Of a DNA stretch of 64,000 bases, positions 1 through 64,000 are shown piece by piece. The translations under genes and the position numbers were made by a program. How positions within the stretch are numbered: position 1 is the stretch's first letter; every line of letters begins with the position of its first letter. Origin of the DNA: Hetaerina americana (taxonomy: Eukaryota; Arthropoda; Insecta; Odonata; Calopterygidae); NCBI GenBank assembly GCA_022747635.1, contig JAKTNV010000064.1, positions 124,001 through 188,000 on the forward strand, in the 5' to 3' direction. Under the pieces are notes generated by a model that ran no database searches, was not told the origin of the DNA, and saw only the letters and a program-made list of their open reading frames with translations.

Positions 1-575
1 CACCCTCCGCGTCTAGGGAATAGTTAGTTCTACTCAATCGCATGCACATTCACTAACCTTGTGTGTTTTGTTATCATAACCCATTCTTTCCAAATGACCA
101 CATTAGGGTTCTGTTCATCGTGTGGGTTGCTTTCAAAATCCTCCCCGCATGATCGTATTTGAGTACCATTTAGTGGTGTACCTTCCATTGTCTGTTTTGG
201 GTTTCCCCTTGCATCCCTTGCCGTGGGATGCCTTCCCGCTCCCTAAAGCGTTGGTTCAAATTCCCTACCTGTTTCCTTTGGGCGGAGAGCGTTTTATGTT
301 GTACGTTCATGTGGTGGTGGAGATTCGCATTCTTGCTTTTCGTATTCTTGCTTTCGCGTTGTTGGATGGATTCCATGCTGCATCCTGGGGTGCAATTGTT
401 TCTCGGATGCCAGTGGATGTGTTTGCATGCGTGTTTGGGGTAGGGATTTTTCCATGAGTGTATACGCCATGTGGGTATAGTTTTGTACGCAGGTGTTGCT
501 TTCATCTAACAAAATAAGACTTAATTGGACGTTAGAGCAAAAGCACAGAACCCTCAGAAGAGAAGTAAGCTAGTT
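1..575. other. No gene recognised
   Basis: Frames of about 110 codons are open on both strands between 122 and 505, overlapping each other. Neither translation shows a family I know, and such mutual shadows are expected by chance in a T/G-rich stretch. I see no repeat boundary here either. Confidence 0.4.
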
Positions 576-1325
576 TAGTAAAATAGGAACTTGGAATGTT
601 AGGACGATGTGGAGGACAGAATGATAAGAAAACATTTAGCGAGAGACGGAGAGAGGAAATGTAAGTATTTTAGGCCTATACGAGATTAGATGGAAGGATA
701 GTGCAGATTACTGTAGGGATAGTTACAGAGTAGTCCACACCCGAGGAGAAGAGAGCCGGGAAGGGGTTATGAAATGACATCAGGCAAAAAGGTAGAACAA
801 AGCGTAGTAAGCAAATAGCAAGAACCGATTGAATTATATCGGGAGAAGTAAAAGCTGAATCGACGAACTTGGTCATTCTATAGGTCCAGGCTACAGTTTG
901 CGAAAATCCATTCCCCTTCAACGATGCCATGGATCGTACTGTAATTAATTACACTGAAAATTGTCATAATTTTGTATTTTAATGAGAGTGGTGATTATTA
1001 CAAACTACATCACACCGAGCAAACGCAGGGAAAAAGAAGTCAATGTCATATACGATTATATTAATGAGCTAATTTCGGATATTCTCGGCCGAAAACATTT
1101 GATAATAATGGAGGTTAGGAACGCGGTTGAAGACGGAGGAAGAGATGTTAAAAAGGTAGGGGACTACGGTTTAATGAAAAGGAAAAGTCGCGGAGAGAAA
1201 GCGGTAGAGTTTTGCTAGATACGAGAGTTATCTTAATCAACACTTGGTTTAGACACCATAAATGACGTAGGTTTACATGGATAGTGCCGCGGGCTCAAGA
1301 AGGAATCACTACATTATGATTTATT
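576..1325 (+). pseudogene. LINE endonuclease-domain remnant (endonuclease-reverse transcriptase type)
   Basis: This is a decayed 5' part of a non-LTR retrotransposon open reading frame. It encodes an apurinic-type endonuclease domain that would nick target DNA for target-primed reverse transcription. Recognisable pieces in order are GTWNVRT near 585-605, a RWK-D block near 690-705, an open stretch at 982-1218 that ends in the family-typical YGL...RGE..VEFC, and NTWFRHHK then RRFTW near 1240-1280. Stops and frame changes separate the blocks, and the catalytic GDFNA motif has become EVRNA. The RT domain is absent: the sequence runs into repeat R1 at about 1326. The 22155-23430 LINE on the minus strand and the 4075-4312 fragment appear to belong to the same broad group, which is often annotated as endonuclease-reverse transcriptase in insects. 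Confidence 0.75.
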
Positions 1326-1665
1326 TATATATTCTGCAAGGCAACGCCAGGGTGTGTGGCAGGGTAATATTTTTTCCCGAAAATGAGCCTACCGCGGTTT
1401 ACAATATTATTATGATCCACTCTCGTTCGTGGAAAAAAAGACATCGTAAATCTCTCTGTTATACGCTTAATCTCTCTAGTTTTATTTACATCATCTCTCT
1501 TACTGTTGTAGAATGGGGGTAATATTACATTTTCAACATCACCGCTAAAGGGACGTCCTTCCAAGTTATGCCAGAGATTTGGTCTGTAATTTAACCTATA
1601 CACTATGAGTGATTCCCAGCCTAGCTACTCTAATATTTTGGATACGCTACTGAATTTTATCATAA
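1326..1665 (-). repeat. Dispersed repeat R1, copy 1
   Basis: This segment resembles, with many substitutions, three other places in the window: 11440-11730 in the same orientation, and 16285-16620 and 25462-25775 in the opposite one. Shared landmarks are the block AGGGTGTGTGGCAGG near 1350, a TCTGTAATTTAACC block near 1585, and CTCTAATATTTT near 1630. No coding frame is conserved between copies. Class is unknown; it could be a SINE, a MITE or a LINE 3' end. Strand is arbitrary. Confidence 0.6.
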
Positions 1666-1687
1666 CAACGTTTTACAAAACGAATTA

Positions 1688-1842
1688 CTGATCGTACCAC
1701 TTTTCCACTTGATACATTTTTTTAATTTTACGACCGGGTTTCAATGTATTACATTATCATCAGGTCCTACAGGTACCGTAAGGCATCAATACTTGGTTGT
1801 AAAATAAGAAAATTTTATCAAGTGGAAAAGTGCTACGATCAG
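1688..1842. repeat. Inverted repeat, about 44-bp arms, enclosing a hammerhead-like core
   Basis: Arms at 1688-1731 and 1799-1842 are near-complementary, sharing CTGATCGTA and CACTTTTCCACTTGATA. The inner ends of the arms lie beside the hammerhead-like motif at 1732-1763. Arms of this kind beside a ribozyme occur in Penelope-like terminal repeats, but no Penelope reading frame is next to this one. Confidence 0.7.
1732..1763 (-). ncRNA. Hammerhead-ribozyme-like motif 1
   Basis: Read on the minus strand, the segment has CTGATGA, then a 5-bp hairpin (AATGT with ACATT, 3-nt loop) as stem II, then GAAA, then a minimal stem III (ACCCGGT) and GTC, the usual cleavage triplet. All core positions of the CUGANGA...GAAA...UH consensus are present. 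The proximal part of stem I is short (two pairs next to the core), so activity is uncertain. Penelope-like elements are known to carry minimal hammerheads of this layout. Confidence 0.4.
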
Positions 1843-4074
1843 TTATGCATTATGTTCGACTTACACCACATCATGCCTGACGCTACTCAATTTGAACGTT
1901 TTACAACTCTACCTCCTTTACACTAATCGCGATCCAATGGGGATATCAATCCAACTTCGTGAGAATCCCATATATCAGCAGCATATTATTCTAGACAAGG
2001 CCTCACCAGCGAAAGATAACATTTATCTTTGACCTTTTCATCACATTCACCCAGAACTCCTCTAAAAATGCCTAATTTTTGTTACATTGCCCACGTATTC
2101 CCAACATTCGTACTTGAGCAGTGTGAGATATGTACATGTTGTGGATACCTCACTTATACCTCCTCATTTTACTCCTATATTTTGCAATACATTTATTACA
2201 TGCACTGAATGTACTCAATGGAATTCGTAAAATTTATTAGGAATATACACGTTGATTATATGTCCCTGAGAGACAGGGCTGGAAGGTGAAGCTTGAAAAC
2301 AAACAATAAATTTGTCTATGCAACGTTTAATCTTGTCTTGACTTGTAAATGAAATGTCTGTGATATTTCTAGAGTGACTTTGGTTTCTTACTTCTATGAT
2401 TCATGGTTGTTCGGAGAAAGAATGAGTACTTGTATATATCTGTATTTTAAACTATCTCCCTTGTCTTATGCTTGTGGTCTGATCTACCTAACTTGTGTGG
2501 GGCCATAATAATTCATTTAGTGCTATCGTCAAAGTTGTTTGTTCTGAACCTTTCTAAGAGTCTAACTCTTGCTTGTTCTCTTCGCAGATGAGTGGAGTTG
2601 TCTAGTTGAAGTCTTGTAAATGCAAGTAAATCACAGAGAATCCTGCCTTTAGAGGAACATGGATCTCCCATTAAATGTACATAAAACTCTGAAAAAATAG
2701 TTACGGAACATTCACTAAGATGATTAAACCTCAACTAGAATGCTGATAGCGGTTAGGTCAGGAATATTTCAGTCTCGGTGGAAAGATATCATAATCTTTG
2801 ATGAATAGAATGTTTTAAAATCACTCCCAAGAAAAACTTAATCCCTTGCTGAAGAAAACTATATGGTTTAGCAACAAAATGGAATAGTTTCTCTTCAAAA
2901 AGAAAATTGCATATATGCAGAATCACACAGTAAATATGAGCATATGGAAAATGAATTGGTTAGAGCATGAATTAAAAACACTCCGAAAACAAAATTTGTA
3001 AACTATTATTTTTATGTAAAGCAATTACTTTAAGTATCAATTATGCATTCACAATAGGATTATGAAGTGACATAAGGAATTAAAGCGGGAACAGAGATGC
3101 CCAAGTGTGAATCAGTACATGTAGATTTCATCTCAAAAAGGACAGAACACCAAATTTCCTGACTTTTTCAGGATTAACCCTGGTTGGTGTACTCCCTCCT
3201 ACCTTTGGTACTTACCTCTGGTCAGAAGTCTGGCACTACTGACTCCTATGCACACACAACCCCCTACAGTGGTATTCAACTTCTAATGTGAATCACCTTT
3301 TTCCATGACCACTGCTCCAATCCACAGGTGCCATGTTGGCTGGAGTCGTGTAATAACCAAAATGTCATTTCTCATGGTTGGTTGTAGCACAGAGGCTCCA
3401 TTGCACTTCAATGAATGTTTAGGCATGGGGAGAATATTTCAGCACATACATGATCCTAGATTACATCAAATTTATACAGAGATCACCATTGTCCAATGTC
3501 TTCAGCCACCTATATCATATCTTTCCCACAAGGCCCAATAGCCAGGGCTGTTTTCAAGGCATCCAATCCGTGGCACAGTTAGGAAAACCACGCTCTCAGT
3601 AGAATATGCCAATAAATTCAATCAACTCTTCTGGCCATTTTCCATTGAAAAAAACATCTCTGGAAATTAAACTGAATGATAAATGCTTTGAGTTTCTCCA
3701 TGGCATTAACAGATAACAGAAACTACATAAACATTAGGTAAAGAGTGAAAGTCATCAATTTGCTATTTACAAATGGCAGATTTACTAGATGTGAATTAGT
3801 CTTCGATGTTTTAAATGAAAACAAAATACATGAACATAATTTTATCCTATAAATATGTAACCTACCTGAAGAAAATCATTTGTTCCAATCAGAACCATGA
3901 CGTTAGTGAGCTACATTGTGAGAAAGAGAGCTTTGCACAATTTAGAAACTAGTGAATGACTAAAGACACATTGAAGTATAGTGCAAGCAATCATATATGT
4001 ATTAATAGAATAAATAACATTAATCAATTTTCATGAAATGTTGAAGATACGTAAGCACATTACAACATCAGGTT
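1843..4074. other. Intergenic; nothing recognised
   Basis: AT-rich. A 78-codon frame at 3305-3541 and splice-site-like strings near 3170-3230 can be found, but no translated family is recognisable on either strand. Confidence 0.4.
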
Positions 4075-4312
4075 GACAGGTATGGTATGAAATTTCACTT
4101 GAATAGAATGAAAGTCACGAGGATCTTGGGAAATTGGAAGACTAAGCTTAACAATAAAACAGGATTGTATTAACTGAAGCAGGTGGAACAATTTACTAAT
4201 CTAAAAATTTCATGGAGAACCATAGCACAAGAAGAAGAACCAAAGAAGAATTGCATTAAGCAAAGATGCTTTCACAAAGAGGATGGAGTTGACGAGAGAG
4301 ATCTTAAAGTAA
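4075..4312 (+). pseudogene. LINE reverse-transcriptase C-terminal fragment
   Basis: The translation matches, block by block, the region after the active site of the RT at 22155-23430. It contains DRYGMKF, then VEQFT, then in a shifted frame RRIALSKDAFTKRMEL. At least one frameshift and one stop break it. The match ends after ILK near 4311, just before the family's IW...YGAETW block. It is a short dead piece of a non-LTR element, probably of the same group as the endonuclease remnant at 576-1325, but nothing proves they were one insertion. Confidence 0.75.
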
Positions 4313-6439
4313 GGAAATAAAGAAAAGATTAGTTAGCATGCCGATATGGAAAATATTACACCTAAGTTTGTGCTCAGCCATTATTTGTACTTCTTCCAAT
4401 CAGGAAAAGGGGGAAGTATAGAAGAAGTCAACTGTTAAGCAAGCATATAATGCTCTTCTGGAAATACTTATTTTCCTTCCTTGAAAGTATTTCTATCATT
4501 GTCAAGTAACTGTGTGTGCATTTATGTTTGCAGTTTAACTTTTATCAGGAAAAAATTCATACTGAAAAATATTTTTCCTTAGCAAGCCACCTGCCTTCAC
4601 TTATCTGAGTTGCTAGTTTTTATGCAATGCAATCTGTAATCCGCTGGAAGAAAACAAATAACAATTGCTAGATACACACTATTTGCAAGTATTAAACACC
4701 TTGCATCAAAGCATCAGTTAAAGGTTCAGCATCTACAACAGAATAGATGGGTGAATTAAGGCCGCATCTTCCTGGCATAGATAGCCTATTAGCAAAGTAG
4801 GACAGAAAATAAACCAGCATTACGATACGATAGCCAGTGCGATAGCCACCACACTATCTAACTCCCCTCTCTTCACCAACATAGCGTATTTGGTTACATG
4901 TGTTATGAAGTAAAACATCATGTTACATCAATTAAAAGAACTTGATCATACCTTATCCTCAGATAGTAAGCATCCTACAACAATGATCATGGTGATACGC
5001 ACAAATGGGTAAAATTACAATTAAAATTTCTAGTAATGTACGGCGAATTCTGGCTAGGACCAGATATCTGAGGATGTCTACTTGATTTGTTAGGATATGC
5101 CATACTCATACACTGGTCTTTTCATCACGGTACTTTCACACTAAGCACTATTACTGTTTGCATATTCAAAACTATTGTCAGACGTATTTACATAACCGTC
5201 AGCCTTCAACTAAATTAAAAGTAAAAACTAAACTAAAAAGCCTTCATGGTTAATTCAAAACAAACACATTTAACATCCGAACTCGGTCACACACACATCA
5301 TCGTTGCACTTCCCTTGATCACGACCAAAGATAGGGCTTACTTAATAAAATAACCTAATCCACATTCACCTTCACAATGCATTCCAAAATAGCTTCCGCG
5401 CCACAGGCGCTGGTGTCTGTCGGCAGCAGCCGGAAACACTAATTTTCGAATCGAATGTACCCCGCAATGATGCCATATATTCAGCGGACTTTTTAAAAGC
5501 AGATTTTTGTTGATCCACATGGGAATGTGGCTTTATGGAGGTATTTGGCAGTTTACTGACCTTATGTCACAATATTTAAACCTAAATTTAAATGCAATTA
5601 TATTTTGAGGATCTTTCTTCAATAAAATGAAACCGTATATTCATCCGTATCAACCGTATATACATCATAACCAAAAACTATATTTTATATTTCAGCTTAA
5701 AGTAAACTGGGTTTCGCGATGTCTTCAAGCTTAATGAGAAACTGACATGGAAATATCATTGATTGAATCATCGCCGAAAACATTAATATTTCAGGATATT
5801 GTTCATATATTGCTCATTTAATTTAGCAAAAACTATTAAAAATATCTTTGATCTTAATTTCCGCCTGAGCGGATTAGCGGCATGAGAGAGAAGTGCAATC
5901 GTAGTCTTGAGTCCACTTCTGGAGAGATTAAATCCATGTAGATATTAAATGTGGAATCGATATTGAGAATTGGGAAAAATGTTCAGGCCTGTATTCAGAA
6001 ACTATATAAGCGAAGTAGGCGCTCATCCCTAAGATAATACTAGCATTGCTTCTACAACAAATCTGTATTCAGAAACAACACTACAACATCTCTTAGTGGG
6101 TGAACCTTCTCGTGGTGGTGGTGATGGCTTTGCTGTTACATCTTTTCCCCTTTTTGTGGGTGAAAATCAGCGACATTACTCGATTGAAAAAAGGAATCGG
6201 ACAAACTTGGCGGGACAGGCCCAATATTAATTAGACTGGCCACCCTATTGATACCACCAAAAGGAGGAGCATTTGAACTTCCCGACGCTGATATTTGAAA
6301 TTAAACTGATATCAAAACTCATTGGAAATCAAAGAAGGAAAATACTGTGAGTACGGCAATAAATAAATGGTTACGTAAGAAAATTGAAACGAAATTCATT
6401 TTTCGTGAGCAAATTCAAGTTGGCTATGGACCTTAAGAC
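4313..6439. other. Intergenic; nothing recognised
   Basis: AT-rich except for a short GC-richer patch near 5390-5440. A 60-codon minus-strand frame (5338-5520) covers that patch but shows no known family. Confidence 0.4.
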
Positions 6440-6768
6440 AAAAATGGTTTTCCAGGGCATCTACAATAAAAACACAAACGCACCAAGCGATCCTCCACAC
6501 CCACCCGGGGAACACGTGGGCGATAAAACACTGATCAAGCAGGGAATAGTTGACCAGCTTCGTAGTGTTAAAGCAAACAAAGCACCTGGTCCGGAAGAAA
6601 TATCTACTAGAATATTAAAGGAATTAGCTGAAGTCATTGCCCCTTGTTTTACATATTGTTTTTCTAAAATCGATGGAAGAAGGATCAGTGCTTCGCGACT
6701 GGAAGCTAGGCCAAATAACTCCCATCTATAAAGGCGGCGATAGGGATAAACCACCCAATAACTGACCC
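6440..6768 (+). pseudogene. CR1/L2-like LINE reverse-transcriptase fragment, 5' piece
   Basis: The frame encodes the N-terminal part of a non-LTR reverse transcriptase: NKAPGPEEIS (from the usual NKAxGPDGIS), RILKELAEVIAP, a degraded SDWK segment, and, in a shifted frame near 6725-6765, IYKGGDRDKPPNN followed by a stop where the family has NYRP. The original D of GPDGI is E here. At 6769 an inserted foldback element interrupts it; the downstream continuation starts at about 7125. The domain would have polymerised cDNA at the target site. It is clearly dead. Confidence 0.8.
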
Positions 6769-7120
6769 GGATGCTGCATTATCGGGTTTCACCGCGTCGT
6801 TGATTGATGCTGACAACAGTTTCGCCGAAGTTGGATTCGGCTTATTCAGGTCGAAAATGAGGGATTCGGTTTTTTTCAGTTTCAGTTTCTAAAAGTCTTT
6901 ATTTCCGTAAAGCGGTTTTAAAAGAATTTATATAAAATATGCATTGAAACATAAATAAAACAATAAAGACGGAATAAAGGACGGAAATAAAGACCTTTTA
7001 AAACTGAAACTGAAAAAAACCAAGTCCCTCATCTTCGATCTGAATACGCCGAATGCAACTTCGGCGAAACTGTTGTCAGCATCAAACAACTACGCGGTTA
7101 TACCCGATAATGCAGAATCC
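6769..7120. mobile_element. Foldback/MITE-like element with about 140-bp inverted arms
   Basis: Arms at 6769-6909 and 6981-7120 are reverse complements with few mismatches; landmarks are TGCATTATCGGGT at the outer end, TGCTGACAACAGTTTCGCCG in the middle and TCTTTATTTCCGT at the inner end. The spacer is about 71 bp and AT-rich. There is no open frame. The element sits inside a LINE RT, which makes its borders clear. Flanking sequences on the two sides look like overlapping versions of the same LINE segment (see findings). Superfamily cannot be set. Confidence 0.85.
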
Positions 7121-7124
7121 TTCA

Positions 7125-7380
7125 AACCACCGCCGCGATAACCTTTGCAGCCATATACAATTACCGACCCATTTCGTTTCCATCGATCTCTTTTAAAATA
7201 TTGGAACCCATTATTGTCACTAACACTATGATATTCTTGATAGTGGGAAACTACAACCCACAACCAGTACGGATTTAGGAATAGCAGGTCTTCCGAAGCA
7301 CAATTAGGTCTTTTCATTTGCGAGAGACGTGAAGGCCTTCCACCGTCCAAGTAGTCTATCTGATCGCGTCGGCCCGTCAC
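7125..7380 (+). pseudogene. CR1/L2-like LINE reverse-transcriptase fragment, 3' piece
   Basis: Translation resumes the RT of 6440-6768 after the foldback element: NYRPIS, then a stretch equivalent to the family's SISFKILEPII, and, after a gap, YGF...RSSEAQL, the counterpart of the QYGFRKGRSxETQL block. Two stops and later frame changes break it, and it fades out before the catalytic FLD motif. No further RT sequence can be followed downstream. Confidence 0.7.
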
Positions 7381-10300
7381 GAGCGCCTACGAAAACCAAA
7401 GATTTTTGCCAAGTACGTAAACCCTATACAAATGGAGAAGGCAGCGCACTTTTTACGGATTAGAATTTACAGAAAGAATACTAGGTTGATGTTGACAGTG
7501 GGTACCCTTATACTGGAGCATGGAGAAGAGTGTGCGTGGAATACAACTTCACCAAACCTTGAGGAACATGGCGAATGAATGAACTTACAGTCACTCCCGT
7601 CCTTGTATTCTCGGAATGAATGGTTGTATCCCTGCATTCCCGGAAAAATCAAGCCAACACAATTCCTCCTTTTTTGGGCTGTGCTTTCGGCTACATTCCT
7701 TCTTCTGGGTGAAAGGGACTTTCTTAGCTGGACACTTCTCCAAGAATATAATTTTGCTCGCATCACTCAGGCCACTGAAATAGGTAAAAAAACAAGGGCA
7801 AAGAACGTCTAAAAAAATATTTAGGGTCTTTTATGGACTTTTAAGTCCAATGAAAGAGGTAACGTTTTGATGTAAACAACTCAGCTTTGTGCTCTAAGTA
7901 ATTGGCGTCATTAATTTATTCCCTCCACATAGAACACGCATTACTCAAAGTCCTTCTCGCATTAAAAACATGGGGCACACCAGGGACGCTAAAACGAGCC
8001 ACATTTAGACGCACAAGAACATACGAAAAAACAATAAGGAATTAATGTGTTCGCAGTCACCTCAAGGAGGTTCGTTGCATGTCCCGTGGAAAAGATTTCA
8101 GGCTGGCAGGGAAAGGGAAATGAAGCCTTTGACGAATTTACTGCGCCCAGTTTTCCTTAAAATCTCGTCAGTAAAATGCCGATATTCAGCTGTTAAATTC
8201 TCGAGCTATGTGCTGAGAGGGAAAGAATTTCGTCCTGCTTTATTCAATGTTTAGTTTCCGCTTAGTCACTTCCACGTATAGCAGCTGGAAGAGTCTGGAG
8301 GGTCCTTCCTTTGTTTTTCGAAGGAACGTCTCTCAAGCAGTGCTTTGTTATAAATTGCGCCTTCTCCACGGACTACGTTCCTACATTTTTAAAATATAAC
8401 AGTGGTCGGTGCGGATTCGAACCGTAGGTGGGCAGTGATTGAAAGCTGACATGGGATGCAGTCACATTGTTACTTGATGCCGATTGGTTTAATCTTGGGA
8501 AAGAGTGATGTTTTCGATTTCACTGCGTATAGTATTCCTGGAGTTCCTGGGCTCGGATAGTGGCCCTTCGCCCGAGTTCACAAGACACCCATGCCCTTAG
8601 CACCTTTCTAATTTTCCCTGCGGGTGTTTATAAAGTGCTCATAGGTCTATCAGACTTTGGTCTATCAAAGCGTTTCAAAACATCCACAGAACGACGATTC
8701 GCGCCGCCAGAGTGGCTTCCGAATTTCCTGTGATTTTATGTGTTTAACAGAGGAGTATCGTCTCAGTGAGCGTTCGTAAACTGTGTCAAATATTAAGTAG
8801 CCGAGAAATATTCAAGAGGAAAGAGTTATGCTTCTTACCAGGAGTGAGGACAGTAAGAATTCTTGCCGGGAGAAGCGAATGATGGACCAAGGGCCAAGAT
8901 CCGATCCGCTATTTCTCACGTACGTGTCCCTGTGCAATGACGCGACTTCGCCGTGTCGTAATCAGCATCCTGAGATTGCTTGTGAAGTCGTCATCTATAT
9001 CCCCTGGCGCCATCTAGCTGTAATAGATCATACTATGGCGGTTAGTTGAAATACTAAACTAAATTATAAAATTGAATTTTAAAAATCATAATTAATAAAG
9101 AGAAAATTGTTTTAAAATTACATTACCAAAATTTTAATGGAAATTTTTTATGCAGATTTCATTTACTTTTTAACGTTCAACTTAATGGCACATTTTCAAA
9201 TTTGAAAAAATGACGTCATCCAACGGTATTGGCCACCTGGTATTTCTTCGATTAACTAATCCGTTCAGACGACAACGTGTCGTCGTGCGGAATGGAGGTG
9301 AGTGATTACTTGTCTTATATTCGCGCCTTTTGTGGTTAATGGTGGTAGCCTTATGTTCTGGGCTGCACTTGTGAAAAAGAGTGTAATACTTTCAGTTCGA
9401 GGTAATTCTATAATTATATTTGCGAAAGCGACGGATATGTCAATTCCCTCGCAATTACGGAACACACAAGTGTCGACTGATTTTCGTGCGATTGCTAGTA
9501 CATGATCTGTTTCATGTTTGCTAGGGAAAAGTTAAATTACATCATAATTTAAAATGAAATGGGAAATAGTGAATTTAGATTGGTTTCAAAATATAATTAA
9601 TGCCGAGAAGACGGAGAGATTGCGGCACGCGACGCTATAAGGCCTTGGAAATTTTCTTCGCTAAGATTGTTGATTTATTCTTTTTATGCCAGGGAACCAA
9701 TTCTCAATCTATTTTCTACTCCAAAGTCCCCTGAACTAAATATATATACAGTCTGACCACTGCATTTACGTTTTTTTCGCCCGAGATTTTTGAATGCTGG
9801 TATTTTTTTTAAGGGTTGTACCCGTCAAATATCAACGTATTTTGCTTCCATACTCATTTAAAGGATAATCTAATATATTAATTAAACTTTAAAGAACCGG
9901 AGTCCAACGCGTGTTAACGTTTTTCGAAAGAAAGCGGTGACGATTAACATTGCTTGAATGTACGCGTTCCAAGTAAAAGGTCAAGGTCACTGGGTGCTTA
10001 GTCCTCCAGTGCATTTCGCCCTATTTTACTATGAGTCTCTCTCTGGATCAGACCTGAGTTGAAACCTCTTTCTTTGAGGGAAATTGCTCGATTAGTGATG
10101 ATGGATTCCGTGTTTCGAACACTCATAGCTTCTTTAACCGACTGCTGTCGGGTAAACAATTCATTACGCATTTTCACCCTCCGATGCTCAATGACTGGCA
10201 AGTATTTTGATTAAAAACGGAGCTGAATAAATGTTTTTATTGCAGCAAATAAACTGCGTTTAACGTTTAATGTCCTTATTATGAGTGGTATGGCATTCTT

Positions 10301-11439
10301 TTGAAGGCGAATTATATAATGAATATGTAAAGTTTTTTCAGGCACATTCTAAAGTGCTTGGACTTTTATGTAACCTATTTTTGAATTTCATTTCAGTGAT
10401 ACCATCGGCGTGTGAGCGTGTGGATAATGATTTTTTGAACAGGGAAGAATGACGCAATGTTATGAGAGAGAGGGAGGAGATGTCTTGAAGTGTAGGAATG
10501 GAATTAGAATTCCTAGGGAATGGAACTTCAAAAATTTCGGCAAAAAGGAATAATCGTAAGTTGAGACATTTTTGCACTATGTTAAAAGATTTTTTGTAAA
10601 CTTGTTTTCTATGCATATACCGGTCAGTCTTAAAGACGTCCACGTCGGATTGAGCTCTTTCATGGAATGACAGATTTGAGCGTCTCTTCGTTACATATTG
10701 CATATTTCTCATCAAAATGTTTCTTCCTTAAAATTATTCTTTGAAAAGATAGTCTTACAATTTTTTACGCGGGAGAATCATTGCTGCTAAAAATGTAATC
10801 AGTGTCGTAATTACGTGCGACAACGTGCGTTGGGGCAAGTGATGTTCTACAAACGTAACTCTATTTATCGAGCCATTAAGATTACTACAGACCAGTGTCT
10901 CTTCAGAAAAACGTTTGCGGGTATAAATTATTGCTATTCATCAAGATATACCGCCTCGTTCCATTTGCATTATAAGTTCTCAAAGGCGTCGAGTTTAAGG
11001 ATATGTGTGCTCCTATTTAGCGATAATTTTTGAAGAGTAATAGGATGGGAAGTTTCGAAAATGTGTATATCACCGTCCGATGGCTCAAAACGACCGGTTT
11101 TACAATTGTTCCTTGACCCTAGTTGAGTGCTACATTTCAGATGACACCATCTGAGGCCACCCTTACCACGCCACCATTCTTTAATTGGTGAATCTCAGTC
11201 CTGGATATTTAAGCTATGATATTCTTCCGTAGGTTGTGGAGTAGTTTACTACGGAATACTTCGCAAAACGCTTTTATTAAAAGTATGAAAATCACGGACG
11301 CTGGTGTATTATTTTTTCCGAAATCAAAATTGTATGAATTTAAGGAGTAATATTACCTCAAGGTATATTGTCGCAGGGGTCAATGCTGTTCAGGCGTATA
11401 CCATTTCGGAAAACTTTCTGAGTTTTCATTCATTCACGG
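7381..11439. other. Intergenic; nothing recognised
   Basis: No gene or clear element in 4 kb. A GGTTCGAATCC string on the minus strand near 8415 is compatible with a B box of a tRNA-derived repeat, but I could not find a matching A box or cloverleaf. Frames of 60-125 codons (largest 10338-10715, minus) show no family. Confidence 0.4.
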
Positions 11440-11730
11440 CACCCGGCAAGCCTCCGCTAGGGTAAGTGACAGAGAGTGATTACACGCCAGACTTCTTTTG
11501 ACACAAAAAATGCTGTGCACTTTTTCTGTATAATGCTTTGTGAACCTACTTTTCCACCGTTGTAGCTATGATTAAATGCTACATTCTCAACGTTATTGCT
11601 AAAGAAATATCGCTCTGTTGTTTGCATAAAATTTATTCGTAATCTGTAATTTAACCAGAATACAGCGAGTTATTCCATACACGGCTCCTCTAATAATTTT
11701 GATACGCTTCTAAGTTTGTTTCAACAGCTC
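11440..11730 (-). repeat. Dispersed repeat R1, copy 2
   Basis: Aligned by eye to copy 1: CTACATTCTCAACGTTATTGC matches its ATTACATTTTCAACATCACC block, TCTGTAATTTAACC is identical, and CTCTAATAATTTTGATACGCT matches the end of copy 1. The left side is poorly conserved. Same orientation as copy 1. Confidence 0.5.
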
Positions 11731-14700
11731 ATCTTTTGAGCAGGAATAAGATCGGTTTTTTGGCTTAAAATCAATGTTGAAAGTCTCGAGCCATGAGATT
11801 CGCTGGTCAACACACCCAGGACCAGAGTGTTAAATATTCTTTTAGATGAAAAGACACTATCTCAACCTCTGTCAAGATTTGTGCCATTAACTCAAATTAC
11901 CACCTACATTGGCTTTCTAATATTAACATTATCCTGAAGAGACCTTACGTATTGTTTATACTTAATTGCATTAGTCGTGACATTGTTTCTGATAATGGAC
12001 ACCTCAAAACTAAATATATTTACGCATAATTTAACACTTTCACATCAATAATTTTATTTTCGCACTCAGATTACGGCACATGATTAAAACCCAACTTAGA
12101 TTTCTTAATTATTACCTACAAGGAAGAGTAAGGGGTAGTTAGGCATCCGTTATCTATCTAGTATGTCACTTACCATTGTGTATTATGATTTATAGCGACA
12201 GATGGGCAGACGCAACGCACCTGATCGTATCGTATTCTTTTGGATCACTAAAATTGCTTATTTAACAACTTTAGGTGACATTTTTAAGTGTATATTTTGT
12301 GATGAATCACAAATCAGAAATTGAACGGCCTCCATCATATTTTTTGGTGAAATTTTGAAGAGCATCAGTTTGTTTTTTCACATAAGGCACTGTTTTATCA
12401 TTTGCAACGCTCCTGGGACTCCGACATGAATACTACATTTCTGTAAGACATCTGCACACGAATCAACATTTGACACAATATTAGAATAATGCACGCAGTA
12501 AAATTGACATCAGTGTTTTTAAGAAAAATAACTAAAGATCAAGAAATGTTGTGCACACTGTCCATTCTGTTTACTTAAATGGCACAAACTTTGAGGAATA
12601 GAATTGTTAGCGTGGTAATATAAATGAAAAATAGTTTCTGGTGGTTCATTTTCTGTGAAACTACGACTGAATTGATATTTCCCTCCTGATAAACACCTAA
12701 GTAGTAGTGCGCTCCCGCATTTCATTCTCCTCAACACAGTTTTCCAGTGTTCTTACCTAAAATCCATTCAACTGAGGCGACGAGCATTGATTTAGACATG
12801 CAGCATGATGTGATTTTAATTTCGTAAACTTTTAGCTATTCTACTAAAAGGCACCTAGTACATCTTTACTTTGCTATCTTTATTTGCTTTCCTTAGTTAT
12901 TCTGAAGAGTATTATTGCATTGATTTTACTTTCTTCTCAATGACATAATATTTGTTAGAGTGTAAGGTTTAGAAAGCCATCATCACTCAAGTGTTATTTG
13001 CTCAGTCAGTTAATATAATCAGACCTTACCAGAATGGAAACTCAATGCTTCGGAAAAATATAAATATCTCTTAAGGTATTAAGTTTGAGTTTATTTTGAT
13101 TTGATATGACGGTGCTTTGGTGCAAAGATTCTCATAGGGCCTAATTTGATTCTGGAACTGAAGGTCATAAACATGGTCCATGAGGGGTTCAAATATGTTA
13201 ATCGAATTCCTATGATGTTATGTACATTTTTCTTGCGTGTGTGTGTGGCTCTGAGGGGATGAATCTTGTTCTTCGATCCGTTTGGTTGGGGTTCGTCCTG
13301 CTGTCGTTGCAATGAACCTGTGACGTCCGAGCGAGTTTCGATCGTTGGTATATCTCATATCCTGTTTATTTATTGCATGCTCTCATCCGCTCTATTACAG
13401 TCCGCTAGACATGGACCAACCAGAATGTCGAATGAAGATTGGAGGAACCAAGTACACACAATAATCGAGAATGGACCACGGCAAAGAAAATAAGCGGGGA
13501 TAGGTTTAGATTTGGATAATTAGGGTCGACACTCATCAGTCAGCAACAGGACGTCGAATGCAGGAAGATGAAATAAGGGATTCGCTTCCGTCGCCCTTCA
13601 GCATGTGAGTTTTTAGACAGTGTTTTTCCATCCCTTATTACGGCTTCAATACTAAATGCAGGTTTTTACGGGTTAAATTTTAGCAGTAAATTATTAAATA
13701 ATATCATTACGAAAGCTTTTTCAACTATTTTATTTATATACGTGTTGCTATACTAGAAAAAAAATCGTGGAATATGCATATAATTTACTACGCTAAGTTT
13801 AATTTTCAGAGCTCACACGCGTAGTAACTTCGTTCAACGTATTTTTATGAAATTTATTTCTCCATCTGATACAAATGAACATTTACTTATTTGTCAAGTC
13901 TGAATTCCTCTTGACTCAAAAGGAATGAAGACTTAATAATTTCAATTTTTTTAAATTTTATTTTATCAAAAAATCAGAATCACAGAAAGAGACCAACTGG
14001 GAAAATTTTTCCGTTCCTTCTTACTCTTAATGTATAAATGTTTCTTTGGCCAAAATATTTCCAACCGCTATAATTGAAATGCAGCAATCAGGGCCACAAA
14101 CATGGCATCCGTTCATCGCCTCATATCGGAACGGTCAATTTTTGTAGTTTTTTATGCCAAATCATCAGAAGAATGGAAGGACACCATTTCAGTTTCTCCA
14201 GGTCCCTTTGCGTGCAACTATCAAAAAACCTTTTCTATATTTCATCGTCTATAATATAGAAACTCAAAATTTTGAACTATTTCCGAGATAATATTTGGAA
14301 CAGGTTATCATTTTTAAGCGTAAATACGTCACATTATTTCATAAAGACTGCAGATTCCTATGAAATTGAGAATGGATTTGCGGAAACTGGCAAATGTCAA
14401 ATATAGGTAGAAATAGATAACGATATTAGTCCTGATTCAAGGTGGGTCATGTGAAATACTCATTTGAGACCTCTCACGCGCAAAAAAAAATTATTTGGCC
14501 GTAATACCCGGTAGTGACTGTTGGTATGAGGTCATTTTAGGCGGGGCGCACCAAGTACACGCACAGCCCTCCATGGATGCGGTAAAGAGGAGATTAAATG
14601 GTTTTGTACTCACCTGTGCAACTTGTTAATTTAATTTTGTACATTTTTCAAATGTAAGAGATTCTATGTAATATGGATATTACCACTGTCACACTGCCAT

Positions 14701-15448
14701 TCACTCAGGCACTCGCATTTTAAGACACTTGCCATCACCTCATGTCAAATACTCGTAGGATACACATTGTGTGCTTGGATGAGTGAATTTAGGAGTGGGT
14801 TTAGTAACTAACTAAAAGATAGATTATTTATAGGGGTTTGGTAGAACCAGTAGCCTTAATATTTGCACCGGTAAAAATTAACCTTTGTGACGTTATAAGC
14901 TATTAACGAAAAGTTGAGAATTTAAAAAATATTAATGTGATGTCGTTTCTATTTTTTTTCATGAAGAAATATGCTTCTTCGAATAGAAGTAAAATATGCG
15001 GAGAAAAAATAAAAGTTAAATTGGAAAAAAAATCATGACTTTTGAAATTGTGTTGCTGTCGCCATTAATAACATTCACATACTTAGAAAATTCAGTTCAA
15101 TAATAACATTGCTGAATTTGTAAATATAATGGCAGTAATGGAGTGATTTTTACATATTGGCTTCCCGCCATTGCTAAAAGAAGAATGAAATTAAATTTTT
15201 GTTCAATCCAATTCGAAATTTTTAGTGAAGTAAAATTACTGCTCTTAGAAATGCACCATTCTGCATTATAGCCATATGTCCCAGAAAATACATATTTCCT
15301 GGGATAGAAACGAAACCATATGGAATAGAGCAAACAAATGACGATGTATAATTTTAATGCGGCGGGTAAATATACCTTCCAGTCGCTCTTGAATATTTTA
15401 CGTTGATGTTACCCGAAAGGGGTTTAATTATTGAAGTCACCAGAGAAT
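11731..15448. other. Intergenic; nothing recognised
   Basis: AT-rich throughout, with short frames only (73-75 codons at 13091-13493 on both strands). No repeat shared with the rest of the window was seen. Confidence 0.4.
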
Positions 15449-16166
15449 TTAGTGACCATAGGATGGTAAATGCTAAATTTACACTACATCGGGTCAGATA
15501 TAAGAAACCTAAAAGAAAAATGTACTTCTTTTAAGGAACGGGGCTATAAGGACCAAAACTGCGAGCTACAGAATCAATTTGCAGGGTTTAAGAAAAATAG
15601 CCTTCACGTAAATACTGAGGATGCGTGGAATCACTTTCCGGAGATGGCGCGATCAGCAGTAAACCTTACTATTACTAAGTCTCATGATTAAAATATATCC
15701 AGGGCTAATTAAAAGAAGGAATTTCGGAAAGCTGTAAGTGCATTTCGGAAAGCTGCAAGTGTAAAAAGGAAAAGTTAAGCGAAAAATTTGAAAAAGAATC
15801 CGAAAGGACTTCGGTCGTTCGTCAGAGGGAATAAGTAAATGGCTAATCCGCTCAAAAATGCTAAATTTGAAAGAGTAACCAGCATTTTGGGAATGGTCAA
15901 CTTATAAAATTCATTCTTTCAAAGCATCTTCACCAATAATTCGCAGAAAACCTCCGAAAGCTTACCAAATCGTGCCGGACAACCGATGCCCAAAATTGAA
16001 ATCTCACATAATGGCATGGAACGTTTGCTGAAAAATATCAACCCTAATAAATCCGGGCCCGATCAAAAACCAGATACATTGCTTTACCGGGATATCCGTA
16101 ATGCTGACGACAGAGCAGCTTTATCAGATGACGTTAATGTTATACAAGGCTGGTGCGACACTTGAC
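15449..16166 (+). pseudogene. CR1/L2-like LINE fragment: end of endonuclease to start of RT
   Basis: The order of blocks follows a CR1/L2-type ORF2. SDHRMVNAKF near 15450 is the SDH end of the endonuclease. It is followed by the basic linker (KKPKRKMYFF, then a stop), a DAWNHF-type segment inside 15530-15690, a K/R-rich stretch, NPKGLRSFVRG near 15800, NSFFQSIFT near 15910 and LLKNINPNKSGPD near 16035. From GPD it jumps straight to LLYRDIRNADDRAAL and NVIQGWCDT near 16080-16165, a block normally found after the YADD motif. So the catalytic palm has been deleted in frame. Several stops and a frameshift confirm decay. A 21-bp tandem duplication lies near 15722-15765. Confidence 0.8.
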
Positions 16167-16284
16167 AATCAGAATAAAACATAAAAGTTAGTATAGAGTA
16201 CCGGTCAAATGTGATTCAAAGGTCAAAAGGAATGTTATGTTTCTATTTATAACAAATGAGCTAGATATGTAAAACGTTGCTATG

Positions 16285-16620
16285 ATAAACTTAGAGGGAA
16301 TCTAGAATATTAGAGGAGCTAGGCTGGGAATAACTCAACGGAGCGAAGGTTAAATTACAGATTAAATCTATTGCAATAATTGATAGGGAGTGTCTTTGGC
16401 AGTGATTTTGAAAACGAATCATTTCCCTCATAGTTCTACTGTGTGCGAGATTTTATCAGTAAAATTAGAGAGATTGAGCTTTGAACAAGTCAATTTAAGA
16501 TGCCATTTTTTTCCACCAACGATAGGGGATTTTCATAACATAAGAATTATTCTCGTGTCTGTTCACCCCCTGCCAGACACCCTAGTGGTGTTTTTCAGGG
16601 TAATAAAATATCTATTAATG
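16285..16620 (+). repeat. Dispersed repeat R1, copy 3
   Basis: It begins near GAATATTAGAGGAGCTAGGC and ends near ACACCCTAGTGGTGTTTTTC. It is collinear with copy 4 (25462-25775) and is the reverse complement of copies 1 and 2. It lies between two LINE fragments of one family, so it could be either an insertion or part of that LINE's tail. Confidence 0.6.
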
Positions 16621-16872
16621 TATATGTTCAAACCGTAGTTGCCATTTATTCATAATTTACAGTGCAACTCGATATGTCAGTGAAAGGAAAATAATATTTC
16701 CCGGTACGAATTTCTCATGCCGAGCATAATATTGTTCCAAAGGACGACATTTATCAATTATGACTGGAGCCGTTTAAATTACTCAAATTGAGTTTTTCTT
16801 TAGTATAAAACGGAAAATGATATTTACATTAAAGTATAACTCAGGTTAACAAACTTTTATTTAGTTTACCGC

Positions 16873-17480
16873 GAAGTGAAAAGTAAGATTAGAATGTTCG
16901 CGGAAGACACGGTGATTTATCGGGAGATATCTGGGGATGAAGATTATTTAGTTCTATCACAGAATCTAGATTGCATTACTAAATAATGTTGAAAATGGGG
17001 ATTGTCAGTAAATCTTAAAAAATATTCGATGGTAATTGTCTTTAAAAAATCAACGGGGTTTGTTTTCAAAATAGATTTGGTTGGCCTAGAAGTGAAATAC
17101 CTAGGTGTCACAATCACTAAAGACAACCTGGGGGACTCCCATACGTAAAGTCTGCGGGCAAGCATAATCAAAATTGGGATTTATTAGACGTATTGTTGGC
17201 AGAAGTGAGTCCAAGGTCAAGGAACGTTGTTACCACGCTTCTTTAAAGCCTTATTTAGAATATGTATGCATCGTATGGGATCCGAGTGAAAAAGGCCTCA
17301 TTCGGGAAATTGAGAAAGTTCAACACCGGGAAGCCCGTTTCGTTAAAAACTCCTACGTTCAAACGAAAAGCGTAATTGCAATGCTTATGGAGTTGAGGGG
17401 TGGGAATCATTAGTAGGAAGGCGATTAAATGCTAGGTTGAACTTACGAAATAAATTCAGATCCGCAAGTTTCAGTTAAGT
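16873..17480 (+). pseudogene. CR1/L2-like LINE fragment: RT motif C to C-terminus
   Basis: The first block reads FAEDTVIYREI, the counterpart of the RT active-site YADD motif with the second position changed to E (A-E-D), so catalysis is lost. It continues with a WGLSVNLKK segment, LEVKYLGVTIT, and then in another frame GFIRRIVGRSESKVKE, KPYLEYVCIVWDPS and IEKVQHREARFV (17174-17350), the usual C-terminal blocks of CR1/L2-type ORF2. At least two stops and one frameshift are present, and a deletion removed the stretch between GDSHT and the GFIRR block. The YREI block here is homologous to the YRDI block at 16080, so this is a second copy, not the continuation of the first. Confidence 0.8.
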
Positions 17481-18600
17481 AATTTGCTGCGAGGTTGTGC
17501 ATGTACAAACTTGAGTTGAATTTATTCATTGAATATTGAATTAATTATTGAAAACGCGTAACCATTTAATAGCTAGTCAGTGTACCCCCATTCTAAAAGT
17601 GTATGATAAAAACTAGAAATACGTAGATTTAAGTTCTATAAGAAAGAAGACCGCAAAATATGATAATATTATATGACGTTCGCATTCGGAGCAACGTTGG
17701 TCTCCATCGCTTCAAATTATCATTAGAGCAACTTTCTCCCTGCAATTTGTGTGAACGGGAGAAAATATCCTATTGTCAATTTTAAGAATAATTATTTTTT
17801 CTTTCTTAAATATTTGCACACCTTAATTGCCACAGCTAAATCTGATAATGACTAGCAGCTGACAAAGCCCTTCTCCCTCTTTTACATCTTCCTCTCGCAT
17901 GCTCTGTGATGAATCTAATTCCCGTGTAAAAAGGCGCCAGTCTGATTCGACACGAGAGTATAAATTAGGTGTCATATCTAGAGAATGCGGTCGGCCCCCT
18001 TTCGCTGGGTGGGGCCCTTCCTCCTCCCCTTGGCACTTTGGGTGTGGGTCGGCGGCGTGTGCTGACCGAGCGGCTAGACCTCGACCAATTCTGCCGAACG
18101 ATTTGTTGGACTCTTGAAAAATACGTTTAAAATGAGGATTATGTATAAATCGCTGGCAGCAGCCATCAGAATGGAGCGGATAAATGAAGCGGACTTCACG
18201 TGGAATTCACGTGGAATTAGGTTAACTTGGTTTTCAGAGCGCTGTCTTAATTTAACCTATGCGAAGCTGTACTTGAATCCAATTGGGCCCTTTGGAATTT
18301 CGTAGCCTGAACTGTAGGTGCGATTGGAGGGTTATGAGGGGAGACGAGAAAGCGAGGGACGAGAGGAAGCGAAAAAGCAGACCCCGTCGCTAACCATAAG
18401 GAGTCGAGCGAGGAAACGCATGCGGGAACCCCAAACCTCTCCCCGTTCCAGCTAGTATCTCCAGCCAGACCAAGAGTGGAGGGAGAAAGGGAAGAGGCGA
18501 GGAGAGCATTGCGAGGAAACTACTTCCATCTGCTCACCCCTTCTTAAGCTCTTACCAATCTTATCCAATTATTCGCACCACCGAGAATATCTAGGTGCCA
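17481..18600. other. Intergenic, including a GC-rich patch (17990-18560)
   Basis: The patch is rich in C/G with CpG steps and is unlike its surroundings. It could be a promoter or first-exon region of a host gene, but no convincing coding frame extends from it; 72- and 63-codon frames at 17899-18117 and 18114-18305 are not recognisable. A short tandem copy of CACGTGGAATT occurs near 18197. Confidence 0.3.
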
Positions 18601-21600
18601 CACACTACCCCCTCACCACGGTTGATGCGCCTATTCTAATTTATATGCTCGACTTTTACTTCATGTTCATCTCAATTTATTCTTATCATGGGTATTTTAG
18701 AGTTTAAGGTTGGTTTTGGCTGGATAAAGTCTGAAAAGCAATACACATCTTGGCATCTCTTAACAAAAAACATCGAGACATCCGACTCAAATACGAAACC
18801 CATCATTACTTCTTTTCTTTGTCTCCTCCCATTTGCAGCAGTGAATGCAGCTAAGGTTATTCTTTGAAATCTGTTTTGCGATGGGAATTTATGCCATGGT
18901 CGGTAGAATATTTGATTTTATTTACGCGCGTAGATGATAATACCGGCGTATGGATAGGACATAATATTTGGTTTTTCAATGCAAAAACCAGTTCTGGTAC
19001 GTAAATGTGAAGTATAGTAGCGCATAATAAATGCACTAGCAGGTGAACAAGAATGTAACTGCGTCAACATGTGAAGAGATCAGCACATGTTTATATCAGA
19101 GAAATAATTTGATACGAAGCCATATTTTAGATTCAAGTTATTGATTTAATATATTTTTAAATCATATAAAAGTAGATCTAGCGAAGCATAGTACCCTATA
19201 ACGCGCATGTATTTGAGTGTGATATGTCATGTGTGCTAATGTGCCACGGGATAATACTTCCTCTGAGTCCGATCAGAAAACTGCATTGTACTCTTTATTT
19301 AATTTATCGATTTGATTGTCTTGGCCAGGAGTGAGCAGTACCACTGATGAGGGGCAGGGGTTAATACATGGAAGCCAGTAACAAAGTGTATTCAGATCTC
19401 ACAAAATATTTTCTTATTACATATTTGAAATTTAATATTTTTCGCCTATGCGGAATTTAATGCAGCATCAAAATGTCTGTGTCGTCTTTGATAAATGATG
19501 CAATGTTAAATGAATTTACGTAATAACACTAGGGTGTTAAAAATTTGATTGTAAATGTTTTGAAGTAAATGAGTATTAGCAGTATTTCCTCATTGATTTT
19601 CTGCTGTCGTTTTGATTTACATATTTCTATATTTAGACTGAATCAAAGAATTCGGAGTAAGGAGGCCCTAACAAATCTTGGAGTGGAGGTCGTCGTGCCC
19701 AGAATAAGACGAAATGTGATTAGATTTAAACATTTTTAATGTTGATTTCACTTTTTAAAAGCATACAACCGAGATGAATAGCTTAATTTTTTAGTTATTG
19801 TTGCATCGCTGTGTGTTCTTGGAAAAGGGAAAAAGTTGGATGAGACATTTCATCCATTGTTTCTCATTCCCCACTGATTGCATTGCATTCATTTGCTTGC
19901 GTGACTGACTGTATGCATGGCGGGGGAAGGGTGCCTCCGCAGAGATTGTTGGAGGGGGCGAGAACTTTCTTGAGGTCAAGTCCTTCCGCAGGAGGAGGCA
20001 GGGGCGAGAACACGTACTTCCTTCTCTAAGGCCATTGGAGAAATTGGAGAAAGCTTGGAGAAACAAGCCTGATTACGTGGTTGAGCATTCAAATAAGTTA
20101 TTGGAGATATTATTTAAATACAGGGCATCTCGCTATTCGTATGTCCGGATTACGAGCGAATTTTATCAGTTTTCAACTCGTTTTTATTTTCTAATGAACT
20201 TATTTCTACTTTGTCCCGTTGTTCAAGAGATGCGTTTTCGATAAAATCCATAAAGTGATGATTGTAACATCTTTTAAATCAATCCAAATTGACTTCTTTT
20301 GGTCTCGGTATTTAAAGGAATTCGACATAAAAAGTTTTGTACGTGGATTTGCACATGATTTATCCACTTGATTAAATCGTTTGAAATTACCTGGAAATTC
20401 ATTCAGTGCAAATTACGGCATGGGTTACGGTTCAAAATTGCATATTTGGCAGTGTTGCTTTTAAGATTGATTTCTCTAAGTTAATCATCTGTGACAACAG
20501 TGACTCTCTGACTGATGAAAATACCTTTCAATAATTTAAAAATGTCTCCCAATTGACGAAGCAATGCTGAGGATATGTTGAGAGCCCTAGGTGCCTCATC
20601 GGTGAGAATGAATCAATGTCCACGACTCACGCGACGGCGACAAACCCTTGGTTTTGCTGGATCGGTGGAGTGTCGAGTGGAATCTTCAATGACTAAACGT
20701 GTTCTAGTCAGCTTTATATTCTTTCACTGCCATAGGACAAACCCACTTTAATCAGTTAGGAGGCGGGTCTTCGTCCTTCTGCTTGTTTAATATTTAATAC
20801 AATTTAATGCAATAGCCCAAAATATTTATGGCCCTTTGGGTAATCATTTCATATTGTACAGTGGTAAATCAGTTACAACGGTTCCCTAGTCCAATATCAT
20901 AATCTGACCAGATCTTCAATGATGGGAAAGGCTTTCCATTATGCGAATGGTTAAGGTTCTGATTGTCTCATATAAATTAAAATCTAATTTTCTTCACACG
21001 ATTACAGGAATCTTCATGGAACATTAAACTGTTGGCATCTGATTCATCCATAAGCATGAACATATTTGGACATTTTGGACATATTTTAAGTGAATCAACT
21101 GTTAGTTGGCACTGCACCTGTCTCATTCTTGTTGTTTAAAAGAGTGTCTGTCGTACGTGTTCATTGATTTAAATGTGTACTATGCTACGAGAATATGAAT
21201 GTCTTCCCCTGCGTCCTGAGGGAAAATAGGTAGAAAGAAAAACGAAGAATTTCCGAATTTTTTTTTAGACTTGGGTGACGTATTTGTAATGTCCGATCGC
21301 ATGGTTCACTTAAGGCGATGAACAATTTGTAATGTGCTTTGTTTAATTTCTATGATCTACGGGAAGTTGTTTTGGTTACGAATATTCATCCCCAATTTAA
21401 ATTTAGAGGATTATTATGTCCTTCCCTTGTTCCTGTTTTACGCCAGCATGCTTCTTCGTTGTTTTCTCTTGTTGGTGTTGGTGGTGTTTGGTGTTGTCGA
21501 CCGGCTGGGCACCACCGGTCGACTTCGGGGGTTCAATTCGCACCTGCCTTCGTTTCCACGTTGGCCTCCTGTTCTATAGTCCTATTTTTAATGGCGTTTG

Positions 21601-21960
21601 AATTTACTTGCTCAATACACAAGCTTACATTAAGGCATTAAGTTTTTTGTGGACATATCAAATAATTGCACTCTTCACGGCAAAAAAATCTCATTCAGGA
21701 TTTAACGGCATACACGGCGGAGGTCCTGGGTGTGGGTGGGTGGTATAGGCCTCAAGGAATCCCCAGGGTCCTGCGGGCCCCTTTAGCCAAGAAATTACCA
21801 AGAAATAATGCTTTTGCCCCTTAGGTGAAGGAGGAAACATTTTACTCTGAATTTTGGTTTTCTAATTTTATTTGATATATTATTTAATGAAAATATATTT
21901 ACAATATGCTGTTTACTTAATTGATTTTTTTAAATTTGATATCTTCCCCCCTTCGTCTTT
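18601..21960. other. Intergenic; nothing recognised
   Basis: No gene or known element. A perfect 9-bp palindrome, GTCGACCGG with CCGGTCGAC around a 10-nt loop, lies at 21496-21523. Frames of 60-100 codons at 21334-21641 are three overlapping readings of one T-rich stretch. Confidence 0.4.
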
Positions 21961-23450
21961 CCTTTATTTATTATTATTATTAGGTAATCTACCGGTTAAG
22001 GTAGGTTTTTGGATGGACATGATTGCTAATTAAATAATTTGTGACCCCTAGCAAAACACAACATCCTACTCTACATCAGGTCCCTCTTCAGCTTTAAGTT
22101 CCTTCTTCCTCCCTTTATCCCGTCCGGCATCCCTTTCCTGTTCCTTCACTTTCCTCATCTGCCTAACATTCTCCCCTCTATTACAGTCTTCAACATCCCA
22201 CTGCTGGTCAATAGGCCCTTCATCCATTTTTCCTGCATCCGTAGGATTTCTCCCAGCAAACCCCTTTCTTCGCCCACCATACCAAGTACTTCCTCATTTG
22301 TTTTCTTCTCTGTCCATTTCACCTTCTCCATTCTTCTCCACACCCACATTTCAAAAGCCTCCAGTCTACGTCTATCCTCCTGCTTCAACGACCACGTTTC
22401 CGCGCCGTACATAGCTACGCTCCATATCAAAGTTTTTACGAGTCTTTTCTTAATATCCTTACTCAACGTCAATGTCATCAACTCCCTCCTCCTTGTGAAA
22501 GCCTCTTTGCCTAGCGCTATTCTTCTCCTTACGTCCCTACTATTTTGGCTGTTTTGGTCCAAAACACTACTGAGATACGTAAACAATTCTACCTGCTCTA
22601 GTTTTTGCCCTCCTGTTTTAATAGTTAGCTTAGCCTTTTCCTTTCTAAACAATCGCATAGCCTTTGTTTTATTAATATTGATTCTCATCCCATACCTGTC
22701 ACACTGAATTTCCAATTCACTCAGCAATGCTTGCAACCCCTTGGCTGACTGACACACTAAAGCTTGGTCATCAGCGAGCCTTACTGATTTTACGAATTCC
22801 CAGCCCACTTTCATTCCTACCTCCAGTTCTTCCCATGCCTCTTTAATCCTTTCCTCTGCATGCAGGTTGAACAACAACAGTGATAATGGGCAACCTTGCC
22901 TTACACCTCTTCCTAACACTGCCCATCCAGACTCCCCATTCCCCACCCGCACCTGAGCAGTCTGTGACATGTACAGGTTGCGGATTAGCATCCTTTCCCT
23001 CCAATCTATTCCTATTTTTTGCAATATACTCATTAGTTTTTCCCAATTCACTCTATGTAACACATTTTGGAAATCTACAAAACATACAAATATGTCCTGA
23101 TTGTATTTTATATTCCTCTCGATTAATAATCTCATTACTGCAATCGCATCACGCGTACCTCTCCCCTTCCTAGACCCAAACTGATCATCCCCTAAGTAAT
23201 CATTTGCACTACTCTCAATCCTTTTGTTTATGATACTGAGAACAACTTTAGCTGCGTGGGATGTCAAACTTATTTTCTTGTAATCCTCACATGATGTAGC
23301 CTTTACCTTTTTTGGAATAGGAACTAAAACTGATCTCACATAGTCTTTCGACCGTATTCCTTCCTCATAAATACTACGAATCAGCCCATATACCCTCTTT
23401 CTCCCACATTTTTCTAAACTTTCTTTTATATACCTCCGCGTAATTCACTT
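21961..23450 (-). mobile_element. 5'-truncated non-LTR retrotransposon (LINE)
   Basis: The element is read on the minus strand from about 23450 to its 3' end near 21961. The 3' end is a short run of TAA units (21961-21983 on the plus strand reads TTATTATTATTATTA), a tail type common in several LINE clades. The endonuclease part is missing, which is the usual 5' truncation. The open reading frame is described separately. Confidence 0.85.
22155..23430 (-). pseudogene. LINE reverse transcriptase, long open frame without endonuclease
   Basis: This is the RT domain of a non-LTR element that would copy its RNA onto nicked chromosomal DNA. The frame is open for about 425 codons, from just after a TGA near 23440. 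Blocks in order are GLIRSIYEEG, RSVLVPIPKK, a DDQFGSRKGRGTRDAI block (usual FRKGRGTxDAI), FVDFQNVLHRV (motif A; the first Asp is kept but the AFD Asp is His), GVRQGCPLS (motif B), RLADDQAL (motif C, DD kept, Y replaced by L), YGMRININKTK, RRRIALGKEAF, then MYGAETWSLKQEDRRRLEAFEMWVWRRM. This group is widely annotated in insects as endonuclease-reverse transcriptase; I do not assign a clade. No upstream start is credible: the frame is a truncated remnant, although it is unusually free of stops. Confidence 0.9.
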
Positions 23451-24280
23451 TTATTGATACATCTTTGAACTATATTGCCTTGTGCCTAGAAATGAATAAA
23501 TCTTGTGTAATATTTGATCAATGTTAGAACACTATTTAATACATACTTTAAATTTTAATGCTAAAATACGCTATTTTCTAATGTCCCCATAAAAATTAAT
23601 ATAAATAGAATTAATAGTGTTTAGAATTATTTAACATTTAAACTAAATCTGTCATCTTTATGCCTCGTTGCCCTAATGGAAATAGGAAATATAATTGAGA
23701 CAAAATATGCAAGCTACTATTACATTTCAAGTATAATAAAGGAGCCTCGATGTATATTAATGAGCGAGTCTGGACATGGTTACTCCGCTGCCAATTCAAA
23801 TAGTGACACCTTCCGAAATACCACCTGTCTACCTACGAGAGCATTCTAACGTAATAAATGTATATTACATTCCGTTCTCTCTCTCTCAGTACCTCTTAGC
23901 TTACAACTGGCAGCTTCTTATGATGATGCTACCCTTGTACGCATTCGTCCATATCATGGCGCAAAAAGTAAACATGTAACCCTTTGAAATGTTATACAAT
24001 AATCCACTAAATTCTTACGGATTAAACATTTGCGATGAACTATCCACAGTCATAGCCAGCGGTTAATAAACGAAGAATTAATGGTGAAAATTGAGTAGGT
24101 GTGCGTGGCCCTGTTTAAATATTAAAAAACATTATTATACACTGCATTTTTAGAGTTATGAAGTTCTCTATCATAACTCGAATGATTTAATTTCGGAGCA
24201 GAATTACAGTTTTTCCCTCCTAATTTTGTGTACTAACAGCATTATATATAGCGAAAAAATTTAAAAATGTAAAATAATAA
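23451..24280. other. Intergenic; nothing recognised
   Basis: AT-rich. One 67-codon frame (23776-23979) without recognisable features. Confidence 0.4.
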
Positions 24281-24470
24281 TTCACCTGGACCTGATACTA
24301 AGATAGGAATCCTGATCTTTTGATGTCTAGCCGATTGATTTATCCAGTTAAGCTACAGGGGCGAATGTTTTTTGACTTTGAAATTTTAGCATCGTAATAC
24401 ACCTAAGCGGATGAGTCAGTTAAAAGTTATTCTCTAATCATCTCTCGCAGTTTTAATAAACGCAGCGATG
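24281..24470 (-). repeat. tRNA-core repeat, copy 1 (left arm plus tRNA-like core)
   Basis: On the minus strand the sequence first shows an arm that is the reverse complement of the spacer seen after each tRNA in the 52.5-54.0 kb array (blocks CATCCGCTTAG, AAAATTTCAAAG, CATTCGC). A tRNA-like core follows, with a perfect A box TAGCTTAACTGG. A trace of the second arm (AATTATTATTTTAC) lies beyond the tRNA 3' end. The core is diverged and not a functional tRNA gene. On the plus strand the arm follows an inverted tRNA, opposite to the array. Confidence 0.65.
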
Positions 24471-24697
24471 CTTAGTTTACGTTCATCCAATCCTATCGAA
24501 AACGCTGGAGTAATAATTATTGACAACGTATTGAACATTTTTGGAATGCTACTTGGTGTAACAAGAGTATCGTTTCTAGTTTTTATGCAACCAAGTTTAA
24601 CGTATCATCTGGGCTTTTATTTTGATTTTTATTACTGCTCCACAGGGGAGACTAAGTATTGTGCAGATGAATATTGTGTCCATCACATACAGTAATA

Positions 24698-25323
24698 CTA
24701 CCTTGATCAAAAAGTTCCCGGAATAACCACCGTGTGGCGCTCCCATCGTTCCGATTTGAGTTCTGTTTTTTTTGTTAAATTGGTACATCTGTTGTTGATA
24801 TTCCCTTTAAATCTTAGTGTCATAACTTGACATTTGCAAAAGTTACGTAGCCAAGAGTACATCTATCTCTGTGTGTGTTGGCGATTTTTTACAATTTCAG
24901 AAATGGATTTAAATTTGCAACAACGAACTTGTATTAAATTTTGCGTAAAAAACGGATTTAGTGGCGCACGGACGTTGGAAATGTTAGAAAAGTGTTTCGG
25001 CAACGATTCTCTAAAAAAAACGGTCGTTTACCAGTGGCACGAGCGGTTCAGAAGTGGTCGTGAGTCAATCGAAGATGATGAACGCAGTGGCAGACCATCG
25101 ACATCGAAAGTCGGTGAAAAAATTGATAAAGTAAAAGAAATGTTGGTCAATAACCGCAAATTAACCATCAGAGAAATAGCGGAGGACTTGAACATTGCCT
25201 ATGGATCCGCCCAAGACATTGTGGTTAATGATTTGGGTTTCCGTCGTGTAGCAGCAAAGTTGGTGCCAAAAGACCTCAATTTCATGCAAAAAAGAGACCG
25301 TGTTGACGTCGCAAAAGACATGA
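24698..25323 (+). mobile_element. mariner copy A, truncated at the 3' side
   Basis: The left terminal inverted repeat starts with CTACCTTGATC and is preceded by the target dinucleotide TA (24696-24697). The first 626 bp match copies C and D almost perfectly. The match stops abruptly at about 25323, inside the transposase gene and before the catalytic domain; no right terminal repeat follows. The break is sharp, not a decay, and is followed by a direct repeat of CATGAATACCACA (at 25319 and again about 20 bp later). Confidence 0.95.
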
Positions 25324-25340
25324 ATACCACAGATCCGTAG
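24903..25340 (+). pseudogene. mariner transposase, N-terminal part only
   Basis: The frame gives about 140 residues of the transposase (helix-turn-helix DNA-binding region, including CIKFCVKN, YQWHERF, GRPSTS and the LTIREIAEDL second HTH) and ends six codons after the break in unrelated sequence at a TAG. All three catalytic Asp residues are missing. The start ATG at 24903 corresponds to the start I use for the intact copies. Such a product could at most bind terminal repeats. Confidence 0.9.
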
Positions 25341-25461
25341 CATGAATACCACAACAGCATCGAATCAGTGTTTTGCATCCTCTTCCCGCCAACGGTCGCA
25401 TCAGATCGACATCCCTTCCAATTCTATTCATCCAATGTATAACGTTGTGATCTATTATTAA

Positions 25462-25775
25462 CCTAATTAAAATATTAGAGGAGATAGCCTGGGGATCACT
25501 CACGGAGCGAAGGTCAAAATACAGGTTAAATCTCTTGCATAACTTAGAAGGATGACTTAAGTAGCAATATTGAAAATGCATTAGTACTCCCGTCGTGCGG
25601 CGGTAGGCGATATCATGCAAATAAAATTAGTTTATTCATAAAAAAATAATTTTTCCACCAACGATTAAGGGATTAGAATAACATTGACCATCCGCGGTAG
25701 GCTTAAAAATATTCGGGTCAAAATTCGTCTCCTGTGTATTCAACCCCTACCACACACCCTAGCAGTGGTTTCCAG
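25462..25775 (+). repeat. Dispersed repeat R1, copy 4
   Basis: It starts near AAAATATTAGAGGAGATAGC and ends near CACCCTAGCAGTGGTTTCCAG. It is collinear with copy 3 and the reverse complement of copies 1 and 2 (the TACCGCGG block is shared with copy 1). It lies about 140 bp after the broken end of mariner copy A. Confidence 0.65.
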
Positions 25776-25834
25776 GATATTGTGATGGTTTTTAGCCAGA
25801 ATTCGAGCGATTGGCTTGACATGATCTGAACCTA

Positions 25835-25895
25835 GAACCTTTAGATGTCCACTTAAACCTTTGCCAAGGTTTCAGTTTACATCTAAAAGGTCGCA
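25835..25895. repeat. Short inverted repeat (hairpin)
   Basis: Two arms of about 25 nt, sharing TTTAGATGT and AAACCT on the left and their complements on the right, surround a loop of a few bases. Function unknown. Confidence 0.6.
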
Positions 25896-26262
25896 AAAGT
25901 CTATAAAAGCAAGGATGCCCATTAATACAGACCGAGTTTCCGTGTGTTTGTTTTGATCGACATGTATGACCACACGAGTAACAACTCTGAATAAACCGGA
26001 CCCAAGAATTTAAGTATCGATGGCACAGGGAAAAGGCGTCACACTTAACCAAAACTCAAACCTAAGTGATCTACTTCATAATTTTTATTTGCTTGTAAAA
26101 CCAATATGGGAAAGAGACCACCGCGAAGGGGCAACACAGGATAAAAGTCATAGAATATTGTGATTAAAAAGACAACCGAAAGTCGCTTCACTTTACACAC
26201 AAGTCCCGTTTCATTTGAGATTGATTACGCGATCATTTACGAACAAGAGAATATATTAAATA

Positions 26263-27462
26263 CGAGGTATGCTCAAAAAGTAACACAACTTTTGTGTTTT
26301 TTCAAAAATTATTTTTTTATTCATGAAAATCAATTTTGTCCCCTTCAAAGTAATACCCATTAGATATTATACACTTATGGCAACAGTTTTCCCAAACCTC
26401 GAAGCATTTCAAAAAATCATTTTTTGTGATCTTGTTCAGCTCCTCCTTCGATGTAGTTTTATCTCTTCAATCGTAGCGTAGCGTCGTTCTTTCATGGGCC
26501 TCTTCAGTTTCGGGACAAAGAAAAAGTCACTGGGACTCAGGTCTGGGAAGTACGGTTGCTACGGAATCATTATTGTGTCGTTTTTGGCTAAATATTCGCG
26601 CACAAGAAACGATGTGTGCGCAGGGACGTTGTCATGGTGCAAAAGCCAATTTTTTGGAAGACCGCAAGACCCAATCGAAGAAAAATCTAAACAAAACTTC
26701 ACATTTGACCGAACTTTGCGCGCCTTTTTCCGTCCAGGCTCGTATTGCTTCTTCCATATGGATGATTAAGCTTTAATTTCCTCGTCATAGCCGTAAACCA
26801 ATGATTCATAACCAGTTAGGACCCTCTGGAGCAAATTTAGGTCGTTTCGGACAGAGTCCAACATCTCATTAGCAATGTTAATGCGTTGCTGTTTTTGGTC
26901 GAAATTGAGCAATTTTGGTACGAACTCCGCGGCGACCCGTGTTTTGCCCAAATCATTGGTAAAAATCGAATGGCAATCGATATGTTTAGGTCCTCAACAA
27001 CTTCTCTAACGGTGATTCGACGATTGGCTAACACTATTTCCTTCATTTTATGTTTTAGTCTATCGTTTACGTGCTGGGGCGTTCGGCACGCTCTTCGTCG
27101 TTCACATCTTCTCGGCCTTCTGAGAACATTTTGTACCACCGATATATGTTGCCTCTGCCCAAGGTAGCTTCTACAAATACCATAGTCAACATTCGAAATG
27201 TGTCCGTGCACTGAATTTCGTTTTTTACACAAAATTTGATGCACATTCTTTCATGCATTTTTTGCAACAGGCAAAAATCGAATACAAGCCAAAGCACGTC
27301 CAAGCAAAACAGATGTCAACAATTAACTGAACATTCATAATGGCCGAACTTTTCGGCATAAGTGTAGACGTAAGTAACCACATAACGCCACAAAAAATCA
27401 AAAATCAAATATACCTATCCTATGAAAATTCAAAATTGGCGATACTTTTTGAACAGACCTCG
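26263..27462 (-). mobile_element. Second mariner family, complete ends but degenerate
   Basis: Terminal inverted repeats of about 20 bp (CGAGGTATGCTCAAAAAG on the left; CGAGGTCTGTTCAAAAAG on the right, read inward) are flanked by TA at 26261-26262 and 27463-27464. Total length 1,200 bp, short for a mariner because the transposase has lost an internal piece. The terminal sequence and the protein differ clearly from copies A-D. Confidence 0.95.
26318..27270 (-). pseudogene. mariner transposase of the second family, dead
   Basis: Reading from about 27260 down, fragments are CIKFCVKNE, YRWYKMFSEGRED (first HTH), ITVREVVEDLNIS (second HTH), a VPKLLNFDQKQQR linker, TGYESLVYGYDE, then after a deletion of roughly 60 residues NWLLHHDNVPAHTS, PDLSPSDFFF and a C-terminal NGYYFEGDKIDFHE just before a stop. 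The first catalytic Asp (normally TGDE/S) is Tyr; the second and third Asp survive. At least three frameshifts and one stop are present. It is a cut-and-paste transposase that no longer works. Confidence 0.9.
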
Positions 27463-27464
27463 TA

Positions 27465-29753
27465 TTTGAATCATAGCTAATAATTGTTCAAAAATTTGCC
27501 TGATTTTGGTCGTGGATTGACGTGGCTTTATTTCGAGGTGAGTACCCGTAACACAGAGGCATCGGTTAAAGCCTAATGTATTCTTCATCACATTAAAGTT
27601 GTCATAACTGATAATTATTCTCGGATGCTTTCTGTTATTTATTTCCGAGAGCTGAAAACTGTAATTTGAGAATGAAATTATTTTTTTTTAATTTTGAAAA
27701 CATAGCCGAGGTCTCAATTAATTTTTTGCTCGGATTCAGGAAATTAATTCAACGATGTTCTCTCCAGAGGTCACCCGTGTTTCAGCAGTGATTTTCATGA
27801 ATTGGACAATTCAGTACGATGCACGCTTTTCCCTCGTCTCAAAAAAGATGACTTCCTCTGTATATTTCCATTTGAGTTCCCAACTAGGCTTTTAAAAAAA
27901 AGATAAGTGTCTTCCATTTTAATATTCTCTTTCTTATTTAGATGACACAATATTGCTATCAACTTAAATTATTTCAGAATGATTATAATTTGGAAAGGAT
28001 AAATTGAGTTTCTTACTGCTTTTAAAAACTCAAATTATATCTTCTTTAATGTGTGATAATATTTTTCGGCTTACGAAATATTATTTAAAATATTCAATCA
28101 TCTAACTTTAATTTTTGGCACTTAGGATTAGCATCTTTTAACCTCTACTGACAGGAACAATGGTGTAGACATAGTAGCACGGTTTGAGAATGAATTGTGG
28201 AGCGCTCACTGTTTGTCAAGTCAGCGTTCTTCGGCAAACTTCATAAAGATGATTAGGAAAGAAAAGTAGAGAAAGGATGAAGATAGGAAATTAAAATTAT
28301 GAGTACTGGGGCGGAGAATCCAAAAACCCTTGCTCCCTCATTTGATTTTTTGCCGCGGAGCCCTATTTAAGTCCGAGGCTTTCAGCCAACTCACCAACCA
28401 TAAACGGGGAGAATATGCACTGTTCTCCACACGTAAAACTAAATTTTGACCATCTATGTTGAATTTCTCCGCTATTAAAAGACTCACCCAAGAACTAATT
28501 TATTCCTTTTTTCTCTTAACTTCTAACTCCCCAAATGCAATATAGATTGACTTTCGTTTCCCCTTTTTTTCTCTCTGACCATACATTTTTCTTTTGCGTT
28601 CCTTAACTCCCAACACCCTCCACTTAGTTTTTCTATCGTTACGAACAACCCCAACAGTTCCTTCTCATTCCCTGATGCACCGAATTTTCATTTCCTTAAT
28701 TTCCTTTCCAACGTATTTTATTAATGTTTCTCCATATCACAAAACCATACCACCCCTACGTATTTTCGTTCCACAAAGACAAATATTCCATGAATGGGCT
28801 TCCTTAAACATTTGGCTTTATTTTCGTCCTGATTTCCAGACCAAAGAGGCATTTGGAAATATTAATCCCATTTTCAAAATATTCTAGCCATGCTGAAATT
28901 TCATCTTCATTTCTAAAATCCTAGGCCTGCATCAATGAGAACACTATCTACAGATGCACATATGTTTAATATCGGTCATACTGAATGTTCCTTTATGTGA
29001 CGCTATTATAGTTTACTTCGTTTTTTATTAATTTCAGCCTCTCTTTACTTCTTGCATTAATTCTGAATTGTACTTTAAGATAAATTCAATGATCCGCTCA
29101 AGGCCTTTATACTCGTATTTTAAACGAATTGCATAGCTCTCCCTCCTCAGAACTTCCAATTTTCGTTCCATCATTTCAACTGCGTGCGTGCCATACTTTG
29201 TGACTGCAGAACACGCATTGCACTAATTTGCAGAGCTACAAAAATCCACGATGAACAAAATGTTTATTCAATATGTCTCATACTCCTTATTGAATCATGG
29301 AAATGCGAAAAATGATATCAGTGAACTTTTTAGCTGGAAAGAACTTGATTTTACCGTCATCATACATAAAATCAGAGACAAAGCTTAGGATAATTTGAAT
29401 CTCCATAAAATACGTGTTTTCCTTGCTGCTGGATATAATATTGCCAACACTGAATTTTAAAAATTGCATTGCATATTTATTGCTAATCCCATTTCAAAAG
29501 ATTGGCAAATGCAATTACCATCTGTCGGTCGATTTCATCTATATTTATTAAAAATTTTAAACTTCAGGAGTAAGGCGCCGGGGATCAATATTAATCGATT
29601 CAGGGGAAATATTGCATTGAATACGTAGTAAACTTCAATCTGCTATTTGCACCTAGGTCACAGAAATAATAGCATCATAGAAAAAAGCAATATTTTCGGC
29701 CAATTTCATGAAAGAAGGCACTTTGCTATTACGTGAAAAAATTTTTATATTAC
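27465..29753. other. Intergenic; nothing firmly recognised
   Basis: AT-rich. On the minus strand around 28560-28920 there is a weak likeness to the C-terminal block of the LINE at 22155-23430 (IWRNINKIRW), too faint to call. Confidence 0.35.
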
Positions 29754-29790
29754 GACCTAGGTTTCGTTACGGCAAAACATCTTCAGGTTT
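29754..29790 (-). ncRNA. Hammerhead-ribozyme-like motif 2
   Basis: On the minus strand: CTGAAGA (fits CUGANGA), a weak 3-bp stem II, GAAA, a minimal stem III (ACCTAGGT) and GTC, followed by GTAATAT. The tail after GTC resembles that after GTC in motif 1. It lies 44 bp outside mariner copy B and is not attached to a recognisable Penelope-like gene. Stem II and stem I are poor, so this is probably an inactive relic. Confidence 0.3.
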
Positions 29791-30957
29791 ACTTGATGAT
29801 TGAATGATTTCCACCGTGTTACGCATGAAACTACTACCTTGATCAAAAAGTTCCCGGAATAACCACCGTGTGGCGCTCCCATCGTTCCGATTTGAGTTCT
29901 GTTTTTTTGTTAAATTGGTACATCTGTTGTTGATATTCCCTTTAAATCTTAGTGTCATAACTTGACATTTGCAAAAGTTACGGTCGGTTTTCGGTATGTC
30001 CATCAGTGCTTCCTGCGATTTTTCCATTACTTCCTCTCGGCTGCTAAAACGCGTTCCCCGTAATGGTTTTTTAACTCGATTGAACAGAAAGAAGTCACAG
30101 GGAGCCAAATCAGGTGAATTCGGTGGCTGTTGGATGGTATTTGTTGCATTTTTCGTCAAAAAATTACGAATAATGATAGCACTGTGCGACGGTGCGTTAT
30201 CATGGTGCAAAATCCACGAGTTTTCTGCCCACATTTCTGGTCTCTTTCGGCGAATTGCTTCACGCAAACGTCTCATAACGCCCAAATAATACTCTTTGTT
30301 TACTGTCTGGCCTTCTGGCAAAAATTCATGATGCACTACACCGTTGTAATCCATGAAAACCGTCAGCATTGCCTTCTTTTTTGACTGAAAACGACGTGGT
30401 TTTTTTGGTCTCGGCTCATTTGGTGAACGCCATTCACTTGCCTGATGTCTGGATTGCGTGTCGTACTCATAAACCCACGTCTCGTCTCCAGTAATGATCC
30501 TTTTGATGAATGTGGGATCGGATTCAGCCTCGCAAATCATGTCTTTTGCGACGTCAACACGGTCTCTTTTTTGCATGAAATTGAGGTCTTTTGGCACCAA
30601 CTTTGCTGCTACACGACGGAAACCCAAATCATTAACCACAATGTCTTGGGCGGATCCATAGGCAATGTTCAAGTCCTCCGCTATTTCTCTGATGGTTAAT
30701 TTGCGGTTATTGACCAACATTTCTTTTACTTTATCAATTTTTTCACCGACTTTCGATGTCGATGGTCTGCCACTGCGTTCATCATCTTCGATTGACTCAC
30801 GACCACTTCTGAACCGCTCGTGCCACTGGTAAACGACCGTTTTTTTTAGAGAATCGTTGCCGAAACACTTTTCTAACATTTCCAACGTCCGTGCGCCACT
30901 AAATCCGTTTTTTACGCAAAATTTAATACAAGTTCGTTGTTGCAAATTTAAATCCAT
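29767..30957 (-). pseudogene. mariner transposase with replaced C-terminus
   Basis: From the ATG at 30957 the protein is identical in kind to copies C and D through PKT near residue 314, so both HTH motifs and all three catalytic Asp residues (TGDE, HHDN, PCDF) are intact. After that the frame runs through the inverted 5' segment and out into flanking DNA for about 80 foreign residues, ending at a TAA next to the hammerhead-like motif. The missing tail normally carries KKCFEDWIKRW and the acidic FEGDNIDLDE end. Whether the chimera keeps any activity is unknown; it may still bind ends. Confidence 0.85.
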
Positions 30958-31162
30958 TTCTGAAATTGTAAAAAATCGCCAACACACACAGAGATAGATG
31001 TACTCTTGGCTACGTAACTTTTGCAAATGTCAAGTTATGACACTAAGATTTAAAGGGAATATCAACAACAGATGTACCAATTTAACAAAAAAAACAGAAC
31101 TCAAATCGGAACGATGGGAGCGCCACACGGTGGTTATTCCGGGAACTTTTTGTTCAAGGTAG
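29834..31162 (-). mobile_element. mariner copy B with 5' ends at both termini
   Basis: The element is flanked by TA (29832-29833 and 31163-31164). Its right side (31014-31162) is the normal 5' end of the minus-strand transposase gene. Its left side (29834-29982) should be the 3' end but is a second copy of the same 149-bp 5' segment in inverse orientation. The switch is at about 29982-29984, next to the transposase codons for MDIPKT. The true 3' terminus and the last 33 codons are lost. The right tip carries one change (TGTTCAAGG instead of TGATCAAGG). Confidence 0.95.
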
Positions 31163-31164
31163 TA

Positions 31165-32619
31165 TGTCGTTTATTTTAACGTCGTCTCATTTCAACATTC
31201 TTTTAAATAAATTGAATTACTGTCACTAATCCTACTCGCCAGTTGGTCGCGGCATTTTTTCTCAATGGCAAAAGAGTAGGCGTAAACCAACAAGTGGTCA
31301 ACATGCGTTATTTTGCCTAACATTTTTAGTACAGACAATGAGACATGGAATAAAGGATCGATGTCGGCTTTTTACGCTGCTTAAGTCATTTCACCGATTT
31401 CTGCAAGATACGGATGGAGGCCTCCTTGGTTTTTTAAAGTAGTCGTTACTATAATGTTTTCAGATCTTCATCCACCAAGATTATTTCTCGGCATAACCTT
31501 AGAATTTTTAATATGCGCTGGGCATATAATGGACTTTTGCCTTCGAGCGACATTTCGGTAGTTTGCAGCGACTCAAATATATGAAAGTTTAAAATAGTTA
31601 TCCTCAAACTTTTTGGTTTTTAAGTGTAAAAGTTCCTTATCGTAGTATTTTCAGATATTTTTGGTGGAAGTGGTGTGCATTCAGAGAAGTAAAATGCCCA
31701 TTTATTCTCGTTGTGGAAGCTTTTTAAAACATTGTAATCCTTTTTTAGACGTCTAAGTTGAGTGCCCATCTTCTAAAATAATTGCATAAAGAGTGCATTT
31801 GTTCCACCTGTTCCGCTTTTACGGCCTCATTTGGATATTTATCTTCAACAAGTTACGTCGGGAGAATCTTCCTTTCGCCTTCTTCTCGGTCATTAAAAAC
31901 CTATCGCACGGTTTCTGTAACGGGTTTAAAAATACTAGTGGCTCCCTTGGCTAACTATGACTTGGTTGCCCGCAAATCTACTAAGTTGGTGTTCAGTTTT
32001 CTCCTAACTATTTCTTCTTCCACCAACACTGTCCATGCTTCTCTTTTCATTTTCCTCGCGTCTGCATTGAAATTGGTGGCTGATAATGAATCTACTCACC
32101 TTGTCTAACGCTCCCCTTGGTAGACCATCTAAGACGCTGCACTTACAATGCAATCAGAAAAGACATACATGCTTCGGATGTTTCATACCCTTCCTATCAT
32201 CTGCCATACCCGAATTGCCATTTTATATTCTATAGTACATGAATTAAATATATTAACCCAATACACTCTGTCTGTCGAACCGAAGCATTAGTGTTCGATT
32301 CACAAGTTTACCGCTCAACCGAAACTTTGCATACATAGAGGTACTTTGTCGGTTCAATAAGGAAATATTACTTCCATTTTGTATTGAGCATATCCGTGTC
32401 CGCATTGAGGGAGTGTTAGTTTAGGTAGAATATCATGTGATGTTTACTTCATTGATCACCAAAGATGACAAGTACAAAAAAACTCTTACTTCAGTTTGTT
32501 TATTTTATTTATAAACGCATTTATCAATCCGTTATAAGAGGTACGAAATGTTAGTTTCATTTCAATTTACTTATTCAGATGCAATTAAATCAATAATACC
32601 ATACTTTTTTCCCTCTTTC
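31165..32619. other. Intergenic; nothing recognised
   Basis: A 108-codon plus frame (31782-32108) is open, Ser/Thr/Leu-rich and matches no family I know. No repeat detected. Confidence 0.4.
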
Positions 32620-33350
32620 CGGGATCAGCCGTTTTCACGCTCCTCCATGCATGCGCAATTTAATCGAGGTATTTCAGTTCGGTGACGCCCGGTGACGGCA
32701 ACCAAGGAGGACCACGCGCCCCCTACTCTCTTTCCCTCCCCCTTATGCCCCACCTAACACGCTGTCTTGTTGGTAGTATTGCACGGACGCAATGGACGCA
32801 TTTACAGTTGTACTTATAATACTTCAACTGCAATTCCCTACGCCGGGAGGAATCTATTCCCTGCCTTGTTTGCGAAAAATTAACGCTGCGTGCCCAGCGA
32901 CTCCTTTTTTTGTCGTAGAATTCAATTTAATTTGCGTTTCCTCGTACTAATTAAAGAAAATGGTACAGCTATTGTCGCTAATAATGTTCTCATTTTTGTT
33001 TTTTTTGTAGGTCGTCTTCGGAATAACATTATCCCGCCATCACGATCGATCTAAGGGTAGGAAACCACCTCGTGGCGGGACGCTGGGTCGCATTTGCCAT
33101 GCAGAGAGAGATGTAACTGATCATGCGTACTATAAGTTTGCTCTAATTTTAAAAATTCGATGTGAAAAACCATGAATATTATCTTACCTACTAGAAACAT
33201 AGATCATTCCCTAGATTTACAGAAATAGAGAATCGTATTTTGTCCAGTTTATTATCATTTTGCTGATTTTATTTTAGGCCTCTTCGAAAAAAATATCGGG
33301 AAGGGTGTGCGAAGGAGGGCCCTGGAGACCGTCAGTGGTGAGTGTCATAT
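32620..33350 (+). other. GC-richer patch with two possible small exons
   Basis: Two segments have splice-like borders: 33011-33056 (T-rich tract then TTGTAG before; GTAGGA after) and 33278-33337 (ATTTTAG before; GTGAGT after). Joined, they stay open in one phase for about 35 codons. The second is also open in another phase, and the translation is not recognised. Upstream, 32620-32900 is CpG- and C-rich like a promoter. This is a weak guess at a host gene. Confidence 0.2.
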
Positions 33351-35054
33351 CTATCTCATTACTTTTAGTAACCACTAGTTTTCTCGGTGTTGTTGTCTTT
33401 GTGGCTGGGATAGGTATGTTCATCTAACATTGGGGTTGTCCTGTAAACCCTAACGTTGGCAGTGTGACAAAATGAAAACAACTAGAAATAGCCTTGCACG
33501 TATTTCCTTTCTACTGTTTGGAAATCCAACTGTTTAGACTCTCTCAGGTCTCGATACTCGGGTCTGGCTGTCTCGCCAAGTCGAAATGTTTTGTAATTTG
33601 GAGAAGGCTATGTTCGGGTTATTTAAACAATGAATTCCATATTAAGTGAAGAATTTTGGGAATAATTGCGGAATTATGTCGTTATATTCCATGTTTATGG
33701 AGAATTTACGAATTGATGTTCCCGATTGGAAATTCAGTGTTTGAAGTGACTGTGCGATCCAGACGCATAGTCTTTGATTAATTCGATATAATATTTCCTC
33801 TTGTCTAGCATTCGAAGACAAAGTTAAGTTACAAGAGAAACAAGAGCGTTTTTTATGTAAGCTCTCATGCATTTTGCCTTGTGAATGGAAGCATTTGTAG
33901 TGGGACGTTGTTCCGTCCATCAGTTGAAGATGGTGTGGTGAGATTGCGCATTTTAGGAGTGGGTCTAGTGAGTGAGTTTAGTGTTTTCCTATGTGTCTTA
34001 AATTCATTTGTAATTATTAATAAACAGTAAGCAAACAGCAATTCAGTTTTTGGCGATCAGAATTCGCCAGAATTGGAAAAAAATTGCAATGATTATTTCT
34101 CTGATGGGGTCGTTTACTTTTGTTTTTGTAAATTAAATCAAGACAGACTCAAAATTTCAAGTACTAGTTTTTCGCACGCGTCGTGATGTACAGTAATAGA
34201 TATTATTCCCAAATTCCGTTTTACATCTCAGTGCGGTTACACACGAAGACATCCCTCTACTCATTAATTGGGAGCGAAATAAGACGACTTCTTTGATGAA
34301 TGCTAAGGCCCCCTTAAATGTGTTCTTCTCAAGGGGCGACTCATGTCAATAGCCCGTTCTCATGCCAAGGAATGAGATCAGTCCCTTACTTTCTGATATC
34401 AGAAATCGGTTAAGTCACATCAATCGGAAAACAATGGCAATGTTTAACTCTCCGCCGGGATCGTTTTGTTTTTATGAATTCAATCATTCGATGAGCCTCA
34501 CTGATGAGCTTGTTCTCTAATCTTCATAGAGAATCTCAGAAATCATAATTAAAATAAGTGATCTACTCATACTTTTTGGTTCATAGAATTTAATTTACAA
34601 TTACGCTTTTTTCAATGTTTTTAATTAACTCTATTGAATTTCTCCGTTTAACTATCAAAGTTGAGTCTTGCAGCGGAATTATATTCGAGGTATTTTGCAG
34701 TAATGCCATAGCCCAACATTGCCATTGTGTATGATTAAATATTCCTTGTTGAATTGAAATATAATTTGTTTCGTATTTGCGCAGGCAGCGATGATGTGGT
34801 TTCAGTTTCATATTTCTCCAAACTTTTATCTTAAATATAAATTAACACTTAACATCAAGCGTTTCTTGTTTTGTCAGAAACTTCTTAACCATGATTTGTC
34901 TTGTAATGTTCTTCATTCCATATGTGTCACCCTGGTTTTATCTCCGCGAACCTTTATGATTTAATGAAGACTTTCATGTCCATTTCTCCCCACACCTTTT
35001 TAAGTTTTTTGTCCCTTTTTTTATCGGAAAGTTTTGAAACGTACTGGTCAGGGT
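33351..35054. other. Intergenic; nothing recognised
   Basis: AT-rich, short frames only. The last 150 bp may include the 3' non-coding end of the Penelope-like element. Confidence 0.4.
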
Positions 35055-37270
35055 TCATGTCTCAACAGCAAAACCATGTCCACGATATCAAATTCGCCTG
35101 TTTCGAATTCATGTCCATTAGCTTTTCGCTGGGCGTTAATTTTGGGAAGTAATTTGAGTTAAGTATGTGTAAAAATGTTGGAAAGAGAAATCTCTGAAGT
35201 TTTCAAATGGCTTTTACTGATGGCACCATGGATAAAAATATTTTATTTTGAATTTATCATTCCCCGTCTAGTAGAGTTTTTGAACATTTTTTCAGCCATC
35301 CATTCATCAAAAGTCCGCCAGCATCTTTCAAGTTGTTTTATTCTGGCTTTGAAACCTCTTCCGGTCTGCCCAATGTAGCACATATCTCAGGAATCACACT
35401 TCACCGTTTAAATGTGGGATTGTAAGAGGGGCTCTAATTTGCCTTAGTTGCGGCAAAGGATGTGGATTATGAAAAGAGATATTGAATTTCCTCTTAATAT
35501 ATTTTTGGGCAATGTTATTCGGAAGATCACTCACAAAAAATAGTCGATGCCACTTTTTTGGCTTTTTTGGTGTCAGACTAACAGAGCATTACTATGAAAT
35601 AGCTTTCAATTTCAATTTTTCTTTAAGAGATTGGCTCCAATATTTACACGATGGCCATTGGATACTGCTATTGAATTTATAATGTCTTGGATTGACATTT
35701 ATTGCTGCTAGTGGTAAATTAACAAGTTGTTTGATCATTGAATGGAAGACGGGCACTTTCTGGTTCATAGGGTTGCAGGAATGATTGCATCACTGTGACA
35801 TGGTTTCCTGTATATGACAACACTGTGTTTATCATCTATGATAGATATGGAAAGTTGAACAGTGTTCAACTCTCTCCCAGATTTCTTTTCCATGGTGAAC
35901 TTAATTTTGGGGTGTTGGGCATTTAAAAGATTGAGTCAACTGTCTAGTTGTTATATACTCCCAGTCCAACAGCAGATGATGTGGTCCAAATAGAAATTCC
36001 AGTAGAGTGTATTAGTTATGATAGGGTAGCCGTAGTTATATACTAGTGAGTCTAAATAGCCAATAAATATTTCTGTTAATAGTGTGGATAGAGGAGATCC
36101 CATTGCTGAGCCGTCCGTTTGATGATAGCACACGTAATTGAATAAAAAGTAATTCTGGTTGGCACACAGTTCCATGAGCAGATGGTGTTCTTTTATAAAA
36201 ACAAGGTTCATGTTGGAGTCTCTTGGTAAATCCTTTGTGAGTTACTAGGTTATTTGATTGGGCACAGAGATAAGTAAGTTTTTTACATTAAAGAAAACTA
36301 GTTTGGAGTTAGGAGGCAAAGAGAAATGGTGAAGATTACGTGTTTTGTGAATGGCATTCTTAAGACTATATTTTGCTGAAAAACTAGTGGAAATTGTAAA
36401 GATGGTATTCAGTTTGGAGGCTAATTTGTATGATGGTGAGCCTATGTATGATACCACTGGGTGAACGGGTGTTCTATCTTCATGAAATTTCGGTAAGCCA
36501 TTAAATCTAGGAGGTAAAAGATTCATTTGTAATAAAACTTTCTGAGAACAATTTAGAACCTGCGGACAAAGCTGCTTTTACACCTTTTTGGAGCCTAGTA
36601 TTTAGGTCATGAGGGAGGATCACAAAGGACTTATCTGTCAACACATTGCCACATTTTTCGATAAAAGGTTTGTGTAAGATTATTATGCTATTCCCTTTAT
36701 CTGCTTTAGAGATGATCAGGTTTTCGTTTTCTATTTTCTGCATGAAGGATATTAACACATTGTTATGTTGAAGGCCCAGTTTTTTGAGGCGGGCACTGTC
36801 TCCATTGTCAAAATGGGACGTGATAATACCTTTAACATTTTGTTTAACACCTGTATGTTCAGAATGCAGGGCAACTTCACAGTTTACTATCAAAGATTTG
36901 AAGGGGCGTTGTGCCTGAGGCTGAGTAGGGGCAAACTTCAAGCCTTTTTGTAATCAAAATTTGAAGCCGATAAAGGTAGAATCACAGAAGTTGACTACTT
37001 CAGGATGAAACTTAATATCACTTATGAGTTTACACTTGGGAGAATGAGTTGCATTTCCCCATCCACGTAGCAAATAATGTAGTTTTTTGTTTATAACGGA
37101 ATAATTCTTCGAGGAGACTTTGCTTCCCAAAGATTTAACATGGTCATAAAGAGAGTGCCACTGAGTGATATGTGAAGCTGATGATAGTTCCATGAGGAGG
37201 TGATAAAGGTAATGTGAGTAAGCATCCCTCTTACTGTACCAATCTCTCAGTTCTCATATAATCCAGGTTC
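35055..37270 (-). pseudogene. Penelope-like element: reverse transcriptase plus GIY-YIG endonuclease, broken
   Basis: Blocks on the minus strand in order: an N-terminal stretch (SKRDAYSHYLYHLLM, then about 37190-36960); LKFAPTQP near 36920; IISKADKGNSIII; PPRFNGLPKFHE near 36510; GSPSYKLASKL; LVFFNVKNLL; YHQTDGSAMGSPLS near 36110; and NFYLDHII near 35980, the counterpart of the RYVDD active site, in which the second Asp is His. Further down are IIDDKHSVVIYRKPCHSD, SMIKQLVNLPLA and finally CYIGQTGRGFKARI near 35375, the GIY-YIG endonuclease core. Stops and frameshifts split it into at least five frames. Penelope-like elements copy RNA at a nick made by the GIY-YIG domain; this copy cannot. Confidence 0.9.
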
Positions 37271-38315
37271 TCTTGGTGCAGATCACAGCATGATGAGCTG
37301 CTTTTGATGAAGATTTGGTGGTTAGGTTCTCATACTTGGGAGTAAGGTCCGGGTTGAGACATTTCTGTTTAGTTCTGCCATATGGAATTAAACAGATAAT
37401 TTAGGAAGAAATTGGCTTGATAAGTTATGCTACCGTTCCGAATATATTCAAAAAGTTCAGGCGACATATAGTGGACTTTTGTCATTATGAGAAAATATTT
37501 GCATAAAACCATATTTGCACTTTTCCACATTTATTTCTAATGTACAACGTGTTTCTGTTCATCAAACCATACTCAGGTGCAAGACAAGATCCAACATATG
37601 ATACGTAATATTTATACTTGTTTAAGGAAAGGAAGGGGTTAGAAAAGATTGGGGAGTAAGGTGGACGGGGACAAAGAGGCATTCCGGGAAAGAAAACACT
37701 TTGTTTCCCCACATACACAGAAACACGACCCAGGCCTCGACTTACAAAGTTATCATATTTGAATACCAACACCTACTTTGCGAATAACAAATTATGTGTA
37801 GAAGAAAAAAGCATCCCCCATTCTGATAAAAATTGCTTCCTCAAAGTGAGGCCTTAAACCTTGGGATGATTATTTTAGTGGACGGTGGCAGGTGACTAAC
37901 TGGAGCAAAAGAAAATCTCTCTTTAAATCACTCATCAGAATTATAAACCATTTATTTATGGCAGATCCGCATATTGTCCTGATACGTGCTCCCAAAGAAC
38001 TCTCACCAAGCACTTGACGTGGTTGGCCGTAGACAGCACTTAGCAAGCACCGGCCACTGACGTAGCACTGATCTAAAAATATCAAATAAGCAGGATGGTG
38101 TGACGGATGAAACTGTCAAAGAGTGCCTAAGCTGAAGTTTATTCGCCTAATGAAAAGATGAAGAAGACCCCTTGAGTTTCGGTTATAACAGCTGCAGAAC
38201 ATGAATGGTAATTGGCCAGGACAAAGCTGGAGAGAGAAAATGTAAGTACAAAAAAGGCCTGGGGTATAAAGGCCAGATAGCCATCAAAGAATTAGTGGCA
38301 TAAGAGGTAAGTGTG
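37271..38315. other. Intergenic; nothing recognised
   Basis: A 95-codon minus frame at 37485-37772 has no recognisable features. The upstream flank of the Penelope-like element must lie here, but its border is not visible. Confidence 0.35.
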
Positions 38316-39265
38316 GAAAGAGGAGGAAGGGAGGGAAGAGGGTAGGCGTTAGGGATAGAGGAAGGGAGGGAAGAGGGTGGGCGGTTAGGGTGGAAGGAGG
38401 GAGGGAAGAGGGTGGGCGTTAGGACGGGAGGGAGGGAAAATGGTGGGCGTTATGGAGGGAGGAAGGGAGGGAGGGAGAGAAGGATAGGGTGGGCCTTAGG
38501 GGGGGAGGGAGGGAAGAGGTGGGCGGTTGGGTTGGAGAGAGGCAAGAGAATGGGCGTTTGGGAATGTGGGAGGGAAGAGTGTGGGCGTTTGGGAGAAAGG
38601 GAGGGAAGAGGGTGGGCGTTTGGAAGGGAGGGAGGGAATAGGGTGGGCGTTACGGAGGGAGGGAAGGAAGAGGGTGGGCAATAGAGTGGGAGGGAGGGAA
38701 GATGGTGGGTGATAGGGTGGGAGGGAATGAAGAGGGTTGGCGGAAGGGTGGGAGGGAAGGAAGATTGTGGGCGTTTGGGAGGGAGGGTGGGAAGAAAGTG
38801 GGCGTGGGGAAGGGAGGAAGGCAATAGGGTGGGCGTTAGGGAGGGAGGTAGGGGTGGAAGAGGGTGGGCGTTAGGGAAGGAGGGAGGGAGGAAGGGAGGT
38901 TAGAGGATGGGACTTATTGGGGGAGAGATGGAGGGAGGAGGGAAGAGGGTGGGCGTTAGGGAGGGAAGAAGATAGTGTGGGAAGAGGGTAAGCGTTAGGG
39001 TGGGAGGGAGGGAAGAGGGTGGGCTTTAGGGTGGGATGGAGGCAAGAGGGTGGGCGTTTGGGAGGGAGGGAGGGAAGAGGGTGGGCGTGGGGAAGGGAGG
39101 GAGGGAATAGGGTGGGCGTTAGGGAGGGAGGTAGGGAGGGAAGAGGGTGGCGTTAGGGAGGGAAGAGTGTGGGCATTATGGGGGAGGAAGTGGGACGGTA
39201 GTGAGGGTATGTGGTTGGGAGGGAGGAGGGCAGGGAGGGAGAAAGGGAGGGGAGTAGAGGGGAAA
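38316..39265 (+). repeat. G-rich minisatellite, about 30-40 bp period
   Basis: About 950 bp of imperfect tandem units built on GGGAGGGAAGAGGGTGGGCG plus TTAGG or TTTGG. The plus strand is almost purely G/A/T; C occurs mainly at GGGCG. Unit length varies because GGGA blocks are gained and lost. The long frames in both directions (R/G-rich, or P/S-rich on the minus strand) are low-complexity artefacts. Runs of four or more G-triplets make quadruplex folding likely. Confidence 0.95.
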
Positions 39266-40005
39266 GTAGCCAGGAAAGAAGCAGCAGGCGAGGCTGTCTC
39301 TTTAAAAACAATACTGAAGAGTAACAGCAGACGATAGGAGTAGAAGATCACAAGAAGACACAATCAGCGCTAAATATTTATCATACGGTAGGTTTTCATT
39401 GTTATAATTAAAAGAAAACAGAGGTCATGCAAAATATGGAATTACTTAAAGTTAACTCTGCAGGAATCATACCCTCACAAGGCAACCTTATTTTGGAAGA
39501 CCTCAACGAAGATTGAAAAATATTTAATCTGGGAAATGGCTATAAGGAATGAAAAGATCATTTGCTAAAATTGCTTATGAAGAAACAGTGGACCGTTTAG
39601 GAGAATGGTTATAGGATACTCCACAGCTGTAAGAGAGGAAAAAATAACCCAAAGATTAGGAAATTCAATGCCAAAAACAATAACGTGTTTCACTAACATC
39701 ACGAGTATTGACAGAATAAAAACTGACAAACACTTTTGCGAAGGCGATAAGCAGCCGGAGCTCTTGGAGGATGAAAGGACGAAAGGGGTGGTTAATTGGT
39801 CGAGGCTGCCAATCCCTGCCATCATTGAAGTTGGAGATGTTTCCTCCACCTTCAATGTTGCCCGCTCACCACAACGTCCTTGCCCCTTCTCCCTCGTCCG
39901 CTCCTTCCTACTTCCTATTTTCAACATCTTCCTCCCCTTCCAACACCAAAAATTACTAAATGGTGTTCCAAATGAGAATTGTTATTAAATTAAAATAAAT
40001 TTTGG
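39266..40005. other. Intergenic; nothing recognised
   Basis: Overlapping frames of 120-127 codons on both strands (39565-39988) cover each other; neither shows a family. Confidence 0.35.
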
Positions 40006-40430
40006 GTGGTATATTTTTTAAAAAGATCAATGGGATTTGCTTACAAATTAGCTGGAGTTGACCTAGCAGTAGTTGGTACAGTACGACACCTCGGAGATAC
40101 ATTCTCTGGTCAAGCATATAAAAAATTGGGATTTATTAGATGCATTGTTTGCAAAAGTGACTCGAAGGTCAAGGAACACTGTTACCACTCTCTTGTAAGG
40201 CCTCATTTAGAATACGCATGTAGCGTGTGGGATCCGAGTAAAAAAAGGCCTCATACGGGAAATAGAAAAGGTTCAACTCCGGGCAGCCCGTTTTGTTAAA
40301 AATTCTTACGATAAAATGAGAAGCGTCCCCAAAATGCTCATGGAGTTGGGGTTGGGAATCATTTGAAGAAAGACGATTCAATGCAAGATTGAAATAACTA
40401 ACTAAATTCAGATCCGAATGTTTCAGCACC
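40006..40430 (+). pseudogene. CR1/L2-like LINE RT C-terminal fragment
   Basis: This is the same region as 17000-17450, from a sister copy. It has the degraded FLKRSMGFAYKLAGVDL, VRHLGDTFS, then directly KKLGFIRCIV, SLVRPHLEYACSVWDPS, and in a shifted frame LRAARFVKNSYD and PKMLMEL. The segment between GDTFS and KKLGF (normally about 20-25 residues) is deleted. The catalytic domain is not present. Frameshift near 40240. Confidence 0.8.
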
Positions 40431-40461
40431 GAGGTCTCGCAAATTATTCGCACTCCAACAA

Positions 40462-40525
40462 ACGAGGGTTGTTCAAAAAGTATTGTGAATTTTTGCGAGT
40501 TACGTATTTTTGATTTTTTTCCGCT
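40462..40525 (+). mobile_element. Terminal fragment related to the second mariner family
   Basis: ACGAGGGTTGTTCAAAAAGT and the next 40 bp (GTGAATTTTTGCGAG, TATTTTTGATTTTTT) resemble the right end of the 26263-27462 element read inward. No transposase sequence and no second end follow within a few hundred bases, so this is a truncated end or part of a MITE. Confidence 0.45.
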
Positions 40526-40530
40526 GGCAA

Positions 40531-41902
40531 GTAGTGCTAGCAAATTATTATTCTTCTATCACATTGTTGTAAATACTTCCAATATCTTCGAATTTTATTT
40601 TAAGCGAATAACCTTTCTTGATTTTATTGATGGCATTTCATTCAAGAGCATTTCTATTTCATTAACTATGTACACAGGTAAATCAAAAGAATTCAAACAA
40701 ATATAAAAGAGCACAAGGAGAGAAACACGAGCTCAGGGTCAGTGCTCTTCCGCAGGTGAACTAACCAAGGCCCTTAAAACGGAGGAGCCGATATAAAGAC
40801 AAGGGGAGAGCGAGGTCCTCCGATTCTTAAAACATTGGTCTGAATCAGCAATTACAACCACGATCACTGATCTGGCATAACTCCTCTGCATACGCCGACC
40901 AGAATCATGACAAAACACACATCCATCCATCCCATTCAAATTTTAAAAAATTCAAATTCATCCAAATCAAATTTCTGATACAATAAAAAGTTTTCATAAA
41001 CTTTTGGCAGCTTAAAAGCTACCAAGCCCAAAAAGGCATAGTGCCAATGCTACATTTTAGTTTGTGTATTAGAATTACAATAGCACCATGATAAAATTTC
41101 GTTACCCTGGAAAACTGAAGCAATACAATGCATTCTGAGTCTCAATATTATGAAGGTAATAGGCTCGCCAATATTCAGGCTACGTTGTGAGTCATAAAAC
41201 TAAGTACTTCAATATATGCAGCATATAATGATAGCATTTGTAGTAAGTATTAATGCAAAAACTTATTTTTTTGGTGTAAATTACACATATTTGATTTTAG
41301 CATTTTTTGACGGAATAGGCTCTTTTATCTAGTATACCGAACAGGTAAATCTGCTTTAGGCATTTAGTTCAGACAATCAGCACCCATTTAATACTGGCCA
41401 ATTCTGTACATGCTTCCGGAATGTCCGTTGTCTGTTCCTGGGATCAATATGAATGACTTCCCTTGAAAATACTTCCCGCACACACAATTGCGATGCTGTA
41501 TTTGGATTTTTGCAGCAGAAATGCAGGGATATTAATCCAGTACAGTATGAATTGTCCCATCGCAGCTGAAATTTCATCAAGTTCTGTTGTTTGCTTTTTA
41601 AAAATCAATATGATACTTCGTCCACTGACCCAAACCAATTGATACAAAATAAAATTAACTAGGACAGTTATTCATTCAAATAAAATCAGATTTACTATAA
41701 AAAAATCAAGATTCTATCGAAAGTAAATTTTTATTAACAAACGACACCTCCTTTAAGGAAAATGAACAAATTCATAATTGGTGCTTTCATCTCAATACCC
41801 TATTTCATGCTTTTTTCGAGTTTCCCCTCTCCTAGGGGGGATACCAATAGTGCACAAACTTAGACGGACACATGGCGGCATGTAATGCTTCAATAGGATA
41901 TA
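40531..41902. other. Intergenic; nothing recognised
   Basis: AT-rich; frames of at most 73 codons. Confidence 0.4.
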
Positions 41903-41904
41903 TA

Positions 41905-43236
41905 CTACCTTGATCAAAAAGTTCCCGGAATAACCACCGTGTGGCGCTCCCATCGTTCCGATTTGAGTTCTGTTTTTTTTGTTAAATTGGTACATCTGTT
42001 GTTGATATTCCCTTTAAATCTTAGTGTCATAACTTGACATTTGCAAAAGTTACGTAGCCAAGAGTACATCTATCTCTGTGTGTGTTGGCGATTTTTTACA
42101 ATTTCAGAAATGGATTTAAATTTGCAACAACGAACTTGTATTAAATTTTGCGTAAAAAACGGATTTAGTGGCGCACGGACGTTGGAAATGTTAGAAAAGT
42201 GTTTCGGCAACGATTCTCTAAAAAAAACGGTCGTTTACCAGTGGCACGAGCGGTTCAGAAGTGGTCGTGAGTCAATCGAAGATGATGAACGCAGTGGCAG
42301 ACCATCGACATCGAAAGTCGGTGAAAAAATTGATAAAGTAAAAGAAATGTTGGTCAATAACCGCAAATTAACCATCAGAGAAATAGCGGAGGACTTGAAC
42401 ATTGCCTATGGATCCGCCCAAGACATTGTGGTTAATGATTTGGGTTTCCGTCGTGTAGCAGCAAAGTTGGTGCCAAAAGACCTCAATTTCATGCAAAAAA
42501 GAGACCGTGTTGACGTCGCAAAAGACATGATTTGCGAGGCTGAATCCGATCCCACATTCATCAAAAGGATCATTACTGGAGACGAGACGTGGGTTTATGA
42601 GTACGACACGCAATCCAGACATCAGGCAAGTGAATGGCGTTCACCAAATGAGCCGAGACCAAAAAAACCACGTCGTTTTCAGTCAAAAAAGAAGGCAATG
42701 CTGACGGTTTTCATGGATTACAACGGTGTAGTGCATCATGAATTTTTGCCAGAAGGCCAGACAGTAAACAAAGAGTATTATTTGGGCGTTATGAGACGTT
42801 TGCGTGAAGCAATTCGCCGAAAGAGACCAGAAATGTGGGCAGAAAACTCGTGGATTTTGCACCATGATAACGCACCGTCGCACAGTGCTATCATTATTCG
42901 TAATTTTTTGACGAAAAATGCAACAAATACCATCCAACAGCCACCGAATTCACCTGATTTGGCTCCCTGTGACTTCTTTCTGTTCAATCGAGTTAAAAAA
43001 CCATTACGGGGAACGCGTTTTAGCAGCCGAGAGGAAGTAATGGAAAAATCGCAGGAAGCACTGATGGACATACCGAAAACCGAATATAAAAAATGTTTCG
43101 AGGATTGGATCAAGCGCTGGCATAAGTGTGTTGCAGTCGATGGGGATTACTTTGAAGGGGACAATATAGATTTAGATGAATAAACTTGCATTTTTAATTT
43201 TCTGAATAAATTCCGGGAACTCTTTGATCAAGGTAG
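41905..43236 (+). mobile_element. mariner copy C, complete
   Basis: The ends CTACCTTGATCAAA (left) and the matching right end with one mismatch form terminal inverted repeats of about 27 bp. TA flanks both sides (41903-41904 and 43237-43238). Length 1,332 bp, normal for mariner. Complete transposase gene inside. Confidence 0.97.
42110..43183 (+). CDS. mariner transposase, full length
   Basis: The predicted 357-residue protein cuts out and reinserts the element at TA sites. I start it at ATG 42110; the frame is open 69 bp further up but without an ATG. Two N-terminal helix-turn-helix motifs (about residues 1-110, including YQWHERF and LTIREIAEDLN) bind the terminal repeats. GRPSTS and LVPKDLNF stand where the family has its linker motifs. 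The DDE-type catalytic domain has Asp158 (TGDETW), Asp253 (HHDNAPSH) and Asp288 (SPDLAPCDFF), with exactly 34 residues between the last two, the mariner D,D34D signature. The acidic C-terminus FEGDNIDLDE closes it. No stop, frameshift or missing key residue is seen, so it may be active. Expression would be nuclear-directed eukaryotic mRNA from a weak internal promoter. Confidence 0.95.
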   Translation: MDLNLQQRTCIKFCVKNGFSGARTLEMLEKCFGNDSLKKTVVYQWHERFRSGRESIEDDERSGRPSTSKVGEKIDKVKEMLVNNRKLTIREIAEDLNIAYGSAQDIVVNDLGFRRVAAKLVPKDLNFMQKRDRVDVAKDMICEAESDPTFIKRIITGDETWVYEYDTQSRHQASEWRSPNEPRPKKPRRFQSKKKAMLTVFMDYNGVVHHEFLPEGQTVNKEYYLGVMRRLREAIRRKRPEMWAENSWILHHDNAPSHSAIIIRNFLTKNATNTIQQPPNSPDLAPCDFFLFNRVKKPLRGTRFSSREEVMEKSQEALMDIPKTEYKKCFEDWIKRWHKCVAVDGDYFEGDNIDLDE

Positions 43237-43261
43237 TATTTTTTTAAATAATATATATTCA

Positions 43262-43425
43262 ACAGATTCCAAGAAACTGCGGATTATGCCGCAGTAGTAA
43301 CATTAAACGGAGTCATCCGCTACATGTTTTGAACTCGGACATCGAGGGATCCAGATTCAAATCCTGATCAAGGTGAATGATTTTGACACTCTGAAATTGT
43401 TGCATTGAGACATTTACCTGTTTGT
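43262..43425 (+). repeat. tRNA-core repeat, copy 2 (both arms present)
   Basis: Left arm 43262-43325 (GAAACTGCGG, GCCGCAGTAGTAAC, AACGGAGTCATCCGCTA) is the reverse complement of the spacer following the tRNA in the 52.5-54 kb array. Next come about 45 bp of the tRNA 3' half (ATCGAGGGATCC, GATTCAAATCC, AAGGTGAATGA). Then the right arm (ACTCTGAAATTGTTGCATTGA) repeats the array spacer in direct orientation. The 5' half of the tRNA is deleted. It starts 25 bp after mariner copy C. Confidence 0.75.
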
Positions 43426-43429
43426 TTCT

Positions 43430-46400
43430 TTAAAAAATTATTATATTTATTGAAGGTAAATATTACAGCAAGGGTAATACTAAATTCCACCTGGCTTTTG
43501 ACAGCGTCTCGCCACATGCAAATTCAGCCAACCAAATTTGTACACAATGAAGATCTTGTGATTTAACACTGATATGCTTTTAGCTTGTCCGTACAACAGT
43601 GGATTACATATGTACATTCACCAGGTTTTTTAAAAATTTAAAGGAACTTTAAAAATAATAAAGTCTAGTAACAAGTACTTTTGTAGAAAGTACAATAAAA
43701 ACCTTCATAAATACCCATGCGGTTTATTGCATAATGAAATGATGCACATATTATAAGACATTGCCCTTTTATGGGCTTCGTGGCATTCCAAGCTGTAAAT
43801 AAATAGTAATTATTACTTTTTATAGATTTACAATATATTTTTACAACAAGAAAAATTTATTATATCAAGCAATACATGGTAATGATATAGCAAAATATAT
43901 GAGAAAAACATATTAAGGAGCAAATATGATGGCAAGAAGTTATTTTCCAAAAGTCTCAAAGAAGTGCAAAGACTCGTTAAAAATGCCGGGAAAACATTTT
44001 GGTGGCTAGAGTTCAGGATACTGCAACTACCATTTTTAGTTGACGGTTTAAAACAATTGCTTAGCACTGATGAAAAACAAATGCAGAGGATTCCTACATT
44101 CCTCATAGTCAATGATATTGAGTAAATAACAATAAGTGCTTCAATTTAAAATAACATAAGCACCATAGTTTATGACATTTCACTCAAGATAACCTATTAC
44201 ATGTCATACAAGTAAATGAACTTAATTTTGCATATTTAGTCATAAACTGCCAGGGGTAAACAACTAGGGTGGAATATTAAATTACTTTTAATGCATATTA
44301 ACAACTTTTAATGATTACTAATTATATCTAGAATTTTTCATACTACAGCATGGTAAATATGAAAACTATTGCAACGCATACATATTTGTTTAAGGTCATT
44401 AAATTCAAGACAATAAGAAGGAAAGCATCTAATTCTCATGAGCTACAAAATTTACAAATTTGTATGCTAATATAAAGAAAGTATTTAATCGTAAAGTGAT
44501 CCCTGAACTTCTACAAAGATTATGCCATCGAGCAAACCCAGTGAGCCCAAAAGCACACTGAGCAAAATGTTGGGACCCACCGAACATCAAATAATTTGCA
44601 ACCCTGGCCATGGGAATGCCAAATCTCAAATTTAATTTTAAAACTTAATAAATCCTAATTCTAAAATATTCATAGGCTCATGAGCTACCCCATAATTTAG
44701 AAAGACAGGCAAATGAAATAGCATGATGAACCAAATATTAAGAAAAGAAAAAAGAAAAAGAAAAGAACTCAAACATACTCTAAAATGTGTATCTCATCTG
44801 ACTGGAGTGATGGATATTTTAAACCTATAACGTAATACACGGGTTCACTGTTAATCTCATGACGGGTATTACGCAATTCGTACTTTTCCAATTAACACAT
44901 AGAACTAGAGGTTCAATGAACGTTCAATTATGAGACTTCATCTTATTAGCATATTCCAATTCAACGCTTGGTATTATTCAAATTGGAGTGCATGCATAAC
45001 CACGATAGCCACGGGACTCATTTGAAAGAATGAGAGAAAGCACATGAGAGGACTACGTACGGAAAACTGCTGGAGTTTTTTATATTTCCGTAGGCCATGC
45101 TCAACTCTGGACATTTATTTTATGTAAACTTGTGTTAGGCGTAGCCACTTGAATTATTCTCGCATTTTAAATATCTATTCTAATCAAGGAGATAGAGCAT
45201 TTTAGGATCTTATACAATTCTCGCGATATCTTGGTGAGAGTACATGTTTAGTATGCTTATGTAATATTATCTGTCAAGCAGTGTATATGTATACAATATT
45301 TATGTCCATCTGGTAAGTGTATGCTATGCTATCTGACAGATTGGTACTCCTACAAAAGCGTCAGCTAGCTGTGGACTCTCAATGCGAAGCGGAACTAATT
45401 TTTCTAGTGTATCGCAGTTCTGAGAAAGTTTATTTCTGCGCGTCAGCATGCCCACATCTCACCGTCAACTCAGCCACGAAAAATGAGAAATAACACCGCA
45501 CGAAATCGCCCGGCCGAATTGAAAACTGCGGTCTTGGAATCAGCCCACGAGCAACCAGTACCACCAGCCAACTGCATCGACAGACGAATGTTAACTACTA
45601 CCTCTCATTTCAGATGCTGAAGCAACGCAATACGATGAGAGTTCATAGAGGAGATGTACTTTGATAGTTCTGTAAAATACTTCGTTTTCAATCAATGGAG
45701 CAATGATATGCGACAATACGGCAATGCGACATCAATGGCGCAAAATTTTTGATGCGGCTAGAGAGAACGTTATATCTCAGACTTTCGCTTTCCCTCTACA
45801 TAATAGATTAATATTAAGTGATAATTGATTACCAATAGACATTTCGATAAAACAGCATAAGGCCAAACGATACCATTTATATGATGCTATAATCATAATC
45901 CATATCACGAAATATGACTGCTATCGAAGTAAATATACATATGAGATCTACCCACCGGAAAAATATCTCCACAGTTTTTTTTCTTTACATCACGGCGTGC
46001 AGAAAATTAAATAAATGTCCATATTTCCATTTCTTTAGTTGCCAAAGGAATTTTGAATATTTCGCCTGGCTCTTTTCCTTTTTACTTCGGATATGCTCTT
46101 TTGCCTACGGACTCTTTTATTGCAATCACCAGCTAATTATTTTACTTTTAAGCATGGAAATATCCATTTATCCGGATGCACTGTTAAATGCAAGAGTTTG
46201 TCATTTAAAGTTTTCCAATTTTTAAAAAAAGTTACTTTTTAAAGATAAGTGGAATTATTTATTTTTTAAATTTATTAACTGTTCAACAAAATGCTATTTT
46301 TAAAACCCGGAGAACTAAGGGCATCGTGAAAATGGCAAAGATTCATTTTCGATGGCTTGATTTTGAGTAAAAATGTGTAAATTTTTCAAATTTGAATCGT

Positions 46401-47154
46401 GTAATGTAACTCATTTTTTTTATTGTTCGGAATTACAGTTCATCATTTCTCGCTCCAAAAATATGACACTCGGCTTCAGGACCTCAAATCAACAAAACAA
46501 TTTCCAAAAACGTTTTGAATTTAGTTTTTCTAGAACGAATAGAATACTTCTTACGCAAAACTACTACAAAACTACTACAACAGCACAACTTTAGGGGTCA
46601 TCGGAACGCACAAACCCTTCCATGACGTCAAGGTTGAAGGTAATATAAAACTTTCAAATTCGCACGCCGTGCGATGCAGAGAGTAGCAATTTCTGGACCA
46701 TTTGACACAATCAGCTTACTCCCTACGAACGAGGTACAAGGACTCGCAAAATGACTCGGAGTTTTGAGAAATGGAACCCATGCTTTTCATGGTAACCGCA
46801 GGCGGCATTGTGGAAGGACGAGAATCGGATGGGAAATTCACCATAATTCCTGCAATCCCCCATCAAAACAACTTTCGAGAAATATATTGTTGCATCATAT
46901 TTTGTCAGATTATTAATCGTTTATGAAAGCCGATGCAAAGAGATTGCCTTTGAACATTAAATTTAGTTTATTGTTTCTGCTCTAGGAGTGACTCAAAAAA
47001 GGACTGATATGTGATATCTCATTAAAATCTTTAAAAAGAAAATGTTGGGTTAGAAATATAGGAGGGTAGGCTGAAAAATAATTGACGCTCGTATGATGTC
47101 TGATATTTCCCATGTTGCCGAACATTGCTGGGTTCTGTCCTCCGATGTCGAGCC
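43430..47154. other. Intergenic; nothing recognised
   Basis: AT-rich. A slightly GC-richer stretch near 45420-45600 is open in no long frame. A 103-codon plus frame (45914-46225) is rich in Phe, Tyr and Leu and resembles chance translation of T-rich DNA. Confidence 0.4.
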
Positions 47155-47330
47155 CTCTTCTCAGAACTGATAGCAATCAATCAATACGGCGATCTAGCGC
47201 CACAACATTCATGGGACTTATACTAAATGATAGTTTAAACTGCAATTTTCACATACTGGATATGAACAATGAAATGGCATCAGGACACTTCGTGATTTGC
47301 AAACTTGTTTCAAATGCAAGGGCTGACCAG
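47155..47330 (+). pseudogene. Possible LINE RT C-terminal fragment
   Basis: Within a 125-codon frame, the stretch TTFMGLILNDSLNCNFHI with following NNEMASGHFVICKL fits the family pattern FLGLxLDxxLxWxxHI...KLxxxxFxxRxL found after the RT palm of CR1/Jockey-like elements. The rest of the frame is unrelated. Too short to assign a clade. Confidence 0.4.
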
Positions 47331-47559
47331 ATAAATAGCTTAGGTTTCGACCTACGGTGGCGGAGGGTAAGGGGGCTAGAGCGACCATCTTGGTGTCTAA
47401 ACGTCCTTTCACTCAGTCATGAATCCTGCTCTGATATTATGTGCAGACTGAAATTCTTTTACTTAGCTTTAAAATCTGTGCTGCAATAGAAAATCCCGCG
47501 ATTAGTAAAGTTCGATCTGTAATTAGGTTTTTACTGGAAAAAAAACCACAAGATATTCA

Positions 47560-47800
47560 TTGGCGACTTTGTGAATTGTGTACGGAGATAGAATAGTAAT
47601 GAGTGAAGACGGGTTGAGGCAGTGGTACATTCAGTTCAAAAATGGCCACAGCAACAATGGTGACGACAAGGACCGTAGTGGTCTCGTGATAGTAGAACGG
47701 ACACTGAAAATAAACGAAAAACATCGTGAAAATCTCGGATTAACAACTATGAATCCTTCCCTTGACGTGGCTTGCAACGCAGCAGCGCTTTGACGGTGAC
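47560..47800 (+). pseudogene. mariner-type HTH remnant
   Basis: The translation HWRLCE, then VYGDRIVMSEDGLRQWYIQFKNG and DDKDRSG resembles the first HTH of the mariner/SETMAR-type transposase (vYGdxxls.xxvxxWyxrFrxGrxxxxDexRsGRP). The catalytic part is absent, and one in-frame stop lies between the first two blocks. It is not from the A-D family. No terminal repeats were seen. Confidence 0.5.
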
Positions 47801-49965
47801 GCAGAATTGCATGCTGGCGGGTAATTAAGTGGTTAAAATAGTAAGGTGGTGGCAGATTTCTTCGGAGACGATATTGAAAAGCTTTTGAACCGTTGTGATA
47901 AATGCCTCAATTTGAATGGCGACTTTGTTACTGCTTAAGATGTCCTAAAACTAGTATGTTATGCCATAATATATTCTTCTCTCTTCTGTAGTGGTAAGCC
48001 TACCGTTAAAAGGTTCCAACTGAACTAAAGAAAATACCATCAAGTAAGTGGGACTACAGTGTGGATGAGTTAATGAGTGATAACTTGTTATTATTAGCTC
48101 TGTCTGATCTAACGGTGTGTTTTTTAGTGTTTCAGTGTATTATTCTAAATTTCCTATTGGTTCCATTGCTATATTTCATTAAAGTGTCTATTTTAATTCA
48201 TTGCTCTAATTTTATCTTCTGTATATCTGTGTCATGACTATGTTCCATGCCTCATGGATTCCCGACGGAACAATTGAATAAAAATATAAATAATAATGTC
48301 TCCCATTACCCCACTATTCCTTGAGATATTTACACCTCATTGTGGAGTTTGGACTGAAATCAGATTAAATAATGTAGTTCAGAGTGATTTTATTCGCTGT
48401 GTGTAGTTTATTGGTCCATTTGCATGCAATTTTCGTCACAAAACTGATATAATTTGGCTCTTTCTGTAACCATCCTTCATTCATTGTCGAAGCCACCGTC
48501 TACGAATTTTTCCGTCGTTGTTCAATCCTTTAGTAATAAACCAGTGAGAAACTTTTCACTCCCTGGGCAATGAAGCTAACTGTTGCCATTTTTTTCGCAT
48601 ATTTCAGCCGTCTTATTCTAGAGTGCAAAAAGATAATTTCTCCTAGAAGTCCATCGACATTTACCAGTGGGATGGATGCCATTGCACATCGGTTGGTATA
48701 ATCTAACTAACATTTTCTTACCAGCGTTTCTAATTAACCCTGATTGGAAACCGTAAATTTCTGAAGCCTTACTACCCTTAAATAAGTCAATAATTTCCAT
48801 TACCGCTCTTAGTATAGGTCCCTCGCTATCTTTTCAATAATGCTTTCCATTCTCCAGTTGTATTTTGTTCCATTTTCCTTCCATACATCCGGAGCTACGA
48901 ACCGCAAACTCAAAGAGCTCATTTCGTTGCTATAGATAACTCCGAAGCGGAGCAAAACAATCGAAATTGACCCATGGATCACTCAGGCGTATTTTGAATT
49001 CAAGGGCCAGAAACAAAAAGTTACAGTGGTTGATTAAATATATTTATTTGATAAATAAGTATTCTAAAAATATTATTATTAAGCTGAAAGCCTTTAATTC
49101 CTCCAGTTAAAGAGTCCTAAGTATAATAATTTCCAAGATTACATGCAAAGAGACTATCCGCATATTTGTCTTCCCTATAGTGTCATTAAAAATTAACTCG
49201 CCAAGGAAAATTATAGTCAAGGTATCCTATTACCATCTCCTACAAGAGTATAGAAGTATGACAGTTGGTAATTAACGTCTTCGTACCCCCAATTAAGCTT
49301 TAAGAAGTCTACAACGCTCAAATTTAGCATAAATATATCACTAAACGAAACAGGGTTAAATGGGTTCATCTAAATGCTATTGGAAACCAAAACAATCAAA
49401 GAAAGTTAGAATAATGTTTGGATTATCGACGGTTTTTCACAAAGTGGGTGATTCTGTGAAATTTCCTTAGACGTCACTTACTAGATGGGCAATTATGAGT
49501 CATAATTTGAAGGTATGGAATCCGACAAGGGCGGAAGCATTTACGGTTGGCTGTAGCAAGGAGCGAAGGAGACTGTTTGCTATGCCTATGGATTAAACAG
49601 CAGCCTGATATATTATGATTAAATATTTGTCGAGCACACAAGACCGGTGATTGCTGGTCTAACAAACAGTGAACTGCATCTTGAACGAGGGATTTTAAAA
49701 AATCTCTCCAAACTGTGTGTCTTATCGCGTTAGTTGCAACCGCTGAATCTACGAGGAACTTAAAGACGAGAGAGCAAGCATATGGATGGCGAAGAAACAT
49801 GTCCTGTGGGGGGGAGGAGAGAGGAAATGAAGGCGATAGCCCTAAGATGTACTATGAATGGCGTGGAAATGAATGGGAACGGTGATGCCCTTTGGATAAT
49901 CTCATTAAACGGTCGCGCAATTCAATACCCGCGTTGATGAAGCTCGAGGTATTACTAGATAAGAA
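47801..49965. other. Intergenic; nothing recognised
   Basis: AT-rich; a 108-codon minus frame at 49474-49800 is unrecognised. Polyadenylation-like AATAAA strings are frequent and uninformative. Confidence 0.4.
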
Positions 49966-49967
49966 TT

Positions 49968-50190
49968 AAGGTTCCTAATCCAGAAAGGTTCTAAAACCGG
50001 AAGTGCGCGCGGCGGCCGTCTTGGAAAAGCCACGGCGCTGCCACCTGTATTGAGTTTGAAAACAAAAGCGCAACGAAATAGTAGATGTAGAAAAAGGTTC
50101 GTAACCCAGCAAGGTTCTAAAACCAGAAAGCCGTTTCTTTGAACAATATGGAGGCGTTATTTAAGTGTAAACAAAAACGTAACGACAGAG
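49968..50190 (+). repeat. Diverged tandem duplication, about 115-bp unit
   Basis: Two successive segments both begin AAGGTTC-TAA-CCAG-AAGGTTCTAAAACC and both contain a later AAACAAAA-CG-AACGA block. The second lies about 115 bp after the first, with a faint third start near 50195. Lies just beyond the 3' end of the minus-strand gene pair. Confidence 0.6.
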
Positions 50191-50651
50191 GCGTTAGCGT
50201 TGAAGTGGGAATTCAAATTTAAAACAAAAGAACATCTGGGGCGTGACGGGATTCGTGTGGCGTTTTAATAAAATTGTTGGGGGGTCGGGGAGATAGGGTC
50301 TTTGGGTTGGGATATGAGAGGCATTGGGACGGGAAGTCACTGTCGCGACGCGAAATAAAACTCGTGGTCAAATATTAAATTGAAAAATCGTTATTTTATT
50401 GTTTTTAACAAAAAGCACGTCATTTCGAGGCATCAGGTGAAACTCAATGCGTGAAGACAAATTCAATTTATTTAAAATCATTCAGTAACCTCGCCAAATA
50501 CATGGATAAATTTCCATACATAAATACATATGGTCAAATGGATTGTTAATTTTCCAATCCATTCATTTAAGTCACTCATCATCTTCAGCAATATAGTCAA
50601 ATACATATGTCACAATATTATCAAAGAGATAGTTAAATTTCCAATTACTTC

Positions 50652-51034
50652 ATTAAAAGTCTCTTATTCTCATCCCAAATATTAAATTCGGTATCCGGTG
50701 GGACCGTTGTAACAACGTACTCATCTTTTAATGGTAATGAGAGACGACACCTACGACACTAGTTAGTAGACCTCCATTTCAAAGGTGGATAATCAGCGCT
50801 CATATCACAGACTTGCGCATGATGGAGGTCACCGTTAGATTTAATTAGCTGATGAGCATAAACAATGGCTAGAAAGGCTACATTCAAAAATGAAAAGCAA
50901 GGCTTACATAGATTTGCAAATCTCACTCCCTCAAGGTCAGGGTACACTCTCCGTAGATTTCTCCGTAACAAATTAGCATCAACACGATAAGGCGTATATT
51001 TTACGCACGAATACAATGGCTCAGATGAATTCAT
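50652..51034 (-). pseudogene. Unrecognised Cys-rich protein gene 2, with one in-frame stop
   Basis: The likely start is ATG 51034 (MNSSEPLYSCVKYT). About 90 residues are open until TAG at 50759-50761; the same frame then continues for about 36 more codons (CRRC...VVTTVPPDTEF...) to a TAA near 50652. It is paralogous to the next gene up: both have LY.CV.Y near the N-terminus, CF..LNV near residue 50, a C..C near the stop, and an acidic end. The CxxC lies just after the TAG, which argues that the frame was once continuous. Cys spacing suggests zinc binding. An AATAAA signal on this strand lies at 50395-50400. I do not recognise the family. Position next to a viral-type polymerase relic suggests it belonged to the same element, but this is inference. 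Confidence 0.5.
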
Positions 51035-51120
51035 GGTGTTACAAATCTTCTGAGACCGACACTTGTCAACCCACACAAACACTTACTTCTCGGACGAGGT
51101 GGAGTCGCAATCAACTGAAT

Positions 51121-51485
51121 TCACGGAACCGATGGTAAGTTGTCGCTAGTAATTTCTTCATCAGTCATGTCACAGTCGGGAAGTACTGTTATCTCAGCAA
51201 ACTTTACCCTGCTCGGGATTGATTTTCACACCTCTGACAGTCGAGTGCATGTTGAACATCGAAGTGTGGTTCCTTCTTACACAGTTCGCACTCGATGTAA
51301 GGACGAAGTCTATTATTACGATGTAATTCGTCTATATGAACCAGAGATATATATGGAACATTCAATTTACGGAAGCAGTTACGGTACACACAAACGAGTC
51401 GAGAAGTAACTATTCGTATGAATCGACCATGAACGTTAAATAAATTATATCTTACGCATGCATAAAGTGTTGCTTCTGAAGCCAT
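51121..51485 (-). pseudogene. Unrecognised Cys-rich protein gene 1, with a C-terminal frameshift
   Basis: From ATG 51485 the frame runs 93 residues: MASEATLYACVRYN, then CFRKLNVPYISLVH, ELHRNNRL, CELCKKEPHF and DCQRCEN, then a stop at 51204. In another frame the next about 24 codons read a plausible acidic tail (PDCDMTDEEITSDN) ending at TGA 51121-51123, so one frameshift is likely. Pairs CELC and CQRC look like a zinc site. It aligns over its whole length with gene 2, 87 bp downstream on the same strand, so the pair arose by tandem duplication. A GTAAGT string lies between them. Function unknown; the start region faces a TATA promoter that reads the other way. Confidence 0.5.
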
Positions 51486-51906
51486 TCCGCGATAACTTAA
51501 AAATGCGCTCGTGTGAGGTTGAGTGTCGAAAGTCCCGCTTATTCATGTCAAGTGATATCAATAATAATTATCTCTTACTTCGGCCATTGGAACGAGGATG
51601 GATGGAACCTAATTTCAATTAACTCTTACTCCCGACGTTGAGAGATTATTATTATATTCGGATGTGGGACCTGCATTGTTAAAATTTTAGTTAACTCAGA
51701 CATCCAACGCTGGAATGATAACCTAGCGAATTTCAATTACTATGCGGCTGCGGGAACTTGTGTGGTAGATAAATCATTAGTCAACTTGAATTAACGTAGG
51801 AAGGATTAAACAGATAATTATTTTTCGTTGGAATTTTAATTATATCCCAGGATGTTGCCTTTCAGAAATAACTGTGAGGAAGCAATTGGGTAACCATTGA
51901 ATGGCT
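51486..51906. other. Divergent intergenic region
   Basis: It separates the minus-strand Cys-rich gene pair from the plus-strand TATA promoter. AT-rich with several GAATTNAAC-like and ATTAACT strings but no clear repeat. Confidence 0.3.
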
Positions 51907-51916
51907 TATATAAATA
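51907..51916 (+). promoter_or_regulatory. TATA-box promoter
   Basis: TATATAAATA followed by GGAGC is a strong RNA polymerase II TATA context. About 25-35 bp downstream starts a purine-rich leader (AGAGACGAGGAG, then several AGAGACC/GACAGACC copies) that ends at GAGAGTAAGT near 52055, a good splice donor. Such a compact promoter, leader and donor is typical of viral or retroelement transcription units. No start site is proven. Confidence 0.55.
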
Positions 51917-52155
51917 GGAGCAATAAGGGGCATAAGTTGACATTATTGAAAAAGCAGAGACGAGGAGTCAACAAGAAGCCAGAGAAGAGCTTAAGAGACC
52001 GACAGACCTAGACGAGAGCAACTGCTTGAGAGACGTACAGAGACCTAGATAAGAGAGTAAGTATATTCCCTTTCAAATTAGAAATATGCATTTATCATAA
52101 CTGATTGAAATTGGGACTTGAGTATTTATTTATTTTTCTCTATATTATTTGATGG

Positions 52156-52305
52156 ATGGATTCCGTGAAAGAAATTTTGATGCATTTGCAGAGGGAAGAG
52201 GAGTTTTTGAAGAAGGAAGATTTGGTGGAGGGTGTTGAATACCCGGTTGAAAAACTAGAAACAGTCACAACAAGATATGAGGAAACATGCAACTGTAATG
52301 TATGA
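52156..52305 (+). CDS. Small protein, 49 residues, unrecognised
   Basis: ATG 52156 gives MDSVKEILMHLQREEEF, then a charged stretch, then VEGVEYPVEKLETVTTRY, ending at TGA 52303-52305. The start is charged and amphipathic and the second half is beta-like. I have the impression that Y.V.KLE.V.TRYG-type strings occur in small proteins near arthropod viral-type PolB genes, but I cannot verify it. The frame ends shortly after TRY, where such proteins would continue, so it may be truncated. It lies 240 bp after the TATA box, and another ATG four bases earlier opens only a short frame. Confidence 0.35.
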   Translation: MDSVKEILMHLQREEEFLKKEDLVEGVEYPVEKLETVTTRYEETCNCNV

Positions 52306-52546
52306 GGGCATGCAAAGGAAGATATATTTTGCAAAAAAAATTGCCTCATAAGAATAAAAAAGTTTTATACTTACCTCGATGTATTATATCAAAGAACCCC
52401 ATCCATTAAAGTCCTTATATCCACAACGGAAGCGCCCCTTCCTCAAAACATCAACCGTACGAATCCCTCTCGGACGAGCGGAAGCGTCACTTCCCTCTCA
52501 GAGTAGGAGAACTCTCTCGTGATAACACCACAAGTCTCCAAGGCTG
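52306..52546. other. Spacer between small ORF and repeat array
   Basis: No gene. Two related strings, CGGAAGCGCC and CGGAAGCGTC, occur about 70 bp apart, each near a CCCTC/CCCTT. Confidence 0.3.
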
Positions 52547-52804
52547 TATTTTTACGCTCTGAAATTGTTGCATTGAAATGCACATTAGCGGATGACTCCG
52601 TTAAAAGTTACTGTTGCGGCATCTCCCGCAGTTTCTTTGGAATTTGTCAAAGGGAAAACACCATACGTGTTTAAAGTTGGCTTTAACCTCGTGGACAGTG
52701 GCGCCTCGCGCACGACTACGAATACATGTGACATTGTATGTACGGTATTTCGTCATAACATCTAGTTCCTTTAAAAGCCCCAAAATTTCAGAGTTTAAGA
52801 GGAC

Positions 52805-52877
52805 GCCTCGGTAGCTTAAGTGGCTAAAGCACTCGACCGGATATTGAGGGATCTGGGTTCGAGTCCCAGTCAAGGCG
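52805..52877 (+). tRNA. tRNA-like sequence, array copy 1 (GGA at anticodon position)
   Basis: 73 nt fold as a cloverleaf: acceptor GCCTCGG with TCAAGGC (one C-A mismatch, one G-U), D stem GCTT/AAGC, anticodon stem CTCGA/TTGAG, T stem CTGGG/CCCAG with loop TTCGAGT. A box TAGCTTAAGTGG and B box GGTTCGAGTCC are intact. The anticodon loop is CCGGATA, so position 33 is C, not U, and the variable loop has only 4 nt, which does not suit the serine identity that GGA would imply. It is best seen as a tRNA-derived repeat head, possibly with a working pol III promoter, not a decoding tRNA. Confidence 0.6.
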
Positions 52878-53139
52878 AATGATTTTTACGCTCTGAAATT
52901 GTTGCATTGAAATGCACATTAGCGGATGACTCCGTTAAAAGTTACTGTTGCGGCATCTCCCGCAGTTTCTTTGGAATTTGTCAAAGGGAAAACACCATAC
53001 GTGTTTAAAGTTGGCTTTAACCTCGTGGACAGTGGCGCCTCGCGCACGACTACGAATACATGTGACATTGTATGTACGGTATTTCGTCATAACATCTAGT
53101 TCCTTTAAAAGCCCCAAAATTTTCAGAGTTTAAGAGGAC

Positions 53140-53212
53140 GCCTCGGTAGCTTAAGTGGCTAAAGCACTCGACCGGATATTGAGGGATCTGGGTTCGAGTC
53201 CCAGTCAAGGCG
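53140..53212 (+). tRNA. tRNA-like sequence, array copy 2
   Basis: Identical by eye to array copy 1, including C33 and the acceptor mismatch. Lies in the unit that has one extra T. Confidence 0.6.
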
Positions 53213-53473
53213 AATGATTTTTACGCTCTGAAATTGTTGCATTGAAATGCACATTAGCGGATGACTCCGTTAAAAGTTACTGTTGCGGCATCTCCCGCAG
53301 TTTCTTTGGAATTTGTCAAAGGGAAAACACCATACGTGTTTAAAGTTGGCTTTAACCTCGTGGACAGTGGCGCCTCGCGCACGACTACGAATACATGTGA
53401 CATTGTATGTACGGTATTTCGTCATAACATCTAGTTCCTTTAAAAGCCCCAAAATTTCAGAGTTTAAGAGGAC

Positions 53474-53546
53474 GCCTCGGTAGCTTAAGTGGCTAAAGCA
53501 CTCGACCGGATATTGAGGGATCTGGGTTCGAGTCCCAGTCAAGGCG
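53474..53546 (+). tRNA. tRNA-like sequence, array copy 3
   Basis: Identical by eye to array copy 1. Confidence 0.6.
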
Positions 53547-53807
53547 AATGATTTTTACGCTCTGAAATTGTTGCATTGAAATGCACATTAGCGGATGACT
53601 CCGTTAAAAGTTACTGTTGCGGCATCTCCCGCAGTTTCTTTGGAATTTGTCAAAGGGAAAACACCATACGTGTTTAAAGTTGGCTTTAACCTCGTGGACA
53701 GTGGCGCCTCGCGCACGACTACGAATACATGTGACATTGTATGTACGGTATTTCGTCATAACATCTAGTTCCTTTAAAAGCCCCAAAATTTCAGAGTTTA
53801 AGAGGAC

Positions 53808-53880
53808 GCCTCGGTAGCTTAAGTGGCTAAAGCACTCGACCGGATATTGAGGGATCTGGGTTCGAGTCCCAGTCAAGGCG
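53808..53880 (+). tRNA. tRNA-like sequence, array copy 4
   Basis: Identical by eye to array copy 1. Last tRNA before the partial fifth unit and the polymerase relic. Confidence 0.6.
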
Positions 53881-54031
53881 AATGATTTTTACGCTCTGAA
53901 ATTGTTGCATTGAAATGCACATTAGCGGATGACTCCGTTAAAAGTTACTGTTGCGGCATCTCCCGCAGTTTCTTTGAAATGATTCTTATTTAAAATTTTA
54001 AAATTTTTTACATAAAATCAGAATTCCTTAA

Positions 54032-55883
54032 GTGGCATATGCGGACTTTGAATTTGTTCTACTAAAAGTTTCCAGCTGTTTTTCTCAGGATGATCATTCA
54101 CATACCCAAAAGCGCCAGCAACATGAAGTTATGTCCTTTTGTCTGCTTATGGTTTCAAGCATTGGTGAATTTTTTGAGCCTATTCTCTATAGGGGGAAAA
54201 ACGCCGTTGAAGTATTTCTCGAAAAGCTAAAAGAAATGTCACGTTTTGTGCAAGGAGTGTACAAAAACAGTAAACCCATAATGAAAATGAGTGAGGCGGA
54301 AATTACTGCTTTTGAAAAAGCTATTAGTTGTCATATTTGCCGACATATACTGGGTGAAGATAAGGTGAGAGATCATTGTCACTTGTCAGGTAAGTTCAGG
54401 GGGGCTGCTCACTATGCGTGCAATGTAAACTTTAAAAATCCAAAATTTTGACCAGTGTTCATCCATAATCTCTCTAATTATGACGCACACCTCATTGCAC
54501 TGCTTCTAGGATGTGATTCTATGAAAATTACATGTATCCCAAATACTGAGGAAAAGTATATTTCTTTCTCGAAAAACGTTGATTCTAATTTCTCCTATCG
54601 GTTCCTTGACAGCTATAGATTTTTGAGCACGTCACTATCTAGATTAGTCGATGTTCTTCCTAATGATAAATTCAAGCAAACAGCCCAAATTTATAAAGAA
54701 AAAACAGATAGAATCACGCGAAAGGGTGTATTTCCATACGAGTATGTAGATTCATGGGAGAAATTGAACGAGAGCTACCTTCCATCAAAAGAATGCTTTT
54801 ATTGCACTCTAACAGAGGGTACAATTACCGGCGATTATTATCGTTCGCTAAAATTGTGTGGTAAGAATTTGAGTGCAAGACGTTGGGTGACTATTCAGAC
54901 TTGTATTTGAAAACAGTTGTACTGATACTTACTGATGTATTTGAAAATTTTAGAAACATTTGCCTGTCGATGTATCAACTTTATCCCGCCTGGTATTTCA
55001 TTCTTCCAGGACTATCTTTTGACGGCATGCTTAAATAAACAGGGGTCACACTAAAGCTGTTAACGGACTATGATATGATTCTAATGATGGAAAAAGGAAT
55101 ACGGGGAGCTATCAGTCAGTGCACAAAGCGTTACGCTGAGGCAAACAATAGGTACATGGAAGATTTTAATCAATCACATGAGTCAACATTTATTGCTTAT
55201 GTCGATTTTAATAATTTATATGCATCAGGGTTATCCGCCCCCCTTCTCATGGATGGTTTTCGATGGGTTGACCCCCTGGACGTCACCATAATCAATCACG
55301 ATTCTCCCAAGGCATATCTTTTGGAAGTGGATCTAGAATATCCTTAAGAACTCCACGATTTTCTTTCCGACCTACCGTTTTGTGCAGAAAAGAAATTACC
55401 ACCGAATGGTCGGAAACCTAAATTATTAACTACACTGTACGACAAAGAACGATACGTCATACATTAGAGATCTTTAAAACAGGCATTAGCAGCAGGGCTT
55501 AAATTGAAAAAGATACACAGGGAAATCGAATTTTATCAATCCCCTTGGATGAAGCCATATATTGACATTAATTCAAAGAAACGGAGACTTAAAACGACTG
55601 AGTTTGATCGGGACCCATTCAAACTATTTAACAATAGTGTCTTTGGTTAAACATTGCAGAATGTACGGAATTATAAAGATTTAGAATTGATAAATAGTGA
55701 AAAACGATTAGATAAATTAATCTGCAGTTCATTATTTCTCGATAGGAATATTTTTGCAGAAAATCGAGTGGCTGTTCATTTTAGATAAAGCAATATAAAA
55801 ATGAATAAACCTCTGTGCATAGGACAGGCCGTTCTCTATATTTCCAAAGTGCTTATGTATGACTTTTTTATAATCATATTTAA
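54032..55883 (+). pseudogene. Protein-primed type DNA polymerase B relic (Polinton/adintovirus/bidnavirus-like)
   Basis: The translation follows the organellar/viral PolB family in order. AYADFE near 54035 is the start of the exonuclease region. CHICRHIL...RDHCHLSGKFRGAAH and ACN near 54340-54420 form the zinc-binding HNH/endonuclease-VII-like insert. Then HNLSNYDAHL near 54460; AYVDFNNLYASGL near 55195 is polymerase motif A; KLFNNSVFG near 55625 is motif B. Motif C (DTDS) is absent: the frame decays near KVLMYDF at 55860, and mariner copy D begins 34 bp later. Breaks: TGA at 54449, a frameshift near 54880, TAA near 55036 and 55345, and three more stops beyond 55460. The gene would replicate a linear viral-type genome. 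The flanking Cys-rich pair and TATA promoter may be from the same element. Genuine source group cannot be fixed from this fragment. Confidence 0.9.
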
Positions 55884-55917
55884 GTAAACTATTATAGTGA
55901 TGCAACATTGTTATATA

Positions 55918-57248
55918 CTACCTTGATCAAAAAGTTCCCGGAATAACCACCGTGTGGCGCTCCCATCGTTCCGATTTGAGTTCTGTTTTTTTGTTAAATT
56001 GGTACATCTGTTGTTGATATTCTCTTTAAATCTTAGTGTCATAACTTGACATTTGCAAAAGTTACGTAGCCAAGAGTACATCTATCTCTGTGTGTGTTGG
56101 CGATTTTTTACAATTTCAGAAATGGATTTAAATTTGCAACAACGAACTTGTATTAAATTTTGCGTAAAAAACGGATTTAGTGGCGCACGGACGTTGGAAA
56201 TGTTGGAAAAGTGTTTCGGCAACGATTCTCTAAAAAAAACGGTCGTTTACCAGTGGCACGAGCGGTTCAGAAGTGGTCGTGAGTCAATCGAAGATGATGA
56301 ACGCAGTGGCAGACCATCGACATCGAAAGTCGGTGAAAAAATTGATAAAGTAAAAGAAATGTTGGTCAATAACCGCAAATTAACCATCAGAGAAATAGCG
56401 GAGGACTTGAACATTGCCTATGGATCCGCCCAAGACATTGTGGTTAATGATTTGGGTTTCCGTCGTGTAGCAGCAAAGTTGGTGCCGAAAGACCTCAATT
56501 TCATGCAAAAAAGAGACCGTGTTGACGTCGCAAAAGACATGATTTGCGAGGCTGAATCCGATCCCACGCTCATCAAAAGGATCATTACTGGAGACGAGAC
56601 GTGGGTTTATGAGTTCGACACGCAATCCAGACATCAAGCAAGTGAATGGCGTTCACCAAATGAGCCGAGACCAAAAAAACCACGTCGTTTTCAGTCAAAA
56701 AAGAAGGCAATGCTGACGGTTTTCATGGATTACAACGGTGTAGTGCATCATGAATTTTTGCCAGAAGGCCAGACAGTAAACAAAGAGTATTATTTGGGCG
56801 TTATGAGACGTTTGCGTGAAGCAATTCGCCGAAAGAGACCAGAAATGTGGGCAGAAAACTCGTGGATTTTGCACCATGATAACGCACCGTCGCACAGTGC
56901 TATCATTATTCGTAATTTTTTGACGAAAAATGCAACAAATACCATCCAACAGCCACCGAATTCACCTGATTTGGCTCCCTGTGACTTCTTTCTGTTCAAT
57001 CGAGTTAAAAAACCATTACGGGGAACGCGTTTTAGCAGCCGAGAGGAAGTAATGGAAAAATCGCAGGAAGCACTGATGGACATACCGAAAACCGAATATA
57101 AAAAATGTTTCGAGGATTGGATCAAGCGCTGGCATAAGTGTGTTGCAGTCGATGGGGATTACTTTGAAGGGGACAATATAGATTTAGATGAATAAACTTG
57201 TATTTTTAATTTTCTGAATAAATTCCGGGAAATTTTTGATCAAGGTAG
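55918..57248 (+). mobile_element. mariner copy D, complete
   Basis: Both terminal repeats and both TA flanks (55916-55917, 57249-57250) are present; 1,331 bp. It differs from copy C at a handful of sites, mainly silent. Its right terminal repeat has AAATTTTTGATCAAGG where C has AACTCTTTGATCAAGG. Confidence 0.97.
56122..57195 (+). CDS. mariner transposase, full length (second copy)
   Basis: A 357-residue transposase like that at 42110-43183, with the same two HTH motifs and the full D,D34D set (TGDETW, HHDNAPSH, SPDLAPCDFF). I see two amino-acid changes relative to copy C: Phe to Leu in the segment PT[F/L]IKR just before the first Asp, and Tyr to Phe in YE[Y/F]DTQ just after it. Both are conservative. 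Several other differences are silent. No stop or frameshift. With copy C it is a candidate source of transposase for A and B, whose own products are incomplete. Confidence 0.95.
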   Translation: MDLNLQQRTCIKFCVKNGFSGARTLEMLEKCFGNDSLKKTVVYQWHERFRSGRESIEDDERSGRPSTSKVGEKIDKVKEMLVNNRKLTIREIAEDLNIAYGSAQDIVVNDLGFRRVAAKLVPKDLNFMQKRDRVDVAKDMICEAESDPTLIKRIITGDETWVYEFDTQSRHQASEWRSPNEPRPKKPRRFQSKKKAMLTVFMDYNGVVHHEFLPEGQTVNKEYYLGVMRRLREAIRRKRPEMWAENSWILHHDNAPSHSAIIIRNFLTKNATNTIQQPPNSPDLAPCDFFLFNRVKKPLRGTRFSSREEVMEKSQEALMDIPKTEYKKCFEDWIKRWHKCVAVDGDYFEGDNIDLDE

Positions 57249-57252
57249 TATG

Positions 57253-58010
57253 TGCACATTTACAATAGAAGAAAATTTGTCTTAATCATTTATAACGTTA
57301 CCTTTTTTTATTGGAGCATTATAATTCTGGGTTTTTTGTTTAATATGGTAAAAATGATTATTAATCAACACCCTTGACTCAATTTGGTTCAAATTTTCAC
57401 GATCAATTATATCGCACTGTAGCCATATGGGGTGGTATTTGCCTTTTTCCTGGTGAAATGAAAAAAAAATAATTCTTAAAATTGAAATAGTACCTTTTGA
57501 ATACTTTAAGTATTTACTCAATAACAAAAGAATGATGTTTTATGCATATTTTTGGAAATAAATTCATATTTACAATCGGAGAAAATTTTGCTTAAAAATT
57601 ATTACGCTTTCTGTTGTCTTCGAGCATTAATTCTGGGTTTTCTGTTTAATATGGTAGTAGTTTAATCTGTTTCAATGATCATTAATCAACACCCTTGAAA
57701 GCTTTTGATTCTACTTTTCAGGATCGAATATTTCGTATTGAAGCCAGTTTTTGGAAATACATTAACATTTACAATCGGAGAAAATTTAGCTTAATAATTA
57801 ATTACGTAATTCTTTTGCCTTCGAGCATTAATTCTGGGCAACAATGAAAATTCATCAACACCCTTGAAGCCTTTTGGACCTATTTTTCAGGATCGAATAT
57901 TTCGTATTGAAGCAAATTGGGGGTTATTGTCACTTTTCATGGTGAAATGAGAAGAAAAATTCTAAAAATGGAATAAATACCTTTTGAACATCTCAAGTAT
58001 ATACTTGACG
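57253..58010 (+). repeat. Diverged tandem repeat, three units
   Basis: Units start near 57253, 57570 and 57766 at (C/A)ATTTACAAT, followed by GAGAAAATTT, GAGCATTAATTCTGGG, ATCAACACCCTTGA and GGATCGAATATTTCGTATTGAAGC-type blocks. Lengths vary (about 310, 200 and 240 bp) through internal gaps. Non-coding. Confidence 0.8.
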
Positions 58011-59764
58011 TTTCATACATGTTTGGAAATACTGTTCATGTATGCTTACTACTCCTTTACTATAGTACTTAAGGACACTCGTTTTTAGGTATTTGTAGTG
58101 TATCTAACCTCTCCTAAACTTCCCATCTCCTTCTTCTGAAAAGAGTTCTTTCTTTAGTTCCCTTCACTGTATTCCTCTTCTACCCCTATCTTCATGGATG
58201 TGCATTTCAAATGATTTCTACGTACGCAATGGTATACAATAACCTATGTAATTTTGTTTTCCCAACAAAGATGTCCCCCATCTTCTTCCCAATCATGGCA
58301 AGACTTTTCACCAACAAAAAATTCCAAGTTGGCCTTATTTAAGGAGATCTGGTGAAACTTGTTCTGATTGAAATGAAGAAACACCAAGTCACTTTAATCG
58401 AAGTTTTAAAATTCCACTGAAGGAAATATTTTTGTAGAAATAAACAAGACAGTGAAATAATTTTCAAATTATTACTTGCATTCAATATCACATTCTCATG
58501 ACACTGAATTCAATATATTACATCAGAATCTTCTGTAGAATAGACTCTAAAATTACATGCTCACTTGCTTGCAGAATTAGGCACTAGCCAGCCCTATACT
58601 ATATATTTGACACTATTTCCTCTCTCAGGTATTGAAGCCCATTGGTCTCTTTGGTCATTTAGGAATGATAAAATTTTCCAGTATTATCAAATACTTGAAA
58701 CACCACCGCCACCTATCCCCGGTCATCGTCCCTCTCCCTCATATTTTGACCCAGTCCATACACCACATTAAACGATGCACCAACAGCCTCCTCTACACCT
58801 TTCCCTGTACCACAGACATCCTGTGCATAAGTTTGGCTTCCCATTGGAATTAGTATTGAGTAAGCAGCATTCTACTCTTGCCCATCAAAGTATAGTGCCT
58901 GATATAATTTTGTCCCTTTTATGAAAATTCATGTATACGTGCTCCTTGACCTCACGGAGACCTATTTATCTCCATTCCAGAATATGGTTGTGAATATAGC
59001 AGTGAATGTAAAAGTATTAAGTAATTATGATGCTGCAGGAGTACATAAATTAGTTGGATGATTTAGGATATTAATGTATTTGGAATTAAATGTGTCTTTA
59101 TTTTGTTTATGCAGGTGCTCTGGGTCTTGTTTGTTTTCATGTATGAACTATACAGCAGCTCTGTATAATTCATACTCTGGGCATGAAAAGGTCATCCAGT
59201 CACCTTTGCATAATGAATGGTTTACTAGCTTAAGAGCAGTAATCTTGCTGTGGACTAAACAGAATATTAAACAACCACAATACTTGAAATCTTGATAAAG
59301 ACCCTTTCATAATGATGTCCAATGGTATTAGACTCAACCATGTTGCTAATCCTAAACATGGGGCACACGACTACCTGACAGCTCAAAAACTGCAATATTG
59401 ATTATTTGATTTATTACCAGACCTATGCGAAGTGGATATTGAAACAAATGCTGAAGAACAAGATAATGGCAGGTACATTGAAAGTACATTGAAATAAAAA
59501 AATGGGGGTCCTGGATGTTCATGCGATGTAGCCATTTATTAAGGTTAATCATTGTGCCCATTGTAGGGGCCCCTTGGTACTGAGCCTAACCACATTCCTT
59601 TCTATATTTTGTTTTGCATCATCAACTGTAATTTTGTCAAATAGGTAAATTGTATCAAATAGATTGAAGTCATATAGAGACTTTTAGCAAATTATCTTAT
59701 ATGCATTAAACATCTCGTAACCCCTTATGCAACCAGACAAACAGTTATGAAGCTGGCTTAAAGT
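58011..59764. other. Intergenic; nothing recognised
   Basis: Frames at 58565-58853 and 59074-59295 follow splice-acceptor-like CTCTCAG and TTATGCAG, but the proteins are not recognisable and no donor partners are evident. Confidence 0.35.
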
Positions 59765-60425
59765 TAATTCCAGACTGAGAAAAATGTCACAATTCCATTA
59801 AAAATGTCCAATATCCCAACTAAGGCAAACAGAAGAAACAAAATGCATTGAATTGATTCATGCAATTACCAGGATTTCGAAAACTCATTATTCCATAAAA
59901 ATGTCCAAAACCCCCTTTGCAGCCAGATGAGTATAAAGAATGGGTTAAATACATGAGAATAAAGTGCATAGAATGGATTAAATAAGTTTCCAAAAATTTT
60001 CAGTATTCCATGAAATCGTCCAAACCCCCCATACAAAAATTTAAAGTGCACTGTATTGAATGAATTATTTTCATAGTTTTGAAAAAATCACCAAAATTCC
60101 ATTAAAATGTCCATTACCCACCTTTTAATGTAGGAGATGAAAAATTAATTTTGAATTGATAAAAGCCATTTCCAGGGTTTTGAAAAATCATCATGATTCC
60201 AAAACAATGTCCATTACCTCCCTCTTATGTAACAGGAAGAAAAATCAAAGAACATTGACTAGATTAAAGTTATATTCAGGGTTTCAAAAAATTATCATAA
60301 ATCCATAAAAATGTCCAATACTCACTCTTAATGTTTCCATACAAGAAGTAAGTGCAAGGAAAGGCTAGAAGTCATTTCTAGGGTTTCAAGAAATTGTCAT
60401 TATTCCATAGAAATGACCACAATGT
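59765..60425 (+). repeat. Diverged tandem repeat, about 100-bp period, seven units
   Basis: The landmark GTCC of the block ATTCCAT-AAAAATGTCCAATACCC recurs at 59805, 59903, 60018, 60109, 60209 and 60313, with a mutated version (GACC) at 60415; spacing 91-115 bp. Each unit also has CAGGGTTT(T/C)(G/A)AAAAAATCAT before the block. Non-coding minisatellite. Confidence 0.8.
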
Positions 60426-63400
60426 ACAACCAGGGGAAAATTGTATGGAATTTATTAATGATGAGTATGATGAAGTGAAGATATATGTAAGGAGAATTTA
60501 AGTAGGGCTTATTGTAGTGCCCGATGTCAGGTTGTGTTGCAGTTGACTAGTAAAGCAATGTAACATTTTTATTCTATTTGCATCCAAATCTTACCTTACA
60601 TGGCACACTATTTTTAATTACAGAGGAGTGTTTAGCATAGAAATTGGGACTTTGTAATTGAATGAGCCATTCTGGCCTGTGACAAATTCACTCTTTTGAC
60701 ATTTGATGGATTGATTGAAAATGATTGTTGCTTGGAAATAATCTAATGAGCTTCACATGTATATGATAAAATAGATAATTCTGTGATATAAACTGAGCTA
60801 TGAAGACGGGCATGGATGCACTTTTTTGACATGTTATACATTTCTGGTCCAGGCACTGAACAATGTTTTCATCTGCACAATGCCTTACTTTTCTGATGTT
60901 TAAAGGTTTTTTTTTGGCAGATGGATGTGAAGGTAGTTTTCAATTGTTTTCCAGATTAGATTATTTCTGAATGAGAATTACCTGCCAGTATGGATGGTAT
61001 CTGAATAACTTTATTTATATTTTATGGAAGCATTTGAAAATAGAGTAAGCAGGCACTCAGGTGGGAAGTTATTTACATTTTTTTATGTGTTTGGCAAATT
61101 TAGCTATGGAAGTTAAATTAACTGGGAACTGCTGTTATAGAATATAGGTTGAATATTTCGTCTCCACTGTAATTGTAACTGTAATGTTATCATTATAATT
61201 TAATCAGTATGAAATCAGTGAAGTATGACTGACCTTGACTAATTTTAACAAGATGATGAAGCCTATGCATTGAAACTAGTAGTAGCAAAATAAGGAACAG
61301 TGGAAAAATGTAATCTTTTCATCATTTACCACTCATCCTTGAACTACATGCAATACCCTTAACTACACACCATAAATGTCTCTCGACAGACACTTCCAAG
61401 GAAATTATGTAGGCATCAGTATGAAATAATTCAGCCCTGATTTTAATTTCTTTAACTAATTAATTTCATCCTTTGCTTTATTTTAAATACATTACTGCCT
61501 AAAATGCCGACTAAAATGAAAAACAATTCATGTACCTTCACATATAGGTTATGCATATAATTTCAAACATGAAATGACAGAGATCATTAAGTTTCATTGC
61601 ATTTATTTTATTGGACGTTGGTCAACAGATTTTTTAAACACATAACAATTATCACCAAATACTTAAATAATGAAGCATAAGTACAAGGACTTTACAGGAT
61701 TTAAACTGCATTTGGGCGATGAAACTTGCCGTTATGGATGGCCAAGAGAGGGATGGAAATCAGCACTGACCATGCTCACATCTCTTAACACAGCTGATTT
61801 CTGGGTGGTGATCATGGGCATGTCATCACCCAAGGGTCGCAGTGGAAAGCTGAGTACCTGCAAGTGGAGGAAGAAATATCCTGCCTGCCTTGCTTTGTCA
61901 AAACTCATGCTGAGCATGAGAAGTGGAAAAGAATGGATTGAGAAGAATAGAATTATGGAAATGAATAGAAATTTAACATGTGATTGTATACAAGAAATTC
62001 TCGGTTTTTATGGATAAGAGTTTGAAAAGGAGTTTGAGAAAATGTTGAAGGAAGAAGTTGACTAATCTGAAGTGTATACAAATCACATGAATTGTAAAGG
62101 ATAAGAATAATTATTTGGGATCAAATTCAGTAATTAGAGGGAAGTTAGGTGCAGCTGTGTCCATACTTGTCATTTTACAGCTTGGCAGAGTAAATGAGGA
62201 AAAGGCTGAAGGTAAATGTATGTCAGGATGGTAATCAAGCCAGGTTTGTGAGACAGCTTCAGTAAGCAAATGAGCCAGTATAATTAACACTCACTGATGA
62301 ATGCATTAAAACAACAGTATTTAACACAAGGCACCGTTTAACTGGAAAGCACCATTCATGAAATGGAAGAAAAATTGGTATGGGTAAAGAATGGGTATAA
62401 ACTATGTTGGAAAAATGGATTTCTATTATGTAATGCTGAAGAACTGAACCAGGATATTGAGAATACCATATTAAAATGAATGTAGGCTAGATTAAAAAGA
62501 AAGTCAAGAAAATTCTTGGAAAAATTTAGAGAAAAGTTATTTGGCATTAGTTGAAGAAGGGTGAAACATTTGAGGATAAAGATTTTGTTTGAGATGTTGA
62601 AGCATGATATAGCAGACAAATAATGAAAGCAGAAAAAATGAAGAAATTATGAGAAGCAAAAGAAGGAAGTAGTGTACAGCAAAGAATTGAATTTTGTAAT
62701 GCACTCAGTTTGCAAAAATGATGTCATCAATTTTAGACGGCAGTAGTGGTCTATTTCCTAATTTAAATTTAGAACTAAGTTTAGTCATGCAATTCTCACG
62801 GAAATTTTTAAACTAAATGTTGAAATCAATTAAGTTGAATTTAAATAAGCTGTGCTTCCAAAATGAGATCAAAGTAGTATCTTAAGTTCCTAGCACTCAA
62901 TATTAGGAATTTGTTTAGATAAGAGGATAACATAAGGATTTAATGAATTGAATGAAATTTATATATTTCATTTTTTGGAGGATTCATCATGATTTACGAG
63001 ACATGAATTAAGATAAAAAGGCACTTATAGACCTAATGATCTGATTTCTCAGATCCTAAAAAAATTGATGCCCAAGGGATCCACATAAACAGCTTGTTTA
63101 AATAACACCAAATAAATTCAAAGAAAATGCAATCATTTAGTTGAATAGGCTTAGATGAGTTTCTGTGCAACTGAAAATTCTACAGGCTAAAGTAAATCTT
63201 GTTGTATTTATAGACTGAATCATTTTGCAAGAATATTAACTCAATCTTGCCTTTCAATTCAATCTCGTGTTGCAGTTGTTTTTCTTCTACCAGAAGAGGA
63301 TCACCTCAAAATATGCACGTCCGCTTTTCACTTTCTTGTTTCTACCTACTTTGTTAATTGAATTTAGGCCCATTACTGGTTGATATTGATAGTAGCTGTT

Positions 63401-64000
63401 TTTGTTGCTGTGTTAGTTGGTACTAAAATGGTTAAGCCTTTTGAAAATGGCAAATCATTGGCCTTTCCATTGCCTTTCTAACTTTAGGGTAGAGGTTTGA
63501 GACCTTCCAGAACCTCCACTGATGTGCTGTTACTCTTGACTGCTCAACTCATTCAATCTTCTTCAGAGAAATTGAAAAGAGATGAACACGCCCTTTGAGT
63601 GAGACAGCCACTGCCAACTGACCTCCCCAAGTGACGAGCAAAGAATAAATTTTCATAATGTGCATCAAGCTGTCTCCTTTCACTGTGCACAATGATGCTG
63701 CCCTAGCACCACTGCTGTGCATAGAAAAAATTCAAGATCGGATGTTTTTTTGGGTGATGTAGTGCAGATATGTCATGTGTTGTATGGTCAGGCAGAAAAC
63801 GTCACCATGTGCAGGCATGACCGCCTTATTATATCATTACATAAAATGGAAAAAAGTGAATGATTCACAATTTCAATGAACTTCCTTCTGAAAGCCTTAA
63901 CGTGCCTGCTATTAAACCTAGCATGTGAACATTTTATTTGTACCTATAAATAGTTCTAAATTTTATATTTTTACATTGTAGTTTTAAAATATGACTTGAT
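60426..64000. other. Intergenic; nothing recognised
   Basis: AT-rich. A 115-codon plus frame starting with ATG at 61670 (ends 62017) is the best open frame outside the mobile elements; it is Trp/Lys/Met-containing, not low-complexity, but matches no family I know, and the opposite strand is open for 61 codons across the same part. The tail of the window has no repeat shared with the rest. Confidence 0.35.

Follow-up and report, generated by a model that had tools for sequence, protein, structure and literature searches.

The island at positions ~49641 to 55917 of the window (the whole 64-kb stretch of DNA that was analysed) is very probably, in both its identity and its anatomy, the decayed left arm of a single integrated Polinton/Maverick copy in an insect-like genome. 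A sequence-only reading had proposed an integrated virus-like element composed of a Cys-rich gene pair, a TATA/leader/donor unit, a 49-aa frame and a PolB fragment. All of these parts were found in the window, and the proposal was supported by their recurrence together in near-intact copies. The start of the island, formerly placed at 50395, had to be moved to about 49641, where a terminal block begins (49641 to 50395, no strand assigned; it starts with AGACCGG and occupies the position of the terminal inverted repeat). This block is common to the copy on C1137, from L013:36 on, with differing flanks; C1137 carries an independent relic that is co-linear with the window copy. The inverted partner of the block was absent from the 64-kb window, the window copy retaining a single end. 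Five look-alike relics, the window relic among them, have their host flank in common and were therefore counted as one insertion.

The same neighbours were looked for beside other PolB copies and were present: the near-intact copies found on C1, C804 and C971 keep their order and strands, and window positions 50389-52548 and PolB were co-linear with these copies (77-79% at the DNA level; about 90-92% for PolB). The intact element measures 16.8 kb. From its left end, it carries CysB/CysA on one strand and, on the opposite strand, the TATA box, leader and orf95, then PolB, a matrix metalloproteinase, an ATPase, small genes, the integrase and putative virion genes. The terminal inverted repeats are 573-581 bp long (about 575 bp; 98.3% in the C1 copy), and 6-bp target site duplications, read from the ends, were found in all three copies examined (CCAGTG, TGGGTG and GCTAGG). 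The integrase of intact copies (L014, L039) matched rve (E = 3.2e-14) and a chromodomain (E = 2.9e-8), and the ATPase frame was weakly A32-like (Pox_A32, E = 0.0017; 18.3 bits against a cut-off of 22.8). Of the terminal repeats, capsid gene and integrase that were to be sought in fuller copies, the repeats and the integrase were found, as were the 6-bp duplications, whereas no database match confirmed a capsid. Frames of 434 and 322 aa were conserved (67% and 62%) and matched no Pfam family, and the 434-aa profile matched no PDB chain significantly; judging from position and conservation, capsid genes are likely present. A candidate for an adenovirus-like cysteine protease was seen in a sister-family frame (Peptidase_C48, E = 0.058); the candidate frame of the C1 copy gave no Peptidase_C48 match and the candidate no PDB match, and what we take to be GxHW and CGxYC motifs were spotted in it by eye. 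Two copies on different contigs were 99.93% alike over 9.9 kb stretches, indicating that mobility is recent.

We considered the possibility that the island is a bidnavirus or another parvovirus-like integration that has only PolB in common with Polintons. The sequence-only reading had described the polymerase as of the kind used by Polintons, adintoviruses and bidnaviruses, and insect Maverick PolBs do resemble the Bombyx mori densovirus polymerase, according to the available part of one description (PMC5803895). Yet the integrase with its chromodomain, the ~575-bp terminal repeats and the 6-bp duplications count against this origin, as does the lack of any Pfam match to the parvovirus NS1 helicase or VP family among 20 frames scanned in two element families. 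A bidnavirus is therefore very improbable, and the Polinton/Maverick assignment is preferred to it.

The element is a variant of the Polinton/Maverick kind, with the Cys pair, orf95 and the metalloproteinase as its additions. For the insect elements Sf Maverick 1 and 2, the available part of the description (PMC5803895) gives the same PolB that includes an Endo VII-like part and the same rve integrase with its chromodomain, names an A32-like ATPase, to which the ATPase frame here bears a weak likeness, and counts five main genes plus a parvovirus VP1-like capsid; that part makes no mention of the Cys pair, orf95 or a metalloproteinase. Vertebrate Mavericks, in the portion of their description at hand (PMC8097293), share terminal inverted repeats, 6-bp target duplications, ends starting with AGT and accessory regions flanking the core genes, and their mean length of 16.9 kb is like the 16.8 kb found here. 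They differ by having two gene modules on different strands, whereas the large genes here all lie on one strand, and by an (AGT)2 end motif in place of AGTAGA; a metalloproteinase is not mentioned in that portion. Adintoviruses, in the available sections of two reports (PMC11071296, PMC8363768), have the same PolB and an integrase with a C-terminal chromodomain, with genomes of 13-15 kb in Drosophila data. They also have a hexon, recognisable by BLASTp, and an OTU-like domain at the N-terminus of PolB; such a domain was sought in L015:1-1677, and Pfam showed no OTU family. The same sections describe zinc-finger genes of some adintoviruses as CTCF-like; no CTCF-like zinc finger was shown by Pfam for the Cys family.

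In the window, the PolB relic (53976 to 55917, plus strand) comprises an Endo VII-like part and an exonuclease/polymerase part, lacks its front and its end and has several frame breaks, with pieces at 54032-55788. It matched Endonuclease_7 (E = 1.3e-4) and DNA_pol_B_2 (E = 6.8e-4), both below the Pfam cut-offs. Of 72 candidates, 46 matched a 152-aa piece of it at E<=1e-3, aphid and ant proteins with the UniRef name DNA-directed DNA polymerase being among them. The place of about 1.1 kb of PolB is occupied by a tandem array that is foreign to the element (52548 to 53980, no strand; 334 bp x 4.3, with four tRNA-like units). A mariner (55915 to 57251, plus strand; Transposase_1, E = 1.4e-17), likewise not part of the element, has inverted arms at 55915-55944 and 57222-57251 (30 nt, 97%) and starts at the truncated element end, where PolB homology stops (55917). 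Every element frame in the window is broken, and the rve integrase is not present in this truncated copy. With the front of PolB replaced by the array, its frames broken, a splice acceptor lost and the right arm gone, the window copy cannot work.

Could the parts simply be unrelated repeats and pseudogenes lying by chance beside a PolB fragment? Two of the things found there are unrelated insertions: the array, which lies between the parts, and the mariner, which adjoins them. The 1.63-Gb genome holds 150 scored PolB matches; among 12 copies at 84-87% identity, 7 have an intact PolB frame, 1183-1184 aa long. A point chosen at random would have a PolB locus less than 20 kb away with a probability of about 0.4%. 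Yet all 19 of the 19 PolB matches with at least 80% identity had a Cys match as well as an orf95 match no more than 20 kb away; this linkage, and the constant order and strands in independent copies, leave a chance juxtaposition hardly credible. Among more distant PolB matches, the Cys genes prove to be accessory: none of the 45 at 51-55% identity had a Cys match in its 20-kb surroundings, and at 56-79% only 15 of 51 did.

The two Cys genes lie on the minus strand. CysB (50759 to 51034) is a 91-aa frame ending at an in-frame stop, with homology extending to 50663 and 75% identity across positions 1-136 of the intact frame L015:3323-3730. CysA (51204 to 51485) is a 93-aa frame whose homology extends in two other frames to 51074; compared with the intact frame L015:2822-3319, the first two of its three pieces were 73-76% identical and the third 68%. 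The two were confirmed as a duplicated pair: their local protein score of 75 marks them as paralogues, the highest of 300 shuffles being 45. The cysteine pattern was retained in 10 of 10 Cys proteins. The family might instead be a host multigene family that some Polintons captured or inserted next to: 28 of 72 distinct Cys loci had no PolB match and no orf95 match closer than 20 kb, and there is a cluster at C804:76.93-77.02 Mb. There is nonetheless a PolB match (C804:76955546) at a distance of about 20-65 kb from this cluster, and broken elements would give the same picture of isolated loci. Furthermore, in the C1, C804 and C971 copies the terminal repeats enclose the Cys genes, and a search of 5.8 billion proteins gave zero matches at E<=0.01, hence no homologue outside the source genome. 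A host family is accordingly quite unlikely. The likeliest role for the Cys proteins, at about even odds, is that of zinc-binding regulators that target the host or the element's transcription.

The TATA box of the small gene, TATATAAATAGG, is located at 51907 (51907 to 51918, plus strand); the intact copies and the sister family have it too. It is followed on the same strand by a putative former leader intron (52057 to 52155), with a GTAAGT donor whose GT is at 52057, and by the front of orf95 (52156 to 52305). The acceptor AG ahead of the orf95 ATG is GG in the window copy and is thus lost. The 49-aa frame is present as described, but it is not a whole gene: it represents the front part of a gene of 95 aa, residues 1-49 of whose intact frame it matches at 67% identity, and after a change of frame the homology carries on to 52336 (52286-52336, 71% identity to residues 46-62). 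A short untranslated leader is probably spliced onto the orf95 ATG, and the interval between CysA and orf95 would act as a divergent promoter. Alternatively, the block might be a replication or packaging signal, since its DNA is strikingly conserved between the relic family and the intact copies, intron included. The sister family, however, retains TATA, GTAAGA and the TAG/ATG boundary at similar spacing in a sequence that looks different, which makes such a signal unlikely and favours the spliced promoter unit.

The predicted structure of orf95 (pLDDT 63.7), examined for the OB fold of single-strand-DNA-binding proteins, has one helix and six strands. Baculovirus LEF-3, a single-strand-DNA-binding protein, topped the PDB list and made up 4 of the 50 PDB and 6 of the 50 BFVD matches listed, none of the matches being significant (E 0.27 and 0.072 for LEF-3). 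LEF-3 is ~330-550 aa long among the matches listed, against 95 aa for orf95, and is a functional lead only. The foremost candidate role, which we put forward tentatively, is that of a small single-strand-DNA-binding or polymerase-accessory protein. In the life of the element, the integrase would insert it and PolB would copy it via protein priming from the terminal repeats, a mode established for the family and presumed here.

The metalloproteinase of intact relatives matched Peptidase_M10 (E = 2.5e-32) and Hemopexin (3.4e-12), both over the cut-off, and its best PDB match was interstitial collagenase (1su3, E = 2.1e-35). Like matrix metalloproteinases (M10A), it has a PRCGV cysteine switch, found in both sequences aligned, HEIGHSLGISH, hemopexin and PG_binding_1; unlike them, it is encoded inside a Polinton, between PolB and the ATPase, in a single open frame. 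Metalloproteinase matches adjoin three PolB families, the zinc motif and cysteine switch having been checked in two. Baculoviruses carry an MMP as well.

It has long been asked whether the Polintons of animals are transposons or viruses. The retention of a metalloproteinase beside PolB suggests an extracellular role. It is conceivable, though on balance doubtful, that the genome houses a recently mobile Polinton clade of now or lately working viruses, in which the captured metalloproteinase would help them to cross tissue barriers, an early unit with a spliced leader would express a replication-accessory protein and the orphan Cys proteins would be zinc-binding regulators, the window copy being a fossil member. 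With the Cys family and orf95, two further gene families become available for the annotation of insect genes of no known kind, and recent mobility makes the element open to study in living insects.

The sequence-only reading had proposed that a pair of Cys-rich genes, a TATA/leader unit, a small frame and a PolB fragment form one integrated virus-like element. The window corresponds to C1182:124001-188000 in a 1.63-Gb genome, which looks insect-like from the mariners present and from the aphid and ant relatives of the PolB. The broken element in the window spans about 49641 to 55917. From its leftmost part, a terminal block (from about 49641), it runs through the Cys-rich frames CysB (50759-51034, minus strand) and CysA (51204-51485, minus strand), a TATA box (51907), a GTAAGT donor (52057), a 49-aa frame (52156-52305) and a tandem array (52548-53980) to the PolB pieces. 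These extend up to 55917, where the element ends at the start of a mariner (from 55915). CysA and CysB are paralogues (score 75; 300 shuffles reached 45 at most).

The stretch 50389-52548 aligned at 77-79% with L015, L017 and L018, near-intact copies of the element on contigs C1, C804 and C971 of the same genome, and its order and orientation relative to PolB (adjoining; about 90-92%) were identical in all three. Intact frames of CysA and of orf95, the 95-aa gene whose front is the 49-aa frame, were used as genome queries. CysA returned 103 matches, of which 11 covered the full length at 98-100% identity with no stop, and orf95 at least 150 scored matches (261 candidates). A Cys match lay within 20 kb of 19/19 PolB matches with at least 80% identity, 15/51 at 56-79% and 0/45 at 51-55%; for orf95, the corresponding figures were 19/19, 15/51 and 41/45. 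These bands take in 115 of 150 PolB matches, the uppermost counting the window together with the four duplicates that share its flank, and both genes were missing beside many PolB copies at 56-79%. Among 72 distinct Cys loci, 38 had a PolB match no farther than 20 kb away; counting orf95 as well as PolB raised this to 44, and the remaining 28 were near neither. The banded counts thus mark the Cys pair as accessory genes that some families carry, and orf95 as more widely shared. The proposal that the Cys genes and the small frame belong with PolB is borne out by the three co-linear copies and the complete linkage in the uppermost band. Recurrence of these neighbours at other PolB copies held in that band, was partial for the Cys genes at 56-79% and failed for them at 51-55%. 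The finding is real, and its interpretation holds with the qualifications that the Cys pair is accessory and that some Cys loci stand apart. A Cys-family frame on C58 (L044:148-891, minus strand) has its own front part tandemly repeated inside one open frame.

In three intact copies, the ATG of orf95 directly follows a TAG, with a TATA 260-261 bases and GTAAGT 97 bases upstream. Two copies of a sister family (C1359 and C804:43.75 Mb) also have a TATA, GTAAGA and the TAG/ATG junction, in different-looking sequence, and in a 53% family an exon-like stretch is visible by eye after TTTGTAG/GATGG. Across 12 copies, the two bases before the ATG were AG in 8, GG in 3 (the window, C789 and one on C1248) and TG in 1 (C1137). 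TATA was matched in 8/12 and GTAAGT/GTAAGA or GTATGT in 10/12; for two of the misses (C1126, C693) the sequence covered reached only a short way upstream, and in the C80 copy the TATA is altered. This arrangement suggests a short untranslated leader, predicted to be spliced onto the orf95 start codon. The window copy has lost the acceptor before this ATG.

The C1 copy is 16,844 bp long, with ends AGTAGAAGTAAAG. Inverted terminal repeats (573-581 bp, 98.3%) and an integrase with chromodomain, above the cut-off in a Pfam scan of ten frames, were both found, as the sequence-only reading had suggested looking for in more complete copies. For the capsid gene, also on its list, there are candidate frames by position, and the Pfam scan gave no convincing match for the 322-aa, 176-aa and 434-aa frames, which are candidates for penton-like and hexon-like proteins from their position. 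The ATPase frame showed a weak likeness to Pox_A32 (E=0.0017, under the cut-off). Target duplications, read by eye, were CCAGTG (C1), TGGGTG (C804) and GCTAGG (C971). Among the Polinton features tested, the element has the polymerase, the integrase, terminal inverted repeats and 6-bp target duplications, its packaging ATPase and capsid genes being putative. Parts of the C1 and C804 copies match at 99.93% across 9.9 kb, which indicates recent mobility. In the sister family the main gene order is unchanged, but the single Cys gene sits outside the row of genes, past its far end. The C789 relic is adjoined by another Polinton-like row of genes that is more distantly related (L042, C789:124900-130899; integrase 44-50%, PolB end 64-65%). 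Published accounts describe insect Mavericks that carry Endo VII along with PolB and have a chromo integrase (PMC5803895), vertebrate Mavericks, which are flanked by a 6-bp TSD, have TIRs and AGT ends and carry accessory regions (PMC8097293), adintoviruses, by definition (PMC11071296) and in Drosophila (PMC8363768), and giant transposons (PMC6431247).

With the 152-aa PolB piece, 46/72 candidates had E≤1e-3, including records from aphids (Macrosiphum, Sipha) and ants (Ooceraea) with the UniRef name DNA-directed DNA polymerase. At least 150 scored matches (284 candidates) were obtained in its own genome, and frames of 1183-1184 aa were present in 7/12 PolB copies at 84-87% identity. Several Polinton families of this genome carry, between PolB and the ATPase, a matrix metalloproteinase (MMP) gene (L014:6434-7963, minus strand; L038:8022-9551, plus strand). 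In the C1 copy it is a frame of 510 codons in which Pfam recognises Peptidase_M10 (2.5e-32), hemopexin and PG_binding_1. Genome-wide, 93 matches collapsed to 78 distinct loci; a PolB match lay within 6 kb of 59 but not of the other 19. By PolB identity, the MMP accompanied 14/19 matches (at least 80%), 32/35 (67-74%), 8/16 (56-66%) and 1/53 (51-54%), these bands taking in 123 of 150; it was absent beside the window's own PolB. The versions from two families share 65% identity and keep both the zinc motif and the cysteine switch (dN/dS 0.075, with dS saturated at 3), and a third family, beside 71% PolB copies, has an MMP match at 48-49%. A putative signal peptide was seen by eye only. A literature search gave no paper on Polintons together with matrix metalloproteinases, and with wider terms none of the titles listed linked the two, which does not imply absence from print.

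The array between the 49-aa frame and PolB comprises 4.3 near-identical copies of a 334-bp unit, each full unit holding a tRNA-Ser(GGA)-like gene (ARAGORN, Rfam; 46.2 bits in each of four). A true tRNA-Ser has a long variable arm. Elsewhere, the unit is matched at 97-98% close to the C971 copy (L018:1-310), and fragments of it lie in the window at 24368-24453 and 43262-43408. Four mariner transposase frames with near-identical translation (24831-25340; 29767-31029, minus strand; 42038-43183; 56050-57195), two of them of 381 codons, lie within the 64 kb, which suggests a recent mariner burst. The window also holds a 429-codon open frame (22155-23444, minus strand) resembling, by eye, a non-LTR reverse transcriptase, and a G-rich 31-bp minisatellite (38322-39163; 26 copies, strong GC skew).

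The copies on C1182 (the window's contig), C789, C715, C80 and C970 share their host flank and thus derive from one single insertion. The flank at 44000-49829 recurs with 99.6% identity in C789 and C715, whereas C80 and C970 have it in pieces at 90-97%; these are either segmental duplications or unmerged haplotype contigs. At the site of the window's array, the other four copies have about 1.1 kb of PolB sequence; in C80 and C970 a mariner occupies a different PolB site, near 55682. Window CysA and orf95 shift frame part-way, CysB has an in-frame stop, and the frames of at least 80 aa of the C1 copy had no further match elsewhere in the window. The window copy is a fossil, and the interest sits in its family.
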